DNA of 64,000 nucleotides from NCBI GenBank assembly GCA_963576725.1, contig OY755240.1, positions 60,078,633 through 60,142,632 of the forward strand, given 5' to 3'. Source of the stretch: Azorinus chamasolen (Eukaryota > Mollusca > Bivalvia > Cardiida > Solecurtidae). This document shows positions 1 through 64,000 of the stretch, piece after piece. A model generated the notes under the pieces. That model did no database searches. It worked only from the letters and a program-made list of their open reading frames with translations, and was not told the origin of the DNA. A program made the position numbers and the translations under genes. Position 1 is the first letter of the stretch, and every line of letters begins with the position of its first letter.

Positions 1-389
1 ATACAATGCAACTCTGTCAAGCATTTAGACACAATTATGGCACTTTTCAATTTAGAATTTTTGGTTAAGGTTTATTGTTAAAGTATGCCTATTTACAACC
101 TTGAAACTTGGTCACAAAATTGGGCTTAGAATTTGAGTTCAGCAAATACGTTAACCCCAGTTAATGTTGAACAAGACCCCGACGGGCGTATATTGTGTCC
201 ACTGGCACTCTTGTTATTTAATAAGATATTCACTTAAAGTTTTTTAAAAATAGTATCACCTTAATATGGAAATCAAGATCTGAATCACAGATTAGAAAAT
301 GTCAACACTTATAAGGCATGTTGAATCGGAGAAAGTTTGCAAGTGGGCGTATTATGTACCGTATGCGGTACTCTTGTTTATTTAGGTAG
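1..389. repeat. Degenerate tandem repeat, no gene
   Basis: No coding region is visible. A phrase around 'gggcgtat' followed by 'ggcactcttgtt' or 'cggtactcttgtt' occurs twice, near 184-220 and 343-385, suggesting two decayed copies of a unit of about 160 bp. It abuts the minus-strand LINE remnant to the right. Confidence 0.35.
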
Positions 390-1480
390 TTATTTATTAG
401 GTTCGAACCTTGTAGTCTTTAGAACATTTATAAAGGAACAATTTATAAAGGCACATTTATCATTCGAGCCCGCCATAAGCATATTCTTTACAATGACAAA
501 TCTAATGATCTTGTCTCTACCACTCCAAATAAAATCATACAGTATACTGTTTAGCTGTTTAAACATTTGATCAGTGGCGTTTGTAAGAGACACTTAACAA
601 CTGCAATGTTGCCTATCGGTATACGTATTTGCCTTTTCCGGTGTTTTACTGTGTTCCCAATTTCCATGAGTTGTGGGTTTAAATTTAAGCCTATCGTTTT
701 TCCAGGTCTACGTGAAAATGTATCCCTAACATATGAAACTGCAGCTGGTTCCAGCTAATTTGCTAATTTCCATTTCCTTTGTATAGTGTCTGAACAATAC
801 ATTTTATTAAAAATCCATATGGTCCGTACGATTTGTTTTTAGTCCAAAAAAGGTGTATCAAGAGTTTCATTTAAGGAATCATCTGACCCATCATTTTTGG
901 AGGATAAAACGGGGATAGTTTGTGTTCCATCTGATTAATATTTATGCCTTTTATGTTACCATTTGATCTTATTTCAATTGATAAAATTTCAGCGGATAGA
1001 ATAAATATATAATATGATAAATGATCGCCCTGCCTGCAACCGCGCTCAATCCCGAAAAAGAATGAGAGGAATCCACACCTTGTTACACTGGTTCTGCATC
1101 TGCATAAAACAAAATTTCTGCAATGAAACCTCCAAGTTTGAAGTATTTTAAAGTTTTATTCACAAAGGTCAATGACAATGAGCCAAAGGCCTTTACAAAA
1201 TCAATAAGTAACAACATACACAGAAGCTCAAACACTTCCATGTGGTGCATTATGTCGTATTATAAGTTTTCTCAAATATAACGCCCTTTAATCAATCCTG
1301 TGTGAGCTGTATTAATTAATGTTACTGAAAGAGATGTGAAAACCAGAAAGAAGTACAACCTGGCTTGTTGTAACGGATTATACTTTCTCAATGTGTACAA
1401 TTTAGATTCTGGAAAATGGTCGCGAAATAGATCAATACGTTGTCTGTTTATATATGCGCCAGTAATGTATCATGTTACTT
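390..1480 (-). pseudogene. LINE ORF2 remnant: endonuclease end, RT and C-terminal part
   Basis: Read on the minus strand this is a decayed non-LTR retrotransposon ORF2 of the same general type as the LINE at 6.6-11.3 kb. From 1480 leftwards: the end of an EEP endonuclease (a 'KLYTLRKYNPLQQARLYFFL'-like stretch), then, after an apparent internal deletion, RT fragments with a 'LLIDFVKAFGS' strand (LxxDFxKAFD motif), then 'RLQAGR', a decayed RGCRQGDPLS motif near 1030-1060, and near 500 a 'NSILYDFIWSGRDKI' block typical of the post-RT region. Frameshifts and stops throughout show it is dead. The N-terminal half of the endonuclease lies at 2626-3190, separated by a tandem repeat insertion. Confidence 0.7.
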
Positions 1481-1481
1481 T

Positions 1482-2625
1482 TTATTAGCTCACCGGGGCA
1501 CAAAGTGATCAGGTAAACTTCTGTGATCGCATGATGTCCGTCGGCGTGCGTCATGCATCGTTCGTTGTTCGTCGTTTGTCGTCCGTCGTCTAAATTTGAA
1601 CCTATAAAATCCTCTCCTTTGAATCTACAGGGTTCTCAGCTTTCATCTTTGCCACATAGCATCACCTATAGGTCTTCTACAAATGTTAAATTAATTATGC
1701 CCCTGGGGTCTAAATTGGCCCCGCCCCAGGGTTGGCCAGTTTTCAATAGAAACATATAGTGACAACTTTGAAAATCTTCACCTCTGAAATCGGATTGTTC
1801 TTAGCTTTCATATTAGGCACATAGCATCATGTTCAGGTCCTCTACAAAAGTGATATAAATTATGCACATGGGGTCACAATTGGCCCCGCCCTGCGGTGGC
1901 CAGTTTTCTATAGAAACACATAGTGAAACTGAACATCTTCTCCTCTGTAACTGGAAGATTCTCAGCTTTCATATTTGGCACATAGCATCAGGTTTAGGTC
2001 CTCTACAAAGTTTTCAAAAGAACATATAGTGAAAATTTTGAAAATTTCCTTTGAAACTGGAAGGTTCTCAGCTTTCATATTTGGCACATAACATCATAAT
2101 CATGTCCTCTTCAAAAGTTATATAAATTATGCCCCTTGGGTGAAAATTGGCCCCGCCCTGGGGTGGCCAGTTTTTTTTATAGAAACACGTCGTGAAAACT
2201 GAACATCGTCTCCTCTGAAACTTGAAGATTCTCAGCTTTCATATTTGGCACATAGCATCATGTTCAGGTCCTCTACAAAACATGTTTGTTTATACCCTTC
2301 GCTAGTAAGTGAGAGTATCGTGACCAGTGGCTATATTTAGCATAAATGTATTGCTGGAGTGTTGCTGGATTGTATCATATTACTCAGTTGGCCAACATAT
2401 TGTATTTGCCTTGTTTTATATAGAAACATATTGTGAAAACTTCAAAATTATTCTACTCTGAAACTGGAAGATTCTCAGCTTTTATAATTGGCACATGGCA
2501 TCATCTTGAGGTCCTCTACAACAGTAATGTGAATTATGCCCATGGGTTTAAATGAGGCCCTGTCCCAGGGGTGGCCAGTTGTCTATAGAAACATAGTGCA
2601 AACTTTGAAAATCGTCTCCTCTGAT
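1482..2625. repeat. Tandem repeat array (~160-bp unit) inserted in the LINE endonuclease
   Basis: About five or six copies of a unit containing 'ctcagctttcatatttggc', 'acatagcatcat', 'ggtcctctacaaaa' and 'ggccccgccc'. It opens with 'agctcaccggggcacaaagt' and a 'gtccgtcg'-rich segment near 1485-1600. The array lies between two halves of one minus-strand endonuclease domain, so it arrived after the LINE. Copies 2280-2420 are more diverged. Confidence 0.75.
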
Positions 2626-3190
2626 TGCTGATGAGCGATATAAGGGCTATCATGGCCCTCTTGTTACTTATTGTTTTATGATTAAAATAATCCATTGGAG
2701 GATTGACGACTAAATTAAAGTCTCCACAAATGACATAGGAACTATATGTATTACCAAAATTATTCATTGTATTAAAGATGTGGTTATAAAAAGGATTGTC
2801 TCTATTTAGGCATTAAGCTATATAAGAATTAAACGCTGATTATCTACAGTCAAACCATTAATCATGTAATTTCCATCGGTATCTGCTACAACATTTTGTA
2901 TCTATAGTCTTAGTAAACATAATAGCAAAACATCTACTATTTAACTGCAACAACTTAAGAAAATCTCTGAACCGAATTCCGAGTAATTTGTTTTGTACAT
3001 ATCCAGGGTAAAATGCGTATCTTGTAGACAATAAATATTCTAGATTAATTTTAAAAGATGCCTCTGCAGCGCAGCGAAGAAAATTTTAAAGTCACTATTC
3101 TTTCAGTTTCAAAATTTAACAAAACCATTATTTGATAGACATACTTGAACTAACAATTTCAGGTTTAGAATATCAGACAAACTGGCCAAC
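2626..3190 (-). pseudogene. LINE endonuclease domain, N-terminal half
   Basis: Minus-strand remnant of an apurinic-type (EEP) endonuclease: a 'YLLSTRYAFYPGY' stretch corresponding to the 'LQETH' region, 'NVVADTDGNYMINGLTVD', and 'VICGDFNLVVNPPMDYFNHK', which contains the conserved GDFN motif of LINE endonucleases. Frameshifts separate these blocks. It continues, beyond the tandem array, at 1480 and below. Confidence 0.7.
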
Positions 3191-3840
3191 AGATTGAGAA
3201 AAATAACAGCAGAGCACACACATATACATACTTTTATAAATATCTACAGAATCAAATGCAGAATACCATTCAAGGAATTATAGCAATAACATTGTCAGTG
3301 AATATTTGAGTTGAGCCTCGAATGTAGAAAACAATAAAACAATACTGTCGCCGAATTAAAAACGGCGAAGGGCAAGTAAAAATGGGCGGTCTATTTCATA
3401 TTGTCTCTGTAACTTGGCCAAGATATATATTCAGAATGAGGCTCAATTATGTACGTTATACAGAATTATCCGACTGGTTTTTATGCAATGCTTTTGTACA
3501 AGTAAACATTTTTGCTCTTACCTATGATAAATGCAAATCAAATATGTGTCAAGGGAAAATAGAAAGATATAACCTGTCAAAAATGATGTAGTTGTAATTA
3601 ATACAAATCACCGCGGTGACGGAAACAAATTACAATTATATAATAAAATACAAAGCACGAAGGAGAGGGTTGTATCACCAAAATACACATGATGTTGTGT
3701 TTGTTCATACACAATATGCATTTGTAAGTAATGAAATTTATATTAGATGCATTATAATGTCATAGCAATTTGAGTTATAAGCCAAAAATGTTAATCTCTT
3801 GTACTTGTTCGTTTGTTGATGTTTAAAATGTTCATCTCCT
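3191..3840. other. No gene seen
   Basis: AT-rich DNA with an open frame at 3382-3591 that matches nothing I recognise. It may be intron or upstream flank of the HSPA12-like exon that follows. Confidence 0.4.
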
Positions 3841-4048
3841 CTGTGTGTGTGTGGGGTGTGTGTGTTGTGTTGTGTTGTGTTGTGTGTGTGTTTTGTGTGT
3901 GTTTTGTGTGTGTGTTGTGTGTTGTGCGTGTGGTGTGGTGGTGTGTGTGTGTGTGTGTTTGTGTGGTAACGTTGTTTTGAATGTATATATATATGTGTGT
4001 GTTTGTGAGTGTGTGTGTATTTGCGTGCATTCGTGCGTGTGTATGTGA
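3841..4048. repeat. GT-rich microsatellite
   Basis: Imperfect (GT)n with TTGTGT interruptions, about 200 bp, lying in the intron just before the HSPA12-like terminal exon. It creates spurious open frames on both strands. Confidence 0.9.
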
Positions 4049-4181
4049 ATTGCTTTTTATCGCTGTTTTAGTGCTAGTGGGCATCTTTGGTGTGGCCTTT
4101 TCTGGTTGACGTTACTACTGTTTCGCTTATATCAAGTTCATATCAGGGAGGTACTTCATTACATCTGTTTTCTCGTTTTAG

Positions 4182-5260
4182 GAGGCACCTTAGATATCTT
4201 GGCTATTGAAGTTTTGGATGATGGAAATGTTCAAGAAATATGTGCTGGAACTGGAGCTCGGGTTGGTGGGCAGGATATCAACAATGCATTCTTTCAGTCC
4301 TGCAAAGATGTTATCGATGGAGACGCATGGTACAAATTGGGTGCAAAAAATGTAGAAGAGCTTCTCACCCTCGAGAACGATTTTGAAACCAAGAAAGTGC
4401 AAATCGCCTCAGGGGACGTTAGAGACGAAAATATTAATGTAAGGATACCAGGAAGCTTTAGCGAGATGATAAAGAAAGGACAAATCAGCATCAACCCTGA
4501 AATGGATAAAAGTCAATATTTCAAATTGGAAAGAGGAAAGATAATGTTTGATTCAAAGCTCGTTCGAGATGTACTTTTCCAGGAAACTCTCGATATTGTT
4601 CTTCAAACTATGACAAAGATACTTAAACAGGAAGAAGTCAAAGACATAAGAACGCTTGTGCTAGTTGGCGGATTTGCAGAATCCAATATTGTTGTGGGAA
4701 AGATACGTGAGGTGGTGTCTAAGGAGTTCCCTGGCATCAAGGTGGTTGTTCCAACGTCACCCTTTCGCGCAGTCCTAAAGGGTGCAGTTCTCTTTGGTCA
4801 CGATCCGCTGATCTTCCAAAGCCGTATCAGCCGAGCAACGTATGGTGTTGCTACAAACAAACTCTTTGATCCGAAGAAACATGACGAAACTAAAAAATGG
4901 ACACATGATGAGGACGGCAAGGACTATTGCAAGGATATCTTCAGTATCCATGTGGAGAAAGACAAACCTATGAAACTGAAAGAAAAGCAACCATCATGGA
5001 CATACAACCCAATGTACGAACGACAAACTGCCCTTGGACTTTACATTTATTCATCGCAGAATATAAGACCGAAATATACAACAGATCCTGATTGTAAGCA
5101 AATTGGGAAAATCAGAGTCGACATACTAGACACTACTGGTGGGCGGAATAGAGTGGTGAAGGTCGAAATGATATATGGTGGCACTGAGCTGAGTGTAATA
5201 GCAACTGACGAGTCGACGAATCAAGAATACCCTGTAGATATCAGGTTCGATACCGCATAA
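4182..5260 (+). CDS. HSPA12-like Hsp70 family protein, terminal exon
   Basis: Terminal coding exon of a heat shock 70 kDa protein 12A/12B-like gene, an atypical Hsp70 with a cytosolic actin-fold ATPase domain. The exon follows a pyrimidine-rich acceptor ending in AG at 4180-4181 and starts with the second base of a codon, completing a glycine of the DxGGGTxD phosphate-binding loop ('GGTLDI'). Next come 'GARVGGQDINNAFF' (4253-4294) and the adenosine-binding 'LVLVGGFAES' near 4660, then 'FGHDPLIFQSRISRATYGV' matching the HSPA12 segment after the nucleotide pocket. It ends in a beta-rich tail with TAA at 5258-5260. About 359 residues are encoded, against roughly 675 for a whole HSPA12, so the N-terminal half must come from upstream exons, which I cannot find between 1 and 4181. 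The reading frame is intact. Bivalves carry expanded HSPA12 families, in keeping with the second locus at 40 kb. Confidence 0.9.
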
Positions 5261-5492
5261 AAGTAAAAAACAAGTGGAAGGCCTGCTCTATCCAGTCGTA
5301 TCAAATAGCGACAGCAAATAATGTGATTCGAATTCTGTGGGATATAAACGTTAGTTATATCATGTAAATATCTATTAACACTTACAACTATATGCATATA
5401 GAATGATATCATGAATTAGAATAGATGTATAATCCAAATAAGCATGAGTGTGTCATCCGGAAAGACATATGCGGACATTTGCAAATGGTGTA

Positions 5493-5498
5493 AATAAA
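5493..5498 (+). promoter_or_regulatory. Candidate polyadenylation signal
   Basis: AATAAA about 235 bases downstream of the HSPA12-like stop codon. This is the usual hexamer at a plausible distance; there is no transcript evidence. Confidence 0.35.
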
Positions 5499-5569
5499 CT
5501 ATCGGGTTTCCACATCGAGGTCTGATCTGTATATACGCTGTTTTTCACTCATATGTTGTAAAACTGATA

Positions 5570-6030
5570 TCACGGTCAAGGTCAATGTGACAGAGACACA
5601 AAGTTATATGTGAGACATTCCTTTCCCAGGATGTACTCACACAATATAGTTTGAAATCCGAACCCAATGGATTTGGGATATATCATTGGGACAAATTCGA
5701 ACCTCGGGTAACGACCAATGTCAATATCACAGATACACTAAGGTAGTACGCGCGCAGTTGTGGAAATTAATCAATTAACCTAATGGGTTGAGGATATATC
5801 ATCCGGAAAATTTCAAGACAATATTTTACTAAAACTTAAGTCAAGGTCGAGATCCCAGAGAACGAAAGCAGTTTGCCACATTCCGCATTCCCATGGCGCA
5901 CCAGTGTAAGAAATTATTCGGAAACCCCAATCATGTGATTCAGGAAAAAATCCAGAGGGAATAATGGACGGAAAGACGTATAGAAGGACGGGCGAATGAA
6001 ACGACAGACGGGCGGAATGCATACCTACAG
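5570..6030. repeat. Degenerate tandem repeat with 'aaggtcaa' blocks
   Basis: Repeated phrases 'tcacggtcaaggtcaatgtg', 'gggatatatcatt(g/c)gg' and 'aggatatatcatccgg' recur at about 110-130 bp, ending in a run of 'gacgg' and 'gggcgaatga' near 5955-6015. It is a decayed clam interspersed repeat. No gene is seen from here to 6590. Confidence 0.5.
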
Positions 6031-6580
6031 TTCACATTCAGCGGCCGGTGATTGACTAACTACAATGTTTCGACATCGAGTTTTATTTGGGTATACGCTG
6101 TTTGTAACTTATATGAAGCCAGAATGTGTGTACACTATGACATTTAACTACATGCAGATGTTGACTGACCAGACACATCGATAGCTGATCTTGGTATACA
6201 CTGTTTGAGAATGGCTCTGTTCCATTTCCTAAGATGTCGGCAAAACTCATCTTGTAACACTGATCATCTCTTACATGTTGGTATTGTATAAAGTAGCAAA
6301 TCATTTATCGTTCATATGCTACCTAAAAAGAGACGACATTCATTAGTGTCAGTAGTAAATGGAGATTTAGTTGTCTTTGAATATTGCACCAAATATTACT
6401 CATAGAATCAGTAGCATTATTCTTTTAGCTAACGCAACTTATATCTTTAAAACATTGATTCCTTAAATTTCGCGTCCTTTTGAGTAATACATTAATGTTT
6501 CCAACATGACTCGCGATTTCTAGTTCGTCTCTATAAAAACAGATAACAGTTATTTAGTGACGTAATAAATAACAATGTAG

Positions 6581-7642
6581 ATGGCACGTCATATACATCG
6601 ATGTGACATAAACCCATTTATTTATTTCATAAGTTTGCGAATCGCTAACGTTTCCTCTGGTGGAGACCTTAACGACACATTAACATTAAAAGATAGAATA
6701 ACGGAAAGCAAATGTCAGAAATCATGTCCAGTAAGCGAGTTGGTTCAACTAATAAAGAACCAAAACTTGATAGATATTTGGAGAGTAAAAAATAATGATA
6801 AAAGGCAATATACATGGAAGCGCAAAAACGGCATTGGACGTAGTAGAATCGACCTTTGGCTAATTGAAGAAAGCGCGTCAACTTTGGTATACAGCTGTGA
6901 TATTAGACCGGTTCAAATCAATAGCACAGATCATTTAGCAATTTCGCTCAAGATAAAACTAACCAAAAAAAGGGGTTCGGGTTATTGGAAATTTAATAAT
7001 TCTCTCCTTTCTGACCAAGCTTTTGTTAATTGCATAAATAATCTTATTGACAAGGTACTGCATGAAAATCAGAACAAAAACATGACTGATCAAATGATAT
7101 GGGAATTATGTAAATATGAAATAAGAAACAAAACTGTAAGCTATGCCAAAAACAAAGCAAAACTTAGGAAGAACCATTTAAAGGAATTGGAGGAAAATTT
7201 AAGTGTATTATACCAAAAATATGAAATAGGGTTTTCACAGGTAATTAAAGCGGAAATCGAAAGTACAGAAAAGGAAATTCAATCCATATATAACCAAAGG
7301 GCCATTGGGGCTCAAATCAGATCAAAAGTTAAAATTCTAGACGAAGGCGAAACAAATTCAAAATATTTTCTGAGTTTGGAAAAAGCAAGACAAGCTAGGA
7401 AAGCCATGACATCACTAAAGGTAAATAATAAGCGTATTTTCAATGTAAATACAATCCTAAAAGAAGAAGTAAAATTTTATAACACTTTATATACATCAGA
7501 GAAAATCAACGAACAAACTATACATGACTATTTATCTGATTTAAATTTTGAAAGAAAACTTGACAATAGTTTATCAGTATTATGCAATGGTACGTTCACT
7601 ACCAATGAGTGTAAAGCAGCTTTGGATGATATGAAACCCAAC
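6581..7642 (+). pseudogene. LINE A ORF2, 5' segment: endonuclease C-terminus and linker
   Basis: Non-LTR retrotransposon ORF2, 5'-truncated. Recognisable sequence begins near 6656 with 'GGDLNDTLTLKDR', the GDFN block of the EEP endonuclease, then 'KRQYTWKRKNGIGRSRIDLWL' (6800-6860) and 'STDHLAISL' (the SDH block near 6930). A lysine-rich coiled-coil-like linker follows, then 'AALDDMKPN', the start of the KSPGxDGL motif of the RT. The frame stops here only because a 1266-bp element is inserted; the next codons are at 8909. The upstream 25 residues do not look like endonuclease, so the true 5' end of the element is about 6650. No stop codon interrupts this part. Confidence 0.85.
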
Positions 7643-8908
7643 TAGAACTGTAAGCCAAAGGCTAACGAATACCCCCCACCTGTCTGCTTGTCAGAACACT
7701 TATCATCAATCTGAACATATGTACATACAGAAACGTGAAGAGATTTAAAAACAATACATGCCCCAACCCAATTTATGTAATAAAAATGAAGAATAATTAT
7801 TAGAAATAAGACCCTTTCATGAGGTTTTTGTCAAATCCAAAGTTCTAAAGCTAGGTACCTTTTCAGAAAAACATTAAGTTCAAGGACCATAACTCTGACA
7901 AAAATTATTCAACCAGACCGATATTTGAACTTAAGCTGTACCTCATCTAGATTTATTTTTATGTCAAATATGAAGTTAATATCTGCAACCACTTCCAAAG
8001 AAAGACCGGAAAACTGAAAATTTGACACAAAATTAAAGTTCAAGGGCCATAACTCTGGCAAAAATTATTCAACCAGACTGAGATTGAGAATTAAGCTGTA
8101 AATCATGTAGAGTTAGCTTTATGCCAAATATAAAGTTAATATCTGCAACCACATCCAAGAAAAGTCCGGAAAACTGAAAATTTGACAAAAAATTAAAGTT
8201 CAAGGGCCATAACTCTGGCAAAAATTATTCAACCAGACTGAGATTGGGCATTAAGCTGTAAATCATGTAGAGTTAGCTTTATGCCAAATATAAAGTTAAT
8301 ATCTGCAACCACATCCAAGAAAAGTCCGGAAAACTGAAAATTTGACAAAAAATTAAAGTTCAAGGGCCATAACTCTGGCAAAAATTATTCAACCAGACTG
8401 AGATTGGGAATTAAGCTGTAAATCATGTAGAGTTAGCTTTATGCCAAATATAAAGTTAATATCTGCAACCACTTCCAAGAAAAGTCCGGAAAATCCCAAA
8501 TTTGAAGAAAAAAATTAAAGTACAAGGGCAATAACTCTGGAAATAATTATTCAACCGGACTGAGATTATAACATAAGCTGTAACTTATACAGATTTAGCT
8601 TTGTACTAAATATAGAGTTGATATCTGGAGTCACTTCCATAAAACGTCCAGAAAACCGGAAAACATTGGTACGGGACTAAAAAGGGGAGATAACTCCTGA
8701 AGTAGTGGTCCGATCATAACGGAAATATGCGGTGCACAGGTTTATATAGTCATATGGCTATATATGAACTTTCAACAAAATTGAAGCAAAACTGTAGAAG
8801 AAGAAGGCCGGACAAAATTGTGTCCACGGACGGACAGACGGACGGACGGACAGACGGACAACCTGATTCCAGTATACCCCCCCCAAACTTCGTTGTGGGG
8901 GGTATAAT
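7643..8908. mobile_element. 1266-bp non-autonomous element with tandem-repeat core
   Basis: Insertion between codons of LINE A. It starts with TAGAACTG, carries 'aataccccccacc' near 7668, and ends '...ggggggtataat'. Its core holds about four copies of a unit of roughly 157 bp ('aagttcaagggccataactc', 'attcaaccagactgag', 'atgtagagttagctttatgcc', 'ccaagaaaagtccgg') plus a diverged fifth, followed by a (GGAC)n stretch at 8826-8860. Removing it restores the ...PN-KSPGSDGL... reading frame exactly, so the boundaries are well set. I recognise it as a common clam interspersed repeat; no transposase is encoded. Confidence 0.8.
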
Positions 8909-11290
8909 AAAAGTCCCGGTAGTGACGGTTTAACCGCAGAATTTTATTTGGCGTTCTGGTCAAAAATAGGAGATATGGTTACCAATTCTTTAAATGCAGG
9001 CCATTCCATTGGCAAACTATCTGGAACTCAGAGACACGGTATTTTGTCTCTTGTATTTAAAAAAGGTGATCCAGAAGATATAGAAAATTGGCGCCCAATT
9101 TCGTTGCTCAATACCGACTACAAAATAGCAGCCAGAATCTTATCGAAACGCTTACAAAGCGTTTTACCTTATATTGTTAGTACTGATCAGCAGGGATATA
9201 TCAAAAACAGATTCATTGGTTTTAACATTCGGCAAATACAAGATATAATAGACTATGCGGACAGTGTAGATATAGAAGGAGCAGTATTATTTTTAGATTT
9301 TCGGAAGGCTTTTGACACAGTAGAATGGAATTTTATGTTTAAAGTACTTGAATGCTTTGGGTTTGGTAATTCATTTATTAACTGGATAAAAACACTGTAC
9401 AGTAATATTACATCGTGTATTTACAACAATGGGTGGAGATCGGAAAATGTCAGACCATCAAGATCTATTCGGCAAGGGTGTCCTTTATCGTCACTTCTGT
9501 TTATTCTCGTCGTTGGAATCTTAGCAATGAAAATTAAATCTGAGAGAACAACTGAAGGAATAAAAATTAAAACAGATTCTTACAAGTCATTAAAGCTTAC
9601 TCAATTAGCGGATGACACTACATTGTTTGTGAAAAATGAATATGAAATTTTGCATTCTTTATCTGTAGTCGAGCAATTTGGAAAGCATTCGGGGTTAAAT
9701 TTAAATAGAGATAAAACAGAAGGATTATGGATTGGATCCTCTAAGAACTCAGTAAATACTCCTGGAAGAATTAAATGGTCATCAGAAATAAAAGCGCTAG
9801 GGGTATATTTTGGACATGACAGAGAAAAATGCAACAAATTAAACTGGGAAGATAAATTTAAAGATTGTGAGAGGGTAATAAATCTTTGGAATAAGAGAAA
9901 TATAAGTTTTTATGGAAAAATAACTGTTATCAAGACACTTTTGCTTCCAAAATTTATATACCTGTTTCATTCTAAATATGTACCGGAAATCGTCATAAAA
10001 CGAATTAACTCGATGTTCTTCAATTTCCTATGGTCAAACAAATCGGAAAAAATAAAACGAAACACTCTGATAGGAAAAAAACACGACGGGGGCATCAGTA
10101 TGATTGATACTAAGTCTTTCATCAAAGCCACAAAAATCAAATGGGTTAAAAATCTATTATCGGAAAAACAGGATTCAAATTGGACAGTAATTCCGAAATA
10201 CTTTTTCAATCAATATGGGGGAAATTGCTTGGTATTTTATATGAACATAGATAACTTCAAAAACCTTCCAAAAGTAAAACGGGCCTTACCCCGTTTTTAT
10301 CAAGATCTGCTAAGTACGTGGATAGAATTCAGGAAAATGACTAATAATGCGAAAATAATTAAGTTTTTCGATATTCGTAAACAATTAATTTGGGGAAATT
10401 GCCACATAGAAACCAAATTGGGTAAACTGCTGATATTCGATAATTGGATAAAATCGGATATCTTGTTTGTTAACGATATTTTATCAAAAGACGGTAAAAT
10501 AGATGAAAAACTTATATTTCAAAAACTTAGAGATACTAGGAACTGGATCACAGAAATTAATATTTTGAAACGAGCGCTGCCTAAAACATGGGCAAAAATA
10601 TTAAGATCTAAAGACTCAGTACAAACACATGTTAAAACAGTATTAAACATTGAAATAAAAGAGTTTCGATATAGCTTTCCAAATATGACCAATAAAGATT
10701 TCTACAACGTATTTGCATTAAACAATTTTGAAAAGCCATACAAACATAAATTCTGGGAAAATAAGTTTTCTGAAAACCGGCTGTACTGGCCATCTGTCTA
10801 CTCAGCCTTATACGAAACTGGCATAAACAACAAAATTAAGCAATTCAAATACAAGTTGTTACATAACATTATCCCAACAAAGGAAAATCTCTGTAAGTGG
10901 AAAATCTCGACTTCGTCAAATTGTGCACTGTGTTCATGCAAAGAAGATTATGAACATTTTTTCATAAACTGTAAAAGCATTGCCTTATTCTGGACAGCCA
11001 TTCAAAATGCATTTACATCATGTGGCATCTCAAACAATATGAAACATATCCGACACATCATCATAGGCTACAAGGTACCTGAATACACCGATGTTAATAT
11101 CATTCTTAATATAGTAGCTTTTACAATTTACAAGTCATATTTTGTGAATGAAAAGAGAACAAAAGAGATTAGCATACTAAACTTATTCAAAAGCGAACTC
11201 AATTTTATAACCGATTTTATGAAGTGGACACACAGATGTACACATTTTCTAGAAAAATTCAAGAACTCTTTGCAAACGTGTATAGATTAA
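8909..11290 (+). pseudogene. LINE A ORF2, 3' segment: reverse transcriptase and C-terminal zinc-knuckle domain
   Basis: In-frame continuation of the ORF at 6581-7642, nearly 800 codons without a stop. It opens with 'KSPGSDGLTAEFY', then 'WRPISLLNTDYKI', 'STDQQGYIKNRFIG', 'LFLDFRKAFDTVEW' (catalytic Asp block, near 9290-9325), 'RSIRQGCPLSSLLF' (near 9463-9505) and 'LTQLADDTTLF' (the [YF]xDD box as LADD, near 9596-9628). The thumb and connector contain 'FYGKITVIKTLLLPKF' and 'SMFFNFLWSNKSEKIKRNTL'. Near 10920 there is 'CALCSCKEDYEHFFINC', a CxxC...H...C zinc-binding motif typical of the C-terminal domain of such LINEs. It ends in TAG's neighbour TAA at 11288-11290. By organisation it is an L1/Tx1-like element; the exact clade is not decided. 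It would encode an RT-endonuclease but lacks the N-terminal endonuclease half. Confidence 0.88.
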
Positions 11291-12140
11291 GTGCAACAAT
11301 ATGCTCTCTATTACTTTGCCTAGAGATCAGTGTAATGCGCGGCTTGATAGCTACTGCCAACACGTTTGAAACTTTGTGAGAAGCTGCACTGTAGGCGACC
11401 CACAAAGATCAAAATTGTATCAGCAGTGATTCCTTGTTGTGTTATTCCTCCCTTCCTCTATGTTTCTCTTCTCTCTATAAGCATTTCGTCCACACTTCCT
11501 CTTCCCTAAGAGTTCCTCTTGATTTTCATTTCGCCAAGAGGAATACATACATGATCAAGCATGTACATAGGGATTGTCGCACTTGTCCACATGTATGAAT
11601 GGGTGGTGGATGGGTTCACGCTTGTCCATGTATGTGTATGGGTGGTGGAACTACCGATCTAGTGTTCGTTGTTGTGATATTATGCTTTAAGCAAATGTTT
11701 GTTAGCATTAACTGTTCACAGCACTAGTGTTTTCAGTTTGTGTTGTCATTTGTGCTGTTTAGGATAACATTAACTATTCAGAAAACAAAAAAACAAACAA
11801 ACAGAGTAGACCCAAATTAGATGTCTTCTATAGGAATCGTCTTATCTGGGCCTGCTGTGTTTGCCTATGAAATGATAAAGATTATAATTCTGCAATATTT
11901 GCTACGGCCAAACTTTCCTGTTTTGATATGCCATCATAAAAAAATATTCTAATTAAAAAAAGAGTTAAATACTATTATATAATCGCATGTTTACGCTACC
12001 TATCTTAGTTGTTATTGATTGCGATGTGATTATAGCTCTTTGCAGTACTATTTATACATGTACTTCACTATGTACTTCGCTATTAAAAAGGAAATAAAGG
12101 AATAAAGATTTAATGAATATCAAAAAAACAAACAAAAAAC
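11291..12140 (+). mobile_element. Probable 3' UTR and A-rich tail of LINE A
   Basis: Non-coding sequence after the LINE A stop, ending around 12118-12140 in 'aaaaaaacaaacaaaaaac', a plausible A-rich tail. A polypyrimidine 'cttcctctatgtttctcttctc' type stretch lies near 11452-11520, and a pair of similar phrases with 'gggtggtgga' at 11599 and 11640. I did not find a target-site duplication. Confidence 0.45.
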
Positions 12141-13066
12141 GTTATCATTTCCTGAATATTCATCAGGAAAAGGGTTAACAAATGATAGTTTGACAATGAC
12201 AGACACTGTAGAAGCATACCTATATGTAAATGTAATTCCATAAGCAAAAAGAGAAGACCCTGATCAGACGGCTCTTATAGGGACATCTGAACTGGTTCTT
12301 CTCTGTTTGCAAAGGCATGTAAACACTATAAATGCAGAACATTTGCAGTACGTGCTTGGTTAAGCCTCTACTCCATGAATATGCGTGTCAGTAATAATGG
12401 CATCATGAATATTAATTAGATTAATTGTTGCAAAACTACTAGGACACATAAAAAGTTGGTCATGACAGAAACCGTAGATTCATACTTACGTTGTATATTA
12501 TATCTTAAGCAAACAGAGCAGACCCTGATCAGACGGTTCCTGTAGGAGCCGTCTGACATTTGTGTACTCTGTAAGCAAAGGTGTAGAAAAGTGTGTTTAT
12601 ATTGTTCATGATTATTATTCGTAAAGACGATTCTAAAAAGTGGTCACAGTATAAGGTTTGGTGGAGAAATGACGATTTTTGTATTTGGGTACGCATGTTT
12701 ATATGTAGCTCTGTTAACAACATAGAATATTCTACATTTCCTTTTGTATGCTGTCATTGAATCACCAATATCGTGAAGGATATGAAATATTCAATCGTCC
12801 GAATTTAAAAAAAACAAAAAAACCTTTCCCTGTTGCATATTCATGTAAGAAATAATGACATCATCAGTATTTATGAACTAATTTTCGTAATGGCATATGT
12901 ACACAGGGTGTTTTGGAACTGGTAGAAACTTTAGAGTGAGATGTATTATAATTCAACAAGCAAACAGAGCAGAAAGTAATCAGTCGGCTCCTATAGGAGC
13001 GGTTTAATCCTGAGTCTACCCTGTTTACAAATGCTTGAAAAAGTGTTAATATCAAGGAAAGGGTTA
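12141..13066. mobile_element. Cluster of MITE-like hairpin elements
   Basis: At least three pieces of one family. Each has a near-palindromic core, 'gcaaacagagcagaccctg', 'atcagacggctcctatagga' and the reverse complement 'cagactctgtttgc', at about 12243-12325, 12505-12590 and 12955-13035. The last lies in a fuller copy, about 12821-13066, ending 'ggaaagggtta'. There are no open reading frames. Confidence 0.65.
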
Positions 13067-13272
13067 TATGATTATGGATGACAGTGCATTATCTTGCTCA
13101 GACACTGTTTAGAAAACGCGATTGCAAATAGCCTATTACATGTATCATAGATTTTAATGACGTTTGAAAAGTCTATGACGTTTTAAAAATCTGGGAAGAG
13201 ATAGAACATAGATGATGCCCTGATTTTTTGCACTGTAACGACAACTCTAAATATATCTAATTCAAGGTATAT

Positions 13273-13507
13273 TAACCCTTCTCTTGCTGAATTTTAAAAT
13301 ACATTTCTCCTTCTTTACCCATGCTCTGTTGTATTCACTGTGTACATGTATAGCGCTGTGCAATCACTGCTGTGGAGTGCACTGGATGCACAATCAACTT
13401 GTAAGTAGTGCAGACCCTGATGAGACAGCTCCAACAGGAACTATCTCATCTGGGTCTTCACTATTTACAGGTAGGTATATTGACGTGAATAGCAAGCGAA
13501 AGGTTAA
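13273..13507. mobile_element. TTAA-flanked MITE
   Basis: Begins 'ttaacccttctcttgctg' and ends 'cgaaaggttaa', so TTAA lies at both ends with CCCTT/AAGG inverted termini. The hairpin core of the family ('gcagaccctgatgagacag', 'ctgtcatctgggtc'-like) sits near 13405-13460. TTAA duplication and CCC termini are the hallmarks of piggyBac-type elements; no transposase is present. Confidence 0.6.
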
Positions 13508-13588
13508 TACAGGTGCTAACTTAATGCAACCAGTAGCTTTCTGTATTACTGCCATTTTAAATAAAGAAACCATTTGATATTAACCATT

Positions 13589-13775
13589 TCGAAAGCAGGG
13601 GAGTATGTCGTAGGGTGATTGTGTATGAAATAATTAATAAATTTGATGATATGTTGTTTATTGAATGACATTATTTCGCTCGATGTTACAAAAGTCGAGG
13701 ACGACCTTTTTTCGAAAGCAGGGGAGTATGTCGTAGGGTGATTGTGTATGAAACAATAAATAAATTTGATGAAAA
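13589..13775. repeat. Direct duplication of a ~124-bp unit
   Basis: The stretch starting 'ttcgaaagcaggggagtatg' and reaching 'aataaatttgatga' occurs at about 13589-13652 and again at 13713-13773, almost identical, separated by 60 bases. The near-identity implies a recent local duplication. Confidence 0.8.
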
Positions 13776-13794
13776 AAAACCAAAACAAAAACAA

Positions 13795-14612
13795 CGTTTC
13801 CTCTGGATAATAAATACATTCATACATCATGTGAATGCTAGATACCACCAGGTTATTGGTGTTCCTATGGGTGCGAACTGTACAAAACTGGTCGGAGAGT
13901 TTTATATTTTGAAATGAGAGGGATTTCAATTTCAGTCTGAACCTGCAAGCTCAAGCCGATGTCATAAAATCCATCAATGAAACTTCTCCATGTTTTGTTG
14001 ATATTTTCATTGCAGATAACCATATGTTTGATATGATTCCTACCATTTACCCAAAATATCTCAAGTTAAATAAAGAGAATTTTACCGACACTTGTGCAGC
14101 TTTTCTAGACCTTAAAAATGGACAATGGAATTATTTCTTCAAAACTTTATGACAAAAGAGACGATTTTTATTTTAATATTGCATTTCCCTCATCTTGACG
14201 AAGATGTCCCCGTTCTCCATATAATTGATATTATCTCGCTAGAGCGTGTTTTTCTGCTTATGGTTCTAACAGTCGAAATCTCAGTTTAACTGAGAAGCTG
14301 AAAATTATATAGGTATCATAAATTAAGTAACACATTCTCTATTTTTTATCATCGAAATCACTCAATTATTGGCAAATATAGGTGTAATCTTAGGGCGCTT
14401 CCACGACCCGGTGTTTCACATCCGGAATTTTATGGTGATGTAGAACTCGTGAAATTATTGGACATACTCATTTTCGAATATGTTAAAACATGCTTAAAAA
14501 GCACCCTACAGTGCTACAGCATACTGCATTTCTGTCTATCAGCCCTTTTAAGTTGTAAATAATGCTGTCCTCTTTTCATGTACGCCGACAGGTTGGTATC
14601 TGACCTAGAGAG
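13795..14612 (+). pseudogene. Naiad-type Penelope-like element RT, decayed C-terminal half
   Basis: Plus-strand remnant of a Penelope-like reverse transcriptase related to the copies at 20.9, 28, 44 and 60 kb. Visible blocks, spread over several frames: 'YHQVIGVPMGANCTKLVGEF' (RT motif with PMGxNC), 'INETSP', a decayed YLDD strand, 'MFDMIPTIYPKYLKLNKENF', 'SSKLYDKRDDFYFNIAF', 'YRYHKLSNTFSIFYHRN' and 'YRCNLRALPRPGVSHPEFYGDV'. It ends in a relic of the 'LQHTACLVVNPFTVG...' C-terminus at about 14515-14605. Numerous frameshifts and stops show it is dead, and its 3' UTR is missing. Confidence 0.75.
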
Positions 14613-14782
14613 TCACAATTTGCTTACATCCAGCGGAAATCAAACTGTCAGTGATTTATCCTAACTTCATTTTAATCATTTGAAACGTGCTTTACAACAA
14701 CAATGCATCTTTTAGGAACTATTCTTATTCTGTCTTTAATATGCAAACATGTGTCAGCCAGTATTTTTTATAAATGAACTGA

Positions 14783-17742
14783 TTGATATTTACCGATGTG
14801 CAATATACATGTAACGCTTCAACGCCAGTGATAACCGTTAGTCAAGATTTCTTTTATCAGCACTTTGTTACTTGTTATAAGACAGTGCCAAAGAAAACAA
14901 ATACTATATTGACTAATCGTTACATCTATTCGAAACATTCTGTGCCAATTCTTCTTCTTTTATGTAGAGATGTTCATCTTTGCCCAGGTCCGACTACACC
15001 AATTTCTAAATAAGGTCGTTCTTCATCAGCCAGTAGTTTAGACTCGAATTCTCCTTTTAACTAGTTTTAATTTTATACATTTAACACCAGGAGTCTTTTA
15101 CCATAAATGGCGAAAAACGTCTATTTTCTACACAAACTAATGCTGCTTGTGTCTCTATATCTTAAACATGGCTTAATGCAACTGTGTCGGACCCTGAAAT
15201 TTACATAAATTAAATATTCTTTACACCGGAAGGACAGCAATCGAGATGGAGGCGGCGTACATGCCTTTTCATACGTTCTTTCCTTCAACCCTAGAAACGA
15301 TCTTGACCTTCCCGAGCTCGATGCACCCTGGATTGAAATTCTTTTACCAAAGACAAAACCTATTTTATGCGGTGTATTTTACAGACCCACGACTAAAAAA
15401 TGAACTTTTATGAACTGTTGGAAAAATTATTTACATGTATTTTGCATTTTAATGAACTTGAAACTATTCTGCTTGGTGATGTGAATACTAATGTAGCACG
15501 TACTGTACTCTTTGCAAATAGTTTTAGATCATTTACAGTATTATTTAACTTGTCTCAGCTAATCCATTATTTTACTAGTGTTGGTAGTACTTCATCATCA
15601 ATAATTGATCTTATTCTTGTTTCTGGCAAAGGCAGAATGTCTCAAAGTGGTGGTATTGATATATGTTTCAGTGGTCATTCCATGAGGAAAATGACAAAAC
15701 ATTACATTGGTAAACATAGATTTTGGGTGGTTTTCAGCCATTTCTTTTAAAAACAGACTGGAGTCCAGTTATTTTCTCTGTTACCGTGTCGGATGCTTGG
15801 ACGAACGTTAAGACTGTTTGTATTGATCCTGTTAAAGAAATACATTTGAAACAGAGAACAGAACCTTGTATTACCTCTGATATTTTTAGAATGCATTAAT
15901 GAGAGGAATGTGTACAAAAAAACAAATCTGAAGTTGATTTTAAAGTTTTTAAAAGTGTTAGGAACAAAACACAATCTGTAAATTTTAATGCAAAGAAAAG
16001 TTATTTTACCAGCATACTTGATTAGAATAAGAATGGTCCTAACTTTTGTGGAAAACTTTGAAAGAGCTTGGAATGCCTACCAAAAAGGATTCTGTTCTGC
16101 TGGCAGTATAGGACTAAATACTAATGGTGAAATTTGCTTTGATAAACTTAACGTTTTCAAACATTTTAAGTTGTTTTATGTCAATATAGCTTCTAGTCTG
16201 GTTGAGAAACATCCAAAATGTACGAACAAATATGATCAGAAGTTTGTGTTTGATTACTATTTTTCAAACCGTGTCATACCCAATAGTTTTTCATTCTCAA
16301 ACGTTAGTGAAAATAGTGTTTTGAAATACTTGAGAAACTTACGCCGTAATAATGCTACTGGATTGGATGACATTCCCTGTAGATTTGTACGTGAAGGTCA
16401 CATTATAGTTTGCTATCTCGCTCTTGTTTTTCATTTGTCAATAATCTAAGGGTCTATCCCAGATGATTTGAAATAAGCTCGAGCTGTTCGTTTGGATAAG
16501 AAAAATGATAGATCAGATGTCAGTAATTACATATCAGTATCTATTATTACCATAGTATCTAAAGTGTTTGAAAAAAGTTATTTTATATATTTGAATCTTG
16601 ATAAGCTTCTGTACAGTTTTCAGTCCGGTTGTAGAGGGGATTATCTACTGATACTTGTCTTATTCATCTTTCTGACTTTATCAGATTCGAAATGGATAAA
16701 GGAAATATCTTTTGATGCAACTGATCATAGAATCTAACTTATGAAACTTTAAGCTTTAGGTTTGCACCAATGCAGTGGTGTTGACTGGTGTAGATCTGAC
16801 CTTTGAGACAGACAATGACTGGTTGATGTGTCAGAAACATTTGCATCCCGAGAGGGTATATCTTGTGTTGTGCCTTGTGTTGTGCCACAAGGCTCCATAC
16901 TGGGCCAATTTTTGTTTTTAATTTATGTAAACGACATGCCGGATGCTGTATCAAACAAACTTTTATTGTATGCAGATGGTAATTTAGAGTTTGGCAAAAG
17001 TATTTCCCAAATTGAAAGTTGTCTGTCAAAAGATCTGGATGTAGTCATTTGATAATGATCTGACTAAATAAGACTGAATAAATCCTCTTCGGTTCAAAGC
17101 CTTAATTAAGAACTCAATCACATTTAGATATAGTTTGTAATGATCAACATATTAAGTCTTCTCCCTCTGTAAAGTACTTGGGTGCTATTTTAGACCAATT
17201 CTTATCTTGTGAGGCAATGACCAGATCAGTTATTACAAAGGCTACTAACAGACTGAAGTTTTTGTACAGAAAAGGGCAATTTTTTAAATTTACATACAAG
17301 GAACCTACTGTTTGTGCCACCTATTCAATGCCAATTTGATTACGCCTGTTGGTTTTGGTACCCAGCTCTTAATCACAGTTTGAAAAATATATTTCAATCG
17401 ACTCAAAATAAGTTAACCCGCTTAATTTTTAACATAGACTCGAGAGAACGCATAAGCACAAACCATTTTAAATACCTTAACTGGTTGCGCGTATCAAAAA
17501 GATTTGATCAAATCACTCTTTATCATGTTTTTAATATTTCAAAGGACACTGCTCCTGTCTATCTTGTGAAATAGAGGATCTGTTGCGAGTTGTCTTTTAA
17601 GATCACATGTTCCTAAACGAGCCTCATTTCTTTTCAGAGGTGTTCGCTTGTGGAATGGCCATTCGCAGACTTTAAAACATTAAGTGAATCTTCTAGTCAA
17701 TTTACATTTGATGTTAAGTCGTTCTTGATAGATAAACAATAA
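14783..17742 (+). pseudogene. CR1/Jockey-superfamily LINE, decayed ORF2
   Basis: Plus-strand non-LTR retrotransposon in pieces. It starts with a short open frame (14783-15013) ending 'LLLLCRDVHLCPGPTT', a degenerate version of the 'LLSGDVExNPGP' N-terminal motif. Endonuclease follows ('NRDGGGVH', 'LDAPWIEILLPKTKPILCGVFYRP' near 15300-15390, 'ETILLGDVNTNV' and 'TSSSIIDLILVSG' to 15630). The RT follows: 'NATGLDDIPCRFVREG' (16350-16400), 'ARAVRLDKKNDRSDVSNYIS', 'SVSIITIVSKVFEK', 'VPQGSILGQFLFLIYVNDMP' (16870-16940) and 'KLLLYADGN', a mutated YADD box. The C-terminal part shows 'VKYLGAILDQFLS' and 'QCQFDYACWFWYPALN'. TAA is at 17740-17742. Many stops and shifts; inactive. Confidence 0.8.
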
Positions 17743-18420
17743 GTTAATATACAGATTTCGTTAAATTGATGGTACTTCTGAATTTATTGGATTTCTTGAA
17801 TATCAGCGTTTCGTTTTATGCATTTGCTTTCTTATCTTTGTTGATTTGGAGATGTTTGTTTCATTCTATTATGAATTGTTCTGATACTCTGCTGTGTTAA
17901 TTAGTGAACAGTCTGAAGCCGACACATTTTGAGCTAAGCTGTGTTCATAGGGATAGTTTATGTGATACTATATTTTAAGATTATATCTGTGATAGTTATT
18001 TATAATGATAATCTCTTTGCCCGTCACTACACTGATCATTAAAATGTCAATGTGTTTTAATCTCTGTACTTGTAATAACTGATGATTTAAAGTGTTACAT
18101 TCTTAAGCTTACTGCCATAATCTACGATTTAGGCCTATTGTCTTTTTATATGCTTAATTAAGGATATAGTATTTATATTGTAGCTTCTTAGAGCCTTATT
18201 ACCATTTAAATAAGAATTATTAAGTACTACTTTTTAGTTTACTCTTGTTTATTTATTGTATGTTTATTTTACTTTATGTCTAGCTCACGTTGTTGGTTAC
18301 TTTGTATGTGCATGTATATGCTTTTGTTTTCATGCTTTTCATGCTAAGTTGTAAAGCACTTTTGAACGTATATATTATGAAAACAGTGCTATAGAAATGT
18401 GGTGTAATAAAAACAAATAC
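17743..18420 (+). mobile_element. 3' UTR of the CR1-type LINE
   Basis: AT-rich tail after ORF2, ending near 'acagtgctatagaaatgtgg' then 'tgtaataaaaacaaatac' at about 18382-18420. The 'gcgctatagaaatgt' plus AAT-type repeat ending is typical of CR1/L2-like elements. Confidence 0.5.
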
Positions 18421-18567
18421 TGGGACTCTCTGTGTCTTGTCACAGGAACCAAGGACCACAATGGAAATTAGGAAAATACATGGATTTTATATGTTGTATT
18501 TTATGTTTTGCCATGTTATGTACAATTTCTACTGAAATAAATATATCTATCTAAAGTCATATCTAAA

Positions 18568-18900
18568 GCCTTAGTACTATATGAAGACGCCTTTTCAAAT
18601 CCGGAAACAGATGGAGGGGGTCGGTAACCCTTTATTACTTTTCTACAGTTACTCTGTTTGTTGGGTACACTAGCGATAGGTGGATCCTGTTTGTTTCACT
18701 TAAATATGTTTTAGTTTAAGATGCAGTTTACCAATGTATTTGTCATAGCGATTGTTGTTGAATAGTCGGAGAGGGGATACGTTTGTTTACAGGGATTGTC
18801 TTTTAGGGTGGGGATGGAATAGGTGTGAGGTTTGACACCCCTAAATATAAATAGGTATAAACCCCCATTGGCATTTACTTCCCCTGCTTTTTTAAACATA
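18568..18900 (+). mobile_element. Naiad subfamily-2 3' UTR fragment
   Basis: Carries 'acccttt attacttttctac', 'acactagcgataggtggatc' and 'ggagaggggatacgtttgtt', shared with tails at 23.4, 49.4 and 52 kb. It includes a decayed SECIS-like hairpin at 18581-18624 (ATGA core, helix GACGCC against GGGGTC, loop with AAA; the 3' GA core is mutated to GT). The coding part is absent. Confidence 0.65.
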
Positions 18901-20560
18901 ATTGGGTCATGTTGTATCTACTAAAACATTAAGTATCTTCGTTTTAATGAGTTGTATTATCCATTGTGTATCGGTCTGCTGCAAATGGATATCCGGTTAA
19001 GCGTTCACTGACTGTTCCTCGGAACTCCAAACTGCAGTTTATGATCCGATAAAATTAATAGCGCTTCAAGAACGAATATTCTGTTTTTATTCATTACGTT
19101 TTAGCCAGAGGTTATTTCATAATGTTTTTCATAAACATATATTCATTTAATTAGTGGTAATATTCATTAAACTTATAGTCCATATACTCGTGTTCTATTT
19201 TTCAGTTCTTTAGGTCCATAACTGATATTTTCATATCTGTATAGATACCAGGATCTATCAAAATCTGTTATTTCTCAGCCAATCCCTATTTCCTTATATT
19301 TCCTGCCTACTACTCGTATTAACGCGGTTGACGACATGGGCAATCTTCTAGTTGCAAATTTAAAATAAATTAGCGAAAAGGACATCTATTTAAATGCAAC
19401 TATATTCAATAGTCATTTAAACATTCTCTGATAATCATGCCAGCTCAAATATGGCCGATGGTGGTCGTAAAGTACATATTTACCTGGTTAACCTGTATCG
19501 GTAGGGAACACTTCAGCCATTAGCAAAATAGTAAAATATACAAACTGGTTTATACGTTGATAATGTCACAACAAACATATTTATCAATCTTGATAAAGTG
19601 AAGTTATAAAATAGGATAACAACTCCAGTCGGTAATAAGTATCTGGTAAACTTAGTGTTTACCTTCAAGTATGCGTCTATGAAAATTTGTGTTTTATAAA
19701 ACTCAATTATTCTGTGGATGTTTTGAATGTATTGATTGATGGTCACTCGTTTCAGTGGATACTTCTTGTTTAAGCCAGTCCATTCAATTGATAGTTCGAT
19801 TAGTTCGATTGATTGTTGGCAACTCGCCTTCAATGAAATACATGTACATGCTAAACAGGGGCCACCTAGTCCTAATAATATATACAACCATTACCTTCAA
19901 CTTGAATTAGAACTACCCCAACTCGATGTATCGTTTTTCTGATGTTTCTATCAGTCTCAGTATTTGATTTTTAACATCTCCCTCGGCAAACATATGTTAA
20001 CAGTTTAGCCCATCGTTTCACTGGATATATTTGCTTCTTAACTTCTCGTCTCAGTGGAGACTGAGCTATTCGCCGCAACTGATGTATTCATTTTTGATCC
20101 CGTCGCCTCTCTGGATACACTCACACTTTAGCATATCGTCTCAGTGGATCTATTTACTTTTTATTTTAGTAATTCATCCAGGTCGTTAAGTCTTACATTC
20201 TTGGTGTCCGTTATAGAAACATAGTCAGTGTTAATGCAGACCAGAGGGTTCTTGTATGAACCAGAGACTATTTATCTGCTTAATATTTGTTTCGCACAAA
20301 TCATATAGAATCAAAATGAAATTTAGATGCACTCGAATTTCTAATTTAGACGAGTCCATTTAGACATACGGGTATTATGCTTTAATTCTTTGAATAGTGG
20401 AAATGTGGATTAGTCTATCTTTGTTTAACATCAAATCACATTTAAGATGGAAAGGTAATATTCATTGAAGCATGTTTTGAATGACAAAGCACACCTTGGT
20501 TAGAGGGTTGATCTGCACAATTCTTCCTCATGATTTCATTAAAGATAAATTTAATTAAAG
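18901..20560. other. No gene recognised
   Basis: About 1.6 kb of AT-rich sequence. A loosely repeated phrase, 'cgtctcagtgga' with variants, occurs around 20010-20145. Open frames here are short and match nothing I know. Confidence 0.4.
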
Positions 20561-20567
20561 ATGAAAG

Positions 20568-20810
20568 ATAGATGGAATAAGTGTGAGGTTGGGCACCCAA
20601 AATCCGGTTTAACCTCCAGTGACTTTTGTCACTGACCGTTCGAAGGTCACTTCCATCTTCCCCCTGTTTTATGTTTGTTTTGTCTCTGTGCGTCTCTTGA
20701 TGTTTTTATAGTTATGTACATTTGCTGTTTCCTTGTGTCGCTGTTCGGGTGGCTTTTTGTTATGTATATGGTGTTTCCTGCATGACTCATTTTTTGTACT
20801 TGTACTAGAT
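20568..20810 (+). mobile_element. Naiad subfamily-2 3' terminus
   Basis: Contains 'ggaataagtgtgaggttggg', 'gacttttgtcactgaccgtt', 'tatgtacatttgctgtttcc' and the terminal 'tttcctgcatgactca', the same 3' end seen at 23.95, 47.1, 49.9 and 63.0 kb. Confidence 0.7.
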
Positions 20811-20869
20811 TAATTCAGAAAATATTTGCCAGAGAAAAACCATAAACTCTGGCTTGCAATACTGCAAAA

Positions 20870-21395
20870 GCTTTCTTTACTGACGATCCAATGCAATATT
20901 ACATCAATTGGACTTGGTCAGAAGTTTTCGAGTCACTAACCTTTATTCTGGATAACATATTCTACGTTATGGGAGTGCCATTTACCGGCAGATTATTAGT
21001 ATTCCTATTGGTACGAACTGCGCACCGCTGGTCGCAGATTTGGTTTTGTACTGCTATGAGAGATATTTGATGTTGAGCTTGAAACTGCAATCTCATGCAG
21101 ATGTCATAAAAGCTTTCAATGAAACTTCACGATATTTCCATGGTACTTTCAATATAGATAACCCTTTCTTGGATAGTATGATTCCTTCTATTTATCGAAA
21201 ACAACTCAAACTACATCTTCCAAAAGAATGACAAAAGAAACGATTTTGATATTAATATTGTAAATTTCCCTTATCTTGACGGAGATGTTCCCCGGGGTAT
21301 ATGGGGTTTACATATATCACCTTATTCGTTTCGTTAGAGCTTGTTCTTCTGCTGATGATTTTACCAGTCGAAATATCATTTTAACTGAACAGCTG
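20870..21395 (+). pseudogene. Naiad RT fragment
   Basis: Plus-strand RT core of a Penelope-like element: 'TWSEVFESLTFILDNIFYV', then 'YRQIISIPIGTNCAPLVADL' (PIGTNCAP motif near 21000-21040) and 'VLYCYERYLMLSLKLQSHAD' with 'FNETSRYFHGTFNIDNPF' at 21118-21165. Here YLDD reads YFHG, so the catalytic aspartates are lost. It continues through a frameshift with 'DINIVNFPYLDGDVPRG' near 21250-21300 and breaks off at 21395, where an inverted 3' tail of another copy begins. Confidence 0.75.
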
Positions 21396-22089
21396 CTTAA
21401 ATGAAAAAGTAGTTTTAAAGTCAAGCAGACAAAGACGCAACCACCACTAAAACATCGATAGATAGCACGTCTCTAACACACACAACCACACACCCAAACC
21501 GACGCACGTACACAAGATGAACACAGAAAACATCAACAAACACACAAGTACAAGAGATAACATTACAAACATGAACAAAAGCACAAGTACAAAGACACGG
21601 TCGGTGGCAAAATCACCACTGGGGGTTTAATTGAAAAAGTATTAAAGTCAAGCAGGAAAAGCCACACATAAAACGCCATCATCACCAAACCAGCGATAGA
21701 AAGCAATTTATATACACACATACACAGGAGATGGAAATATTACACATGAACAAACGCACAAGTACAAAGACACCAGACCAACACAAACGCAAGGGCGAAC
21801 ACACACAAACACGCACGAGATGCAAACCACAAACCTGAACAAACACATAAGTACAAAGACAACAAACAAACAAAAGCAAGGGTGACAAAGAAGGTACCGC
21901 CTGGAACGGCCAGTGACAAAACCACCACTGGAGATTTAAACTGGTTTACGGACGTCCTAACCTCACAATTATCTCAAAGTCACCTTAGCTAAACAACATT
22001 GTAAACAAAGGTATCCCTGCCGGACTTCCCTAAAACATAGAAAACACAAAATGTAAAACATTGCATAACAACTGCGAAAGTCCGTCAAA
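21396..22089 (-). mobile_element. Two nested Naiad 3' tails, minus orientation
   Basis: Reverse-strand Naiad 3' ends: 'gaaaaagtag...agtcaagcag' (terminus) appears at 21396 and again at about 21632, each followed by CA-rich repeat and 'gatgaacacagaaaac'-type sequence. The second tail runs on with 'aaggtaccgcctggaacggc', 'ggtttacggacgtcctaacc' to 22089, where a TIR element interrupts it; it resumes at 22984. Confidence 0.7.
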
Positions 22090-22091
22090 TA

Positions 22092-22981
22092 CCGTATAAC
22101 GGGTTATTTTTACCTGCTGCTAATTTTTACTTATTTTTACGACCAAAGTCATTTTCGTAAAAATATTCCTCATATATTTTCGCCGCGTAAACTATGGTAA
22201 AAGGATCTAGTATCTAGAACTTGGATTTAATTGTAAGCAGTGTAATCTTATCAAAGTCACCCTTATCTTCCGATACACTAGAGCGACGTGTTATTGTTAA
22301 TACCTATGCATGTAGTGTACAGGTGTTTCAGTGCATTGTGTAATAGGCTATCATCATCAAAACAAAATATGAAGAAACAACACATTATCTGACAAACGTT
22401 TCTATTGACCGAAATCAAAACACACCGAGAGGAAATGAGACAATCATCCAATCAGATGCACGGTTACTAACTGATTACGATACTGTAACTGGTTTCAGTC
22501 ACTTACTGAATTTGTCAGATAAAGCGGGGTACCATTCCTGCATCAGTTTCGTCCTTATTGCTTTTGGACTTTTTTCATGGCGCTCATAACGTATATTTTA
22601 TTTACCAACTTCATTTCTGCGGCAGTGGTCGTCGTTGGCAGAACACTTGACCATAACAAACTTTGGGACAAATATGTACATGTAGCACATAATGGTCAAT
22701 TACGTTAATTATGGTGTTTGATGCCCAGGGCGATAGCCGGTACATGTGTTTACTGCGCGGTTACCGTGGTAGGTGTGAACAATTTTCTAACTGCGAAATA
22801 CAATTGAATTTGTATTAACAAAACTACTTGCTGTGAATTTTTAATGATGTAAACTTTTGATGAGCTAATTTTTTACGTGTCTTCATGGATTCGTAAAAAT
22901 AAAAGTCATATAAAATTAAATCATGTGTTTTTACTACAAATCCGTAAACTTTTACAGCAGTAAAAATAACCCGTTATACGG
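22092..22981. mobile_element. 890-bp TIR element with TA target duplication
   Basis: Starts CCGTATAACGGG at 22092 and ends with the inverse CCCGTTATACGG at 22981. The inverted termini match over 22 bases without a gap ('...ttatttttac') and, with one extra base, over about 30. TA is duplicated at 22090-22091 and 22982-22983. Removing the element rejoins 'cgtcaaatatgtactcaatg' exactly as it reads in the uninterrupted Naiad tail near 59783. No transposase is encoded, so this is a non-autonomous, probably Tc1/mariner-type, element by target site. Confidence 0.85.
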
Positions 22982-23063
22982 TATGTACTCAATGACTTTG
23001 CTGAAGACAGAGCAACTGCAGGGAAGCCGTTAGGGACACGACAGAGAAAAGGCAATACATAAG

Positions 23064-23108
23064 TCTGGTAAGCTCATCCCATTTCTGGTTTCAAGAGTAT
23101 ACCATCAT
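23064..23108 (-). promoter_or_regulatory. SECIS-like stem-loop (Naiad 3' UTR)
   Basis: On the minus strand: ATGA, helix arm TGGTATACTC, loop with GAAA then CCA-GAAA-TGG mini-stem, helix arm GAGCTTACCA, then GA. TGGTA/TACCA and CTC/GAG pair perfectly. This is the layout of a form II SECIS element. The coding part of this copy is not present. Confidence 0.55.
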
Positions 23109-23355
23109 AGAGTACACCCCAATTAACGGACGCCCTAACCTCAAACGTACCTCAAAGTCACCCTAGCTTAGTGTAAGTAAAGGTATCCCCGCCGGACTTT
23201 CCCACAACATAAAAGACGGTAAATACATGAAAATATATAAAACATAGCATAACAGCTGTGCAAATCCGTCACATATGTACTCAATGACTTTGCTGAAGTC
23301 AGAGCAACTTCAGGGAAGCCGTTAAGGGCACGACAGGGAAAAAGTAATACATCAG

Positions 23356-23399
23356 TCTGGTAAGCTCATCCCATTTCTGATTTAAGAGTATGCCATCAT
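23356..23399 (-). promoter_or_regulatory. SECIS-like stem-loop (Naiad 3' UTR)
   Basis: Same structure as at 23064-23108, with TGGCA opposite TACCA (one C-A mismatch) and TTAAA in the apical loop. It keeps the ATGA and GA cores. Confidence 0.5.
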
Positions 23400-23400
23400 A

Positions 23401-23950
23401 GAGTCAACCCTTTTACAGTCAACAATCACGCTGCCCGCTTTTCATGACACCGATAGGAAAGCATTACTACTCTATGAAGACACCCCCTGGAATCTGGAAA
23501 CGTGCCCTTTATTACATTTCTACATGTAATCTGGTTGCAGCTCAATTATTGAGTACACTGGCGATATGTGGATCCAGGTTATTTCACTTAAATATGTTTC
23601 CGTTTTACATGCCATTTACCACTCTGTTTGCCATTGCGGTTGTTGTATTTTAGTAGAAGAGGAGATACGTTTACTTACACTGTTTGTCGTTTAGGGTGGA
23701 GATGAAATAGTGTGAGATTGAGCCCCCCAACCCAACCAGTTTAAACCCCAAGTGACTATTGTCTCTGACCGTTCCAAGGCGGTACTTCCATCTTCCCATA
23801 TTGGTTGTTTGTTTTGTCTTTGTATTACTCTGTGTTTTGATAGGTACATGTATGTACATTTTCTGTTTTTATTTGTTGTGGTGCTGTTTGGGTGGTTGTT
23901 TGTTTTGTATGTGGTATTTCCTGCATGACTCATATTGTACTTTTATTTAA
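23401..23950 (+). mobile_element. Naiad subfamily-2 C-terminus and 3' UTR
   Basis: Opens with the last codons of the RT ORF ('NPFTVNNHAA', decayed) and 'actctatgaagac', a SECIS-like start whose downstream arm is deleted. It continues through 'tggatccaggttatttcact', 'gactattgtctctgaccgtt' and ends 'tttcctgcatgactcatat' near 23935. No functional protein. Confidence 0.7.
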
Positions 23951-24330
23951 AGGGTCGCGGTAAAATTACCGCGTTTCTCTTAGTTTAAACATATTTTTAC
24001 TCATATTTTACAGTTGCATATACATATGCATTTCACAAATAGCCACAATTAGATATATATAAGTAAATGGGTTTGGACCACAATCTCTGGCAACATCAGA
24101 AAAGCTAATCCCCATACGGCGTGTCAATTGTTTCATATTATTTCAAACAACATGGAGTTAAGTAAAGGAAACGTAAGAAATAGTACAGTTTGTTACAAAA
24201 ATAAGAAAATAGTTACAATTCATTGAACCCTCAAAAAACCCGTTGAAAATCAAAAAGCTGATTTGAGAATTTATTTATACGTTCATTATATTTCTGTTTA
24301 GAGGAAGGTGCGATATGTGGTACAGAAATG
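23951..24330. other. No gene seen
   Basis: AT-rich sequence without recognisable coding or repeat content. Confidence 0.4.
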
Positions 24331-24432
24331 ACCAGGATCCGTTTTACGAAATATTCTACGACGAGACTCATTTTAATGCTCTAATATGACAATGGCAGCA
24401 TCCAGTCAGTTGCGATCACCGTATGTTAGACA

Positions 24433-24543
24433 TTAACCCTTTCGCTGCCAAGTTTTGTCGTCTGCTACATTTGTCGTCATCTGGATCTAAACTGTTTGCA
24501 TAGGTAATTACAAATGCGATATTGGCAGCAGCAAAAGGGTTAA
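24433..24543. mobile_element. Short TTAA-flanked MITE
   Basis: TTAA-CCCTTTCGCTGCCAA at the left and TTGGCAGC...AAAGGG-TTAA at the right: 111 bp with inverted ends and TTAA at both sides. It contains 'cgtcatctggatctaaactg', shared with copies at 39464-39660 and 41.5 kb. Piggybac-type target site, no coding capacity. Confidence 0.7.
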
Positions 24544-24551
24544 TACGACGT

Positions 24552-24766
24552 TTACCCTTTCCTTTTTCTATGCTTATTCCAAAGTTTAATACTAAATATT
24601 CATATAACAAATATTTAAAATGAAATGTTGAAGGCGGAACATTGTAGCCATTTTTGAAAGTTAAGAAACAGATCTATCACATTCCATCAGCAAACAGCAG
24701 AACCTGATCTGGGTCTACGCTGTTTGCAAATGCGTGAAAAGGCATTTATATGAGGGAAATGGTTAA
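24552..24766. mobile_element. TTAA-type MITE with hairpin core
   Basis: Starts TTTACCCTTTCC and ends GGGAAATGGTTAA, about 215 bp. The core 'cagcaaacagcagaacctg' faces 'ctgggtctacgctgtttgc', forming the family hairpin, here shortened. Confidence 0.65.
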
Positions 24767-24858
24767 CCAAACTTATCGAGAACTACAATGTGAGATGACT
24801 ATCGTAAACTAGAAGTTACGATAAGTTTGGTCATATGATCTTTCGTAAAACGGGACCC

Positions 24859-25183
24859 AGAATACATTGCAAGGCGTTATGTAGGTTATCTACCTATCTA
24901 ACGATATTTTAAATCACGTGCTTGATACAGTGTGGGCAGATGTCTATATTGTTTCGTACTGTTTACTTCTGCAGTCTAAACTAATGGAATTAGTGAGTAT
25001 TTATTTTACGTTTTATTGTGTAGACATTTCTAAACTATTCTATCATACATGTGTGCTGTTTACAATGTTTTTTTATTTATCAACAGCCGAAAGTTAGTAA
25101 TGTCAAGTTCTGCCATATCAGGAAACCAGCGAATAATATCTAATCAGTGATTGTAGCGAAAATTCAGCTGTAGATGCCTCTGT
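24859..25183. other. No gene seen
   Basis: AT-rich spacer between MITEs; nothing recognised. Confidence 0.4.
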
Positions 25184-25430
25184 TTAACTCTTTCCCTGTT
25201 CTATGTTTATTACTATATTCAGTACCTACTGAATATTTATAGATAACATATTCATGACACGTAGAAGGTGGACCATTGTAACAATTGTAGCAAGTATAGA
25301 AACATATCTATCAGACTCCATTAGCAAACATAGCAGACCCTGATCAGACGGCTCCTATAGGAGTCGTCTGATCTGTGTCGACTCTGTTTGCAAATGCACG
25401 AAAAGGCATTTATAAGAGGGAAAGGGTTAA
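25184..25430. mobile_element. TTAA-flanked MITE, best-preserved copy
   Basis: TTAA at 25184-25187 and 25427-25430, termini CTCTTTCCCTG and GAGGGAAAGGG. It contains 'ttcagtacctactgaatatt' (itself palindromic) near 25218 and a long hairpin at about 25325-25392: 'gcaaacatagcagaccctg', 'atcagacggctcctatagg', then the reverse complement. There is no open frame of note. Confidence 0.75.
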
Positions 25431-25885
25431 ATGGTGCAGATATCATAAAGTAATATATACAAATGATATATTTATGTAAGCAGAAGTTCAGATAAAATGC
25501 GTAAGATAAATCATTTTCAAGAATAACTTCTTTATTTCTCCACCAGACCATATATTTCTTCGAGAAGATTATAAAACGTGGTCACAACAAAGAGTTTGGA
25601 GTAGAAAGGGCGCTTTTAGTACGCATGTGTGCTTTTAGTACTTGGATACGCACGTTTATCTGTAGCTCTGTACAGCATTCAAGAGTGAAAGTGTATTTGT
25701 GTTGTATTTATATTTTAAGCAGATAAGCCCAATACGTAATAATACAATGAAGGGTAGAACTAATTTCAGTTCAAGTTTATATTTCAATATAACATAGGAA
25801 GGCAAATGCATGTATAGTCCTATGGTAAAATATGTCTGCACTGCTAGGCCATTTTCTTTCTAAATATCCGCGTAACAAACAAGTG

Positions 25886-26240
25886 GGAGATCCTTCGAAA
25901 GCAAAAGTAGCAATGTTAAAAGAGAAAATTGCAGAATCGGTTTTATTAAGTCTGTTCATGAGTAGTAGTTAAAAGTTGCAATACTACTCACGCCCCCGAG
26001 CACCGGCTTTTAGCAGTTTTCAATTTTCAAAATTTATACCATCAAACCTAATTATCCCGAAGGACCAGAAAATATAACAACACTGAGAATGAAGTACTGG
26101 TGAATTTTTACGACTTCAACACAAGCACTTTACACCTGCTGCTGTGAAGTATTCTGAAAGTGGGAGATCCTTGGACAGAAAAAGCAGAAATGCAAAAAGG
26201 GGAAGGGTCAGACTAGGTTTTATTGAGTAATAGTTAAACA
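25886..26240 (+). repeat. Naiad-associated 270-bp repeat, one full and one partial unit in tandem
   Basis: Unit with 'gagatccttcgaaagcaaaa', 'agaaaattgcagaatcggtt', 'ttattaagtctgttcatgag', 'agcaccggct', 'aacaacactgagaatgaagt' and 'acaagcactttacacctgct', after which the unit restarts at about 26150. Its first 60 bases resemble the start of the Naiad coding region at 42545-42600. I interpret it as the 5' end or pseudo-LTR of that element family. Confidence 0.6.
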
Positions 26241-26279
26241 CAAGATATTTTGGCTGTGGCAGAAACTGTAAATTCAGAT

Positions 26280-26760
26280 CTACATTTTTTAAGCAAGCAA
26301 ATTATACCCCATTCAGTTTGGAATGGTTCCTATAATGGCCATCTAATCTAGGTCAACTGTGTTTGCAAAGGATGTAAAAGGAGTTTCGATTTAGTAACGT
26401 ATCGATTAACCTTCTGAATATGGGAAACAAGTGTACTGGCCATGGCAAGAAGAATCATATATGTTCAATACTATAAGCAAATAAAACAGAGCAAGATCAT
26501 ACATCTTGTGACTACTCAGTTGTTCAGGGAAATCTTCATAAAATGGTCCAACCAATGTTATTTCAACGCGTCGTTTACATGTATCAAAATATTACCATTA
26601 TTTATCATTAATATCAACATTGGGCTGACAATGTCGGATGATCTCAATTTTTTTTATATAAGCAAATACAGTAGAGCCTGGTCAGACAGCACCTATCTGA
26701 TATGGGTCTTCTCTGTTCGCAAATGCTTAAGATGCATATCTATGAGGTAAGGGGTTACAC
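26280..26760. mobile_element. Two decayed MITE hairpins
   Basis: Family cores at about 26288-26375 ('agcaagcaaattatacccca' to 'caactgtgtttgcaaagg') and 26659-26755 ('agcaaatacagtagagcctg' to 'ttctctgttcgcaaatgc', ending 'gaggtaaggggtta'). Confidence 0.5.
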
Positions 26761-27999
26761 ATAAATGCAGCCACTAAATACATGTACATCACATATCACT
26801 TACTAAGCTTGTCTATACGAGATACCGGTTATCTTAACTTCAACTAGCTCGATATCTGGTGGCGGGAAAGGGCTCAGTCAGATTGTTTACGACAGGAAAA
26901 TCCTCTGCTTTTCATGAAATTTTCACTTGCCAATATTTATGTGGTCTGATGCAATGTATTAAATGCAGTTGTCCGCTTTTCATGCGCGGATTTAGTTCGT
27001 TTGGTACAATGTAAAACTCCTTTCAAGAGCGCATTTAGTCTATCGAATATAATTTGTTTTCCGTTGTTTGTTTGGTACTAAAGAAATCTTATTGTCACAT
27101 TGAGTAATGTAAATGAGTTGTTTCAAAGAAAACTGCACATGTACACAGTACATGTAGACGTGCATCCGAGACACAGTAATTGAGCTGTTTCAATATTGTT
27201 TGGCAAGGCACTGGGTGGTTTTTAATCAAAGCAATAATAGGTAGCGCATTAACATTTGTCATGCTACAGGAGAATTTGCACTTACATGTGCAAATTGTTT
27301 TGGCCCATGTGAAACACCGAAAACAAAACGGCTTCTTAGGACCCAAACTACTTGACACACACTAGACTGTACATTTGTAGAGAAAAATATTGAAGTCAAA
27401 CCTCCTAGAAAGACAGCAGGTGAGAATATGAGCAGGTGAACTTTTACTCTACTAGATCAAATCTTTCAAGTGTTGTGTAATATTAGGTACAACCGAACCG
27501 GATAATGTCTGAGATATATTTTTACAGAACATAAATACTCTAACTGAAATTAAAGTAAGTGTAAAAAGAACTGGAGCAGATCAATGTTTTCGCCGTTAGA
27601 GAATCGCCACAAATGATAGTTAAATAGAATGTCTTCAGTGCCACAAATAAAGGTTAAAATAGTTTAACTTGCGCATCTTATCTGAACCTCTATAACGGAT
27701 CAGTGTCGCCGTTAGAGAATTGTCACAAATGGTAGTTAAGCAGAATGTCTTTACATGGACTCCTTAATGTGTAAGTGATGTTCTCTAGAATAAATGGTGC
27801 TTGTTACGTTCAGGTATTCGTTTGGAGATTGTTAATTTGAACTCATATTTAAACATGCCCCAGAGATACAAACTAAACCGCTTTCGTCGATACTTAAAAT
27901 GTTTGTTGTACACCAAAATACATGTAGTGTCTCCCTATTTCAAATAATAACGAAACTAAAACATCAGCAGATTAAAACCAAAACAGAAGTCAGACAGGA
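26761..27999. other. No gene recognised
   Basis: About 1.2 kb. Two open frames near 27095-27365 on opposite strands overlap one another and resemble nothing I know. A phrase containing 'ccgttagagaatcgccacaaatg' recurs at about 27591 and 27710, suggesting an old duplication of about 120 bp. Confidence 0.4.
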
Positions 28000-28017
28000 A
28001 ATTGATTAGGATCAGGA

Positions 28018-28514
28018 AAGTTCAAAGTTTTAAAATTGTTAATTATCCTTTTCTAGATGGGGATGTTCCACGTTCTACATCTTATGGGGTTTATATTTCT
28101 CAACTTATTAGGTTTGCCCGAGCCTGTTCTTTGCTTGAAGATTTTAACAGACGTAATTTAGTTATAACTGATAAACTTCTTAAGCAAGGTTACAGATATC
28201 ACAAATTTCGGAAAACCTTTTCTAAATTTTATTATCGAAATTTACCTCTCATTAGTAAATATAATTGCAATCTACGGACTTTACTGCGACAAGGCATTTC
28301 TCAACCAGAATTTTATGGGGATGTTATCTACAAACTTAGGAAAATTCGGGGTCATATCCATTTTCATGATTTGTTTATAAAACGCATTAAAACATTTAAA
28401 AAGAAAGGTTATGATCCCATTATATTGCAACACACTGCATGTTTGGTTATCGACCCTTTTACAGTCGGTAGCTACGCTTCCCTCTTTGCTTGCGCGATGA
28501 CAGACCGAGGGTAG
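28018..28514 (+). pseudogene. Naiad RT ORF, C-terminal third, open to the natural stop
   Basis: C-terminal part of a Penelope-like RT of the Naiad type, 5'-truncated. The frame runs without a stop from about 28018: 'FKIVNYPFLDGDVPRSTSYG', 'VYISQLIRFARACSLLEDFN', 'RRNLVITDKLLKQGYRYHKF', 'KFYYRNLPLISKYNCNLRTL', 'QPEFYGDVIYKLRKIRGHIH', then 'LQHTACLVIDPFTVGSYASL' and 'FACAMTDRG', TAG at 28512-28514. The upstream RT palm with the catalytic YLDD box is missing, so this copy cannot act. It is the cleanest view here of the family's C-terminus and of the join to the 3' UTR, with the SECIS-like hairpin starting 6 bases after the stop. Confidence 0.82.
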
Positions 28515-28520
28515 TACTCT

Positions 28521-28565
28521 ATGATGGTATATTCTTAAACTTGGATACAGGAGGAGCTTACCAGA
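28521..28565 (+). promoter_or_regulatory. SECIS-like stem-loop directly after the Naiad stop codon
   Basis: ATGA core (28521-28524); arm TGGTATATTC; TTAAA in the apical part; arm GAGCTTACCA; GA core at 28564-28565. TGGTA/TACCA pairs fully; TTC/GAG pairs through a T-G wobble where other copies have CTC/GAG, a base change that keeps pairing. It would direct UGA recoding to selenocysteine if the family does encode selenoproteins. Confidence 0.6.
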
Positions 28566-29105
28566 CTCATGTATTACTTTTTCCCTGTCGTGCCCTTAAC
28601 GGCTTACCTGCAGGTGCTCTGACTTCAGCAAAGTCATTGAGTACATATTTGACGGATTGTCACAGTTATTATGCTATGTTTTACATGTTGTCCTGTGTTC
28701 ACCGTCGTCTATGTTGTGGGTAAGTCCAGCGGGGATACCTTTATTTACAATATTTATAAAGCTAGGGTGACTTTGAGAGAAGTGTGAGGTTAGGACGTCC
28801 GTAAACCGGTTTAAACCGCCAGTGGTGTTTTTGCTGCTGACCGTGCCAAGGCGGTACTCTCTTTGTCACCCTTCCTTTTGTTTGCCTTGCGTCTTTGTGC
28901 TTGTGGTTTGTTCATGTTGTGGAACGTTTGTCCCTGGTTCTTGTGTGTCTTTTGGTGTTTTCTGTGTTCATTTCGTGTGGGTGTGTGTGTGCGTTTGGGT
29001 GTGTGGTGTGTGTGTGTGTGTGTGTCATGCTGTCTATCGGTGTTTTGGTGGTGGTTGCGTCTTGCATGTGGCTTTGCCTGCTTGACTTTACTACTTTTCC
29101 ATTCA
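28566..29105 (+). mobile_element. Naiad subfamily-1 3' UTR with internal GT repeat
   Basis: Runs from the hairpin through 'cttcagcaaagtcattgagt', 'ggttaggacgtccgtaaacc' and 'accgtgccaaggcggtactc', then a GT-rich segment (28975-29027), 'ctatcggtgttttggtggtg', and the terminus 'tgcttgactttactactttt' at about 29077-29105. This gives the complete 3' end against which the fragments elsewhere can be set. Long open frames over the GT stretch are artefacts of low complexity. Confidence 0.75.
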
Positions 29106-29205
29106 TTTTACCTGTATATTTAACTGCAGTTTTCTGTGTTATTTTGGACCTGCATTAAGTTACTTTGTGTCCGGAAATTTGAATTATTGTAAATGGTTTT
29201 ACTTT

Positions 29206-29325
29206 GACGCTTTACTCAATAAATACGCATTTCTATGCCTTTGCAAACAGAGTAGACCTAGATAAAACGGTTCCAATAGGAACCGTCTGATCAGGGTCTG
29301 CTCCGTTGCTTATGATACAATCCAA
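29206..29325. mobile_element. MITE hairpin fragment
   Basis: 'tactcaataaatacgcattt' followed by 'gcaaacagagtagacctaga' and 'aggaaccgtctgatcagggt'; the hairpin core of the family. The left flank matches that at 42185-42215. Confidence 0.6.
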
Positions 29326-29329
29326 GTTG

Positions 29330-30094
29330 TTATTACAATTCAAGTTGATCACTAATTGTAATAATGTTTTTGCATCATAACCAGTTTTGTAATAAATATT
29401 TCTAAGTCGTTGTACTATCATCTAGAATAACTAATGTATTACTTCATACATGTACATATGCGCGCACACGCATGCGCCCCCTACAAACTACAGGATTACA
29501 CATACTAGCGCGTGCGCACATTCACACACACATAGACACACAAATAAAGACGCAAAATTATTCTTATTACACTCCAGGTTATTATTACAACTCAGGTTGA
29601 CAACCAATTGTAATAATGTTTCCGCATCATAACTAGTTTTGTAATAAATATTTCTAAGTCGTTGTACTATCATCTAGAAAAACTCAAGTATTATTTCATA
29701 CATGTACACATGTACGCACACGCATGCGCCCCTCCTCTACAAACTACACGCATAAACATACTAGCACGTGCGCACATAAAAACACACAAACACACAACTA
29801 CAGACACAAAATTATCTTATTACACTTCAGGTTGTTATTACAATTTAGGTTGACCACCAATTGTAATAATGTTTCCGCATCATTACCAGTTTTGTAATAA
29901 ATATTTCTAAGTCGTTGTACTATAATCTAGAATAACTCATGCATTTCTTCATACATGTACACATGCGCTCACACGCATGCGCCCCTCCCCTACAAACTAC
30001 ACTATTATACATACTAGCACGTGCGCACATTCATATACACACAGACACACAAATACAGACACAAAATTATTTAATTTACACTTCAGGTTGTTAT
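29330..30094. repeat. ~250-bp satellite, first block (about 3 monomers)
   Basis: Tandem monomers of about 250 bp: 'ttattacacttcaggttgtt', 'ccaattgtaataatgtttcc', 'gcatcataaccagttttgta', 'aagtcgttgtactatcatct', 'acttcatacatgtacacatg', 'cgcacacgcatgcgcccctc', 'actagcacgtgcgcacattc', then CA-rich sequence. Every monomer carries the palindrome GCACGTGC. The array continues at 34195 after an insertion. Confidence 0.88.
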
Positions 30095-30305
30095 TATACC
30101 CCCTTTTTGAAAAAATGGGGGTATATTGCTTTGCACATGTCGGTCGGTCGGTCGGTCTGTCTGTCGGTCGGTCGGTCGGTAGATCGATGGTTTCCGAACG
30201 ATAACTAATAAACGACTTAGCCTAGAATCTTCAAACTTGCTTTGGTGGTTGGTCATGACAAGTAGATGACCCCTATTGTTTTTGAGGTCACTAGGTCAAA
30301 GGTCA

Positions 30306-30320
30306 AGGTCACCATGACCT
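30306..30320. promoter_or_regulatory. Perfect estrogen-response-element palindrome within the array
   Basis: AGGTCA-CCA-TGACCT, the consensus IR3 site for steroid-type nuclear receptors. Identical 15-mers occur at 30451-30465, 30596-30610, 33439-33453, 33584-33598 and 34013-34027; 30742-30756 has spacer GTA. Immediately upstream most monomers read AGGTCAAAGGTCA, a perfect DR1, and TCAAGGTCA, an ERR/NR5A-type extended half-site. The match is exact; function is unknown. Confidence 0.7.
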
Positions 30321-30928
30321 AAAATGGTGAAATAGTTTCCGATCAATAACTGCTCAAGGGTTTGGCTTGGGATCTTCAAACTTGCTGTGGTGGTTGGTCA
30401 TGACCACTAGATGACCCCTTTTGATTTTGAGGTCACTAGGTCAAGGGTCAAGGTCACCATGACCTTAAATGGTTAAATGGTTTCCGATCAATAACTGCTC
30501 AAGGGTTTAGCTTAGAATCTTCAAACTTGCTGTGGTAGTTGGTCATGACAACTGGATGACCCCTATTGATTTTGAGGTCACAAGGTCAAAGGTCAAGGTC
30601 ACCATGACCTTAACTGGTAAAATGGTTTCTGATCAATTAACTGCTCAGGGGTTTGGCTTAGGATCTTCAAATTTGCTTAGGTGGTTGGTCATGACAACTA
30701 GATGAGTCCTATTGGTTTTTAGGTCACTAGGTCAAAGGTCAAGGTCAGTATGACCTTAAAGGGTGAAATGGTTTGCGATCAATAACTGCTCAAGGTTTTG
30801 GCCTAGGATCTTCAAATTTGCAGTGCAAACGGGGGTAATCTACTCTCAAAATGACAGTGTTACCTCCCTTGTTAGCGTCTCGTTGTAAGTGTAGTAATCT
30901 TTTTAACACTGTTTTCCTTTTCTTTTAA

Positions 30929-31348
30929 ATGGTGTTTAGCTTACATTTACTTTCTTTAAACACACAGGTTTTACGAGACAAAGACAAACGTTTACGATTA
31001 AAAGAATATGTCACCCTACAAAGGGTCGACATCCTGTTTTTACAAGAGACACACTTCACTTTCGAAATATCAAACACTGTAAACACAAAATTTTCAGATT
31101 GGGAAATAATCCATTCATATGGATCTAGTTCAATCAAAGGTTGTTCGATACTCATTAATAAAAATATAGAATATGAAATAATAGATTTCTGTATAGACAT
31201 CTTGGGTAGATATGTTTTTGCAAACATTTTACATGACGATGCAACTTATACATTAGTCAATGTGTACGCTAATAACGATAAGTCTAACAGAAATATATTT
31301 TTTCAAACTGTTAGCACATTAATTGAAAAAATGCTCTCGTTACTTTAA
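30929..31348 (+). pseudogene. LINE B ORF2, N-terminal endonuclease, then deletion
   Basis: ORF2 begins at the ATG at 30929 with 'MVFSLHLLSLNTQVLRDKDK', 'VDILFLQETHFTFEIS' (the QETH box with catalytic Glu) and 'GCSILINKNIEYEIID', continuing to 'YTLVNVYANNDKSNRN'. At about 31335 the sequence jumps straight to RT motif C in another frame, so the rest of the endonuclease, the linker and the RT fingers and palm start are missing. The start codon is backed by the adjoining 5' UTR and the fact that the endonuclease fold begins within a few residues. Confidence 0.8.
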
Positions 31349-33051
31349 ATAAAACATATAACCTAAAAATTACGCAATTAGCTGATGATACAACGCTATT
31401 TTTAAGAACTGAAAGCGACATTATACTCGCGTTAGAAATAGTTAAAACATTCGGAACATTTTCGGGGTTAAAACTTAATAGAAACAAAACAGAAGGGATG
31501 TGGATAGGAAGCAAAATGTACTGTACGGACTCGGTAGGAGATATAGCGTGGCCACAACGCCCGATTAAAGCCTTAGGCATCTACTTCCACAACAATAAAA
31601 AACTTTGTTCAGAACTTAACTGGGAAAATAAAATCAGCAAATGTCACAAAATAATACAAAATTGGAAAAAACGCAAACTAACGTTTTACGGCAAAATTCA
31701 AATTATTAAAACATTACTTGTTCCTATGTTTACATACTTGTTTCACACACTTACTGTACACAAAAACACGGTAAGTAGATTAAATAACATGTTTTACAAT
31801 TTCCTGTGGAATGGAAAAAGAGAAAAGATAAACCGAAAAACTCTGATAGGAAACAAATTAAAAGGGGGACTCGAAATGTTAGATTTAGAATCACATATCA
31901 AATCATTAAAAATAAAATGGGTAAAGGCTTTAACGGATGATACAGATGCAAACTGGAAGGCAATTCCTAGATACCTATTCCAGGCCTATGGAACCAATTT
32001 TTTAATATTCTACATGAACATTGACAGTTTAAAAAGTTTAGACATAACACACCTTTCAGAATTTTACAAAGATGTATTAGAAATTTGGATAAGTACCAAA
32101 TGCAATAAGCAACATGAAGTCTCAACATTTGCAAACGTTAGAAATCAAATCATATGGGGTAACAAATTTATTAAATCAAAAAATAAATGTTTACTTTTTA
32201 ACAATTGGATAAATGCAGGTATAATATTTGTAAACGATATAATCAACGAGACAACGACACAGGAATGATAGACCATACACACATATTAACGAAGTTAGAA
32301 GATAAAAGAAATTGGATAATAGAATATAAAACATTAATACAAGCAATACCTAAAAAATGGGAATCTTTGCTAAAAACGGAAAACTCATACAAAACGAGAG
32401 TGAAAACGTCACTGACCCTAGCTGTAGACAACCGATCCTTATATGAATGTAACAATAAAAATATATACCAATGTGTACTAGTTAGGCAATTTCAGAAACC
32501 TATCATGCACCGCTATTGGTGCAAAAAATTCGGTTGCATTCTGCCATGGACGGATATATATTTTTGTTAACAAAATATATAACAATAGGCTTAAACAATA
32601 TAAATATAGAACAATTAATAAAATATTCCCAACAAGAGAAATAAGATATAAGTGGAAAATGGAAAACTCACCGAACTGTTTGAAATGCAATGAAAATGAA
32701 GACTATGAGCACACATTTATAATATGCTCTGAAATACAATCATTTTGGGAAAACATTATCTTGCTATTTAAACACTGTGGTATTAATGCCGATTTAAAGA
32801 ACCTGAAAACAATACTTTTCGGATACAAGATTACAAATGCCGATTATTTTCATGTTAATGTACTACTCACTCTAGTAGGCTTTAGCATATATAAATCTTA
32901 TTTTCTTAGCAACAACTGGACTCTTGAATGTGACATTTTTAAAGTTTTTCTCTATGAATTTAAAACATTATTTGAATTATTGAACTATAAAAACACAAAT
33001 TATACGTTCGTTGCAAAATTTAACAAAATGTTGCAAAGAATAATATACTGA
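31349..33051 (+). pseudogene. LINE B ORF2, RT C-terminal part and zinc-knuckle domain, frameshifted
   Basis: Resumes with 'YNLKITQLADDTTLFLRTES' (LADD catalytic box near 31380-31400) and 'FGTFSGLKLNRNKTEGMWIG'. Then come 'ALGIYFHNNKKLCSELNWEN', 'FYGKIQIIKTLLVPMFTYLF', 'NNMFYNFLWNGKREKINRKT' and 'IWGNKFIKSKNKCLLFNNWI'. A frameshift near 32240-32260 moves it to the next frame, a stop falls at about 32568, and a third frame ends with 'CLKCNENEDYEHTFIICSEI' (zinc-knuckle, near 32677) and the stop at 33051. It is closely similar to LINE A throughout. Confidence 0.82.
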
Positions 33052-34194
33052 TGTAACACTTTCTATTTAAGAATACGTAAATCCAGTTTGTCACAAACAA
33101 CATAGTTTGACGATTATTGTGTTGTTCTTGTTGTTATCTTATTGTTATTTTGATACATGTATATAACACATTATATTGAATAAACGAAGCGTAGGCTTCA
33201 CCAAAAAAAAAAAGGATCTTCAAATTTGCTGTGGTGGTTGGTAATGACCACTAGATGACTCCTATTGTTTTTAGGTCACTAGGTCAAAGGTCAAGGTCAC
33301 CATGCTCTTAACTGGTCAAATGGTTTCCGATCAATAACTGCTCAAGGGTTTGGCTTAGAATCTTCAAACTTGCTGCGGTAGTTGGTCATGACAACTGGAT
33401 GACCCCTATTGTATTTGAGGTCACTAGGTCAAAGGTCAAGGTCACCATGACCTTAACTTGTAAAATGGTTTCTGATCAATAACTGCTCAAAGGTTTGGCT
33501 TAGGATCTTCAAGTTTGCTTAGGTATTTGGTCATGACAACTAGATGAGTCCTGTTGTTTTTTAGGTCACTAGGTCAAAGGTCAAGGTCACCATGACCTTA
33601 ACTGGTGAAATGGTTTGCGATCAATAACTGCTCAAGGGTTTGACTTAGGATCTTCAAACTTGCTGTGGTGGTTGGTCATTACCAATAGATAACCCCTATT
33701 ATTTTAGGTCACTAGGTCAATTGTCAAGTTCGCCATGACCTTAACTGGTGAAATGGTTTGCGATCAATAACTGCTCGAGGGTTTGGCTTAGGATCTTCAA
33801 ACTTGCTGTGGTGGTTGGTCATGACAACTAGATGACCCTATTGATTTTGAGGTCACTAGGTCAAAGGTCAAGGTCATCATGACCATAACTGATGAAATGG
33901 TTTCCAATTAATAACTGCTCAATGGTTTGGTTCGGGATCTTCAAACTTGCTGTGGTAGTTGGTCGTGACTAGATGACCCCTATAGTTGTTCAGGTCACTA
34001 GGTCAAAGGTCAAGGTCACCATGACCTTAACTTGTGAAATGTTTTCAGATCAATAAATGATCAGTGGTTTGGCTTAGGATCTTCAAAGTTGCTGTGGTGA
34101 TTAGTCATGACCGCTAGATGACCACTATAGTTGAGGTCACTAGATCAAAGGTCAGGGGGTCTGGGGGGTATACATGTTTTACAAACATCTCTTG

Positions 34195-36085
34195 TTACAA
34201 TTCAGGTTGACCACCAATTGTAATAATGTTTTCGCATCATAACCAGTTTTGTAATAGATATTTCTAAGTCGTTGTACTATTATCTAGAATAACTCATGTA
34301 TTACTTCATACATGTACACATGTGCGCACACGCATGCATCCATCCCCTACAATCTACATTATTACACATACTAGCACGTGCGCACGTTCATACACACAAA
34401 TACAGACGCTAAAATATTCTTATTACACTTCAGGTTGTTATTACAATTCCGGTTGACCACCAATTTGTAATAATGTTTTCGCATCATAACCAGTTTTGTA
34501 ATAAATAGTCGTTGTACCATCATCTAGAAAAACTCGTGTATTACTTCATACATGTACACATGCACGCACACGCATACGCCCCTCCCCTACAAACTAAACG
34601 CAATAACATACTAGCACGTGCGAACATAAATACATACACAGACACACACACAAATACAGACAAAAATTTAATTTATTACACTCCAGGTTGTTATTACAAT
34701 TCCGGTTGACCACCAATTTGTAATAATGATTTTGCATCATAACCAGTTTTGTAATAAATATTTCTATGTCGTTGTACTATCATCTAGAATAACTCATGTA
34801 TTACTTCATACATGTACACATGCACGCACACGCATGCGCCCCTCCCCTACAAACTACACGCAAACACTTACTAGCACGTGCGAACATAATACATACACAG
34901 ACACACACAAATACAGACACAAATTTAATTTATTACACTCCAGATTGTTATTACAATTCAGGTTGACCACCAATTGTAATAATGTTTTCGCATCACAACC
35001 AGTTTTGTAATACATATTTCTAAGTCTTGTACTATCATCTAAAATAACTCATGTATTACTTCATACATGTACACATGCGCGCACACGCACACGCACGCGC
35101 TCCTCCCTACAAACTACACGCATACACATACTAGCACGTGCGCACATTCATACACATTCATACACACAGACACACAAATAAAGACAAAAAAATATTTTAT
35201 TACACTTCAGGTTGTTATTATAATTCAGGTTGACCACCAATTGTAATAATGTTTCCGCACCATAACCAGTTTTGTAATAAATATTTCTAAGTCGTTGTAC
35301 TATCATCTAGAATAATTCATGTATTACTTCATATACACAGACGCTCACACGCATGCGCTCCTCCCCTACAAACTCCACGCATACACGTACTAGCACGTGC
35401 GCACATTCATATACACACAGACACACACAAATACAGACACAAAATTATTTTATTACACTTCAGGTTGTTATTACCAATTGTAATGTTTTCGCATCATAAC
35501 AAGTTTTGTAATAGATATTTCTAAGTCGTTGTACTATCATCTAGAATAACTCATGTATTACTTCATACATGTACACATGCGCGCACACGCATGCGCCCCT
35601 CTCCTACAAGCTACACACATACACATACAAGCACGCGCACATATTCATACACACACAGACACACAAATACAGACACAATATTTTTATTACACTAAAGGTT
35701 GTGATTACAATTCAGGTTGACCAGCAACTGTAATAATATTTTCGCATCATAACCGGTTTTGTAATAAATATTTCTAAGTCGTTGTACTATCATCTAGTAA
35801 ACTCATTATTACTTCATACATGTACGCATGCGCGGACACGCATGCGCCCCTCCCCTACAAACTACACGCATACACATACTAGCACGTGCGAACATAAATA
35901 CATACACACACAGACACACAAATACAGACACAAATTTATTTTATTACACTCCAGGTTGTTATTACAATTCAGGTTGACCACCAATTGTAATAATGTTTTC
36001 GCATCATAACCAGTTTTGTAATAAATATTTCTAAGTCGTTGTACTATCATCTAGAATAACTCACGTATTACTTCATACATGTGAT
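34195..36085. repeat. ~250-bp satellite, second block (about 7-8 monomers)
   Basis: Continuation of the array at 29330-30094. Monomers repeat at 245-256 bp, judged by the recurring 'cagttttgtaata' near 34248, 34493, 34745, 35000, 35265, 35505, 35755 and 36012. Variation lies mainly in the CA-rich part. It is interrupted at 36086 by an RTE-type LINE. Confidence 0.88.
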
Positions 36086-37612
36086 GATGATGTTCGTCCA
36101 TCGCTAGGTGAAGATGACCGTAACTGTTATGATGGCAAGGTGCGGTGTGTCCTCATGTGGCTCGTTAGTCCAATGCGTGCGTAAAACGCTCTGCCGCAGG
36201 TGGAGCACATATGGGTGGGTTCGGTTGAAGGGGCGATCTCGATCCTCAGTTTACGGATGGCGCGTTTCCTTTGGGATTCTTCAACACGGGCTTTCTCTGC
36301 TGCCTTTGCTCCAGCAGCAATTTTGCTCCTCCAGGACGACCTGTTTTCTGCCAGATTCTCCCAAGTGTCTGTGGGGATGTTGAGAAGCTTCAGGGAGCTC
36401 TTGAAATTGTCTTTGAAGCGTTTCTTTGGTCCTCCAACAACTCGTCTCTTCCCTTGTGACAGTTCTCCGTAGAACAGTTGTTTGGGTATGCGAGAGTCTG
36501 TCATGCGACGAAGATGACCAGCCCATCGAGCTTGGGAGCGTTGAAGCATGGTGTGTACTGTAGGGAGGTTAGCCCTTGTGAGTACTTCTGTGTCTGGTAC
36601 TTTGTCCTGCCATCTTATGCGAAGGAGCTTCCTCAGGCATGTCATGTGAAAGTGGTTGAGTTTCTTGGCATGCCATGAGTAGACAGTCCATGTCTCGTAT
36701 GCATACAGGGGTGTTGTAAAAACAGCTTCAACATAGACTTTAATTTTTGTACCGAGTCTGATTCCTCTACGCTCCAAAACATTTTAGCGGAGTCTTTCAA
36801 AAGTAGCACTGGCCTTTGCAAGTCTGTTGTTGATTTCCTCATTAATATGCACGTCCCTAGACAGCGTACTTCCCAGGTAAGTGAACTTGTCAACTGCTTT
36901 GAGTGACTGACCTTTCACGTGTGAATTGCAGGTTCTTCATAGACAGATCCTGGTTTGGGCTGATAGAGAACTTCAGTATTTTTATGCTTATTGTGAGTCC
37001 AAAGTTATCATAGGCTTCTGAAAACTTGTCCATGATGACTTGCATGCTTGAGTGAGAGCTGGCATTAAGGGCACAGTCGTCAGCAAAAAAGGAGGTCTCT
37101 AATAACAGCATTCTTGACTTTGGTAATGGCGTTGAGACGTCTTAGGTTGAAGACGTTGCCATCTATCCTGTATCTGATGCTCACGCATGGATACTCCGTG
37201 GTGAAGGCGTATGTCAGCATTGCAGAGAACATCATACTGAAGAGGGTCGGGGCAAGGACACAGCCTTGTTTGACTCCGTTGCTCACTGGAACGTCTGGAG
37301 ATGTTTCACTATCATCGAGCATACGGGCCATCATCCCGTCGTGAAATTGACGAGTAATGCTGATGAAAGTTTCTAGGCAACCAAACTTGGCCATGGTCTT
37401 CCACAACCCCTCACGGCTTACCGTGTCAAATGCACATTTTAAACGTGACAAAGAGATCCTGGTGTTGTTCTTGGCACTTTTCTTGGAGTTGACGGGCAGC
37501 AACACCATGTCAACTGTACCTCGACCAGAACGGAAACCACACTGGCTTTCAGGAAGAAGGTCCTCCTCTAGGTGCAGATTAAGCCTGTTTAGCAGTAGTC
37601 TTGCAATTATTT
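36086..37612 (-). pseudogene. RTE-type LINE, 5'-truncated, minus strand
   Basis: Minus-strand non-LTR element inserted into the satellite. From the right: 'LLPESQCGFRSGRGTVDMV' (37500-37560), 'LKCAFDTVSREGLW' (palm, near 37400-37440), 'GVKQGCVLAPTLFSMMFSAM' (near 37220-37280), 'FFADDCALNASSHSSMQVIM' (FADD box, 37040-37095), then 'PLYAYETWTVYSWHAKKLNH', 'RWAGHLRRMTDSRIPKQLFY' and 'GELSQGKRRVVGGPKKRFKD' (36127-36777). It ends in a C2H2 finger, 'CSTCGRAFYARIGLTSHMRT' (near 36140-36200), the usual tail of this LINE group. Its 3' end is the (ATC)n-like 'catcatcatc' at 36086. Frame breaks near 36780, 36890 and 37090 mean it is dead; the endonuclease is lost. Confidence 0.85.
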
Positions 37613-38580
37613 TATATGCATGCCCCCCCCCCCCTGCAAACTACACACATACACATACTAGCACGTGCGCACAGAAATACAGACACAAAATTATTTTATT
37701 ACACTTCAGGTTGTTATTACAATTCAGATTGACCACCAATTGTAATAATGTTTTCGCATCATAACCAGTTTTGTAATACATATTTCTAAGTCATTGTACT
37801 ATCATCTAAAATAACTCATGTATTACTTCATACATGTACACATGCGCGCACACGCACGCGCCCCTCCCTACAAACTAAACGCATACACATACTAGCACGT
37901 GCGCACATTCATACACACAGACTCACAAATACAGACACACAATTATTTTATTACACTTCAGGTTGTTATTACAATTCAGGTTGACCACCAATTGTAATAA
38001 TGTTTTCGCATCATAACCAGTTTTGTAAAACATATTTCTAAGTCGTTGTACTATCATCTATAATAACTCGTATAATACTTCATACATGTACATATGCGCG
38101 CACACGCATGCGCCCATCCCCTACAAACTACATTATTACACATACTAGCACGTGCGCACATTCACACACACACATACACACAAATACAGACACACATTTA
38201 TTTTATTACACTTCAGGTTGTTATTACAATTCCGGTTGACCACCAATTGTAATAATGTTTTCGCATCATAACCAGTTTTGTAAAACATATTTCTTAGTCG
38301 TTGTACTATCATCAAGAATAACTCATGTATTACTTCATACATGTACACATGCGCGCATACGCATGCGCCCCTCTCCTACAAACTACACGCATACATATAC
38401 TAACACGTGCGAACATACATACACACAAATACAGACAAAAAATTATTTTATTACACGTCAGGTTGTCATTACAATTCAGGTTGACCACCAATTGTAAAAA
38501 TGTTTTCGCACCATAACCAGTTTTGTAATTTGTAATAAATGTTATTACAATTCCGGTTGTTATTACAATTCAGGTTGCAA
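37613..38580. repeat. ~250-bp satellite, third block (about 4 monomers)
   Basis: Resumes after the RTE-type LINE with a C-run ('gccccccccccctgcaaac') and monomers like those at 34195-36085, the last one partly scrambled near 38520-38575. Confidence 0.85.
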
Positions 38581-38935
38581 CAGAGCCAGCATAATCAAAA
38601 TGGCATTGAATGGGGGACATGGCAAGGAACTTTTTAGTGTGTGAATGGAAAAGTAGTAAGGTCAAGCAGGCAAAGCCACATGCAATACGCAACCACCACC
38701 AAAACACCGATAGACAGCATGACACACACACACAACCACACACCCAAACGCACACACACACACGGAATGAACACAGAAAACACCAAAAGACACACAAGAA
38801 ACAGGGACAAACGTTCCACAACATGAACAAATTACAAACACAAAGACGAAGGCAAGACACAAGGCAAACAAAAGGAAGTCAAGAATATCTCATGTATTAC
38901 TTCATACATGTACACATGCGCGCATACGCATGAAG
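38581..38935 (-). mobile_element. Naiad 3' tail inserted in the satellite, minus orientation
   Basis: After a short unassigned piece (38581-38640), the Naiad 3' terminus reads on the minus strand: 'ggaaaagtagtaaggtcaag' at about 38646, 'gcaaccaccaccaaaacacc', CA repeats and 'gatgaacacagaaaac'-like sequence to about 38878. A final satellite piece follows (38880-38935, 'ctcatgtattacttcataca'). Insertion into CA/GT-rich DNA agrees with the reported microsatellite preference of Naiads. Confidence 0.65.
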
Positions 38936-39097
38936 TCAAATTTTGAAGTCAAAACTGGCTTTTCCTATACAAACATTTTAACTTACTATTTGCTTACATA
39001 GCCACTGATCACCTGATAAAGACTGATCTAAAGTTGCAGCCACATATTCAACATAGTTAGTTGACTAGATACTTTGTCCACTAGAAGACCCATTTAA

Positions 39098-39210
39098 GCT
39101 TGGTTTGGCCTTAGTCTAGGTTTCGAACCAAATGAAATTGACTCTGTCTTGCCAAGGTGCAAAGACAGCTTGTTGTCAATCAACCATTTACTGATTTCGC
39201 AAGCCTTAAA
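39098..39210 (-). pseudogene. Short CR1-type LINE RT fragment
   Basis: Minus strand reads 'SKWLIDNKLSLHLGKTESIS' and 'FGSKPRLRPNQA', matching the 'WLIDNKLSLHLGKTE' segment that follows the YADD box in CR1/Jockey-type LINEs such as the copy at 14.8-17.7 kb. Only about 110 bp remains. Confidence 0.65.
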
Positions 39211-39254
39211 ATCCGTACATTTTGGCATGAAATGCAAATATTGATTATATATAT

Positions 39255-39660
39255 TAACCCATTCAGAGCTGGAACGAAGTAGCAAACAGCGTAGACCCAG
39301 ACGATAGGGCTCCAAGAGGATCTGAACTGTTTGTTATGTTACACATTTCTTTGAAAACATTCCTGAATATTTACGATAAGCTTGACATGCTTGATTTTTG
39401 GAGTAGTCCATTTAAAATAACCATTGAAAGTGCTATTCCCTACATGGTCCGACATAACTGCATTTAACTCTTTCGCTGCTATATTTTGTCGTCTGCAAAC
39501 TTTTTCTTCTGCTGCAATTTCCATATTCAGTTTTCTTTTTCTTTTCTTTGCTAAGTAAAAAACAGTTACAGTAGCAAACAGTTTGCATCCCGGCGTCTCA
39601 TCTGGATCCAACTGTTTGCATATGTAATCACAGATGCGACAATGTCAGCGAAAGAGTTAA
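39255..39660. mobile_element. Two MITEs, one TTAA-flanked with an insertion
   Basis: At 39255-39340 a decayed hairpin ('ttaacccattcagagctgga', 'agcaaacagcgtagaccc'). At 39464-39660 TTAA-CTCTTTCGCTGC and GCAGCGAAAGAG-like TTAA ends enclose about 197 bp; relative to the 111-bp copy at 24433 it carries roughly 85 extra bases in the middle. Confidence 0.6.
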
Positions 39661-40083
39661 AATGATGACAGTGCATATCATTGTCGTATAACCTTCTCTG
39701 GTATTTAAAGTTCGTGCTTCCAAGTCTGTAGTAAACAAAGCTAAAGGTCACATCCACTTTCTGCTTGGATTGGATTATAGTCACAACAACGGCAGAAGCA
39801 TTGGGGCATTTCTAACGCATTTCTAACAAACATGCCGTGATCACCATGATTACCGGGTGTATCAAACGAAACATCAAATATGATGCTAAACATGTCAACA
39901 GTATATCCTTCGAAACCGGACGTTCAACTTAGTATAATTATTGGTCTTGGAGATATGTGACAGCATAATGCAGGATGAAAGTCATGCAGAATGCTCATCT
40001 AGTAATTCCGGTTTAAAGGGGTTTTACTGTATATTCTAAGCACCTGTAGCATTTCGATTTTGTGCTAATATTTTCGTGTTTAG

Positions 40084-40227
40084 AGCATCATCAAAGAGCC
40101 AAATTTGGTCGTGGCAATTGACGTAGGTAGCACGTACTCCGGGTATGCCTGGCAGTGGCGCAGAGATTTCATCAACAACCGCAGCGATGTGTGCTTCAAC
40201 ACAAACTGGGGTGTCGGGGCTCTTCAG
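40084..40227 (+). CDS. HSPA12-like gene, exon with the N-terminal phosphate loop
   Basis: Internal coding exon of a second HSPA12-like Hsp70. It follows an acceptor ending in AG at 40082-40083 and ends at a GTAAGT donor (40228-40233). It is 144 bp, 48 codons, phase 0 at both ends: 'SIIKEPNLVVAIDVGSTYSG' then 'YAWQWRRDFINNRSDVCFNT' and 'NWGVGALQ'. 'VVAIDVGSTYSGYA' is the phosphate-1 motif of the actin-like ATPase (Hsp70 has DLGTTYS), which HSPA12 proteins carry near residue 60. No upstream exon with a start codon was identified. It does not belong to the exon at 4182, which encodes a C-terminus upstream in the same orientation, so the two loci are tandem paralogues. Confidence 0.85.
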
Positions 40228-41647
40228 GTAAGTTGTAAAACCAAAACAAGTTTGAGGGCTTGGTTAATATACATTATCGAAGGGCACTTGTGTAACTTTT
40301 ACCCCATTTATATTCATTTAAAGCCATGATTATGAAATCAGTTATGCTTTGCCTGCTTGACTTTACTACTTTTCCATAATATAGGGGAAACGGTAAAATC
40401 ACGTCTATGTCATTTCATACAGGAGCTGTCTGATCTGGATCTACTCTATTTGCACTGATAATATATACATGCAAATATAATAAAGTGCAAGATCGATGAA
40501 CCAACACTGTCAAAGTTTATCATATTTACAATACGTACTGAAATATTATTAAGCGACGTAAAACCGGACAAAACCAAAACCAAACCAGTTTTACCCTTAT
40601 CCTGCTGTGAAAATGTTTGCTTAAACTAAGATCTGGTGCAATGTGTACTCCAGTTCCGTTAAGTATTTGAGAAACTATAAACAGAGTATCGAACAGCCTT
40701 GAGCCTGGTGTGACGCCGGTGTGCGCGTGCGCGTGCGTGTGCGTACGTTTATGCGTGCGTGCGTATGTGTGTGCGTGTGTGTGTGTGTGTGTGACTAAAA
40801 TATTCATAAGCGTGCCTGGTGTTCCGCCGTTTGCATTATCACATCTATTAGTCAACTGGCAACTGTCGTCTGCAAGATATTCGTATGCGATGGTTGTCGT
40901 TTTCTCATATTCTAAACATATTTATTGAACGTTTTGCAAAATTAGTACGTTGTAAGTGTCATACCGCCAGGATATTGACCAGACGAAAAGTTATTGGACG
41001 TCTGATTTAAATACAACCTGCATGAAAATGTTACTACAATTGTAAAGCGTCTAAATGATAGTGTCGTCTTCAAAATCGGCCGTCTGTTTCAATGTTTATC
41101 TTTGGAATCATTTCTTACATGAACAGTCATGGGAAGTGGTTAAAGTATCCCATCCCCCACCCTTCCCCTCACATAAACCAAGGCATTGAGGAAGTGCTTA
41201 CACTAGTTGACCTACTTTTGTAGAATTGTGTCAATATAATATAATAAAATATAATATAATATAATGATTGCATCCATTCTAACAAAAGCTGGTCTGCTCT
41301 GCTCGTATAATTATTTCGCTTGACAGATAAACACAAATGTATACCAGATGCAATGTAGTTCCTTTCAGATTACCAAATGAGATACTGTAGTCAATGTACT
41401 TAAAACATTTGTGGTTTAACTGAAATAGAAGAATAACGATGGTTTCAATATTTCTTCTGTCGTGTTTTAACTCTTAACCCGCATTTGTAAACTGCTTTGA
41501 TAAAGTGTCAAGTGCCGCAGTGTCTCATCAGGATCCAAACAGTTTGACTATCGGTCAGAAACATTATGAAAACAGATGAAGTAATTCAGAAATTCTCCAG
41601 TTCAAAGTCTAAGCATGATATGCATTAATAACCTTCTCAATTTTCAG
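40228..41647 (+). other. Intron of the HSPA12-like gene, with repeats
   Basis: Intron of 1420 bp between a GTAAGT donor and a TTTTCAG acceptor. It holds a 30-bp Naiad 3'-end relic ('gcctgcttgactttactact', 40350-40378), a GTGC/GT microsatellite (about 40712-40795), an ATAATAT run near 41236-41267 and a decayed MITE near 41465-41545. Confidence 0.7.
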
Positions 41648-41833
41648 CTTCACAAAACATCCACGTGCCTGCTGATGGAGAAAGATGTGTATAAGGGATT
41701 GAAGGTTGACTCATTCGGTCATCTTGCAGAGAAACGGTTCTGTATTTATTGTGACGATGTGGATGGTGATTTAACAAAGATTTGCTCTAAGTATTTGTTC
41801 TTCAAGTGGTTCAAGCTTCTTCTGTATTCACCA
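41648..41833 (+). CDS. HSPA12-like gene, following exon
   Basis: 186-bp exon, 62 codons, phase 0-0, between TTTTCAG (acceptor to 41647) and GTAAGT (donor from 41834). It encodes 'LHKTSTCLLMEKDVYKGLKV', 'DSFGHLAEKRFCIYCDDVDG' and 'KYLFFKWFKLLLYSP'. This fits HSPA12 just after the first exon: 'KxPTxLL', 'SFGxxAxxxY' and 'yFxxFKMxLxxxx' are features of that family. The next exon, which should contain the 'YLKxH' segment, was not found in the rest of the window. The remaining gene is either far downstream, past the many insertions, or lost; the two intact exons and their splice sites speak for a live gene. Confidence 0.82.
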
Positions 41834-42182
41834 GTAAGTATTTTCGTTTATGACTGTTACATGTTAAAAGTAAACAAACAGCTCTTACTGTCGCATAAAT
41901 TAGAAAGGAAGTAAACATAGAACTTAAAAAAACATTTCATAATCCAGCTGCAACTGCACACTATCTGATTGTATTAATACTATATGTAAACAAACACACA
42001 CATACATACTTGCATGCATGCCTACACCACGCACTATTTGACATTCGTTCGTCGTACAGAAGTATCTTTCAATACTGACATCATGAATTAACGTTGGTTT
42101 AGATAGAGAAACGTACTTGTTTAATTCATACATAACGAAAATTATGCAGAAAATTCCTGTGAACGCTTCCTGTTTATCTTGC

Positions 42183-42305
42183 ATTAACCATTTACTCAAT
42201 AAATACGCCTGCCTTTCTACGCCCTTGAAAACAGGAAAGATCAAGGTCAGACGGCTCATGCAGGAACCGTATTACAATGGTCTATTCTGTTTACTTATGT
42301 ACTAA
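42183..42305. mobile_element. MITE hairpin fragment
   Basis: 'tactcaataaatacgcctgc', 'gatcaaggtcagacggctca', 'tgcaggaaccg' and 'ctattctgtttactta': the family hairpin with the same left flank as at 29206. Confidence 0.5.
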
Positions 42306-42746
42306 TATAGATATGCCATGGCCAGACGTTCCTGTGTTCATGTGCCATTATGAAAATGAATCAATTTAATATACATGGTATGACTATTTCTTACATGAAT
42401 ATTCTTGGAGTAAAAGGTTAAGATACAATCTGTCTGGAAAGCCAGAATTAAGGTCCTGAGAGGAGAGGTGCATTAAAGTTATAAGACACGTTGTATTGCT
42501 AAATCTAGTTGTTGTACGTCTACTAATATTCTCAAAGAGGGTGATCATTCGAAAGCAAAAGTAGCAATGCGAAACAAGAAAATTGCAGATTCGCATTATT
42601 TGAACAAAAGACATAGAGTGTATCCAATAATTACAAAGTGCAATAGTAAGAGGTGTATGTGTTGCAATATGAGTACTACTAGATCAATTATTAAATCTAT
42701 TGTAAATTTTAGAGTGTTTAGTGTGAAGATTAATTCTGATGTAGAC

Positions 42747-42749
42747 TGA
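42747..42749 (+). other. In-frame TGA at a conserved cysteine (candidate selenocysteine)
   Basis: Reads ...SDVD-TGA-NSSNII...; in related elements I recall this position as Cys (DCNSxNxIY). A one-base change from TGC/TGT to TGA. A second candidate is at 42778-42780 (YVIT-TGA-NAPRC), also a Cys position, in the zinc-binding part of the nuclease. Confidence 0.5.
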
Positions 42750-43100
42750 AATTCTTCAAATATTATATGTTATAACTTGAAATGCGCCACGCTGTGGTAT
42801 TCAGTATGTGAGTCAGACGGGTCGTTCTTTAAAAACAAGGTTTCGAGAACGTAATTACCATTCTCGTATAAAAAAAAGTTTTTTACCAGCATTTCCGTCA
42901 TACAGGACATTCATTTAAACATGTTACGGTTCAACCAGTAGAGCTAATTTATTATGATTCTATTACTACCAGTAGTTTTAAATCTAAAACTCGTTTTATC
43001 ACAGAGCTAGACTGTAACAAAAAAATACAAACACCTTTCCCTTCGGTTTCAATGACAACATTTATCATTGTGGTAATATATCTAAAGACCCTAACATCGA

Positions 43101-43303
43101 CCAAGTCCTTCGGACGAGATTATAAACCGAGGTCTGATGTATCAGTGCTTTACACTGGGCATCTAAAATAACCAGAGAAACTCAATAGATAATAAAAGTA
43201 GGGCATCGCGCCCGGGTTTCTCTGTATCCTCTCCCCTCTCTCTGGGACGTCCAATTAGCCCAAAGTGAGCAGAAACGGGCGTGAATTAACACAAACAAAC
43301 AAA
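43101..43303 (+). mobile_element. 203-bp SINE with 11-bp target duplication
   Basis: Flanked by 'cctaacatcga' at 43090-43100 and 43304-43314. It contains 'ccttcggacgagattataaa' and 'ccgaggtctgatgtatcagt', a conserved block of mollusc SINEs, and ends in the A-rich tail 'acacaaacaaacaaa'. Removing it restores 'NISKDPNID-IFSIFSIRKR' of the Naiad ORF. No internal tRNA-type promoter is obvious, so it may be 5'-truncated. Confidence 0.85.
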
Positions 43304-43567
43304 CCTAACATCGATATTTTCTCAATATTTTCAATCAGAAAACGTAAAAGCAGATCACGTGGTAATCGTATAAATGGTAATATTAAGCGCAGATTACGTC
43401 TTAATATGTATGTTCATGATTTACATACTATTCTTAAAGAAACTTGCAAACATGCTATGCTTTCTTGTTTATAATCTTTGCCATTTTCTTGTACTCGGTC
43501 CATTAACGAGGAGGCTGATAAAAGTTTTATGCGTAGAGACCCACTGATCAAAACTGCCTCAGTTATA

Positions 43568-44090
43568 CCAGAATTGTCATATATTTTATCATAGTAACGT
43601 TTAACATGTTCCTTGATAGTAGTAAGACACAATGTTAAAAGTTTAGATAGTTTAGTAGTAGTACAACAGTTAGAGTTAGCAATAAAACGCGCCTTCTTCG
43701 GATTTTTTATGTAGCTTGGGAATCCAGTACATAGTAGAAAGTTTATGTTGTTTTACGTTAGGATTGGACTTAAAATATTGCACATGTTTACATGTTCCGA
43801 GACTATATCTTTTTTTCAGGGGTTTGCACTGTAATATATGTTTGTGAACCCGTTAATTCCTTCTTCAAAACACCAACATAATACAATCTTCACATAATTA
43901 TTACATTATGTGATGCCTTGTCAGCAGGAGCAAGAACATAGTTAGAATGAAAGTTCGAAATGTTTTTCTTCAGATATCGAAATGTATCTCTGGGTCGAGG
44001 TGGTAATAGATGGTAATTAGATTTGTAAAAGCAATACGTGTATCAATAATGTCAAAAACATGTTTTTCCAATCCGAAAGGGCATTAACAT
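43568..44090 (-). pseudogene. Inverted middle segment of the same Naiad copy (pre-RT region)
   Basis: Minus strand, from 44090 leftwards: 'VNALSDWKN', 'DIIDTRIAF', 'NYVLAPADKASHNVIIM', TGA at 43890-43892, 'RLYYVGVLKK', 'TLYYVLDSQAT' in a shifted frame (for MYWIPKLH), 'CLTTIKEHVKRYYDKIYDNS' at 43570-43632. These blocks belong between the GIY-YIG part (plus, ending 43567) and the RT (plus, from 44097). The order is thus right but the middle 520 bp is flipped. The TGA is at the position that is also TGA in the copy at 61367. Confidence 0.72.
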
Positions 44091-44096
44091 ATAAAA

Positions 44097-45175
44097 AAAA
44101 TTAAATGATATTTTAACTAAACTTGAAAATGAACAGTACAGCATTTCTTCACTGAGCTCTTATGATTTCTCTACACTCTATATTACTCTACCTCACCATC
44201 TTATAAAGGATAAACTGATTAAATTGATAGAAAAAACCTTTGCAGAGAAAATAAAATAAAATGTTCATTGCTTGTAATGTTCAACGCTCATTCTTTTCGA
44301 ATTCTGAAGTTGAAAATTATACAAGGTGGACTTGCATTGATGTTCGTAGATCTTTAACATTTCTTTTAGGTAACAGTTTTGTGCGCTATGGGGATACCAT
44401 ATATCGTCACGTTGTTGGTATACCTATGGGAACAAATTGTGCCCAACTTGTTGCAGATTTGTTTTTATATTGCTATGAGAGGGATTTTAAAACCTGATAT
44501 TGTTAGTGTTTTTAATAAAATATCTGTCTAGGTATTTAGACGATATTTTGAATTTGGATAATCCTTATTTTTAAAATATGGTTTCTTCTTTTTACCCAAA
44601 AGAACGTACTTTAAAATGCGAATCGATCCGACATTCAGGCTTCCTTTTTAGATTTGAATCTTTCAATCACTAATGATAAAGTTGCGTCTAAAATATACGA
44701 TAAAAGGGAAGATTTCGATTTCAAAATTGTTCATTATCCTTCTCTAGATGGAGATGTTCCCCGGACTACATCTTATGGGGTTTACATTTCTCAACTTATT
44801 CGCTTTGCCCGAAACTGTTCTTTGATAGAAGATTTTAATAGTCGTAATTTAGTTATAACTCATAAACTTCTTAAGCAAGGCTTCAGATATCATAAAATTC
44901 GGAAAGCTTTTTGAAAATTTTATTATCAAAATGTACCCCTCATTAGTAAATATAACTGCAATTTACGGACGTTACTGCAACAAGGTATTTCTCACCCAGA
45001 TTTCTATGGTGATATCAATTTTCACGATTTGTTTATTTAACGCATTAAAACTTTTTGGAAAAAGGTTATGACCCTATTATATTGCAACACTCTGCATGTT
45101 TGGTTATCGACCCCTTTACAGTCGGTTGCTACGCCTCCCTCCTGGCTTGCACGATGACAGACCGAGGGTAGTATG
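44097..45175 (+). pseudogene. Naiad RT, plus strand, to the natural C-terminus
   Basis: RT half of the copy begun at 42540: 'LNDILTKLENEQYSISSLSS' (44099-44160), 'YDFSTLYITLPHHLIKDKLI', 'CNVQRSFFSNSEVENYTRWT' (44274-44330), 'VRRSLTFLLGNSFVRYGDTI', 'YRHVVGIPMGTNCAQLVADL' (44400-44460), 'FLYCYERDF'. A deletion and frameshift follow; 'RYLDDILNLDNPYF' (44529-44571) keeps the YLDD catalytic box. Then 'NLSITNDKVASKIYDKREDF', 'HYPSLDGDVPRTTSYGVYIS', 'FRYHKIRKAF', and the end 'LQHSACLVIDPFTVGCYASL' with 'LACTMTDRG' and TAG at about 45168-45170. The SECIS-like hairpin is cut after 'atgat' by the next copy. Confidence 0.8.
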
Positions 45176-45177
45176 AT

Positions 45178-46430
45178 ATTTCTGGTATTAATGTTTTTTG
45201 GCCATACAATTTCAAATGATATTTTAACTCAACTTGAAAATGAACAGTACACTTATATTTGTGCACTATGAGGATACAATATATCGTCAAGTTGTTGGTA
45301 CATCTATTGGTACAAATTATGCCCTTTTGTTGCAGATTTGTTTTTGTATTGCTACGAGAGGGATTTTATTCTAAGCTTAAAACCTAATACACAAGCTAAT
45401 ATTGTAAACGTATTTAATAAATCATCTAGTTGTTTAGGCGATGCATGTATTTTGAATTTGGATAATCCTTATTTTGAAACTATACTTCAATTTACACAAA
45501 GGAACTCTTTTTTAAAAAGAATCGATTCGACATATAGCTTCCTTTAGATTTGAATATTTCCATCACACATTATAAATGGAAAAGTAGTAAAGTCAAGCAG
45601 GCAAGACCACATACAAGACGCAACCACTACCAAAACGGAGAGAGTTTCGTTCAAAATATACGATAAAAGGGAACATTTTAATTTCACAATTGTTAATAAT
45701 CCTTTTCTAGATGGAGATATTCTCGTTCTTCATCTTATGAGGAATACATTTCTCAACATAGAGCCAGTTCTTTGCAAGAATATGTTAATGGTCGGAATTT
45801 ATTTATAATTTCTTAAGGTAACGGACATCATAAAATTCGGAAAGCTAAATTTCAGTTTCGGAATTTACTTGTCATTAGTAAATATAATTGCAATCTACGT
45901 ACGTTACTGTAACAAGGTATTTTTCACCCGAAATTATATAGTGATGTTACCTATAAACTTAGGAAAATTTTGGGTCATATTCTATGATAGTATAGTTACT
46001 CTTAAACCAGAAACCGGATGAGCTTTCCAGACTCATATATTATCTTTTTTCTGGCGTGCCTTTACCGGCTTCCCTACAGCTGCTCTGACTTCAGCAAAGT
46101 CATCAAGTTTGATGGACTTAACAGTTATCATACTATGTTATACATATTGGCCTGGTCACTATTTGTAAAACTAGGGTAACTTTGAGACAAGTGTGAGGTT
46201 AGGACGTCTGTCATTGAGTTAATATTTGACGAACTTTCACAGAAGTTCTCCCACTTTCAAGATATTGTTATGATATGTTTTACATTTTGTCCTGTGTTAA
46301 CCGTCTTCTATGTTGTTTGGAGGTCCTGCGATGATACCTTTATTTAAAGTGTGTGTTAAACTAGGGTGTCCGTAAACCGGTTTAAATCCCAATGGTGATT
46401 TTGCCACTTGCCGTTTCTACTTTTTCATTT
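45178..46430 (+). pseudogene. Second, tandem Naiad copy, decayed RT and 3' UTR
   Basis: Begins in the pre-RT region ('SGINVFW'), jumps to 'VKLLVHLLVQI', a shifted form of VVGTSIGTN, then 'LLQICFCIATRGILF'-type frames and 'LYCYERDFILSLKPNTQANI' (45338-45410), 'YFETILQFT'. A 65-bp inverted piece of Naiad 3' end is embedded at about 45573-45640 ('aatggaaaagtagtaaagtc'). RT C-term relics continue ('KIYDKREHFNFTIVNNPFLD', 45655-45715) to a weak SECIS-like hairpin at 45984-46031 and a subfamily-1 3' UTR to about 46430. Inactive. Confidence 0.65.
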
Positions 46431-47140
46431 ATGGTGTAAATGAGAGATTATATATCTGGCACTCTGACTATGTAACTATATAATGTTTGCATTTTGATTA
46501 GTTGTCTAGTCTTCTATGTCTAGGGGATGTCAGACGGGGATACCTTTGTTTACACTGGTTGTTAAACTAGCGTAACTGAAACAAGTGTGTGGTTATGACG
46601 TCAATAAACAGGGTTGAGCCCCGTTTGTCATTGACCGTTCCAAGGCGGGACTACCATTGTTATTCTTACTTTTAAATGGAAGATTAGTAAAGTCAAGCAG
46701 GCAAAGCCACATACAAGACGAACCGCCACCAAAACACCGATAGACAGCATGACACACATACACACACACAACCACACACCCAACGCACACTCACACACGA
46801 GATGAACACAGAAAACACCAAAATACACACAAGAATCAGATACAAACGTTCCACACATGAACAAAATCACAAGACGTAAGGCAAACAAAAGGAAGGGTGA
46901 CAAAGAGAGTACCGCCTTGGCACGGTCAGTAGCAAAAACACCACTGGGGGTGTAAACCCCAGTGGCTACTGTCACTGATCGCTCCAATGCGGTACTTACA
47001 TCTTCCCCCTATAGTTTGATTGTTTTATCTTTGTGCGTCTCTTTGTGTTGTGGTAGTTATGTACATTTGCTATTTTCTCGTGGTGCTGTTCGGATGGCGG
47101 TTTGATATGTACGTTGCATGACTCATATTTGTACTTTTGA
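46431..47140. mobile_element. Naiad 3' UTR pieces in alternating orientation
   Basis: Plus-strand tail about 46500-46655 ('ctatgtctaggggatgtcag', 'accgttccaaggcgggacta'), a minus-strand terminus with CA repeat about 46675-46955 ('gtaaagtcaagcaggcaaag'), then a plus-strand subfamily-2 terminus 46955-47140 ('ctactgtcactgatcgctcc' to 'tgcatgactcatatttgtac'). These flips are typical of the complex insertions of Penelope-like elements. Confidence 0.65.
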
Positions 47141-48534
47141 TAGCAACTGTAGTTAAAGAACAATTAACATTGTATTTAATGCAACTTTATATATAGAAAT
47201 TATAGTCATTATTTCAAGTGAATATTCATGCAGTAAGGACTGTGTAGCTCTGGACGATAGAAAAATCTCATAGTTCACTTCAGTTTTCGGAGTAATCCTC
47301 TCCTAGCTTAGTCATTCCTCCATTTATGTTAAAACACGTATTTATAATTTGCGTCCTCATGACTCAGCGTCATACTTGGACTTAGTTTATTCATAGTTTA
47401 ATGTTTAATGCTTGCTATGGACATAACATATTCATCATACTTATATACATTCATCATTATATACATACAGAATCTTCAACAGAAGCATATTGGTTGAGCC
47501 ATAAGTAATTTTCAATGCGAACTATGCAAGTCCTAGCCATGTTTAGAGAAAAGTAAAGAATGAGCGAAATCAAACCAGATAATCGCGTCATCCTCTAGAT
47601 TTGGTATGTTTGCAAATATTGCCAGACTTCTATTTTCATCATGGATTTGTCCGTTTTTTAAAGCTGAATACGACTAACTATTTTAGCATGTAAAGCTATC
47701 AATTGGTTCACGACGTGGATACTAATATATACAAACGATGCAAATTCAGATCATCGTTCATATTATAAATAGAGGTTACAGCATGAGTGGTCATTAAATG
47801 TAAAAGCAGAGTATTATATCATTCTAGACAACGAGTTTTATATTTGGAATATTCAATGACCACGAATGCTGTATTCTATTTATCACATAACCTCAAAGAC
47901 AACACATTTACTCGATCCAAATACAGATGACTATTAGTACTTTGGGTGCTTTGATCACAGCTGTGTTTGATTCGGTCTAATCAGCTAAAAAGTAGATCCT
48001 AACAAAATTCATTTATTTTGTCCATAACAAATTGGTACTTGTGTTTCATAGTTGAAAAGACCTAGTTATATGATCAGGCAACCTAGAAAATAAACAACTG
48101 TTTATACATCAGAAACGTATAAAGCAACACCAACAATTACGATGACGTCATTCTTGACAACCGTCTCGCGACCAAAGTAGGTCAACAATCATGTAAGTTT
48201 TGAGCCCCGTAAATGGCTACTTTTCAATGTTTCACTATCGGTCTATCTAGATTCATTTTCTGGTTGGACTGTTCGATTTTGGTGGATTGTCATTCTGGTG
48301 GATATATACATTGAAGGTTCCGCCATGTATTGGGTCGGCGAAAATGCTTTGGAAACCACCAGTGACATGGAAATTTGACGATGATGCAGCGTGTAGAGAG
48401 TTAGAGTTCAGCTGCACTGGACATGCATGCGTTTGTGACTTGGTTTTGGGAGTGTTATGATTGCTGTCAGTTGTGTGGAGGATGGATGAGATAGTTTGTG
48501 CTGATTCTGATTAATGCGACTGTAGTTGTTGATT
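47141..48534. other. No gene recognised
   Basis: About 1.4 kb of AT-rich DNA, possibly intron or intergenic sequence after the HSPA12 exons. I looked here for further HSPA12 exons and saw none. Confidence 0.4.
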
Positions 48535-48845
48535 GAAAATTCTGAAGGGAGGTGATCCCCTGAGAGCAAAAATTGCAACACAAAAAGAGAAAATTGCTGA
48601 TTCGGTTTTATTGAGTCTGTTCATGAACAGTAATTGAAAGTGCAACACTGCTCACGCCCTCTAGCACCGGCTTAAGCGGTATTCAATTTTCAGAACAAGA
48701 AGTACTGAAATCCATGATCTCAAAGGATCAGAAGGTATAACAACACTGAGAATGAAGTACGGGGCGACGTTTTACGGCCGCCACACAAGCACTTAACACC
48801 TGCTGTTGTGAATATTATAAATTCTGAAGGAAGTCATGTTCCTGT
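48535..48845 (+). repeat. Naiad-associated 270-bp repeat, complete unit
   Basis: Starts 'attctgaagggaggtgatcc' and ends 'ataaattctgaagg', where the unit start recurs. Contains 'ttgctgattcggttttattg', 'gtctgttcatgaacag' (palindromic ctgttcatgaacag), 'aacactgagaatgaagtacg' and 'gttttacggccgccacacaa'. The best full copy for comparison. Confidence 0.65.
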
Positions 48846-49320
48846 GACCAGATATTTGCATTATCTGCAAAGTTCGCGGGAACATCGTTGTCACCCGTCA
48901 TTGGATTAATGTATTTTCTGGGGCTGTGGTAGCTGGTAGGACAAGTGTTTGTCAGTAGAGATTCCAGAGCGCTAGACCATGTGTTTCATCATGGTACAGA
49001 ACTATAGACAATGTTTACACGATATGACTTCTACGGAACTGTATATGTACACGTTGTTCGGCGAAGATGATCATGAGTGGACAGTAGCTAACTATTGTTG
49101 ATACATGTTAGGTCAGAGTATACAACGAGTTGTATAACAAGCCTCCAATATCGCGAATATAGTTCCTAAGTTATAACACTGCCGGGCCGGAAGTAATGTG
49201 ATAAATTAATATTTGATCGGGGTACACTTGATTGAAAAGCATCAGTTTCTGTGGCATTATCGTAAAACGTGTCAGTGTTGATCTTCTGAAGGATCGTCTT
49301 AAAACTATTGTATTAAGGTA
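48846..49320. other. No gene seen
   Basis: Spacer of about 475 bp between Naiad-related pieces; nothing recognised. Confidence 0.4.
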
Positions 49321-49321
49321 A

Positions 49322-49945
49322 ATGATCTTATAGTACTACAACATTCTGCATGTTTGGTTGTCAACCCTTTTACAGTTGGCAATCACGCTGGCCTCTTTGC
49401 ATGTACGCCGACAAAAACGTTTAGTACTCTATGAAGGCGACCTCTTAAATCCAGAAACGGACGGAGGACGTCAGATATCTGTACTATTTCGTTTTTGTCG
49501 TACCCTTTATTACTTTTCTACAGTTACTCTGTTTGCAGGTCAATCATTGAGTACACTAGCAATAGGTGGATACAGTTTGTTCACTTAAATGGTTTCGTTA
49601 TACATGCACTTTACTACTCTATTTGCCATCGCGGTTGTTGTAGTTCAGTCGGAGAGGGGATACGTTTATTTATGCTGTTGGTTTGTTAGGGTGGGGATGG
49701 AATAAGTGAGGTTGGGCGCCCATAAACCGGTTTAACATCCCCCCCAGGACTTTTGTCACTGACCGTTCCGAGGCGGTACTTCCATCTTCCCCATATTGTA
49801 TGTTTGTTTTGTCTTTTTGCGTCTCTTCGTGTTTTTGTAGTGATGTACATTTGCTGTTTCCTTTTGTTGCTGCTCAGGCGACTGTTTGTTCTGTATGTGG
49901 TGTTTCCTGCATGACTCAGTTTTGTACTTTTAAAGACCGCAGTTT
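49322..49945 (+). mobile_element. Naiad subfamily-2: last codons and complete 3' UTR
   Basis: 'LQHSACLVVNPFTVGNHAGL' and 'FACTP' (49337-49410), then a SECIS-like hairpin and the UTR: 'gtaccctttattacttttct', 'gagtacactagcaataggtg', 'ggtttgttagggtggggatg', 'gacttttgtcactgaccgtt' and the end 'tgcatgactcagttttgtac'. It shows the full subfamily-2 3' end, which shares only the hairpin and a few short blocks with subfamily 1. Confidence 0.75.
49431..49475 (+). promoter_or_regulatory. SECIS-like stem-loop, subfamily 2
   Basis: ATGA core; arm GGCGACCTC pairs with GAGGACGTC over nine positions with a single A-A mismatch; TTAAA in the loop, TCC/GGA mini-stem around AGAAAC; GA core. The stem sequence differs from subfamily 1 (TGGTATACTC/GAGCTTACCA) at most positions while pairing is kept in both. 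Confidence 0.65.
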
Positions 49946-50339
49946 CCTCTCGGGGCCAATAAACCATTTACTCCATTAATATTTAAACAAGGATTCGCGA
50001 CTCCATGAATATTCCTTAACTGAATGTTTATAATGGTCATTGAAAACATATTTTAGTTTGCTATTTCAGAGATTATGGAATCATTATTTCCGCTAGCCCC
50101 GTATCTGACAGCCCCTGTAGATGCAGTATTATTGTGATCTGTTAGCAAATGTTTAACATTGTGTTTCTATTAGGTTGTTCTGGACAAGGTTTAGTTTTGT
50201 TAAATGTATGAGTCGTGGCACAAGAAAAGCATTCGAACAGTTTCATACACGGTATTCATCATGATAAAACGTTGCGGCCATTGACGGCCTGTGTTTTATT
50301 AAACCCCGCCTTATATTTAGTATTTCGTGCGTTTCTGCT

Positions 50340-50560
50340 GAATGTATTGAGTCTGTTCATGAACCGTTATCAAAAGTACTAATCACGCCTCTAGCACCGG
50401 CTTAAGCAGTATTCAATTTGCATAACTAAAATAATTTAAACTGATGATGCAGAAGGACCAGAAAGTATTCCAACACTGAGAAAAATACGAGTCGACTTTT
50501 TATGTCCGTCACACCCCCTGTTATGAACTACAAAATATCTGAAAGCAAAAGTAGCAGTGT
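50340..50560 (+). repeat. Naiad-associated 270-bp repeat, partial, with restart
   Basis: 'tgtattgagtctgttcatga', 'agcaccggcttaagcagtat', 'ttccaacactgag' to 'acaccccctgttatgaacta', then the unit restarts ('tctgaaagcaaaagtagcag', 50529) and is joined at about 50590 straight to the C-terminal codons of a Naiad ORF. This juxtaposition ties the repeat to the element's 5' end. Confidence 0.6.
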
Positions 50561-50589
50561 GAAAAGAGAAACTTGCAGTTTTTCGGTTT

Positions 50590-51260
50590 AAAGAACAATA
50601 CCACAATCCTACAATATTGCAACACACTGCATGTGTGGTGGTCGATCCCTCTACAATCGATCACAACGTTTCCTCTTTGAACGTACGGCGACAGGACATA
50701 GTACTCTGTGATGACGACCTCCCAAATCTGGGGACGGAAGGAAGCTGTCGAATGCTTGAACCTTGTTCTTTCTGTCATTCCATTAATGGCTTCTCTACAG
50801 TTGCTCTGACTTCAGAACGTCATGGAGAAAAAATTGTGACTGGCTTCATATTTACACCTTTTGGGTTTTTGAAGGCATATACCGGGATAATATGGTATAA
50901 TTCCGGTTCTTGCATTGAACGAAACCGTGTCTTTCTTGTTTACATGAATGTACATTATTGTGTTAGCCGTCACTTTTGTTGTGGAGCAGCCGGGCGGGAC
51001 GGGTCTATTTATTTACACAATTGCACTGTTGGTGTAATAGAGTGTAGATGGGATAAGGGTGAGGTTGGAAGCGTCCCCTAACCATTGTTTACTCATGTTG
51101 TGTAGTTGTCCGGAAGAGGAATTTTATTTTTACATTTTGACTTGGGTGAAGGTGGGATAAGTGCGAGGTTGGGTACCCATAATCAGGTTTAAGCCCCCAG
51201 TAGCCAATTATGGCTACTGGCCGTTCCAATGCGGTACTCCTGCTTTCACCCTATAGTCAA
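50590..51260 (+). mobile_element. Naiad subfamily-2 C-terminus and 3' UTR
   Basis: 'ILQHTACVVVDPSTIDHNVS' (50608-50675) is the ORF end. A SECIS-like hairpin at 50707-50751 has GTGA for ATGA, arms GACGACCTCC and GGAAGCTGTC with most positions paired, and GA after the second arm. UTR blocks follow, ending with repeated 'gataagtg(t/c)gaggttgg' phrases near 51052 and 51152. Confidence 0.6.
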
Positions 51261-51267
51261 CCTGCTT

Positions 51268-51520
51268 GTGTGGCGGCCGTAAAACGTCGCCCCGTACTTC
51301 ATTCTCAGTGTTGTTATACCTTCTGATCCTTCGAGATCATGAATGTCAGTACTTTTTCTGAAAATTGAATACCGCTTAAGCCGGTGCTAGGGGGCGTGAG
51401 CAGTGTTGCACTTTCAATTACTGTTCATGAACAGACTCAATAAAACCGAGTCTGCACTTTTCTCTTTTTGTGTTGCAATTTTTGCTCTCGGGGAATCACC
51501 CCCTTTCAGAATTTGTTATA
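51268..51520 (-). repeat. Naiad-associated 270-bp repeat, minus orientation
   Basis: Reverse complement of the unit at 48535: 'ggcggccgtaaaacgtcgcc', 'tgaataccgcttaagccggt', 'cactttcaattactgttcat', 'ttgcaatttttgctctcggg'. It directly follows a plus-strand Naiad tail. Confidence 0.65.
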
Positions 51521-51960
51521 TATATGGTAAAATAGTCAAACAGGGAGAGCCACACGCGAAATGACACCGCACCAAAACCATCAAACAAGAAACGGTAAAT
51601 GTTTAATGGTAACGTTTAATGTTTCACGTCTTGATATGCGTCCTGTTTTGTTTTGTTTTGTGGCTGTGCCGTTTCTTGTTTGGTGGTGCTTAGTGCGGTT
51701 TCATTTCGTATGTAGCGCTCTCTGTCTGACTGTTTTTCCATATTAAACCTTCCAAAGCAGTACTCCTGTCTCCATCCTATTTTGTGTTTGTATTGTGCAT
51801 TTTTCATGTTTAAACTTTCAATGTGTATGTGGGATATGTATGTGTATGGGTGTTCTTCTATAGCTGTGTAGAGTGTGCATTTCATTTGTGTGTATTATGT
51901 TGCTATGCGCTATCGTGTGTTATTTTCACGTTTCCTGTCTGACTTTTGCTCTGACATAAT
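51521..51960. mobile_element. Naiad-like 3' ends, inverted pair (third subfamily)
   Basis: 'tcaaacagggagagccacac' with 'gacaccgcaccaaaaccatc' (51535-51590) is the reverse complement, with changes, of 'tggtggtgcttagtgcggtt' to 'ctgtctgactgtttttccat' (51679-51742). Two tails of a related but distinct subfamily face each other. A further tail follows to 'tgtctgacttttgctctgac' at about 51955. Confidence 0.45.
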
Positions 51961-52225
51961 GCATGTCGGGTTGCTAACCCTTTTACAGTTGGCAACCACG
52001 CTGTCCTCTTCCATGTACACCGACAGGAAAATCTTAGTAATCTATGAAGACACCCTCTTAAATCCATTAAGGAGGACGTCGGATCTTTGTACTATGTCTT
52101 TTTTTGTCGTACCCTTTATTACCTTTCTGAAGTTACTCTGCTTGCAGCTCAATCATTGAGTACATTAGCGATAGGTGTATTAATGTTGTTTCACTTTAAT
52201 ATGCTTTCGTTTTACATGCATTTTA
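51961..52225 (+). mobile_element. Naiad subfamily-2 C-terminus and partial 3' UTR
   Basis: 'LLTLLQLATTLSSSMYTDRK' is a shifted form of the LVNPFTVGNHAxLF end. A SECIS-like hairpin lies at 52044-52083 (ATGA; GACACCCTC against GAGGACGTC with two mismatches; TTAAA loop; GA). The UTR breaks off near 52225. Confidence 0.6.
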
Positions 52226-52374
52226 TCCTCCAGTGTCCTAATTTCGCGAGGATAAGGCTATTTATCGATAGAAATTAAACAAAACTTTTAAATGCTAATC
52301 GAAAAGTCACTAGCCTTATAAATTATTCCTTTACTGTAAATTTCCGTTAATTTATCTCAGGAATGGCTTGTCTT
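52226..52374. other. Short unassigned spacer
   Basis: AT-rich, nothing recognised. Confidence 0.3.
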
Positions 52375-52850
52375 GGTTTTATTGAGTCTGTTCATCAGTA
52401 GCAATTAAAAGTGCAACACTACTCACGCTCCATAGCAAGGGCTTAAGCAGTATTCATTTTCCAAAACCAACAACAACTTTTTGCTTGCGCAATGACAGGC
52501 CGAGGGTACTACTCTATGATGGTATACTCTTAAACTCAGATACGGGATGAGCTTACCAGACTCATGTATTACCTTTTCCCTGTGGTGCCCTTAACGGCTT
52601 CCCTGCAGATGCTCTGACTTCAGCAAAGTCATTGAGTACATATTTGGCGGATTTTCACAGTTATTATGCTATGTTGTACATATTGCCATGTGTTTACCGT
52701 CTTCTATGTCGTGGGTAAGATTGGCGGGGTACCTATAATTACACTATTTGTAAAGCTAGGGTGACTTTATCTCTAATACTCGTGTGCTGTTAATGTTGTC
52801 TGTGTTCATCTCGTGTATGTGCGTGTGTTTGATGTGTGCGTGTGTGTGCC
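52375..52850 (+). mobile_element. 270-bp repeat fragment joined to Naiad subfamily-1 3' UTR
   Basis: 'ttttattgagtctgttcatc' to 'cttaagcagtattcattttc' (52375-52463) is the 5'-type repeat; at about 52480 the sequence switches to 'gcttgcgcaatgacaggccgagggtac', the last Naiad codons, then a well-kept SECIS-like hairpin (52516-52560) and UTR to about 52850. Confidence 0.65.
52516..52560 (+). promoter_or_regulatory. SECIS-like stem-loop, subfamily 1
   Basis: ATGA, arm TGGTATACTC, TTAAA, mini-stem CTC/GGG around AGATAC, arm GAGCTTACCA, GA. All core positions are kept. Confidence 0.6.
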
Positions 52851-53055
52851 ATCACCTTGGACCCGCTTTGTGAACACTTCTGAGGTACATCCAATTAAAT
52901 CTTCAGGTGTAAAAGTCCATATACACAACATTATCTTCAGATTCAGAATCTGACATCTCACTATCTGAAGATAATGAAACATATTGTGCCGGTAGACTTG
53001 GTATTTTTTCTTTTTGAGTAGAGACTTTGAAGGTTTTCTTGCTTGACTATTTGAT
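52851..53055 (-). pseudogene. Unidentified serine/acidic-rich coding-like fragment
   Basis: Minus strand reads 'SQARKPSKSLLKKKK', and in the next frame 'PSLPAQYVSLSSDSEMSDSE' with 'SEDNVVYMDFYT'. The low-complexity S/D/E segment looks coding, but no family can be named. It lies between two Naiad tail pieces and may be the continuation of the fragment at 53455-53612, separated by a Naiad tail insertion. Confidence 0.35.
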
Positions 53056-53386
53056 TTATGCATTCCTTTTGTTTGCCTTGCGTCTTTGTGCTTGTGGTTT
53101 TGTTCATGTGTGGAGTGTTTGTCTCTGGTTCTTGTGTGTTTGTTGGTGTTTTCTGTATTCATCTCCTGTTTGAGTGTGCATTTGGGTGTATGTGTGTGTG
53201 CGCGTGCGTGCGTGCTTGCGTGCTTGCGTGCGTGCGTGCGTGCTTGCGTGCGTGCGTGCGTGTGTGTGTGTTGTGTGTTCGTGCGTGCGTGCGTGCGGCT
53301 ATCAATCGGTGTTTTGGTGGTGGTTGCGTCTTGTATGTGACTTTGCCTGCTTCACTTTACTACTTTTCCATTCCTGTTGGAAGTAG
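53056..53386 (+). mobile_element. Naiad subfamily-1 3' terminus with long GTGC repeat
   Basis: 'ccttttgtttgccttgcgtc', 'tgttcatgtgtggagtgttt', then (GTGC)n/(TGCG)n of about 110 bp (53195-53300), 'atcggtgttttggtggtggt' and the end 'tgcttcactttactactttt'. The internal GT segment of the family has expanded here. Confidence 0.7.
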
Positions 53387-53454
53387 TACAGGGTGGCATT
53401 TGATCTGTTTGTGTGTATTTTCTGCCATCTTCTGTAGAACAGCTGGAGTTACCT

Positions 53455-53612
53455 AATTTACTCATTGTTTATCTTTGAATCACATTCTGTCACTTTTAAT
53501 TGTTCTTGGCTGTTACTTTTTTGATTGAACATATTATTCACTTCTTCCACTTCTATTTCCCTGTCCATCTGACCAGTTTCATTGTTCGCAGAAACCTCAA
53601 TCCCGCCCTCCA
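53455..53612 (-). CDS. Short open frame of unknown nature
   Basis: Minus-strand frame of about 51 codons starting ATG near 53612: 'MEGGIEVSANNETGQMDREI', 'EVEEVNNMFNQKSNSQEQLK', 'VTECDSKINNE', then a stop. It is Asn/Glu/Gln-rich and hydrophilic. It could be an exon or the N-terminus of a transposon protein; no family is recognised. Confidence 0.25.
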
Positions 53613-53644
53613 TAGTTGCCTGACTGTAATTATCTGCAAAAACC

Positions 53645-53770
53645 TATAGGTTTGTCATCGCGGTTGTTGTAGATTAGTCGGAGAGGGAATACGTTCATTT
53701 ACACTATTAGTCTTTTAGGGTAGGTATGGAATAAGTGTGAGGTCGGGCGTCCCATAACCGACTCAAGCAC
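53645..53770 (+). mobile_element. Naiad subfamily-2 3' UTR, left half
   Basis: 'ttgtcatcgcggttgttgta', 'gattagtcggagagggaata', 'ggaataagtgtgaggtcggg' and 'cgtcccataaccgactcaag'. It stops exactly where the fragment at 62883 starts within the same UTR. Confidence 0.65.
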
Positions 53771-53890
53771 ACGGGTACCGTTTTACTAACGAACTTACGC
53801 TAGCATTAGTCAACCATCAAAGGAATGTTGTCGTAAATTACGAAAAAAACGTTTTACTAACATTTGCGGGCTTATTGCAGAAGAAGAACA

Positions 53891-54829
53891 GACCAAAACC
53901 CATAGATACCACGCACTTTCTTCACTGACCAAGGTTTGTTTATTTGTTTTGTTTGTTCTTTCATTTGCCGAATAATTACTATTTTATCGTTTATGTATAG
54001 TTTATCGATAGCCAAATGTGCCTAACTTGGTTATTCTCCTTCTCTTACGACCTTGACCTTCATAATAAAGTTAGCATTTGTTTATTAATCAAACATGTTA
54101 GGCGTGTAAAATCATTTCACTGTACTGTTACCAATGGATTTCGATGTTCAGGAGCAACACCTGCATCAAGATGATTGGATTTAAATCTACATTAGTGGGT
54201 TTGGGAATATGGATAAAGGATTTGGAATCGTATTATGCCTATCTGAATCAACTGCACCACTGATAAAAAACACTAATATATTTAATTGTGTGTGGCTCTT
54301 TGTTATTTATAATTAATATCACTTACAAATTATGTAAACGTAATGAATGCACCTAGTAGTACGTATATTTCCAGCTTTGGTGAAGGAGGACTTACACATG
54401 GTGTGTCGAAGGGGGGAATGACGTATGCAAATCGAATGACAGGTCTATTTTTTCTGCAATAAATGGTCCCTCGTAATTTGGTTTGTTACAAGGGGGAATT
54501 ACAGCTGTATGGCGCGTGCTTCCTACCCCCCCCCTCATATCATCCCTCTATATAAACCCAAAAATGAATACAAAACACTAAACACACACACATAGAAAGT
54601 CTAAGACTCCATGATATACTTTGACACCAAACGAATGTTTGTCAGAAACTAGCTGTTATGCTAAGTTATGATATGTCCATATGTATGTGTGTTTTAGTTT
54701 TATTCATTTTAGGTTGTATAGGGGATCGGGGTGGGGGTATCACAGGCAACACAACTGTGGGTAGAATGAAATATTAACGAGACACATAGTCATCATATAA
54801 ATACCCATTGCTTTAGAACATAGAATGAC
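53891..54829. other. No gene recognised
   Basis: About 940 bp, AT-rich, with 'aattacagctgtatggcgcg' and a C-run near 54525. It contains no supported feature. Confidence 0.4.
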
Positions 54830-55252
54830 AATTTTAAGGTGGGATGACACTGATTATAGGTGGAATGACATCATTTTGCGACCTTGTATCCCCTATATCC
54901 CCATTAGGAAATTGAATGACACTGTTGTAAGGTGGAATGACACAACTTATAGGTAGAATGACGTATTTTTGAGACATTGTAGCCCCTATATCTCCTTTGG
55001 TAAATGGAATAATTCTGTAATAAGGTGGAATGACACTGGATATAGGTGGAATGGTATATTTTGTGACGTAGTCCATATAATTATGGCCTTTTGAAAATGA
55101 AAAGACATTGTAAATAGGAATGACACTGATTATAGGTTTAATGACATACTTTTGAGACATCATTTACCCTATATGCCCTTTAGGAAATGAAATGATACTG
55201 TTGTAAGGTAGAATGACGCTGACTATAGTTTGAATGACATACTTTAGAACAT
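54830..55252. repeat. Tandem repeat of ~104 bp built on 'gaatgaca'
   Basis: Repeats 'ggtggaatgacactg', 'attataggtggaatgacat', 'ttttgagacattgtagcccc' and 'tatatccccattaggaaatt' about four times with variation. Resumes at 55612 after an insertion. Confidence 0.8.
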
Positions 55253-55611
55253 TGCGATTTTTGCTTTCGGAGGATCACCTCCCTTCAGAATTTATAATCT
55301 TTACAACAGCAGGTGTCAAGTGCTTGTGTGGAGGCCGTAAAACGTCGCCCCGTATTTCATTCTCAGTGTTGTTATACCTTCTGATCCTTCGAGATCATGA
55401 ATTTCAGCACTTCTTGTTCTGAAAATTGAATACCGCTTTGAATACCGCTTAAGTCGGTGCAAGGGGCGTGAGCAGTGTTGCACTTTCAATAACTGCTCAT
55501 GAACAGACTCAATAAAACCGAGTCCAGACTCAATAAAACCGAATCTGTGATTTTCTCATTTTTGTTGCGATTTTTGCTTTCGGTGGATCACCTCCCTTCA
55601 TAATTTATAGA
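55253..55611 (-). repeat. Naiad-associated 270-bp repeat, >1 unit, inserted in the tandem array
   Basis: Minus orientation: 'gatttttgctttcggaggat', 'gaggccgtaaaacgtcgccc', 'cttgttctgaaaattgaata', 'cactttcaataactgctcat', and at the right end again 'gatttttgctttcggtggat'. A short internal duplication ('agactcaataaaaccga' twice near 55505-55545) is present. Confidence 0.7.
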
Positions 55612-55870
55612 ATGGCAATTTTAAGGTAGAGTGACACTGATTACAACTGGAATTACGTAATTTTGAGACATTGTAACTTCTGCACACCATGTTCGAAATT
55701 GAACGGCACTGTTGTAAGATTGAGTAACACTAATTACTGCTGGAATGGCATACTTTTGAGATAGTGTAGCCCCTATGTACAATTTAGGAAATGGAATTAC
55801 GCTAATGTAAGGTAGAATAACACTGATTATAGGTGAAAGGACATAATTTTGAGACATTGTAGCCCATTAC
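55612..55870. repeat. Continuation of the 'gaatgaca' tandem repeat
   Basis: 'agaatggcaattttaaggta' at 55612 matches 'agaatgacaattttaaggtg' at 54823, and further units run to 55865. The match on both sides shows that the 55253-55611 block was inserted. Confidence 0.75.
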
Positions 55871-55947
55871 CTGATGACACCAAATGTAATAAGAATTAAT
55901 GAACATCAAAACAACACTGAATATAACTGTAAAATCTATGTATTAAA

Positions 55948-56240
55948 TATTCTGAAGGGAGGTTATCCCCCGAGAGCAAAATTGCAACACAAAAATAGAA
56001 AAATGCAGAGTCAGTTTTATTGAGTCTGTTCATGAACAGTAATTGAAAGTGCAACACTGCTCACGCCCCTAGCACCGGCTTAAGTGGTATTCAATTTTCA
56101 GAAGAAGTACTGAAATTCATGATCTCGAAGGATCAGAAGGTATAACAACATTGAGAATGAAGTACGGAGCGACGTTTTACGGCCGCCACACAAACACTTT
56201 ACACCACCTGTTGTGACGATTATAAATTCTGAAGGACACT
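55948..56240 (+). repeat. Naiad-associated 270-bp repeat, complete unit
   Basis: 'attctgaagggaggttatcc' to 'gacgattataaattctgaag'; plus orientation, close to the unit at 48535. Confidence 0.65.
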
Positions 56241-56559
56241 TTTTCTTCATTCAAATGCCTATTGAATATCCATACCTTTGCAAATAGAATATACCTAGAT
56301 AATATTGCTGATACAGAGGGTCTCCCCTGTTTCCTTATGAAATTCTCATAGAAGTCTACATCTTTTTACCAATTCCCAAACTGCATACATCTGAGTCTAC
56401 ACTGATTACAAATGATATTTTGCATGTGTATCTTGCGTTTAAAATGTTATAAACTGTTAGTCAAATTTTGCGATATTTGATGTTCCAGATAACAAGGAAA
56501 ATTCATTTATGATGTCGCTAAAAATTAATTGACAAATTGTCTTGGAGCTACTGTTATAT
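56241..56559. other. No gene seen
   Basis: About 320 bp, possibly including a decayed MITE core near 56275-56330. Confidence 0.3.
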
Positions 56560-57045
56560 ATACATGTTGAAGGAACAGTAGGTATTTCTTCAGTGTTCAC
56601 CAAAAATATTTTCATTTGACTTGAAAAGCTCCGACTGGTAACAATTGCCTAATACAGAAGTGTCACATGATATGTACCCTATGAGTACTCTGATATTGGT
56701 CTACACTCATTTATTATTTTGATCAAACATAAACTCAAAGTAGGTATTTCATCAAAGATATTTTCATTTGACTTTGTGAGCTCTAATTGGAAGTAATTAC
56801 ATGCCCATACTTCTTGTCATACACTAAAACCTCTCTAAAGCAGGATTCTAGTAGCGACAATTTCATAGGATTTAATGTTATATACATGCTTATGAAACAG
56901 AAAGTAAGTATATATTCAGAATTCATCAAAAGTCTCTTCATGTGAGTTAATGAACTCTGACTTGTAGTAATTACTTGCCCATGCAACTTGCCAAACTCCT
57001 TTGAATTACAGTAAAACCTGTCTGTGGCGGGATTGTAGTAGAGAA
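56560..57045. repeat. Degenerate tandem repeat (~190-bp unit, about 3 copies)
   Basis: 'gtaggtatttcttcag', 'atattttcatttgacttg', 'aagctccgactgg' recur as 'gtaggtatttcatcaa', 'atattttcatttgacttt', 'gagctctaattgg', then 'gtaagtatatattcag', 'gtctcttcatgtgagtt', 'gaactctgacttg'. 'aaaacctctctaaagcagga' and 'aaaacctgtctgtggcggga' close units. Confidence 0.6.
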
Positions 57046-58827
57046 GAATTTAAATACTTTTAAGCAGTTGACTGCTTAATGCAGGGTGAAAGCCATCCAG
57101 AAAACTCCCAGATGAGCTTTCTGCATTACTTTAACAATGCATAAAGTTGCATCCTGTCTCCAAGACTGATATTTCAAACACACATCACTGATTTAGTTTT
57201 CAGATGTTTACATTACACCGGAGTCTTCCTAAAAGTTACCCCAGGAAAGGCAGCAAAATTGTTTGTTGTTTGTGCCAGGATGATTTTGGAGAAAAATGAC
57301 AATGTGGAGTAAAACAGTGACAATGATGAACAGCTTGAAGATTTGATAGCAATGCTGTCATGCTTTGTGATGCATTAATTGCACAATATTGAGAATTAGA
57401 AATGACTAGTGTCCTAATATAAAGTGTTTGATTATTTAAGTATGCATTTCTGCTTTTGTTTTTAAACGATCTCTTTCCTTCGGAATTAATCTATACAGAT
57501 GACAAACGCTGTTTGAATACGCTTACAAAGGCTGAAATTTGTGCTGCAACTATTTTTAACACAGTTATAGGACTCTGAACTTTGCATCACTATAAAACCG
57601 TTTCAAGGACAAATAATCAGGATATCATTTGCACAGAAGGTTCATTGATCATTTCTGTCAATATTCACTGAAAGCAAGCTTTCTAAAATTTAATTAGTCC
57701 GTGTGAATTGTGTTGAAGACGATTTTGGTAGTAAGTTCTGCGCAGCTGTTTGCGCCGAATACTCTCTACAAGGGAAACAACCGGTACCGGTATTCTGGAT
57801 GACATTAATTTCGACTTATTTCGACCAACATTTGCAAACCTTAAATGTATCAACAATTTCGATTACACGAGAAAATTGCTGAAATATAATTAGCCGAACG
57901 TATACAAACTTACAACCAAACAGGAAAATCCGGTACGGGAGTATAATAAACAAATTGGTACGACGTCATAGCAATGTGACGTCATAAGACATCGCCCATT
58001 TTGGCGTAATTTTCATGGGAGATCACTACCACTAGGTGATAAAAACAAAGACTGCAACCCACATATTTATTTTTGATTTCATGTTAAGGATACTATTAAG
58101 CACAAAATGTGAAAATTTGAAAAAGATTCTTGGATAAGTTTCTTAGAAATTTACGAAAATATCACCGATGGCATGATTTTTGTACTGTCCTGTATGTAAA
58201 AGGCAGGAATCACACTTATGTTTATTTCATTGTAATTACTCAAAAATAAAGTCTGTACCCCCCTCTTTTCTTTTTTATTTGTAATCAGCATACTTTAAAG
58301 ACATTACCCAGGTCCATTCAATGATTCCCCCCCCCCCATTGTTCTCAATAGGCGTGAAAGTAACAGTAAAAGCATGATACAAGTGTGCAAAATATGGCAA
58401 GCCGTCTCATTCTGTCTAGAGAGGCCCTGACATAATAAAAAATAAAAACATATACTGCATTAGTGACAATCTAATCATTTCTAAATCATCAAATGTAAGA
58501 GACGGGCCTCACATGGAACGCTCCAGTGGTTTTTGACAGGCAGACTGCTATAGCTGTTACCATGTGCCGCATGCTTTTTCACAGGTTAGCTGTAAAGACC
58601 CAAGCCGGCCAAGGGAATGTCTTTAAGCAACAAAATATAAAAAAATAAAAATAATTCTTGGAAGGAAACAAACTGTAGAAATCGTCTTTAATATTGTCTC
58701 CAATATATTGTTTTGCGTTGAAGAACTGCTTGGCTGTCAGCTGAAAAAAATTAAATGATTTCAATCGACCTAAACATCACAAAAAGCTTTTTACAAATAC
58801 AAATCTGCTATTATAATGCAATTAATA
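57046..58827. other. No gene recognised
   Basis: About 1.8 kb. A segment at 57060-57120 ('ttaatgcagggtgaaagcca', 'agatgagctttctgc') resembles one near 39965-40000 and is probably another interspersed repeat. A T/C-run lies near 58250-58340. Nothing coding is supported. Confidence 0.4.
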
Positions 58828-59035
58828 TTAACCATCTCCTCGTTCTATATTTATTCCAAATGCAATACCTACTGAATATTCATGGACAAATAGTCATAAT
58901 GAAATATGAAAGGTTGACTATTTTAGAAACTGATGATGAGATATATTAAATTCCAAAAGCAAACAGAGCAGACCAGGACCAGAAGGCTCCTACTATGTTT
59001 GCAAATGTGTGAATATATATGAAGGAAAGGGTTAA
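58828..59035. mobile_element. TTAA-flanked MITE
   Basis: TTAA-CCATCTCC at 58828 and GGAAAGGG-TTAA ending 59035; contains 'aatacctactgaatattcat' and a shortened hairpin ('gcaaacagagcagaccagga' to 'ctatgtttgcaaatg'). Confidence 0.65.
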
Positions 59036-59144
59036 TCTGTATTTATCTGTCAAGTGTAAAATAGAATGAAAAGAAAGATCTAAATTGACATGACAGGTAT
59101 GGACTAGCCTTTACCTGCTGAATAATTAAAACGTGCCCCGTCCT

Positions 59145-59275
59145 TGATGAATATTAATTAAACCAGAGAAATAAGTATGTATATTTCTCTGATTAAACAA
59201 AGAAACAAAGTGCAAACTCTGATCAGAAGGTTTACCCAGGAACCATCTGATATGGATCTACACTGTTTGCAAATG
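59145..59275. mobile_element. MITE hairpin fragment
   Basis: 'gatgaatattaattaaacca' to 'tgatatggatctacactgtt'; the hairpin core is diverged. It adjoins the 3' end of the minus-strand Naiad. Confidence 0.45.
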
Positions 59276-59939
59276 AAAAAGTAGTAAAGTCGAGCAGGAA
59301 AAGCCACACACAAAACGCCACCATCACCAAAACACCTACAGAAAGCATAGCAATTTATACTCATACACACATACAGCAGAAGGTCGCATAGGCATACAAC
59401 ACGCAATCACCACCAACACATCAATAGACAGCATGTCACACACACACACAACCAAACACACGCAAACACACGAGAAGAACACAGAAAACACCAACAAATA
59501 CACGAGCACCAGAGACAAACATGAACAAAACACAAGCACAAAGACACAAGACAAACAAAAGTAAGAGTGACAAAGAGAGAACCGCCTTGGCACGGTCAGT
59601 AGCAAAATCACCACTGCGGGTTTAAACCGGTTTACGGACGTCCTAACCTCACACTTATATCAAAGTCACCCTAGCTAAACAAACATTGTAAATAAAGGTA
59701 TCATCGCCGGACGTCCCCACAACATAGAAGACAGTAATCACAGTACAAAAATGTAAAACATAGCATAACAACAGTGAAAGTCCGTCAAATATGTACTCAA
59801 TGACTTTGCTGAAGACAGAGCAAATGCAGGGAAGCCGTTAAGGGCACGACAGAGAAAAGGTAATACATGAATCTGGTAAGCTCATCCCATTTCTGGGTTT
59901 AAGAGTATACCATCATAGAGTACTACCCTCGGCCTGTCA
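59276..59939 (-). mobile_element. 3' UTR of the minus-strand Naiad, with a nested tail
   Basis: From the right: SECIS-like hairpin (59872-59916), 'gactttgctgaagacagagc' complement near 59800, 'ggtttacggacgtcctaacc' (59628), 'aaccgccttggcacggtcag' (59580) and CA-rich repeat. A second terminus ('gtagtaaagtcgagcaggaa' at 59280 and a CA block near 59355) overlaps at the left end. Confidence 0.7.
59872..59916 (-). promoter_or_regulatory. SECIS-like stem-loop of the long Naiad copy
   Basis: Minus strand: ATGA, arm TGGTATACTC, TTAAA, mini-stem CCCA-GAAA-TGGG (four perfect pairs), arm GAGCTTACCA, GA. It lies in the same element as the TGA codons at 61367 and 60969, just downstream of the ORF. Confidence 0.65.
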
Positions 59940-61690
59940 TCGTGCAAGCAAAGAGGAAAGCGAATCAACCGACTGTAAAGGGGTCGATAACCAAACATGC
60001 AGTGTGTTGCAATATAATAGGGTCATAACCTTTCTTCCTAAAAGTTTTAATGCGTTTAATAAACAAATCGTGAAAATGGATATGACCATGAATTTTCCTC
60101 AGTTTGTAGATGACATCACCATAGAAATCTGGATGAGAAATACCTTTTTGCAGTAACGTCCGTAAATTGCAGTTATATTTACAAATGAGGGTTGAATTTC
60201 GATAATAGAATTTTGAAAAAGCTTTCCGAATTTTATATCTGTAGCCTTGCTTAAAAAGTTTATGATTAAATTACGACTATTAAAATCTACTAGCAAAGAA
60301 CAGGCTCGGGCAAAGCGAATAAGCTGACAAATGTAAACCGGGGAACATCTCCATCTAGAAAAGTATAATAAACAATTTTGAAATCGAAATATTCCCTTTT
60401 ATCGTATATTTTAGACGAAACTTTATCATTAGTGATGGAAAGATTCAAATCTAAAAAGGAAGCCTGGATGTCAGATGGGTTCGCTTTGTTCAAAGTAAGT
60501 TCTTTTGGGTAAATAGAAGAAACCATATTTTCAAAATAAGGATTATCCAAATTTAAAATATCGTCTAAATACCTAGACGTTTTATTAAAAGCACTAACAA
60601 TGTCAGATTGTATATCAGGTTTTAAACTAAGCATGAAATCCTTCTCATAGCAATATAAAAACAAATCTGCAACAAGGGGGGCACAATTTGTTCACATAGG
60701 TATACAAACAACTTGACGATATATGGTACCCCCATAGCGCACAAATATGTTATCTAAAAGAAATGTTAAAGATCTACAAACATCAAGGCAAGTCCACATT
60801 GTGTAATTTTCAACTTCAGAATTCGAAAAGAATGAACGTTGAACATTACAATCAAGGGACATTTTATTTGCTCTGGCAAAGTTTTTTTTCTATCAATTTA
60901 ATCAGTTTATCCTTTATAAGATGGTGAGGTAGAGTAGTATAGAGTCTAGAGAAATCGTAAGAGCTCAATCAAGAAATGTTATACTGTTCATTTTCAAGTT
61001 TAGTTAAAATATCATTTGAATTTTTTAAGGACCAAAAAACATTAATACCAGACTTGTCATATATTTTATCACAGAAACGTTTAACATGTTCTTTGATAGT
61101 AGTAAGATACGACGTTAAAAGTTTAGATAGTTTAGTAGCAGTACAATAACTAGAGTTAGCAATAAAACACGCCTCATACGGATTTTATGTAGCTTAGGAA
61201 TCCAGTACATAGTAGAAAGTTTATGTTGTTTTACGTTAGGATTAGACTTAAAAGTATTGCACATTTTTACATGTTCCGTGACTATATCTTTTTCAGGGGT
61301 TTGCACTGTAATATATGTTTGTGAACCCGTTAATTCCTTCTTCAAAACATCAACATAATACAATCGTCACATAATTATTATTACATTAGTTGATGCCTTG
61401 TCAGCAGGAGCACAAACGTAACTAGAATGAAAATTCGAAATGTTTTTCTTCAGATATCGAAATGTAATTCTAAGTCGAGGTGGTAATAGATGGTAATTAG
61501 ATTTACAAAAAGCAATACGTGTTTCAATAATGTCAAAAACATGTGTTTTTCCAATCCGAAAGAGCATTTACATCAGCATGTTCTCGTCGACACCATTTGC
61601 TGCAGAATTCTTGAATAGCTTTAGCAATATGAGTACGACAAGTGACAAAAGGTAATCTATATGTGGGTCCTTTAGTAAGGAGGATCCTGA
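59940..61690 (-). pseudogene. Naiad ORF, long minus-strand copy: pre-RT and RT
   Basis: Longest continuous Naiad coding stretch here. From 61690: 'TKGPTYRLPFVTCRTHIAKA', 'IQEFCSKWCRREHADVNALS', 'VFDIIETRIAFCKSNYHLLP' (61480-61560), 'SSYVCAPADKASTNVIIIM', TGA (61367-61369), 'RLYYVDVLKKELTGSQTYIT', 'CNTFKSNPNVKQHKLSTMYW', 'IPKLHK' (61190). After a frameshift: 'ANSSYCTATKLSKLLTSYLT', 'TIKEHVKRFCDKIYDKSGIN', 'EQYNIS', TGA (60969-60971), 'LSSYDFS'. Then 'CNVQRSFFSNSEVENYT', the 'NCAPLVADLFLYCYEKDFML' motif and 'SRYLDDILNLDNPYFENMVS' with YLDD intact (60540-60600), 'SSKIYDKREYFDFKIVYYTF', and the usual C-terminus to 59940. The GIY-YIG part is missing; a few shifts make it inactive. Confidence 0.82.
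61367..61369 (-). other. In-frame TGA shared by two Naiad copies (candidate selenocysteine)
   Basis: Context PADKASTNVIIIM-TGA-RLYYVDV. The copy at 43890-43892 has NVIIM-TGA-RLYYVGV. The two copies differ around it, including an extra ATA codon here, yet keep the TGA; in other Naiads I recall Cys at this point (NNVxFVC). Confidence 0.55.
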
Positions 61691-62735
61691 GACAGCCTTA
61701 TATACAGTACTGATTTCCTGCACTTTAAGGATGAACTATTTTTAAATATCCACCCACACTACAAATTGATGTTTGCTATTTAATGGAATTTACGTAGGCA
61801 ATTTATTTGAATAAAACAGCTTGGTAAAATGTAAGAGTTTATACTATTCAAACGTCAGACACATGTTAGACTACCTATACGTTAACTGTCTGATCTCGAT
61901 CTAATCTGTTTGCAAACGTAATAAAATGAATTGCTATTAGTTCAGTAGTTGAGAATATATTTGGGAACTTGCCATTGCTAGTCAAAATGTGTCACAACTT
62001 CAAAAACCGGTCACTGCTGCCTCAGCAATCACCTCTAACATCTACCATGAAAATGTGTTTTATACCTCAGTTTTTATTTACTAGAATGTTACAATGTTGA
62101 AATCTGAACAAATGTATAAAGTTCAGCTGACTGCTACTGATTAGAAATAAAGGATAATATATGAATATCAATTTTGAGCAATATCGTCGTTTTGATAATT
62201 ACAATTCCTTCAATAATGCACCATTCATGAAATTCCAATATGAAGAATGTTGTGACAGAAAAACATAGCAGTTGGTTTCGAATTGTTTATGAGTGCGTGA
62301 GATTGTTTTTTTGTTTGTTTTTTTTGTTGTTTTTTTTGTAACCAGGGTTTCACATTGCTCAATTGCAGTCTGCTTTAGTTTGTGGAACCAGGGTTTAATA
62401 AAAAAGAAAGTCCCTAGTGATCAGATAATATGATATTTTTTTTTCAAAATGGTAAGCGTTGTCCGCATTTAAACTAAAGACGAATAATCGTTAGCAAACA
62501 GATTATCTTTTTACAAACGTTACATGCTCGTTGTCTCCAAGAAAGTTGTCTCCTTTGCTGTTAAACATATTGACAGTCTACCCTCGATAGGCTGCAAACT
62601 GCTCTGTCGACTAATTTTATTTTATCGGTTTCATGCAGTTTTCCACTGTGAATGATATGTTCATACAGGAATTGTTTACATATAATACCGATGACAGGTG
62701 CTCGCGTCATGAAAATACTACCTCGATTTGAAGAT
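61691..62735. other. No gene seen; decayed MITE and T-runs
   Basis: AT-rich. A MITE core relic lies near 61860-61920 ('tctgatctcgatctaatctg', 'tttgcaaacgtaataaa') and T-runs near 62305-62340 and 62433. Confidence 0.4.
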
Positions 62736-62882
62736 TTAGGCACTATTCTTACGTACGCAAATTTCGCAAGTTACGGAAGTTTAGTAAAACTGGTTTACGA
62801 ATGTCGTAAATCTGAACGTAGGCGTAACTTACGACGAAAGTTATGCAAAAAAACTTACGAATTGTTAGTAAAACGGTACCCC

Positions 62883-63060
62883 GGTGACTATTGTCACTGA
62901 CCGTTCCAAGGCGATACTTTTATCTTCCCCTATTGTTTGTTTGTTATGTCTTTGTGTGTCTCTGTGTGTCTTTTGGTACAGTTACTGTTTTAGTCGTAAT
63001 GCAGTTCGGGCGGCTGTGTTTTGAACGTGGTGTTTCCTGCATGACTCACATTTTCCGTAA
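62883..63060 (+). mobile_element. Naiad subfamily-2 3' UTR, right half and terminus
   Basis: 'ggtgactattgtcactgacc', 'gttccaaggcgatacttt', 'ttgtttgtttgttatgtctt' and 'tttcctgcatgactcacat'. It continues the fragment ending at 53770. Confidence 0.65.
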
Positions 63061-63069
63061 GGAGGTTAT

Positions 63070-63860
63070 GATTTTAACATATATTCGATTAGCAAAATTT
63101 GAAAATGGGTATGTCCAATAATTGTACGAAGTTTGTAATCGCATTACCATAAAATTCAGGATGTGAAATACATTGTCGCAGGAGCGCCATAAGATTACAC
63201 TCGTTCTTGCCAATAAGTGAGAGATTTCAATAATACAAAATCAGAGAATGATCTTTTTAGTTATGATATCTATCTTTGGTTAAACAGCTTTTAAGTTAAA
63301 ATGAAATCTCGACTGTTAAAGTCGTCAACAGAAGAACAAACTCTGGAAAATGAATAAGTTGAGATATGTAAACCCCTTAAGATTGGGAACGAGGAACATC
63401 TCCATCAAGATGAGGGAAATTTGCAATATTAAAATAAAAATCGTCTCTTTTGTCACAAATTTTAGATGAAATCATTCCATTGTCAATTTTAAGATCTAGA
63501 ACAAGAAAGGCTGCATAAGTGTCGGAAAGATTAGCTTTTTCAGTTTGAGTTATTTTGGTAAATGATAGGAATCATAACATCAAAATAAGGGTTATCTAAG
63601 TTGAAAATATTATCCAAATATCGAGAAGTTGTGATTATTGCGGATTCAAAATTAACATGAAATATCTCGCATAGCAGAATTAAAACAAATCTGCGACCAG
63701 TGGAGCTCAATATGTACCCATAGCAATACCAATCACCTGTCGGTATATAGCATTCCCCTAACGGTCGAAGAAAGGTATGTATTGGCAAACTTATGGGCAA
63801 ATCCAAATGGTGTAAAGAAAGATTTTCCAGCATTACATGCCAGAAATGATGTTTTTTTTC
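63070..63860 (-). pseudogene. Naiad subfamily-2 RT fragment, minus strand
   Basis: Minus strand from 63850: 'NLSLHHLDLPISLPIHTFLR' in one frame, the decayed 'GIAMGT...APLVADLF' motif near 63680-63720, 'TSRYLDNIFNLDNPYFDVMI' (63560-63625; YLDN instead of YLDD), 'DNGMISSKICDKRDDFYFNI', 'ANFPHLDGDVPRS', 'GVYISQLIHFPEF' and C-terminal relics to 63070. The second catalytic Asp is changed to Asn, and frames are broken. Confidence 0.7.
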
Positions 63861-63884
63861 TCTGGCAAATATTTCTGAATTAAG

Positions 63885-64000
63885 TTAAGTGCTTGTGTGG
63901 CGGCCATAAAAAGTACTTCATTCTCAATGTTGTTATATTTTCTGATCCTTCGGGATCATTAGTTTTCATGTTATTAGTTTTGAAAATTGAATACTGCTTA
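63885..64000 (-). repeat. Naiad-associated 270-bp repeat, cut by the window end
   Basis: 'gtgcttgtgtggcggccata', 'ttcattctcaatgttgttat', 'ttctgatccttcgggatcat' and 'tgaaaattgaatactgctta' match the unit in minus orientation, next to the minus-strand Naiad RT. Confidence 0.65.

Follow-up and report, generated by a model that had tools for sequence, protein, structure and literature searches.

Naiads are Penelope-like elements in which a GIY-YIG domain lies N-terminal to the reverse transcriptase (RT), a CxC linker is present and the RT is related to telomerase. Clam and spider Naiads reportedly encode selenoproteins (Craig et al. 2021), and they are said to carry GIY-YIG before the RT, the CxC linker and several in-frame UGAs at cysteine sites. 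In our literature search no Naiad selenoprotein paper stood among the matches listed, and the combination of Penelope-like elements with selenocysteine (Sec) gave none. Eukaryotic SECIS elements of type II are described in PMC11227280 as having a mini-stem, unpaired adenines and an upper stem that is 7-15 bp long and contains no more than two mismatches. Distances are also on record: a minimum of 51-111 nt between UGA and SECIS is cited in PMC3316567, and for thioredoxin reductases PMC3737529 gives stop-to-SECIS distances of about 225 nt (human) and 124-138 nt (Euplotes). In this report we describe the hairpins of a 64-kb window (the whole stretch of DNA analysed), and we conclude with very little doubt that they are type II SECIS elements of two Naiad-type Penelope-like families whose in-frame UGAs are predicted to be read as Sec.

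The element fits the Naiad definition given above in domain order and linker, and weakly in its RT. Its GIY-YIG domain occupies residues 142-190 of 1063, N-terminal to the RT, with a Pfam match (E 0.0035, 18.0 bits) under the cut-off of 22.6; the CxC linker reads UDC in families 1 and 2 and CDC in the relative P0246; and of 19 Foldseek hits to the RT model (mean pLDDT 67), the eight best are telomerase RTs, all weak (best E 4.4e-3). Pfam RVT_1 found no match in the Naiad RT, and a sequence search of solved structures returned nothing relevant (best E 0.18).

The first-pass annotation had described, in nine intervals of the window, a hairpin with an RTGA core, an A-rich loop, often a mini-stem and a returning arm followed by GA, in two subfamilies with different stems; read and folded, all nine intervals carry this layout. 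Naming each copy by the first position of its core, we find ATGA with GA in eight of the nine, and GTGA with, in register, AA in 50707. An AAA or GAAA bulge is present in every one of them (shifted by an insertion in 45984), and two stem sets, TGGTA/TACCA with CTC/GAG and GGCG/CGTC with CCTC/GAGG, occupy one register. The ten-position upper stem has at most two mismatches in six copies (59872, 28521, 52516, 23064, 49431 and 50707), three in 23356 and 52044 and five in 45984; at least three of the four in-register mini-stem pairs form in six of the nine, and the mini-stem is lost in 52044. When aligned with their flanks, the copies share an outer helix, an internal loop, the ATGA/GA core, the upper stem, the A-rich bulge, the mini-stem and the returning arm. 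The lower helix, of up to 17 pairs, was absent from the earlier description, as was a tenth copy (18558-18642 on the plus strand, E 5.9e-5), which was found with a covariance model built from the nine; the next match of this model, 25314-25395 (21.5 bits), is a palindrome. The ten hairpins are built like a eukaryotic SECIS of type II, with the AUGA/GA core, the adenines, the mini-stem and the lower helix (Table 1). That they follow the Naiad stop codon can be seen directly in two of the nine copies (28521 and 59872, each with TAG, 6 nt and ATGA), the other copies being truncated or frameshifted before the stop.

Table 1. Naiad-related features of the 64-kb window, in coordinates of the window
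Feature	Position	Strand	Remarks
Family 1 SECIS, both helices, core 59872-59916	59848..59944	-	SECIS_1 27.7 bits; MFE z -5.6
TAG stop of Naiad frame, inside SECIS lower helix, 6 nt before ATGA	59923..59925	-	
In-frame TGA at RT motif-1 Cys site, same Naiad copy as 59872 SECIS	61367..61369	-	
Naiad RT fragment, 5'-truncated, frameshifted	59926..61573	-	extent approximate
Family 1 SECIS, core 28521-28565	28493..28589	+	SECIS_1 22.1 bits; fold z -2.4
TAG stop, 6 nt before ATGA of 28521 SECIS	28512..28514	+	
Naiad RT fragment, C-terminal	27999..28511	+	
Family 1 SECIS, core 52516-52560	52488..52584	+	SECIS_1 20.7 bits; fold z -2.8
Family 2 SECIS, core 49431-49475	49403..49499	+	SECIS_1 31.8 bits; fold z -3.7
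Family 2 SECIS without mini-stem, core 52044-52083	52016..52107	+	SECIS_1 22.9 bits; fold z -1.4
Decayed family 2 SECIS, core 50707-50751	50678..50774	+	quartet GTGA/AA; no SECIS fold
Decayed family 1 SECIS, core 45984-46031	45956..46055	+	five mismatches, insertion; no SECIS fold
SECIS without lower-helix 5' arm, core 23064-23108	23040..23136	-	no SECIS fold
SECIS without lower-helix 5' arm, core 23356-23399	23332..23427	-	no SECIS fold
Decayed tenth copy, family 2 type	18558..18642	+	26.8 bits with nine-copy model; no SECIS_1 match; no SECIS fold
In-frame TGA at RT motif-1 Cys site, second, rearranged copy	43890..43892	-	

No complete Naiad frame was found in the window, and the fragments read are truncated, frameshifted or rearranged; both fragments that span the RT motif-1 site have TGA there. 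At 43564-46148, a Naiad piece (43564-44090, minus strand) is inverted relative to the rest (44094-45173, plus strand), and another Naiad follows in tandem; since the first copy breaks off directly behind its TAG, its SECIS has been lost. In the AFUKFYY fragment TGA stands where relatives have S or C, and TGAs at Gly/Ser sites in single fragments (PMUTNC, NISULSS and VGUFA) were set aside as decay. The window holds other repeats and frames as well. A 160-bp tandem array (4.9 copies, 90% matches) lies at 7868-8656, and an open 771-codon LINE-type frame with RVT_1 and zf-RVT at 8975-11290. The palindrome is near-perfect over 25314-25401 and matches the nine-copy hairpin model on both strands. Arrays of 253-255-bp tandem units occur at 29326-30096, 34392-36082 and 37670-38528, their minus strand bearing sub-threshold matches to microRNA families, and a 145-bp tandem array forms two blocks (30187-30825 and 33213-34154) with LINE-like coding fragments, recognized by eye, between them at about 30929-33105.

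Support from the Rfam model SECIS_1 (RF00031) was obtained in part: five of the ten copies match, at 20.7-31.8 bits, all under the gathering cut-off of 35, at which nothing in the 64-kb window matches; an intact genomic element scores 23.2 bits against the same cut-off. Searched without cut-off at E<=10, the whole window gave three matches, all at hairpins already annotated, and smaller stretches yielded two further annotated copies. The minimum free energy (MFE) structure is the SECIS fold in five of the ten window copies (z scores in Table 1) and in the intact elements L034 and L039. For 23064, 23356, 45984, 50707 and 18558, which are truncated or decayed copies, there was neither a SECIS_1 match in the smaller stretches nor a SECIS fold at the MFE. 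AUGA, AAA, GA, two stems and the mini-stem are common to SECIS_1 and the Naiad hairpins, and in four window alignments and the intact element the register is identical, with AUGA, AAA and GA falling on those of the model; unlike the model, the Naiad lower-helix 5' arm includes the final codons of the frame together with its stop. A plain hairpin descriptor is less telling. With at least eight of ten pairs it gave seven matches in the window, five of them at annotated hairpins, against 1.73 in shuffles (sd 1.22, maximum 6; n=100); with at least seven pairs, 13 matches, seven at annotated hairpins, against 6.69 in shuffles; and with at least nine pairs, two matches (13625-13664 and 20530-20561), neither at an annotated hairpin nor with a SECIS fold, which were discarded. 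We reject this descriptor as proof, being near chance by itself. The upper hairpin taken singly is likewise close to chance expectation, and the strength of the evidence comes from its combination with the lower helix, the position, the occurrence in two families and the frame.

The first-pass annotation had also seen covariation in stems that differ in sequence and keep their pairing, and most measures, though not all, bear this out against shuffles and slid controls. In an alignment of nine window sequences and 30 pairs (18558 left out), 80% of cells are paired, and slid structures reach 40-46%; 18 cells are changed on both sides, against 8.3 in shuffles (none of 500 as high), and 12 pairs have double changes, against 6.8 (6/500). 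Further pair types do not exceed the shuffles (288/500), and RNAalifold, run unguided, proposed only 15 pairs, six with double changes, and no mini-stem. A second alignment of ten sequences, with two intact genomic elements added and 45984 and 18558 left out, has 84% of cells paired and 23 double-change cells, against 10.6 in shuffles (0/500); its ten double-change pairs are marginal against 7.3 (46/500), and its pair types are again no higher than in shuffles (425/500). Between the families the hairpin core is 67% kept, against 56-74% in the flanks, and is not clearly better conserved. A structure that keeps its position close to the 3' end in both families, in a window where short 3'-end fragments are common, might be a 3'-end recognition structure for the element's own RT, kept for retrotransposition and not for UGA decoding. 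We consider this very improbable, given the specific SECIS letters (AUGA, AAA, GA), the SECIS_1 matches and the TGAs at Cys sites of the frame, which RT binding leaves unexplained; the two roles could also coexist.

The frame itself was read in the host genome. In the 1.72-Gb assembly the P0002 query yielded 48,146 first-look candidates. Among the 90 that were scored, 83 have an open frame of exactly 489 codons directly following the RT site; with the P0011 query the same is true of 83 of 88 scored loci. The RT site codon is TGA in 26 of the 30 family 1 loci read, and in the other four (L010, L017, L021 and L029) a truncation or frameshift affects this place, L010 having its TGA in another frame. 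TGA likewise occupies the first Cys position of the CxC linker in 14 of the 30; of the two GIY-YIG sites, one has it in five loci and the other in four. All other loci have, by eye, unrelated sequence at the linker and GIY-YIG offsets, as expected of 5'-truncated copies. The hairpin is indeed present in TGA-carrying copies: 28 of the 30 family 1 loci, and all four family 2 loci read, have ATGA 6 nt downstream of the first stop, the two exceptions having an earlier TAA (L008) and a lost frame (L021). At full length, the family 1 frame comprises 1,063 codons with four TGA codons and a TAG stop, and five frames have the same four TGAs and, as far as read, no other stop: one each in L034 and L035, two in L038, and that of the second L033 unit, truncated where the locus ends. 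The first frame of L033 is rearranged with two TGAs; in L036 one more TGA lies upstream, and L037 contains an internal TAA. When a Cys-type query spanning the RT site was used, exactly one TGA and one TAG stood in all 72 scored matches, these being the best-scoring copies of 43,190 candidates, so that Cys-type families may still occur elsewhere in the genome. The two Naiads of L038 stand head to tail with a 4,198-bp period and near-identical units, and on contigs C4 and C7 loci of the P0002 query repeatedly lie about 4.2 kb apart.

Family 2 was read at the same sites. L039, which is P0011-like and matches window subfamily 2, has 1,063 codons from the first Met and three TGAs, all at family 1 sites, the fourth site being Cys; at 71% identity to family 1 (755/1061), it gives U/U at residues 148, 436 and 574 and, with U in family 1 and C in L039, U/C at residue 137. 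The RT site is TGA in all four family 2 loci read (L039-L042), with the hairpin 6 nt after TAG in each and one stem change in L041. For GIY-YIG residue 148, which we take to be a Cys site, no Cys relative was seen. Between one copy of each family, pS is 0.69, pN 0.18 and dN/dS about 0.11 overall, with synonymous sites near saturation; by segment, dN/dS is 0.21, 0.18 and 0.10, dS being saturated in the other two segments. These values point to purifying selection on both sides of the TGAs, and the in-frame UGAs appear to stand at Cys-homologous sites.

Such selection indicates that reading goes on, not which residue enters, and W occupies the RT site in some database relatives; the UGAs could accordingly be read through in another way, by ordinary read-through or a suppressor tRNA, with the hairpin incidental or merely stimulating. 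We regard this as highly improbable. Every stop inside the full-length frames read is a TGA, at a Cys-homologous site; the hairpins have SECIS anatomy; and the host appears to possess SepSecS, for which seven exon matches, two of them containing stops, follow one another in order along contig C11 and cover profile positions 1-388 except for 313-346. As for W, it may reflect a gene caller using code 4. A reading without read-through would make the copies pseudogenes, or each stretch between TGAs a small protein of its own, and the hairpin a relic. It draws on the window, where no complete frame was found among truncated, frameshifted and rearranged fragments, but is scarcely credible against five family 1 frames with exactly the same four TGAs, a dN/dS of about 0.11 at near-saturated synonymous sites and the U/C exchange.

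Database proteins show how the RT site fares in annotation. A joined window query found 871 relatives, and among the 120 of them listed the RT motif-1 site has a residue in 24 (15 C, 5 W and 4 other) and none in 96; the latter begin downstream of the site, 24 of them by no more than 2 positions, 17 by 3-15 and 55 by more. Of the 91 listed relatives without an SDSMM-type tail, four have C at the site and two W, and these six have, by eye, other, truncated ends. When the upstream part of the family was the query, the ten nearest database proteins all ended directly before the RT site. A broader search gave 33 of 120 proteins ending there by motif and two more by eye, together with 69 that read through, many of them with C or W, and the remaining proteins without the motif; a stop at this site is thus not universal among relatives. 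P0243 and P0002 each have a longest contig of 4,131 bases, and for both P0248 and P0014 it measures 2,807, which is what two halves of a single frame should show. W takes the place of C or a stop at the RT Cys site in P0024, P0027, P0031, P0084 and P0100, and in P0027 also at the CxC site; it may stand for TGA, if the gene caller used code 4. Neither viral contigs (9 stretches, none confirmed) nor prokaryote contigs (two loci from 33 stretches, which were set aside) yielded a SECIS-bearing relative.

Our data suggest a model whereby the mRNA of an intact element would be translated into a protein of about 1,063 residues with a GIY-YIG nuclease, the CxC linker and the reverse transcriptase, its three or four in-frame UGAs standing where relatives or the sister family have Cys; the host selenocysteine machinery would be recruited by the SECIS with which the frame ends, the UGAs would be read as Sec and translation would terminate at UAG. 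Judging from the sequence, insertion probably follows the standard eukaryotic route, and we presume a role of Sec for the element, the position of the start Met and a dependence of transposition on Sec. The first-pass annotation's view of the hairpins as the working SECIS elements of the family holds at the level of the family; most window copies are dead fragments, and 'working' therefore does not apply to each of them. With very many copies in the genome, the family appears to need Sec in the nuclease, the linker and the RT, a need that would tie the spread of the element to host selenium supply. A detailed SECIS, compensated changes between two families, a Cys/Sec exchange and a stop in the lower helix are documented here, and the open-frame families, the exchange and the stop overlap lend themselves to studying why Sec is used by a mobile element and how near a SECIS can sit to a terminating ribosome.

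The overlap of stop and SECIS is unusual. In both families the SECIS core begins 6 nt after TAG, and the stop thus lies inside the lower helix; since this spacing is kept despite near-saturated synonymous divergence, the terminating ribosome may unfold the SECIS. We speculate, with considerable reserve, that the stop codon was built into the SECIS on purpose, as a throttle by which the terminating ribosome unfolds it and briefly blocks further Sec insertion on the same mRNA. If true, such a throttle would be a built-in limit on the element's use of host selenium, and its last codons would be selected twice, for protein and for RNA.

Set beside known systems, the element resembles the Naiads reported by Craig et al. 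2021 in having GIY-YIG before the RT, the CxC linker and UGAs at Cys sites. In intact copies the RT-site UGA lies 1,479 nt upstream of the SECIS core, well beyond the minimum cited in PMC3316567, and the 6 nt from stop to core are short against the human and Euplotes thioredoxin reductases in PMC3737529. Fowlpox GPx4 (Mix et al. 2007, as relayed in PMC7409322 and PMC6769590) also has a SECIS overlapping the reading frame; there it is said to lie within the frame, whereas in Naiad the overlap is confined to the outer 5' arm. SECIS-like elements of Lokiarchaea, as described in PMC11227280, often have an AUGA that overlaps the UGA stop and so, like Naiad, place the SECIS at the stop; these are archaeal, with the stop forming part of AUGA, whereas the Naiad stop is a UAG 6 nt upstream.
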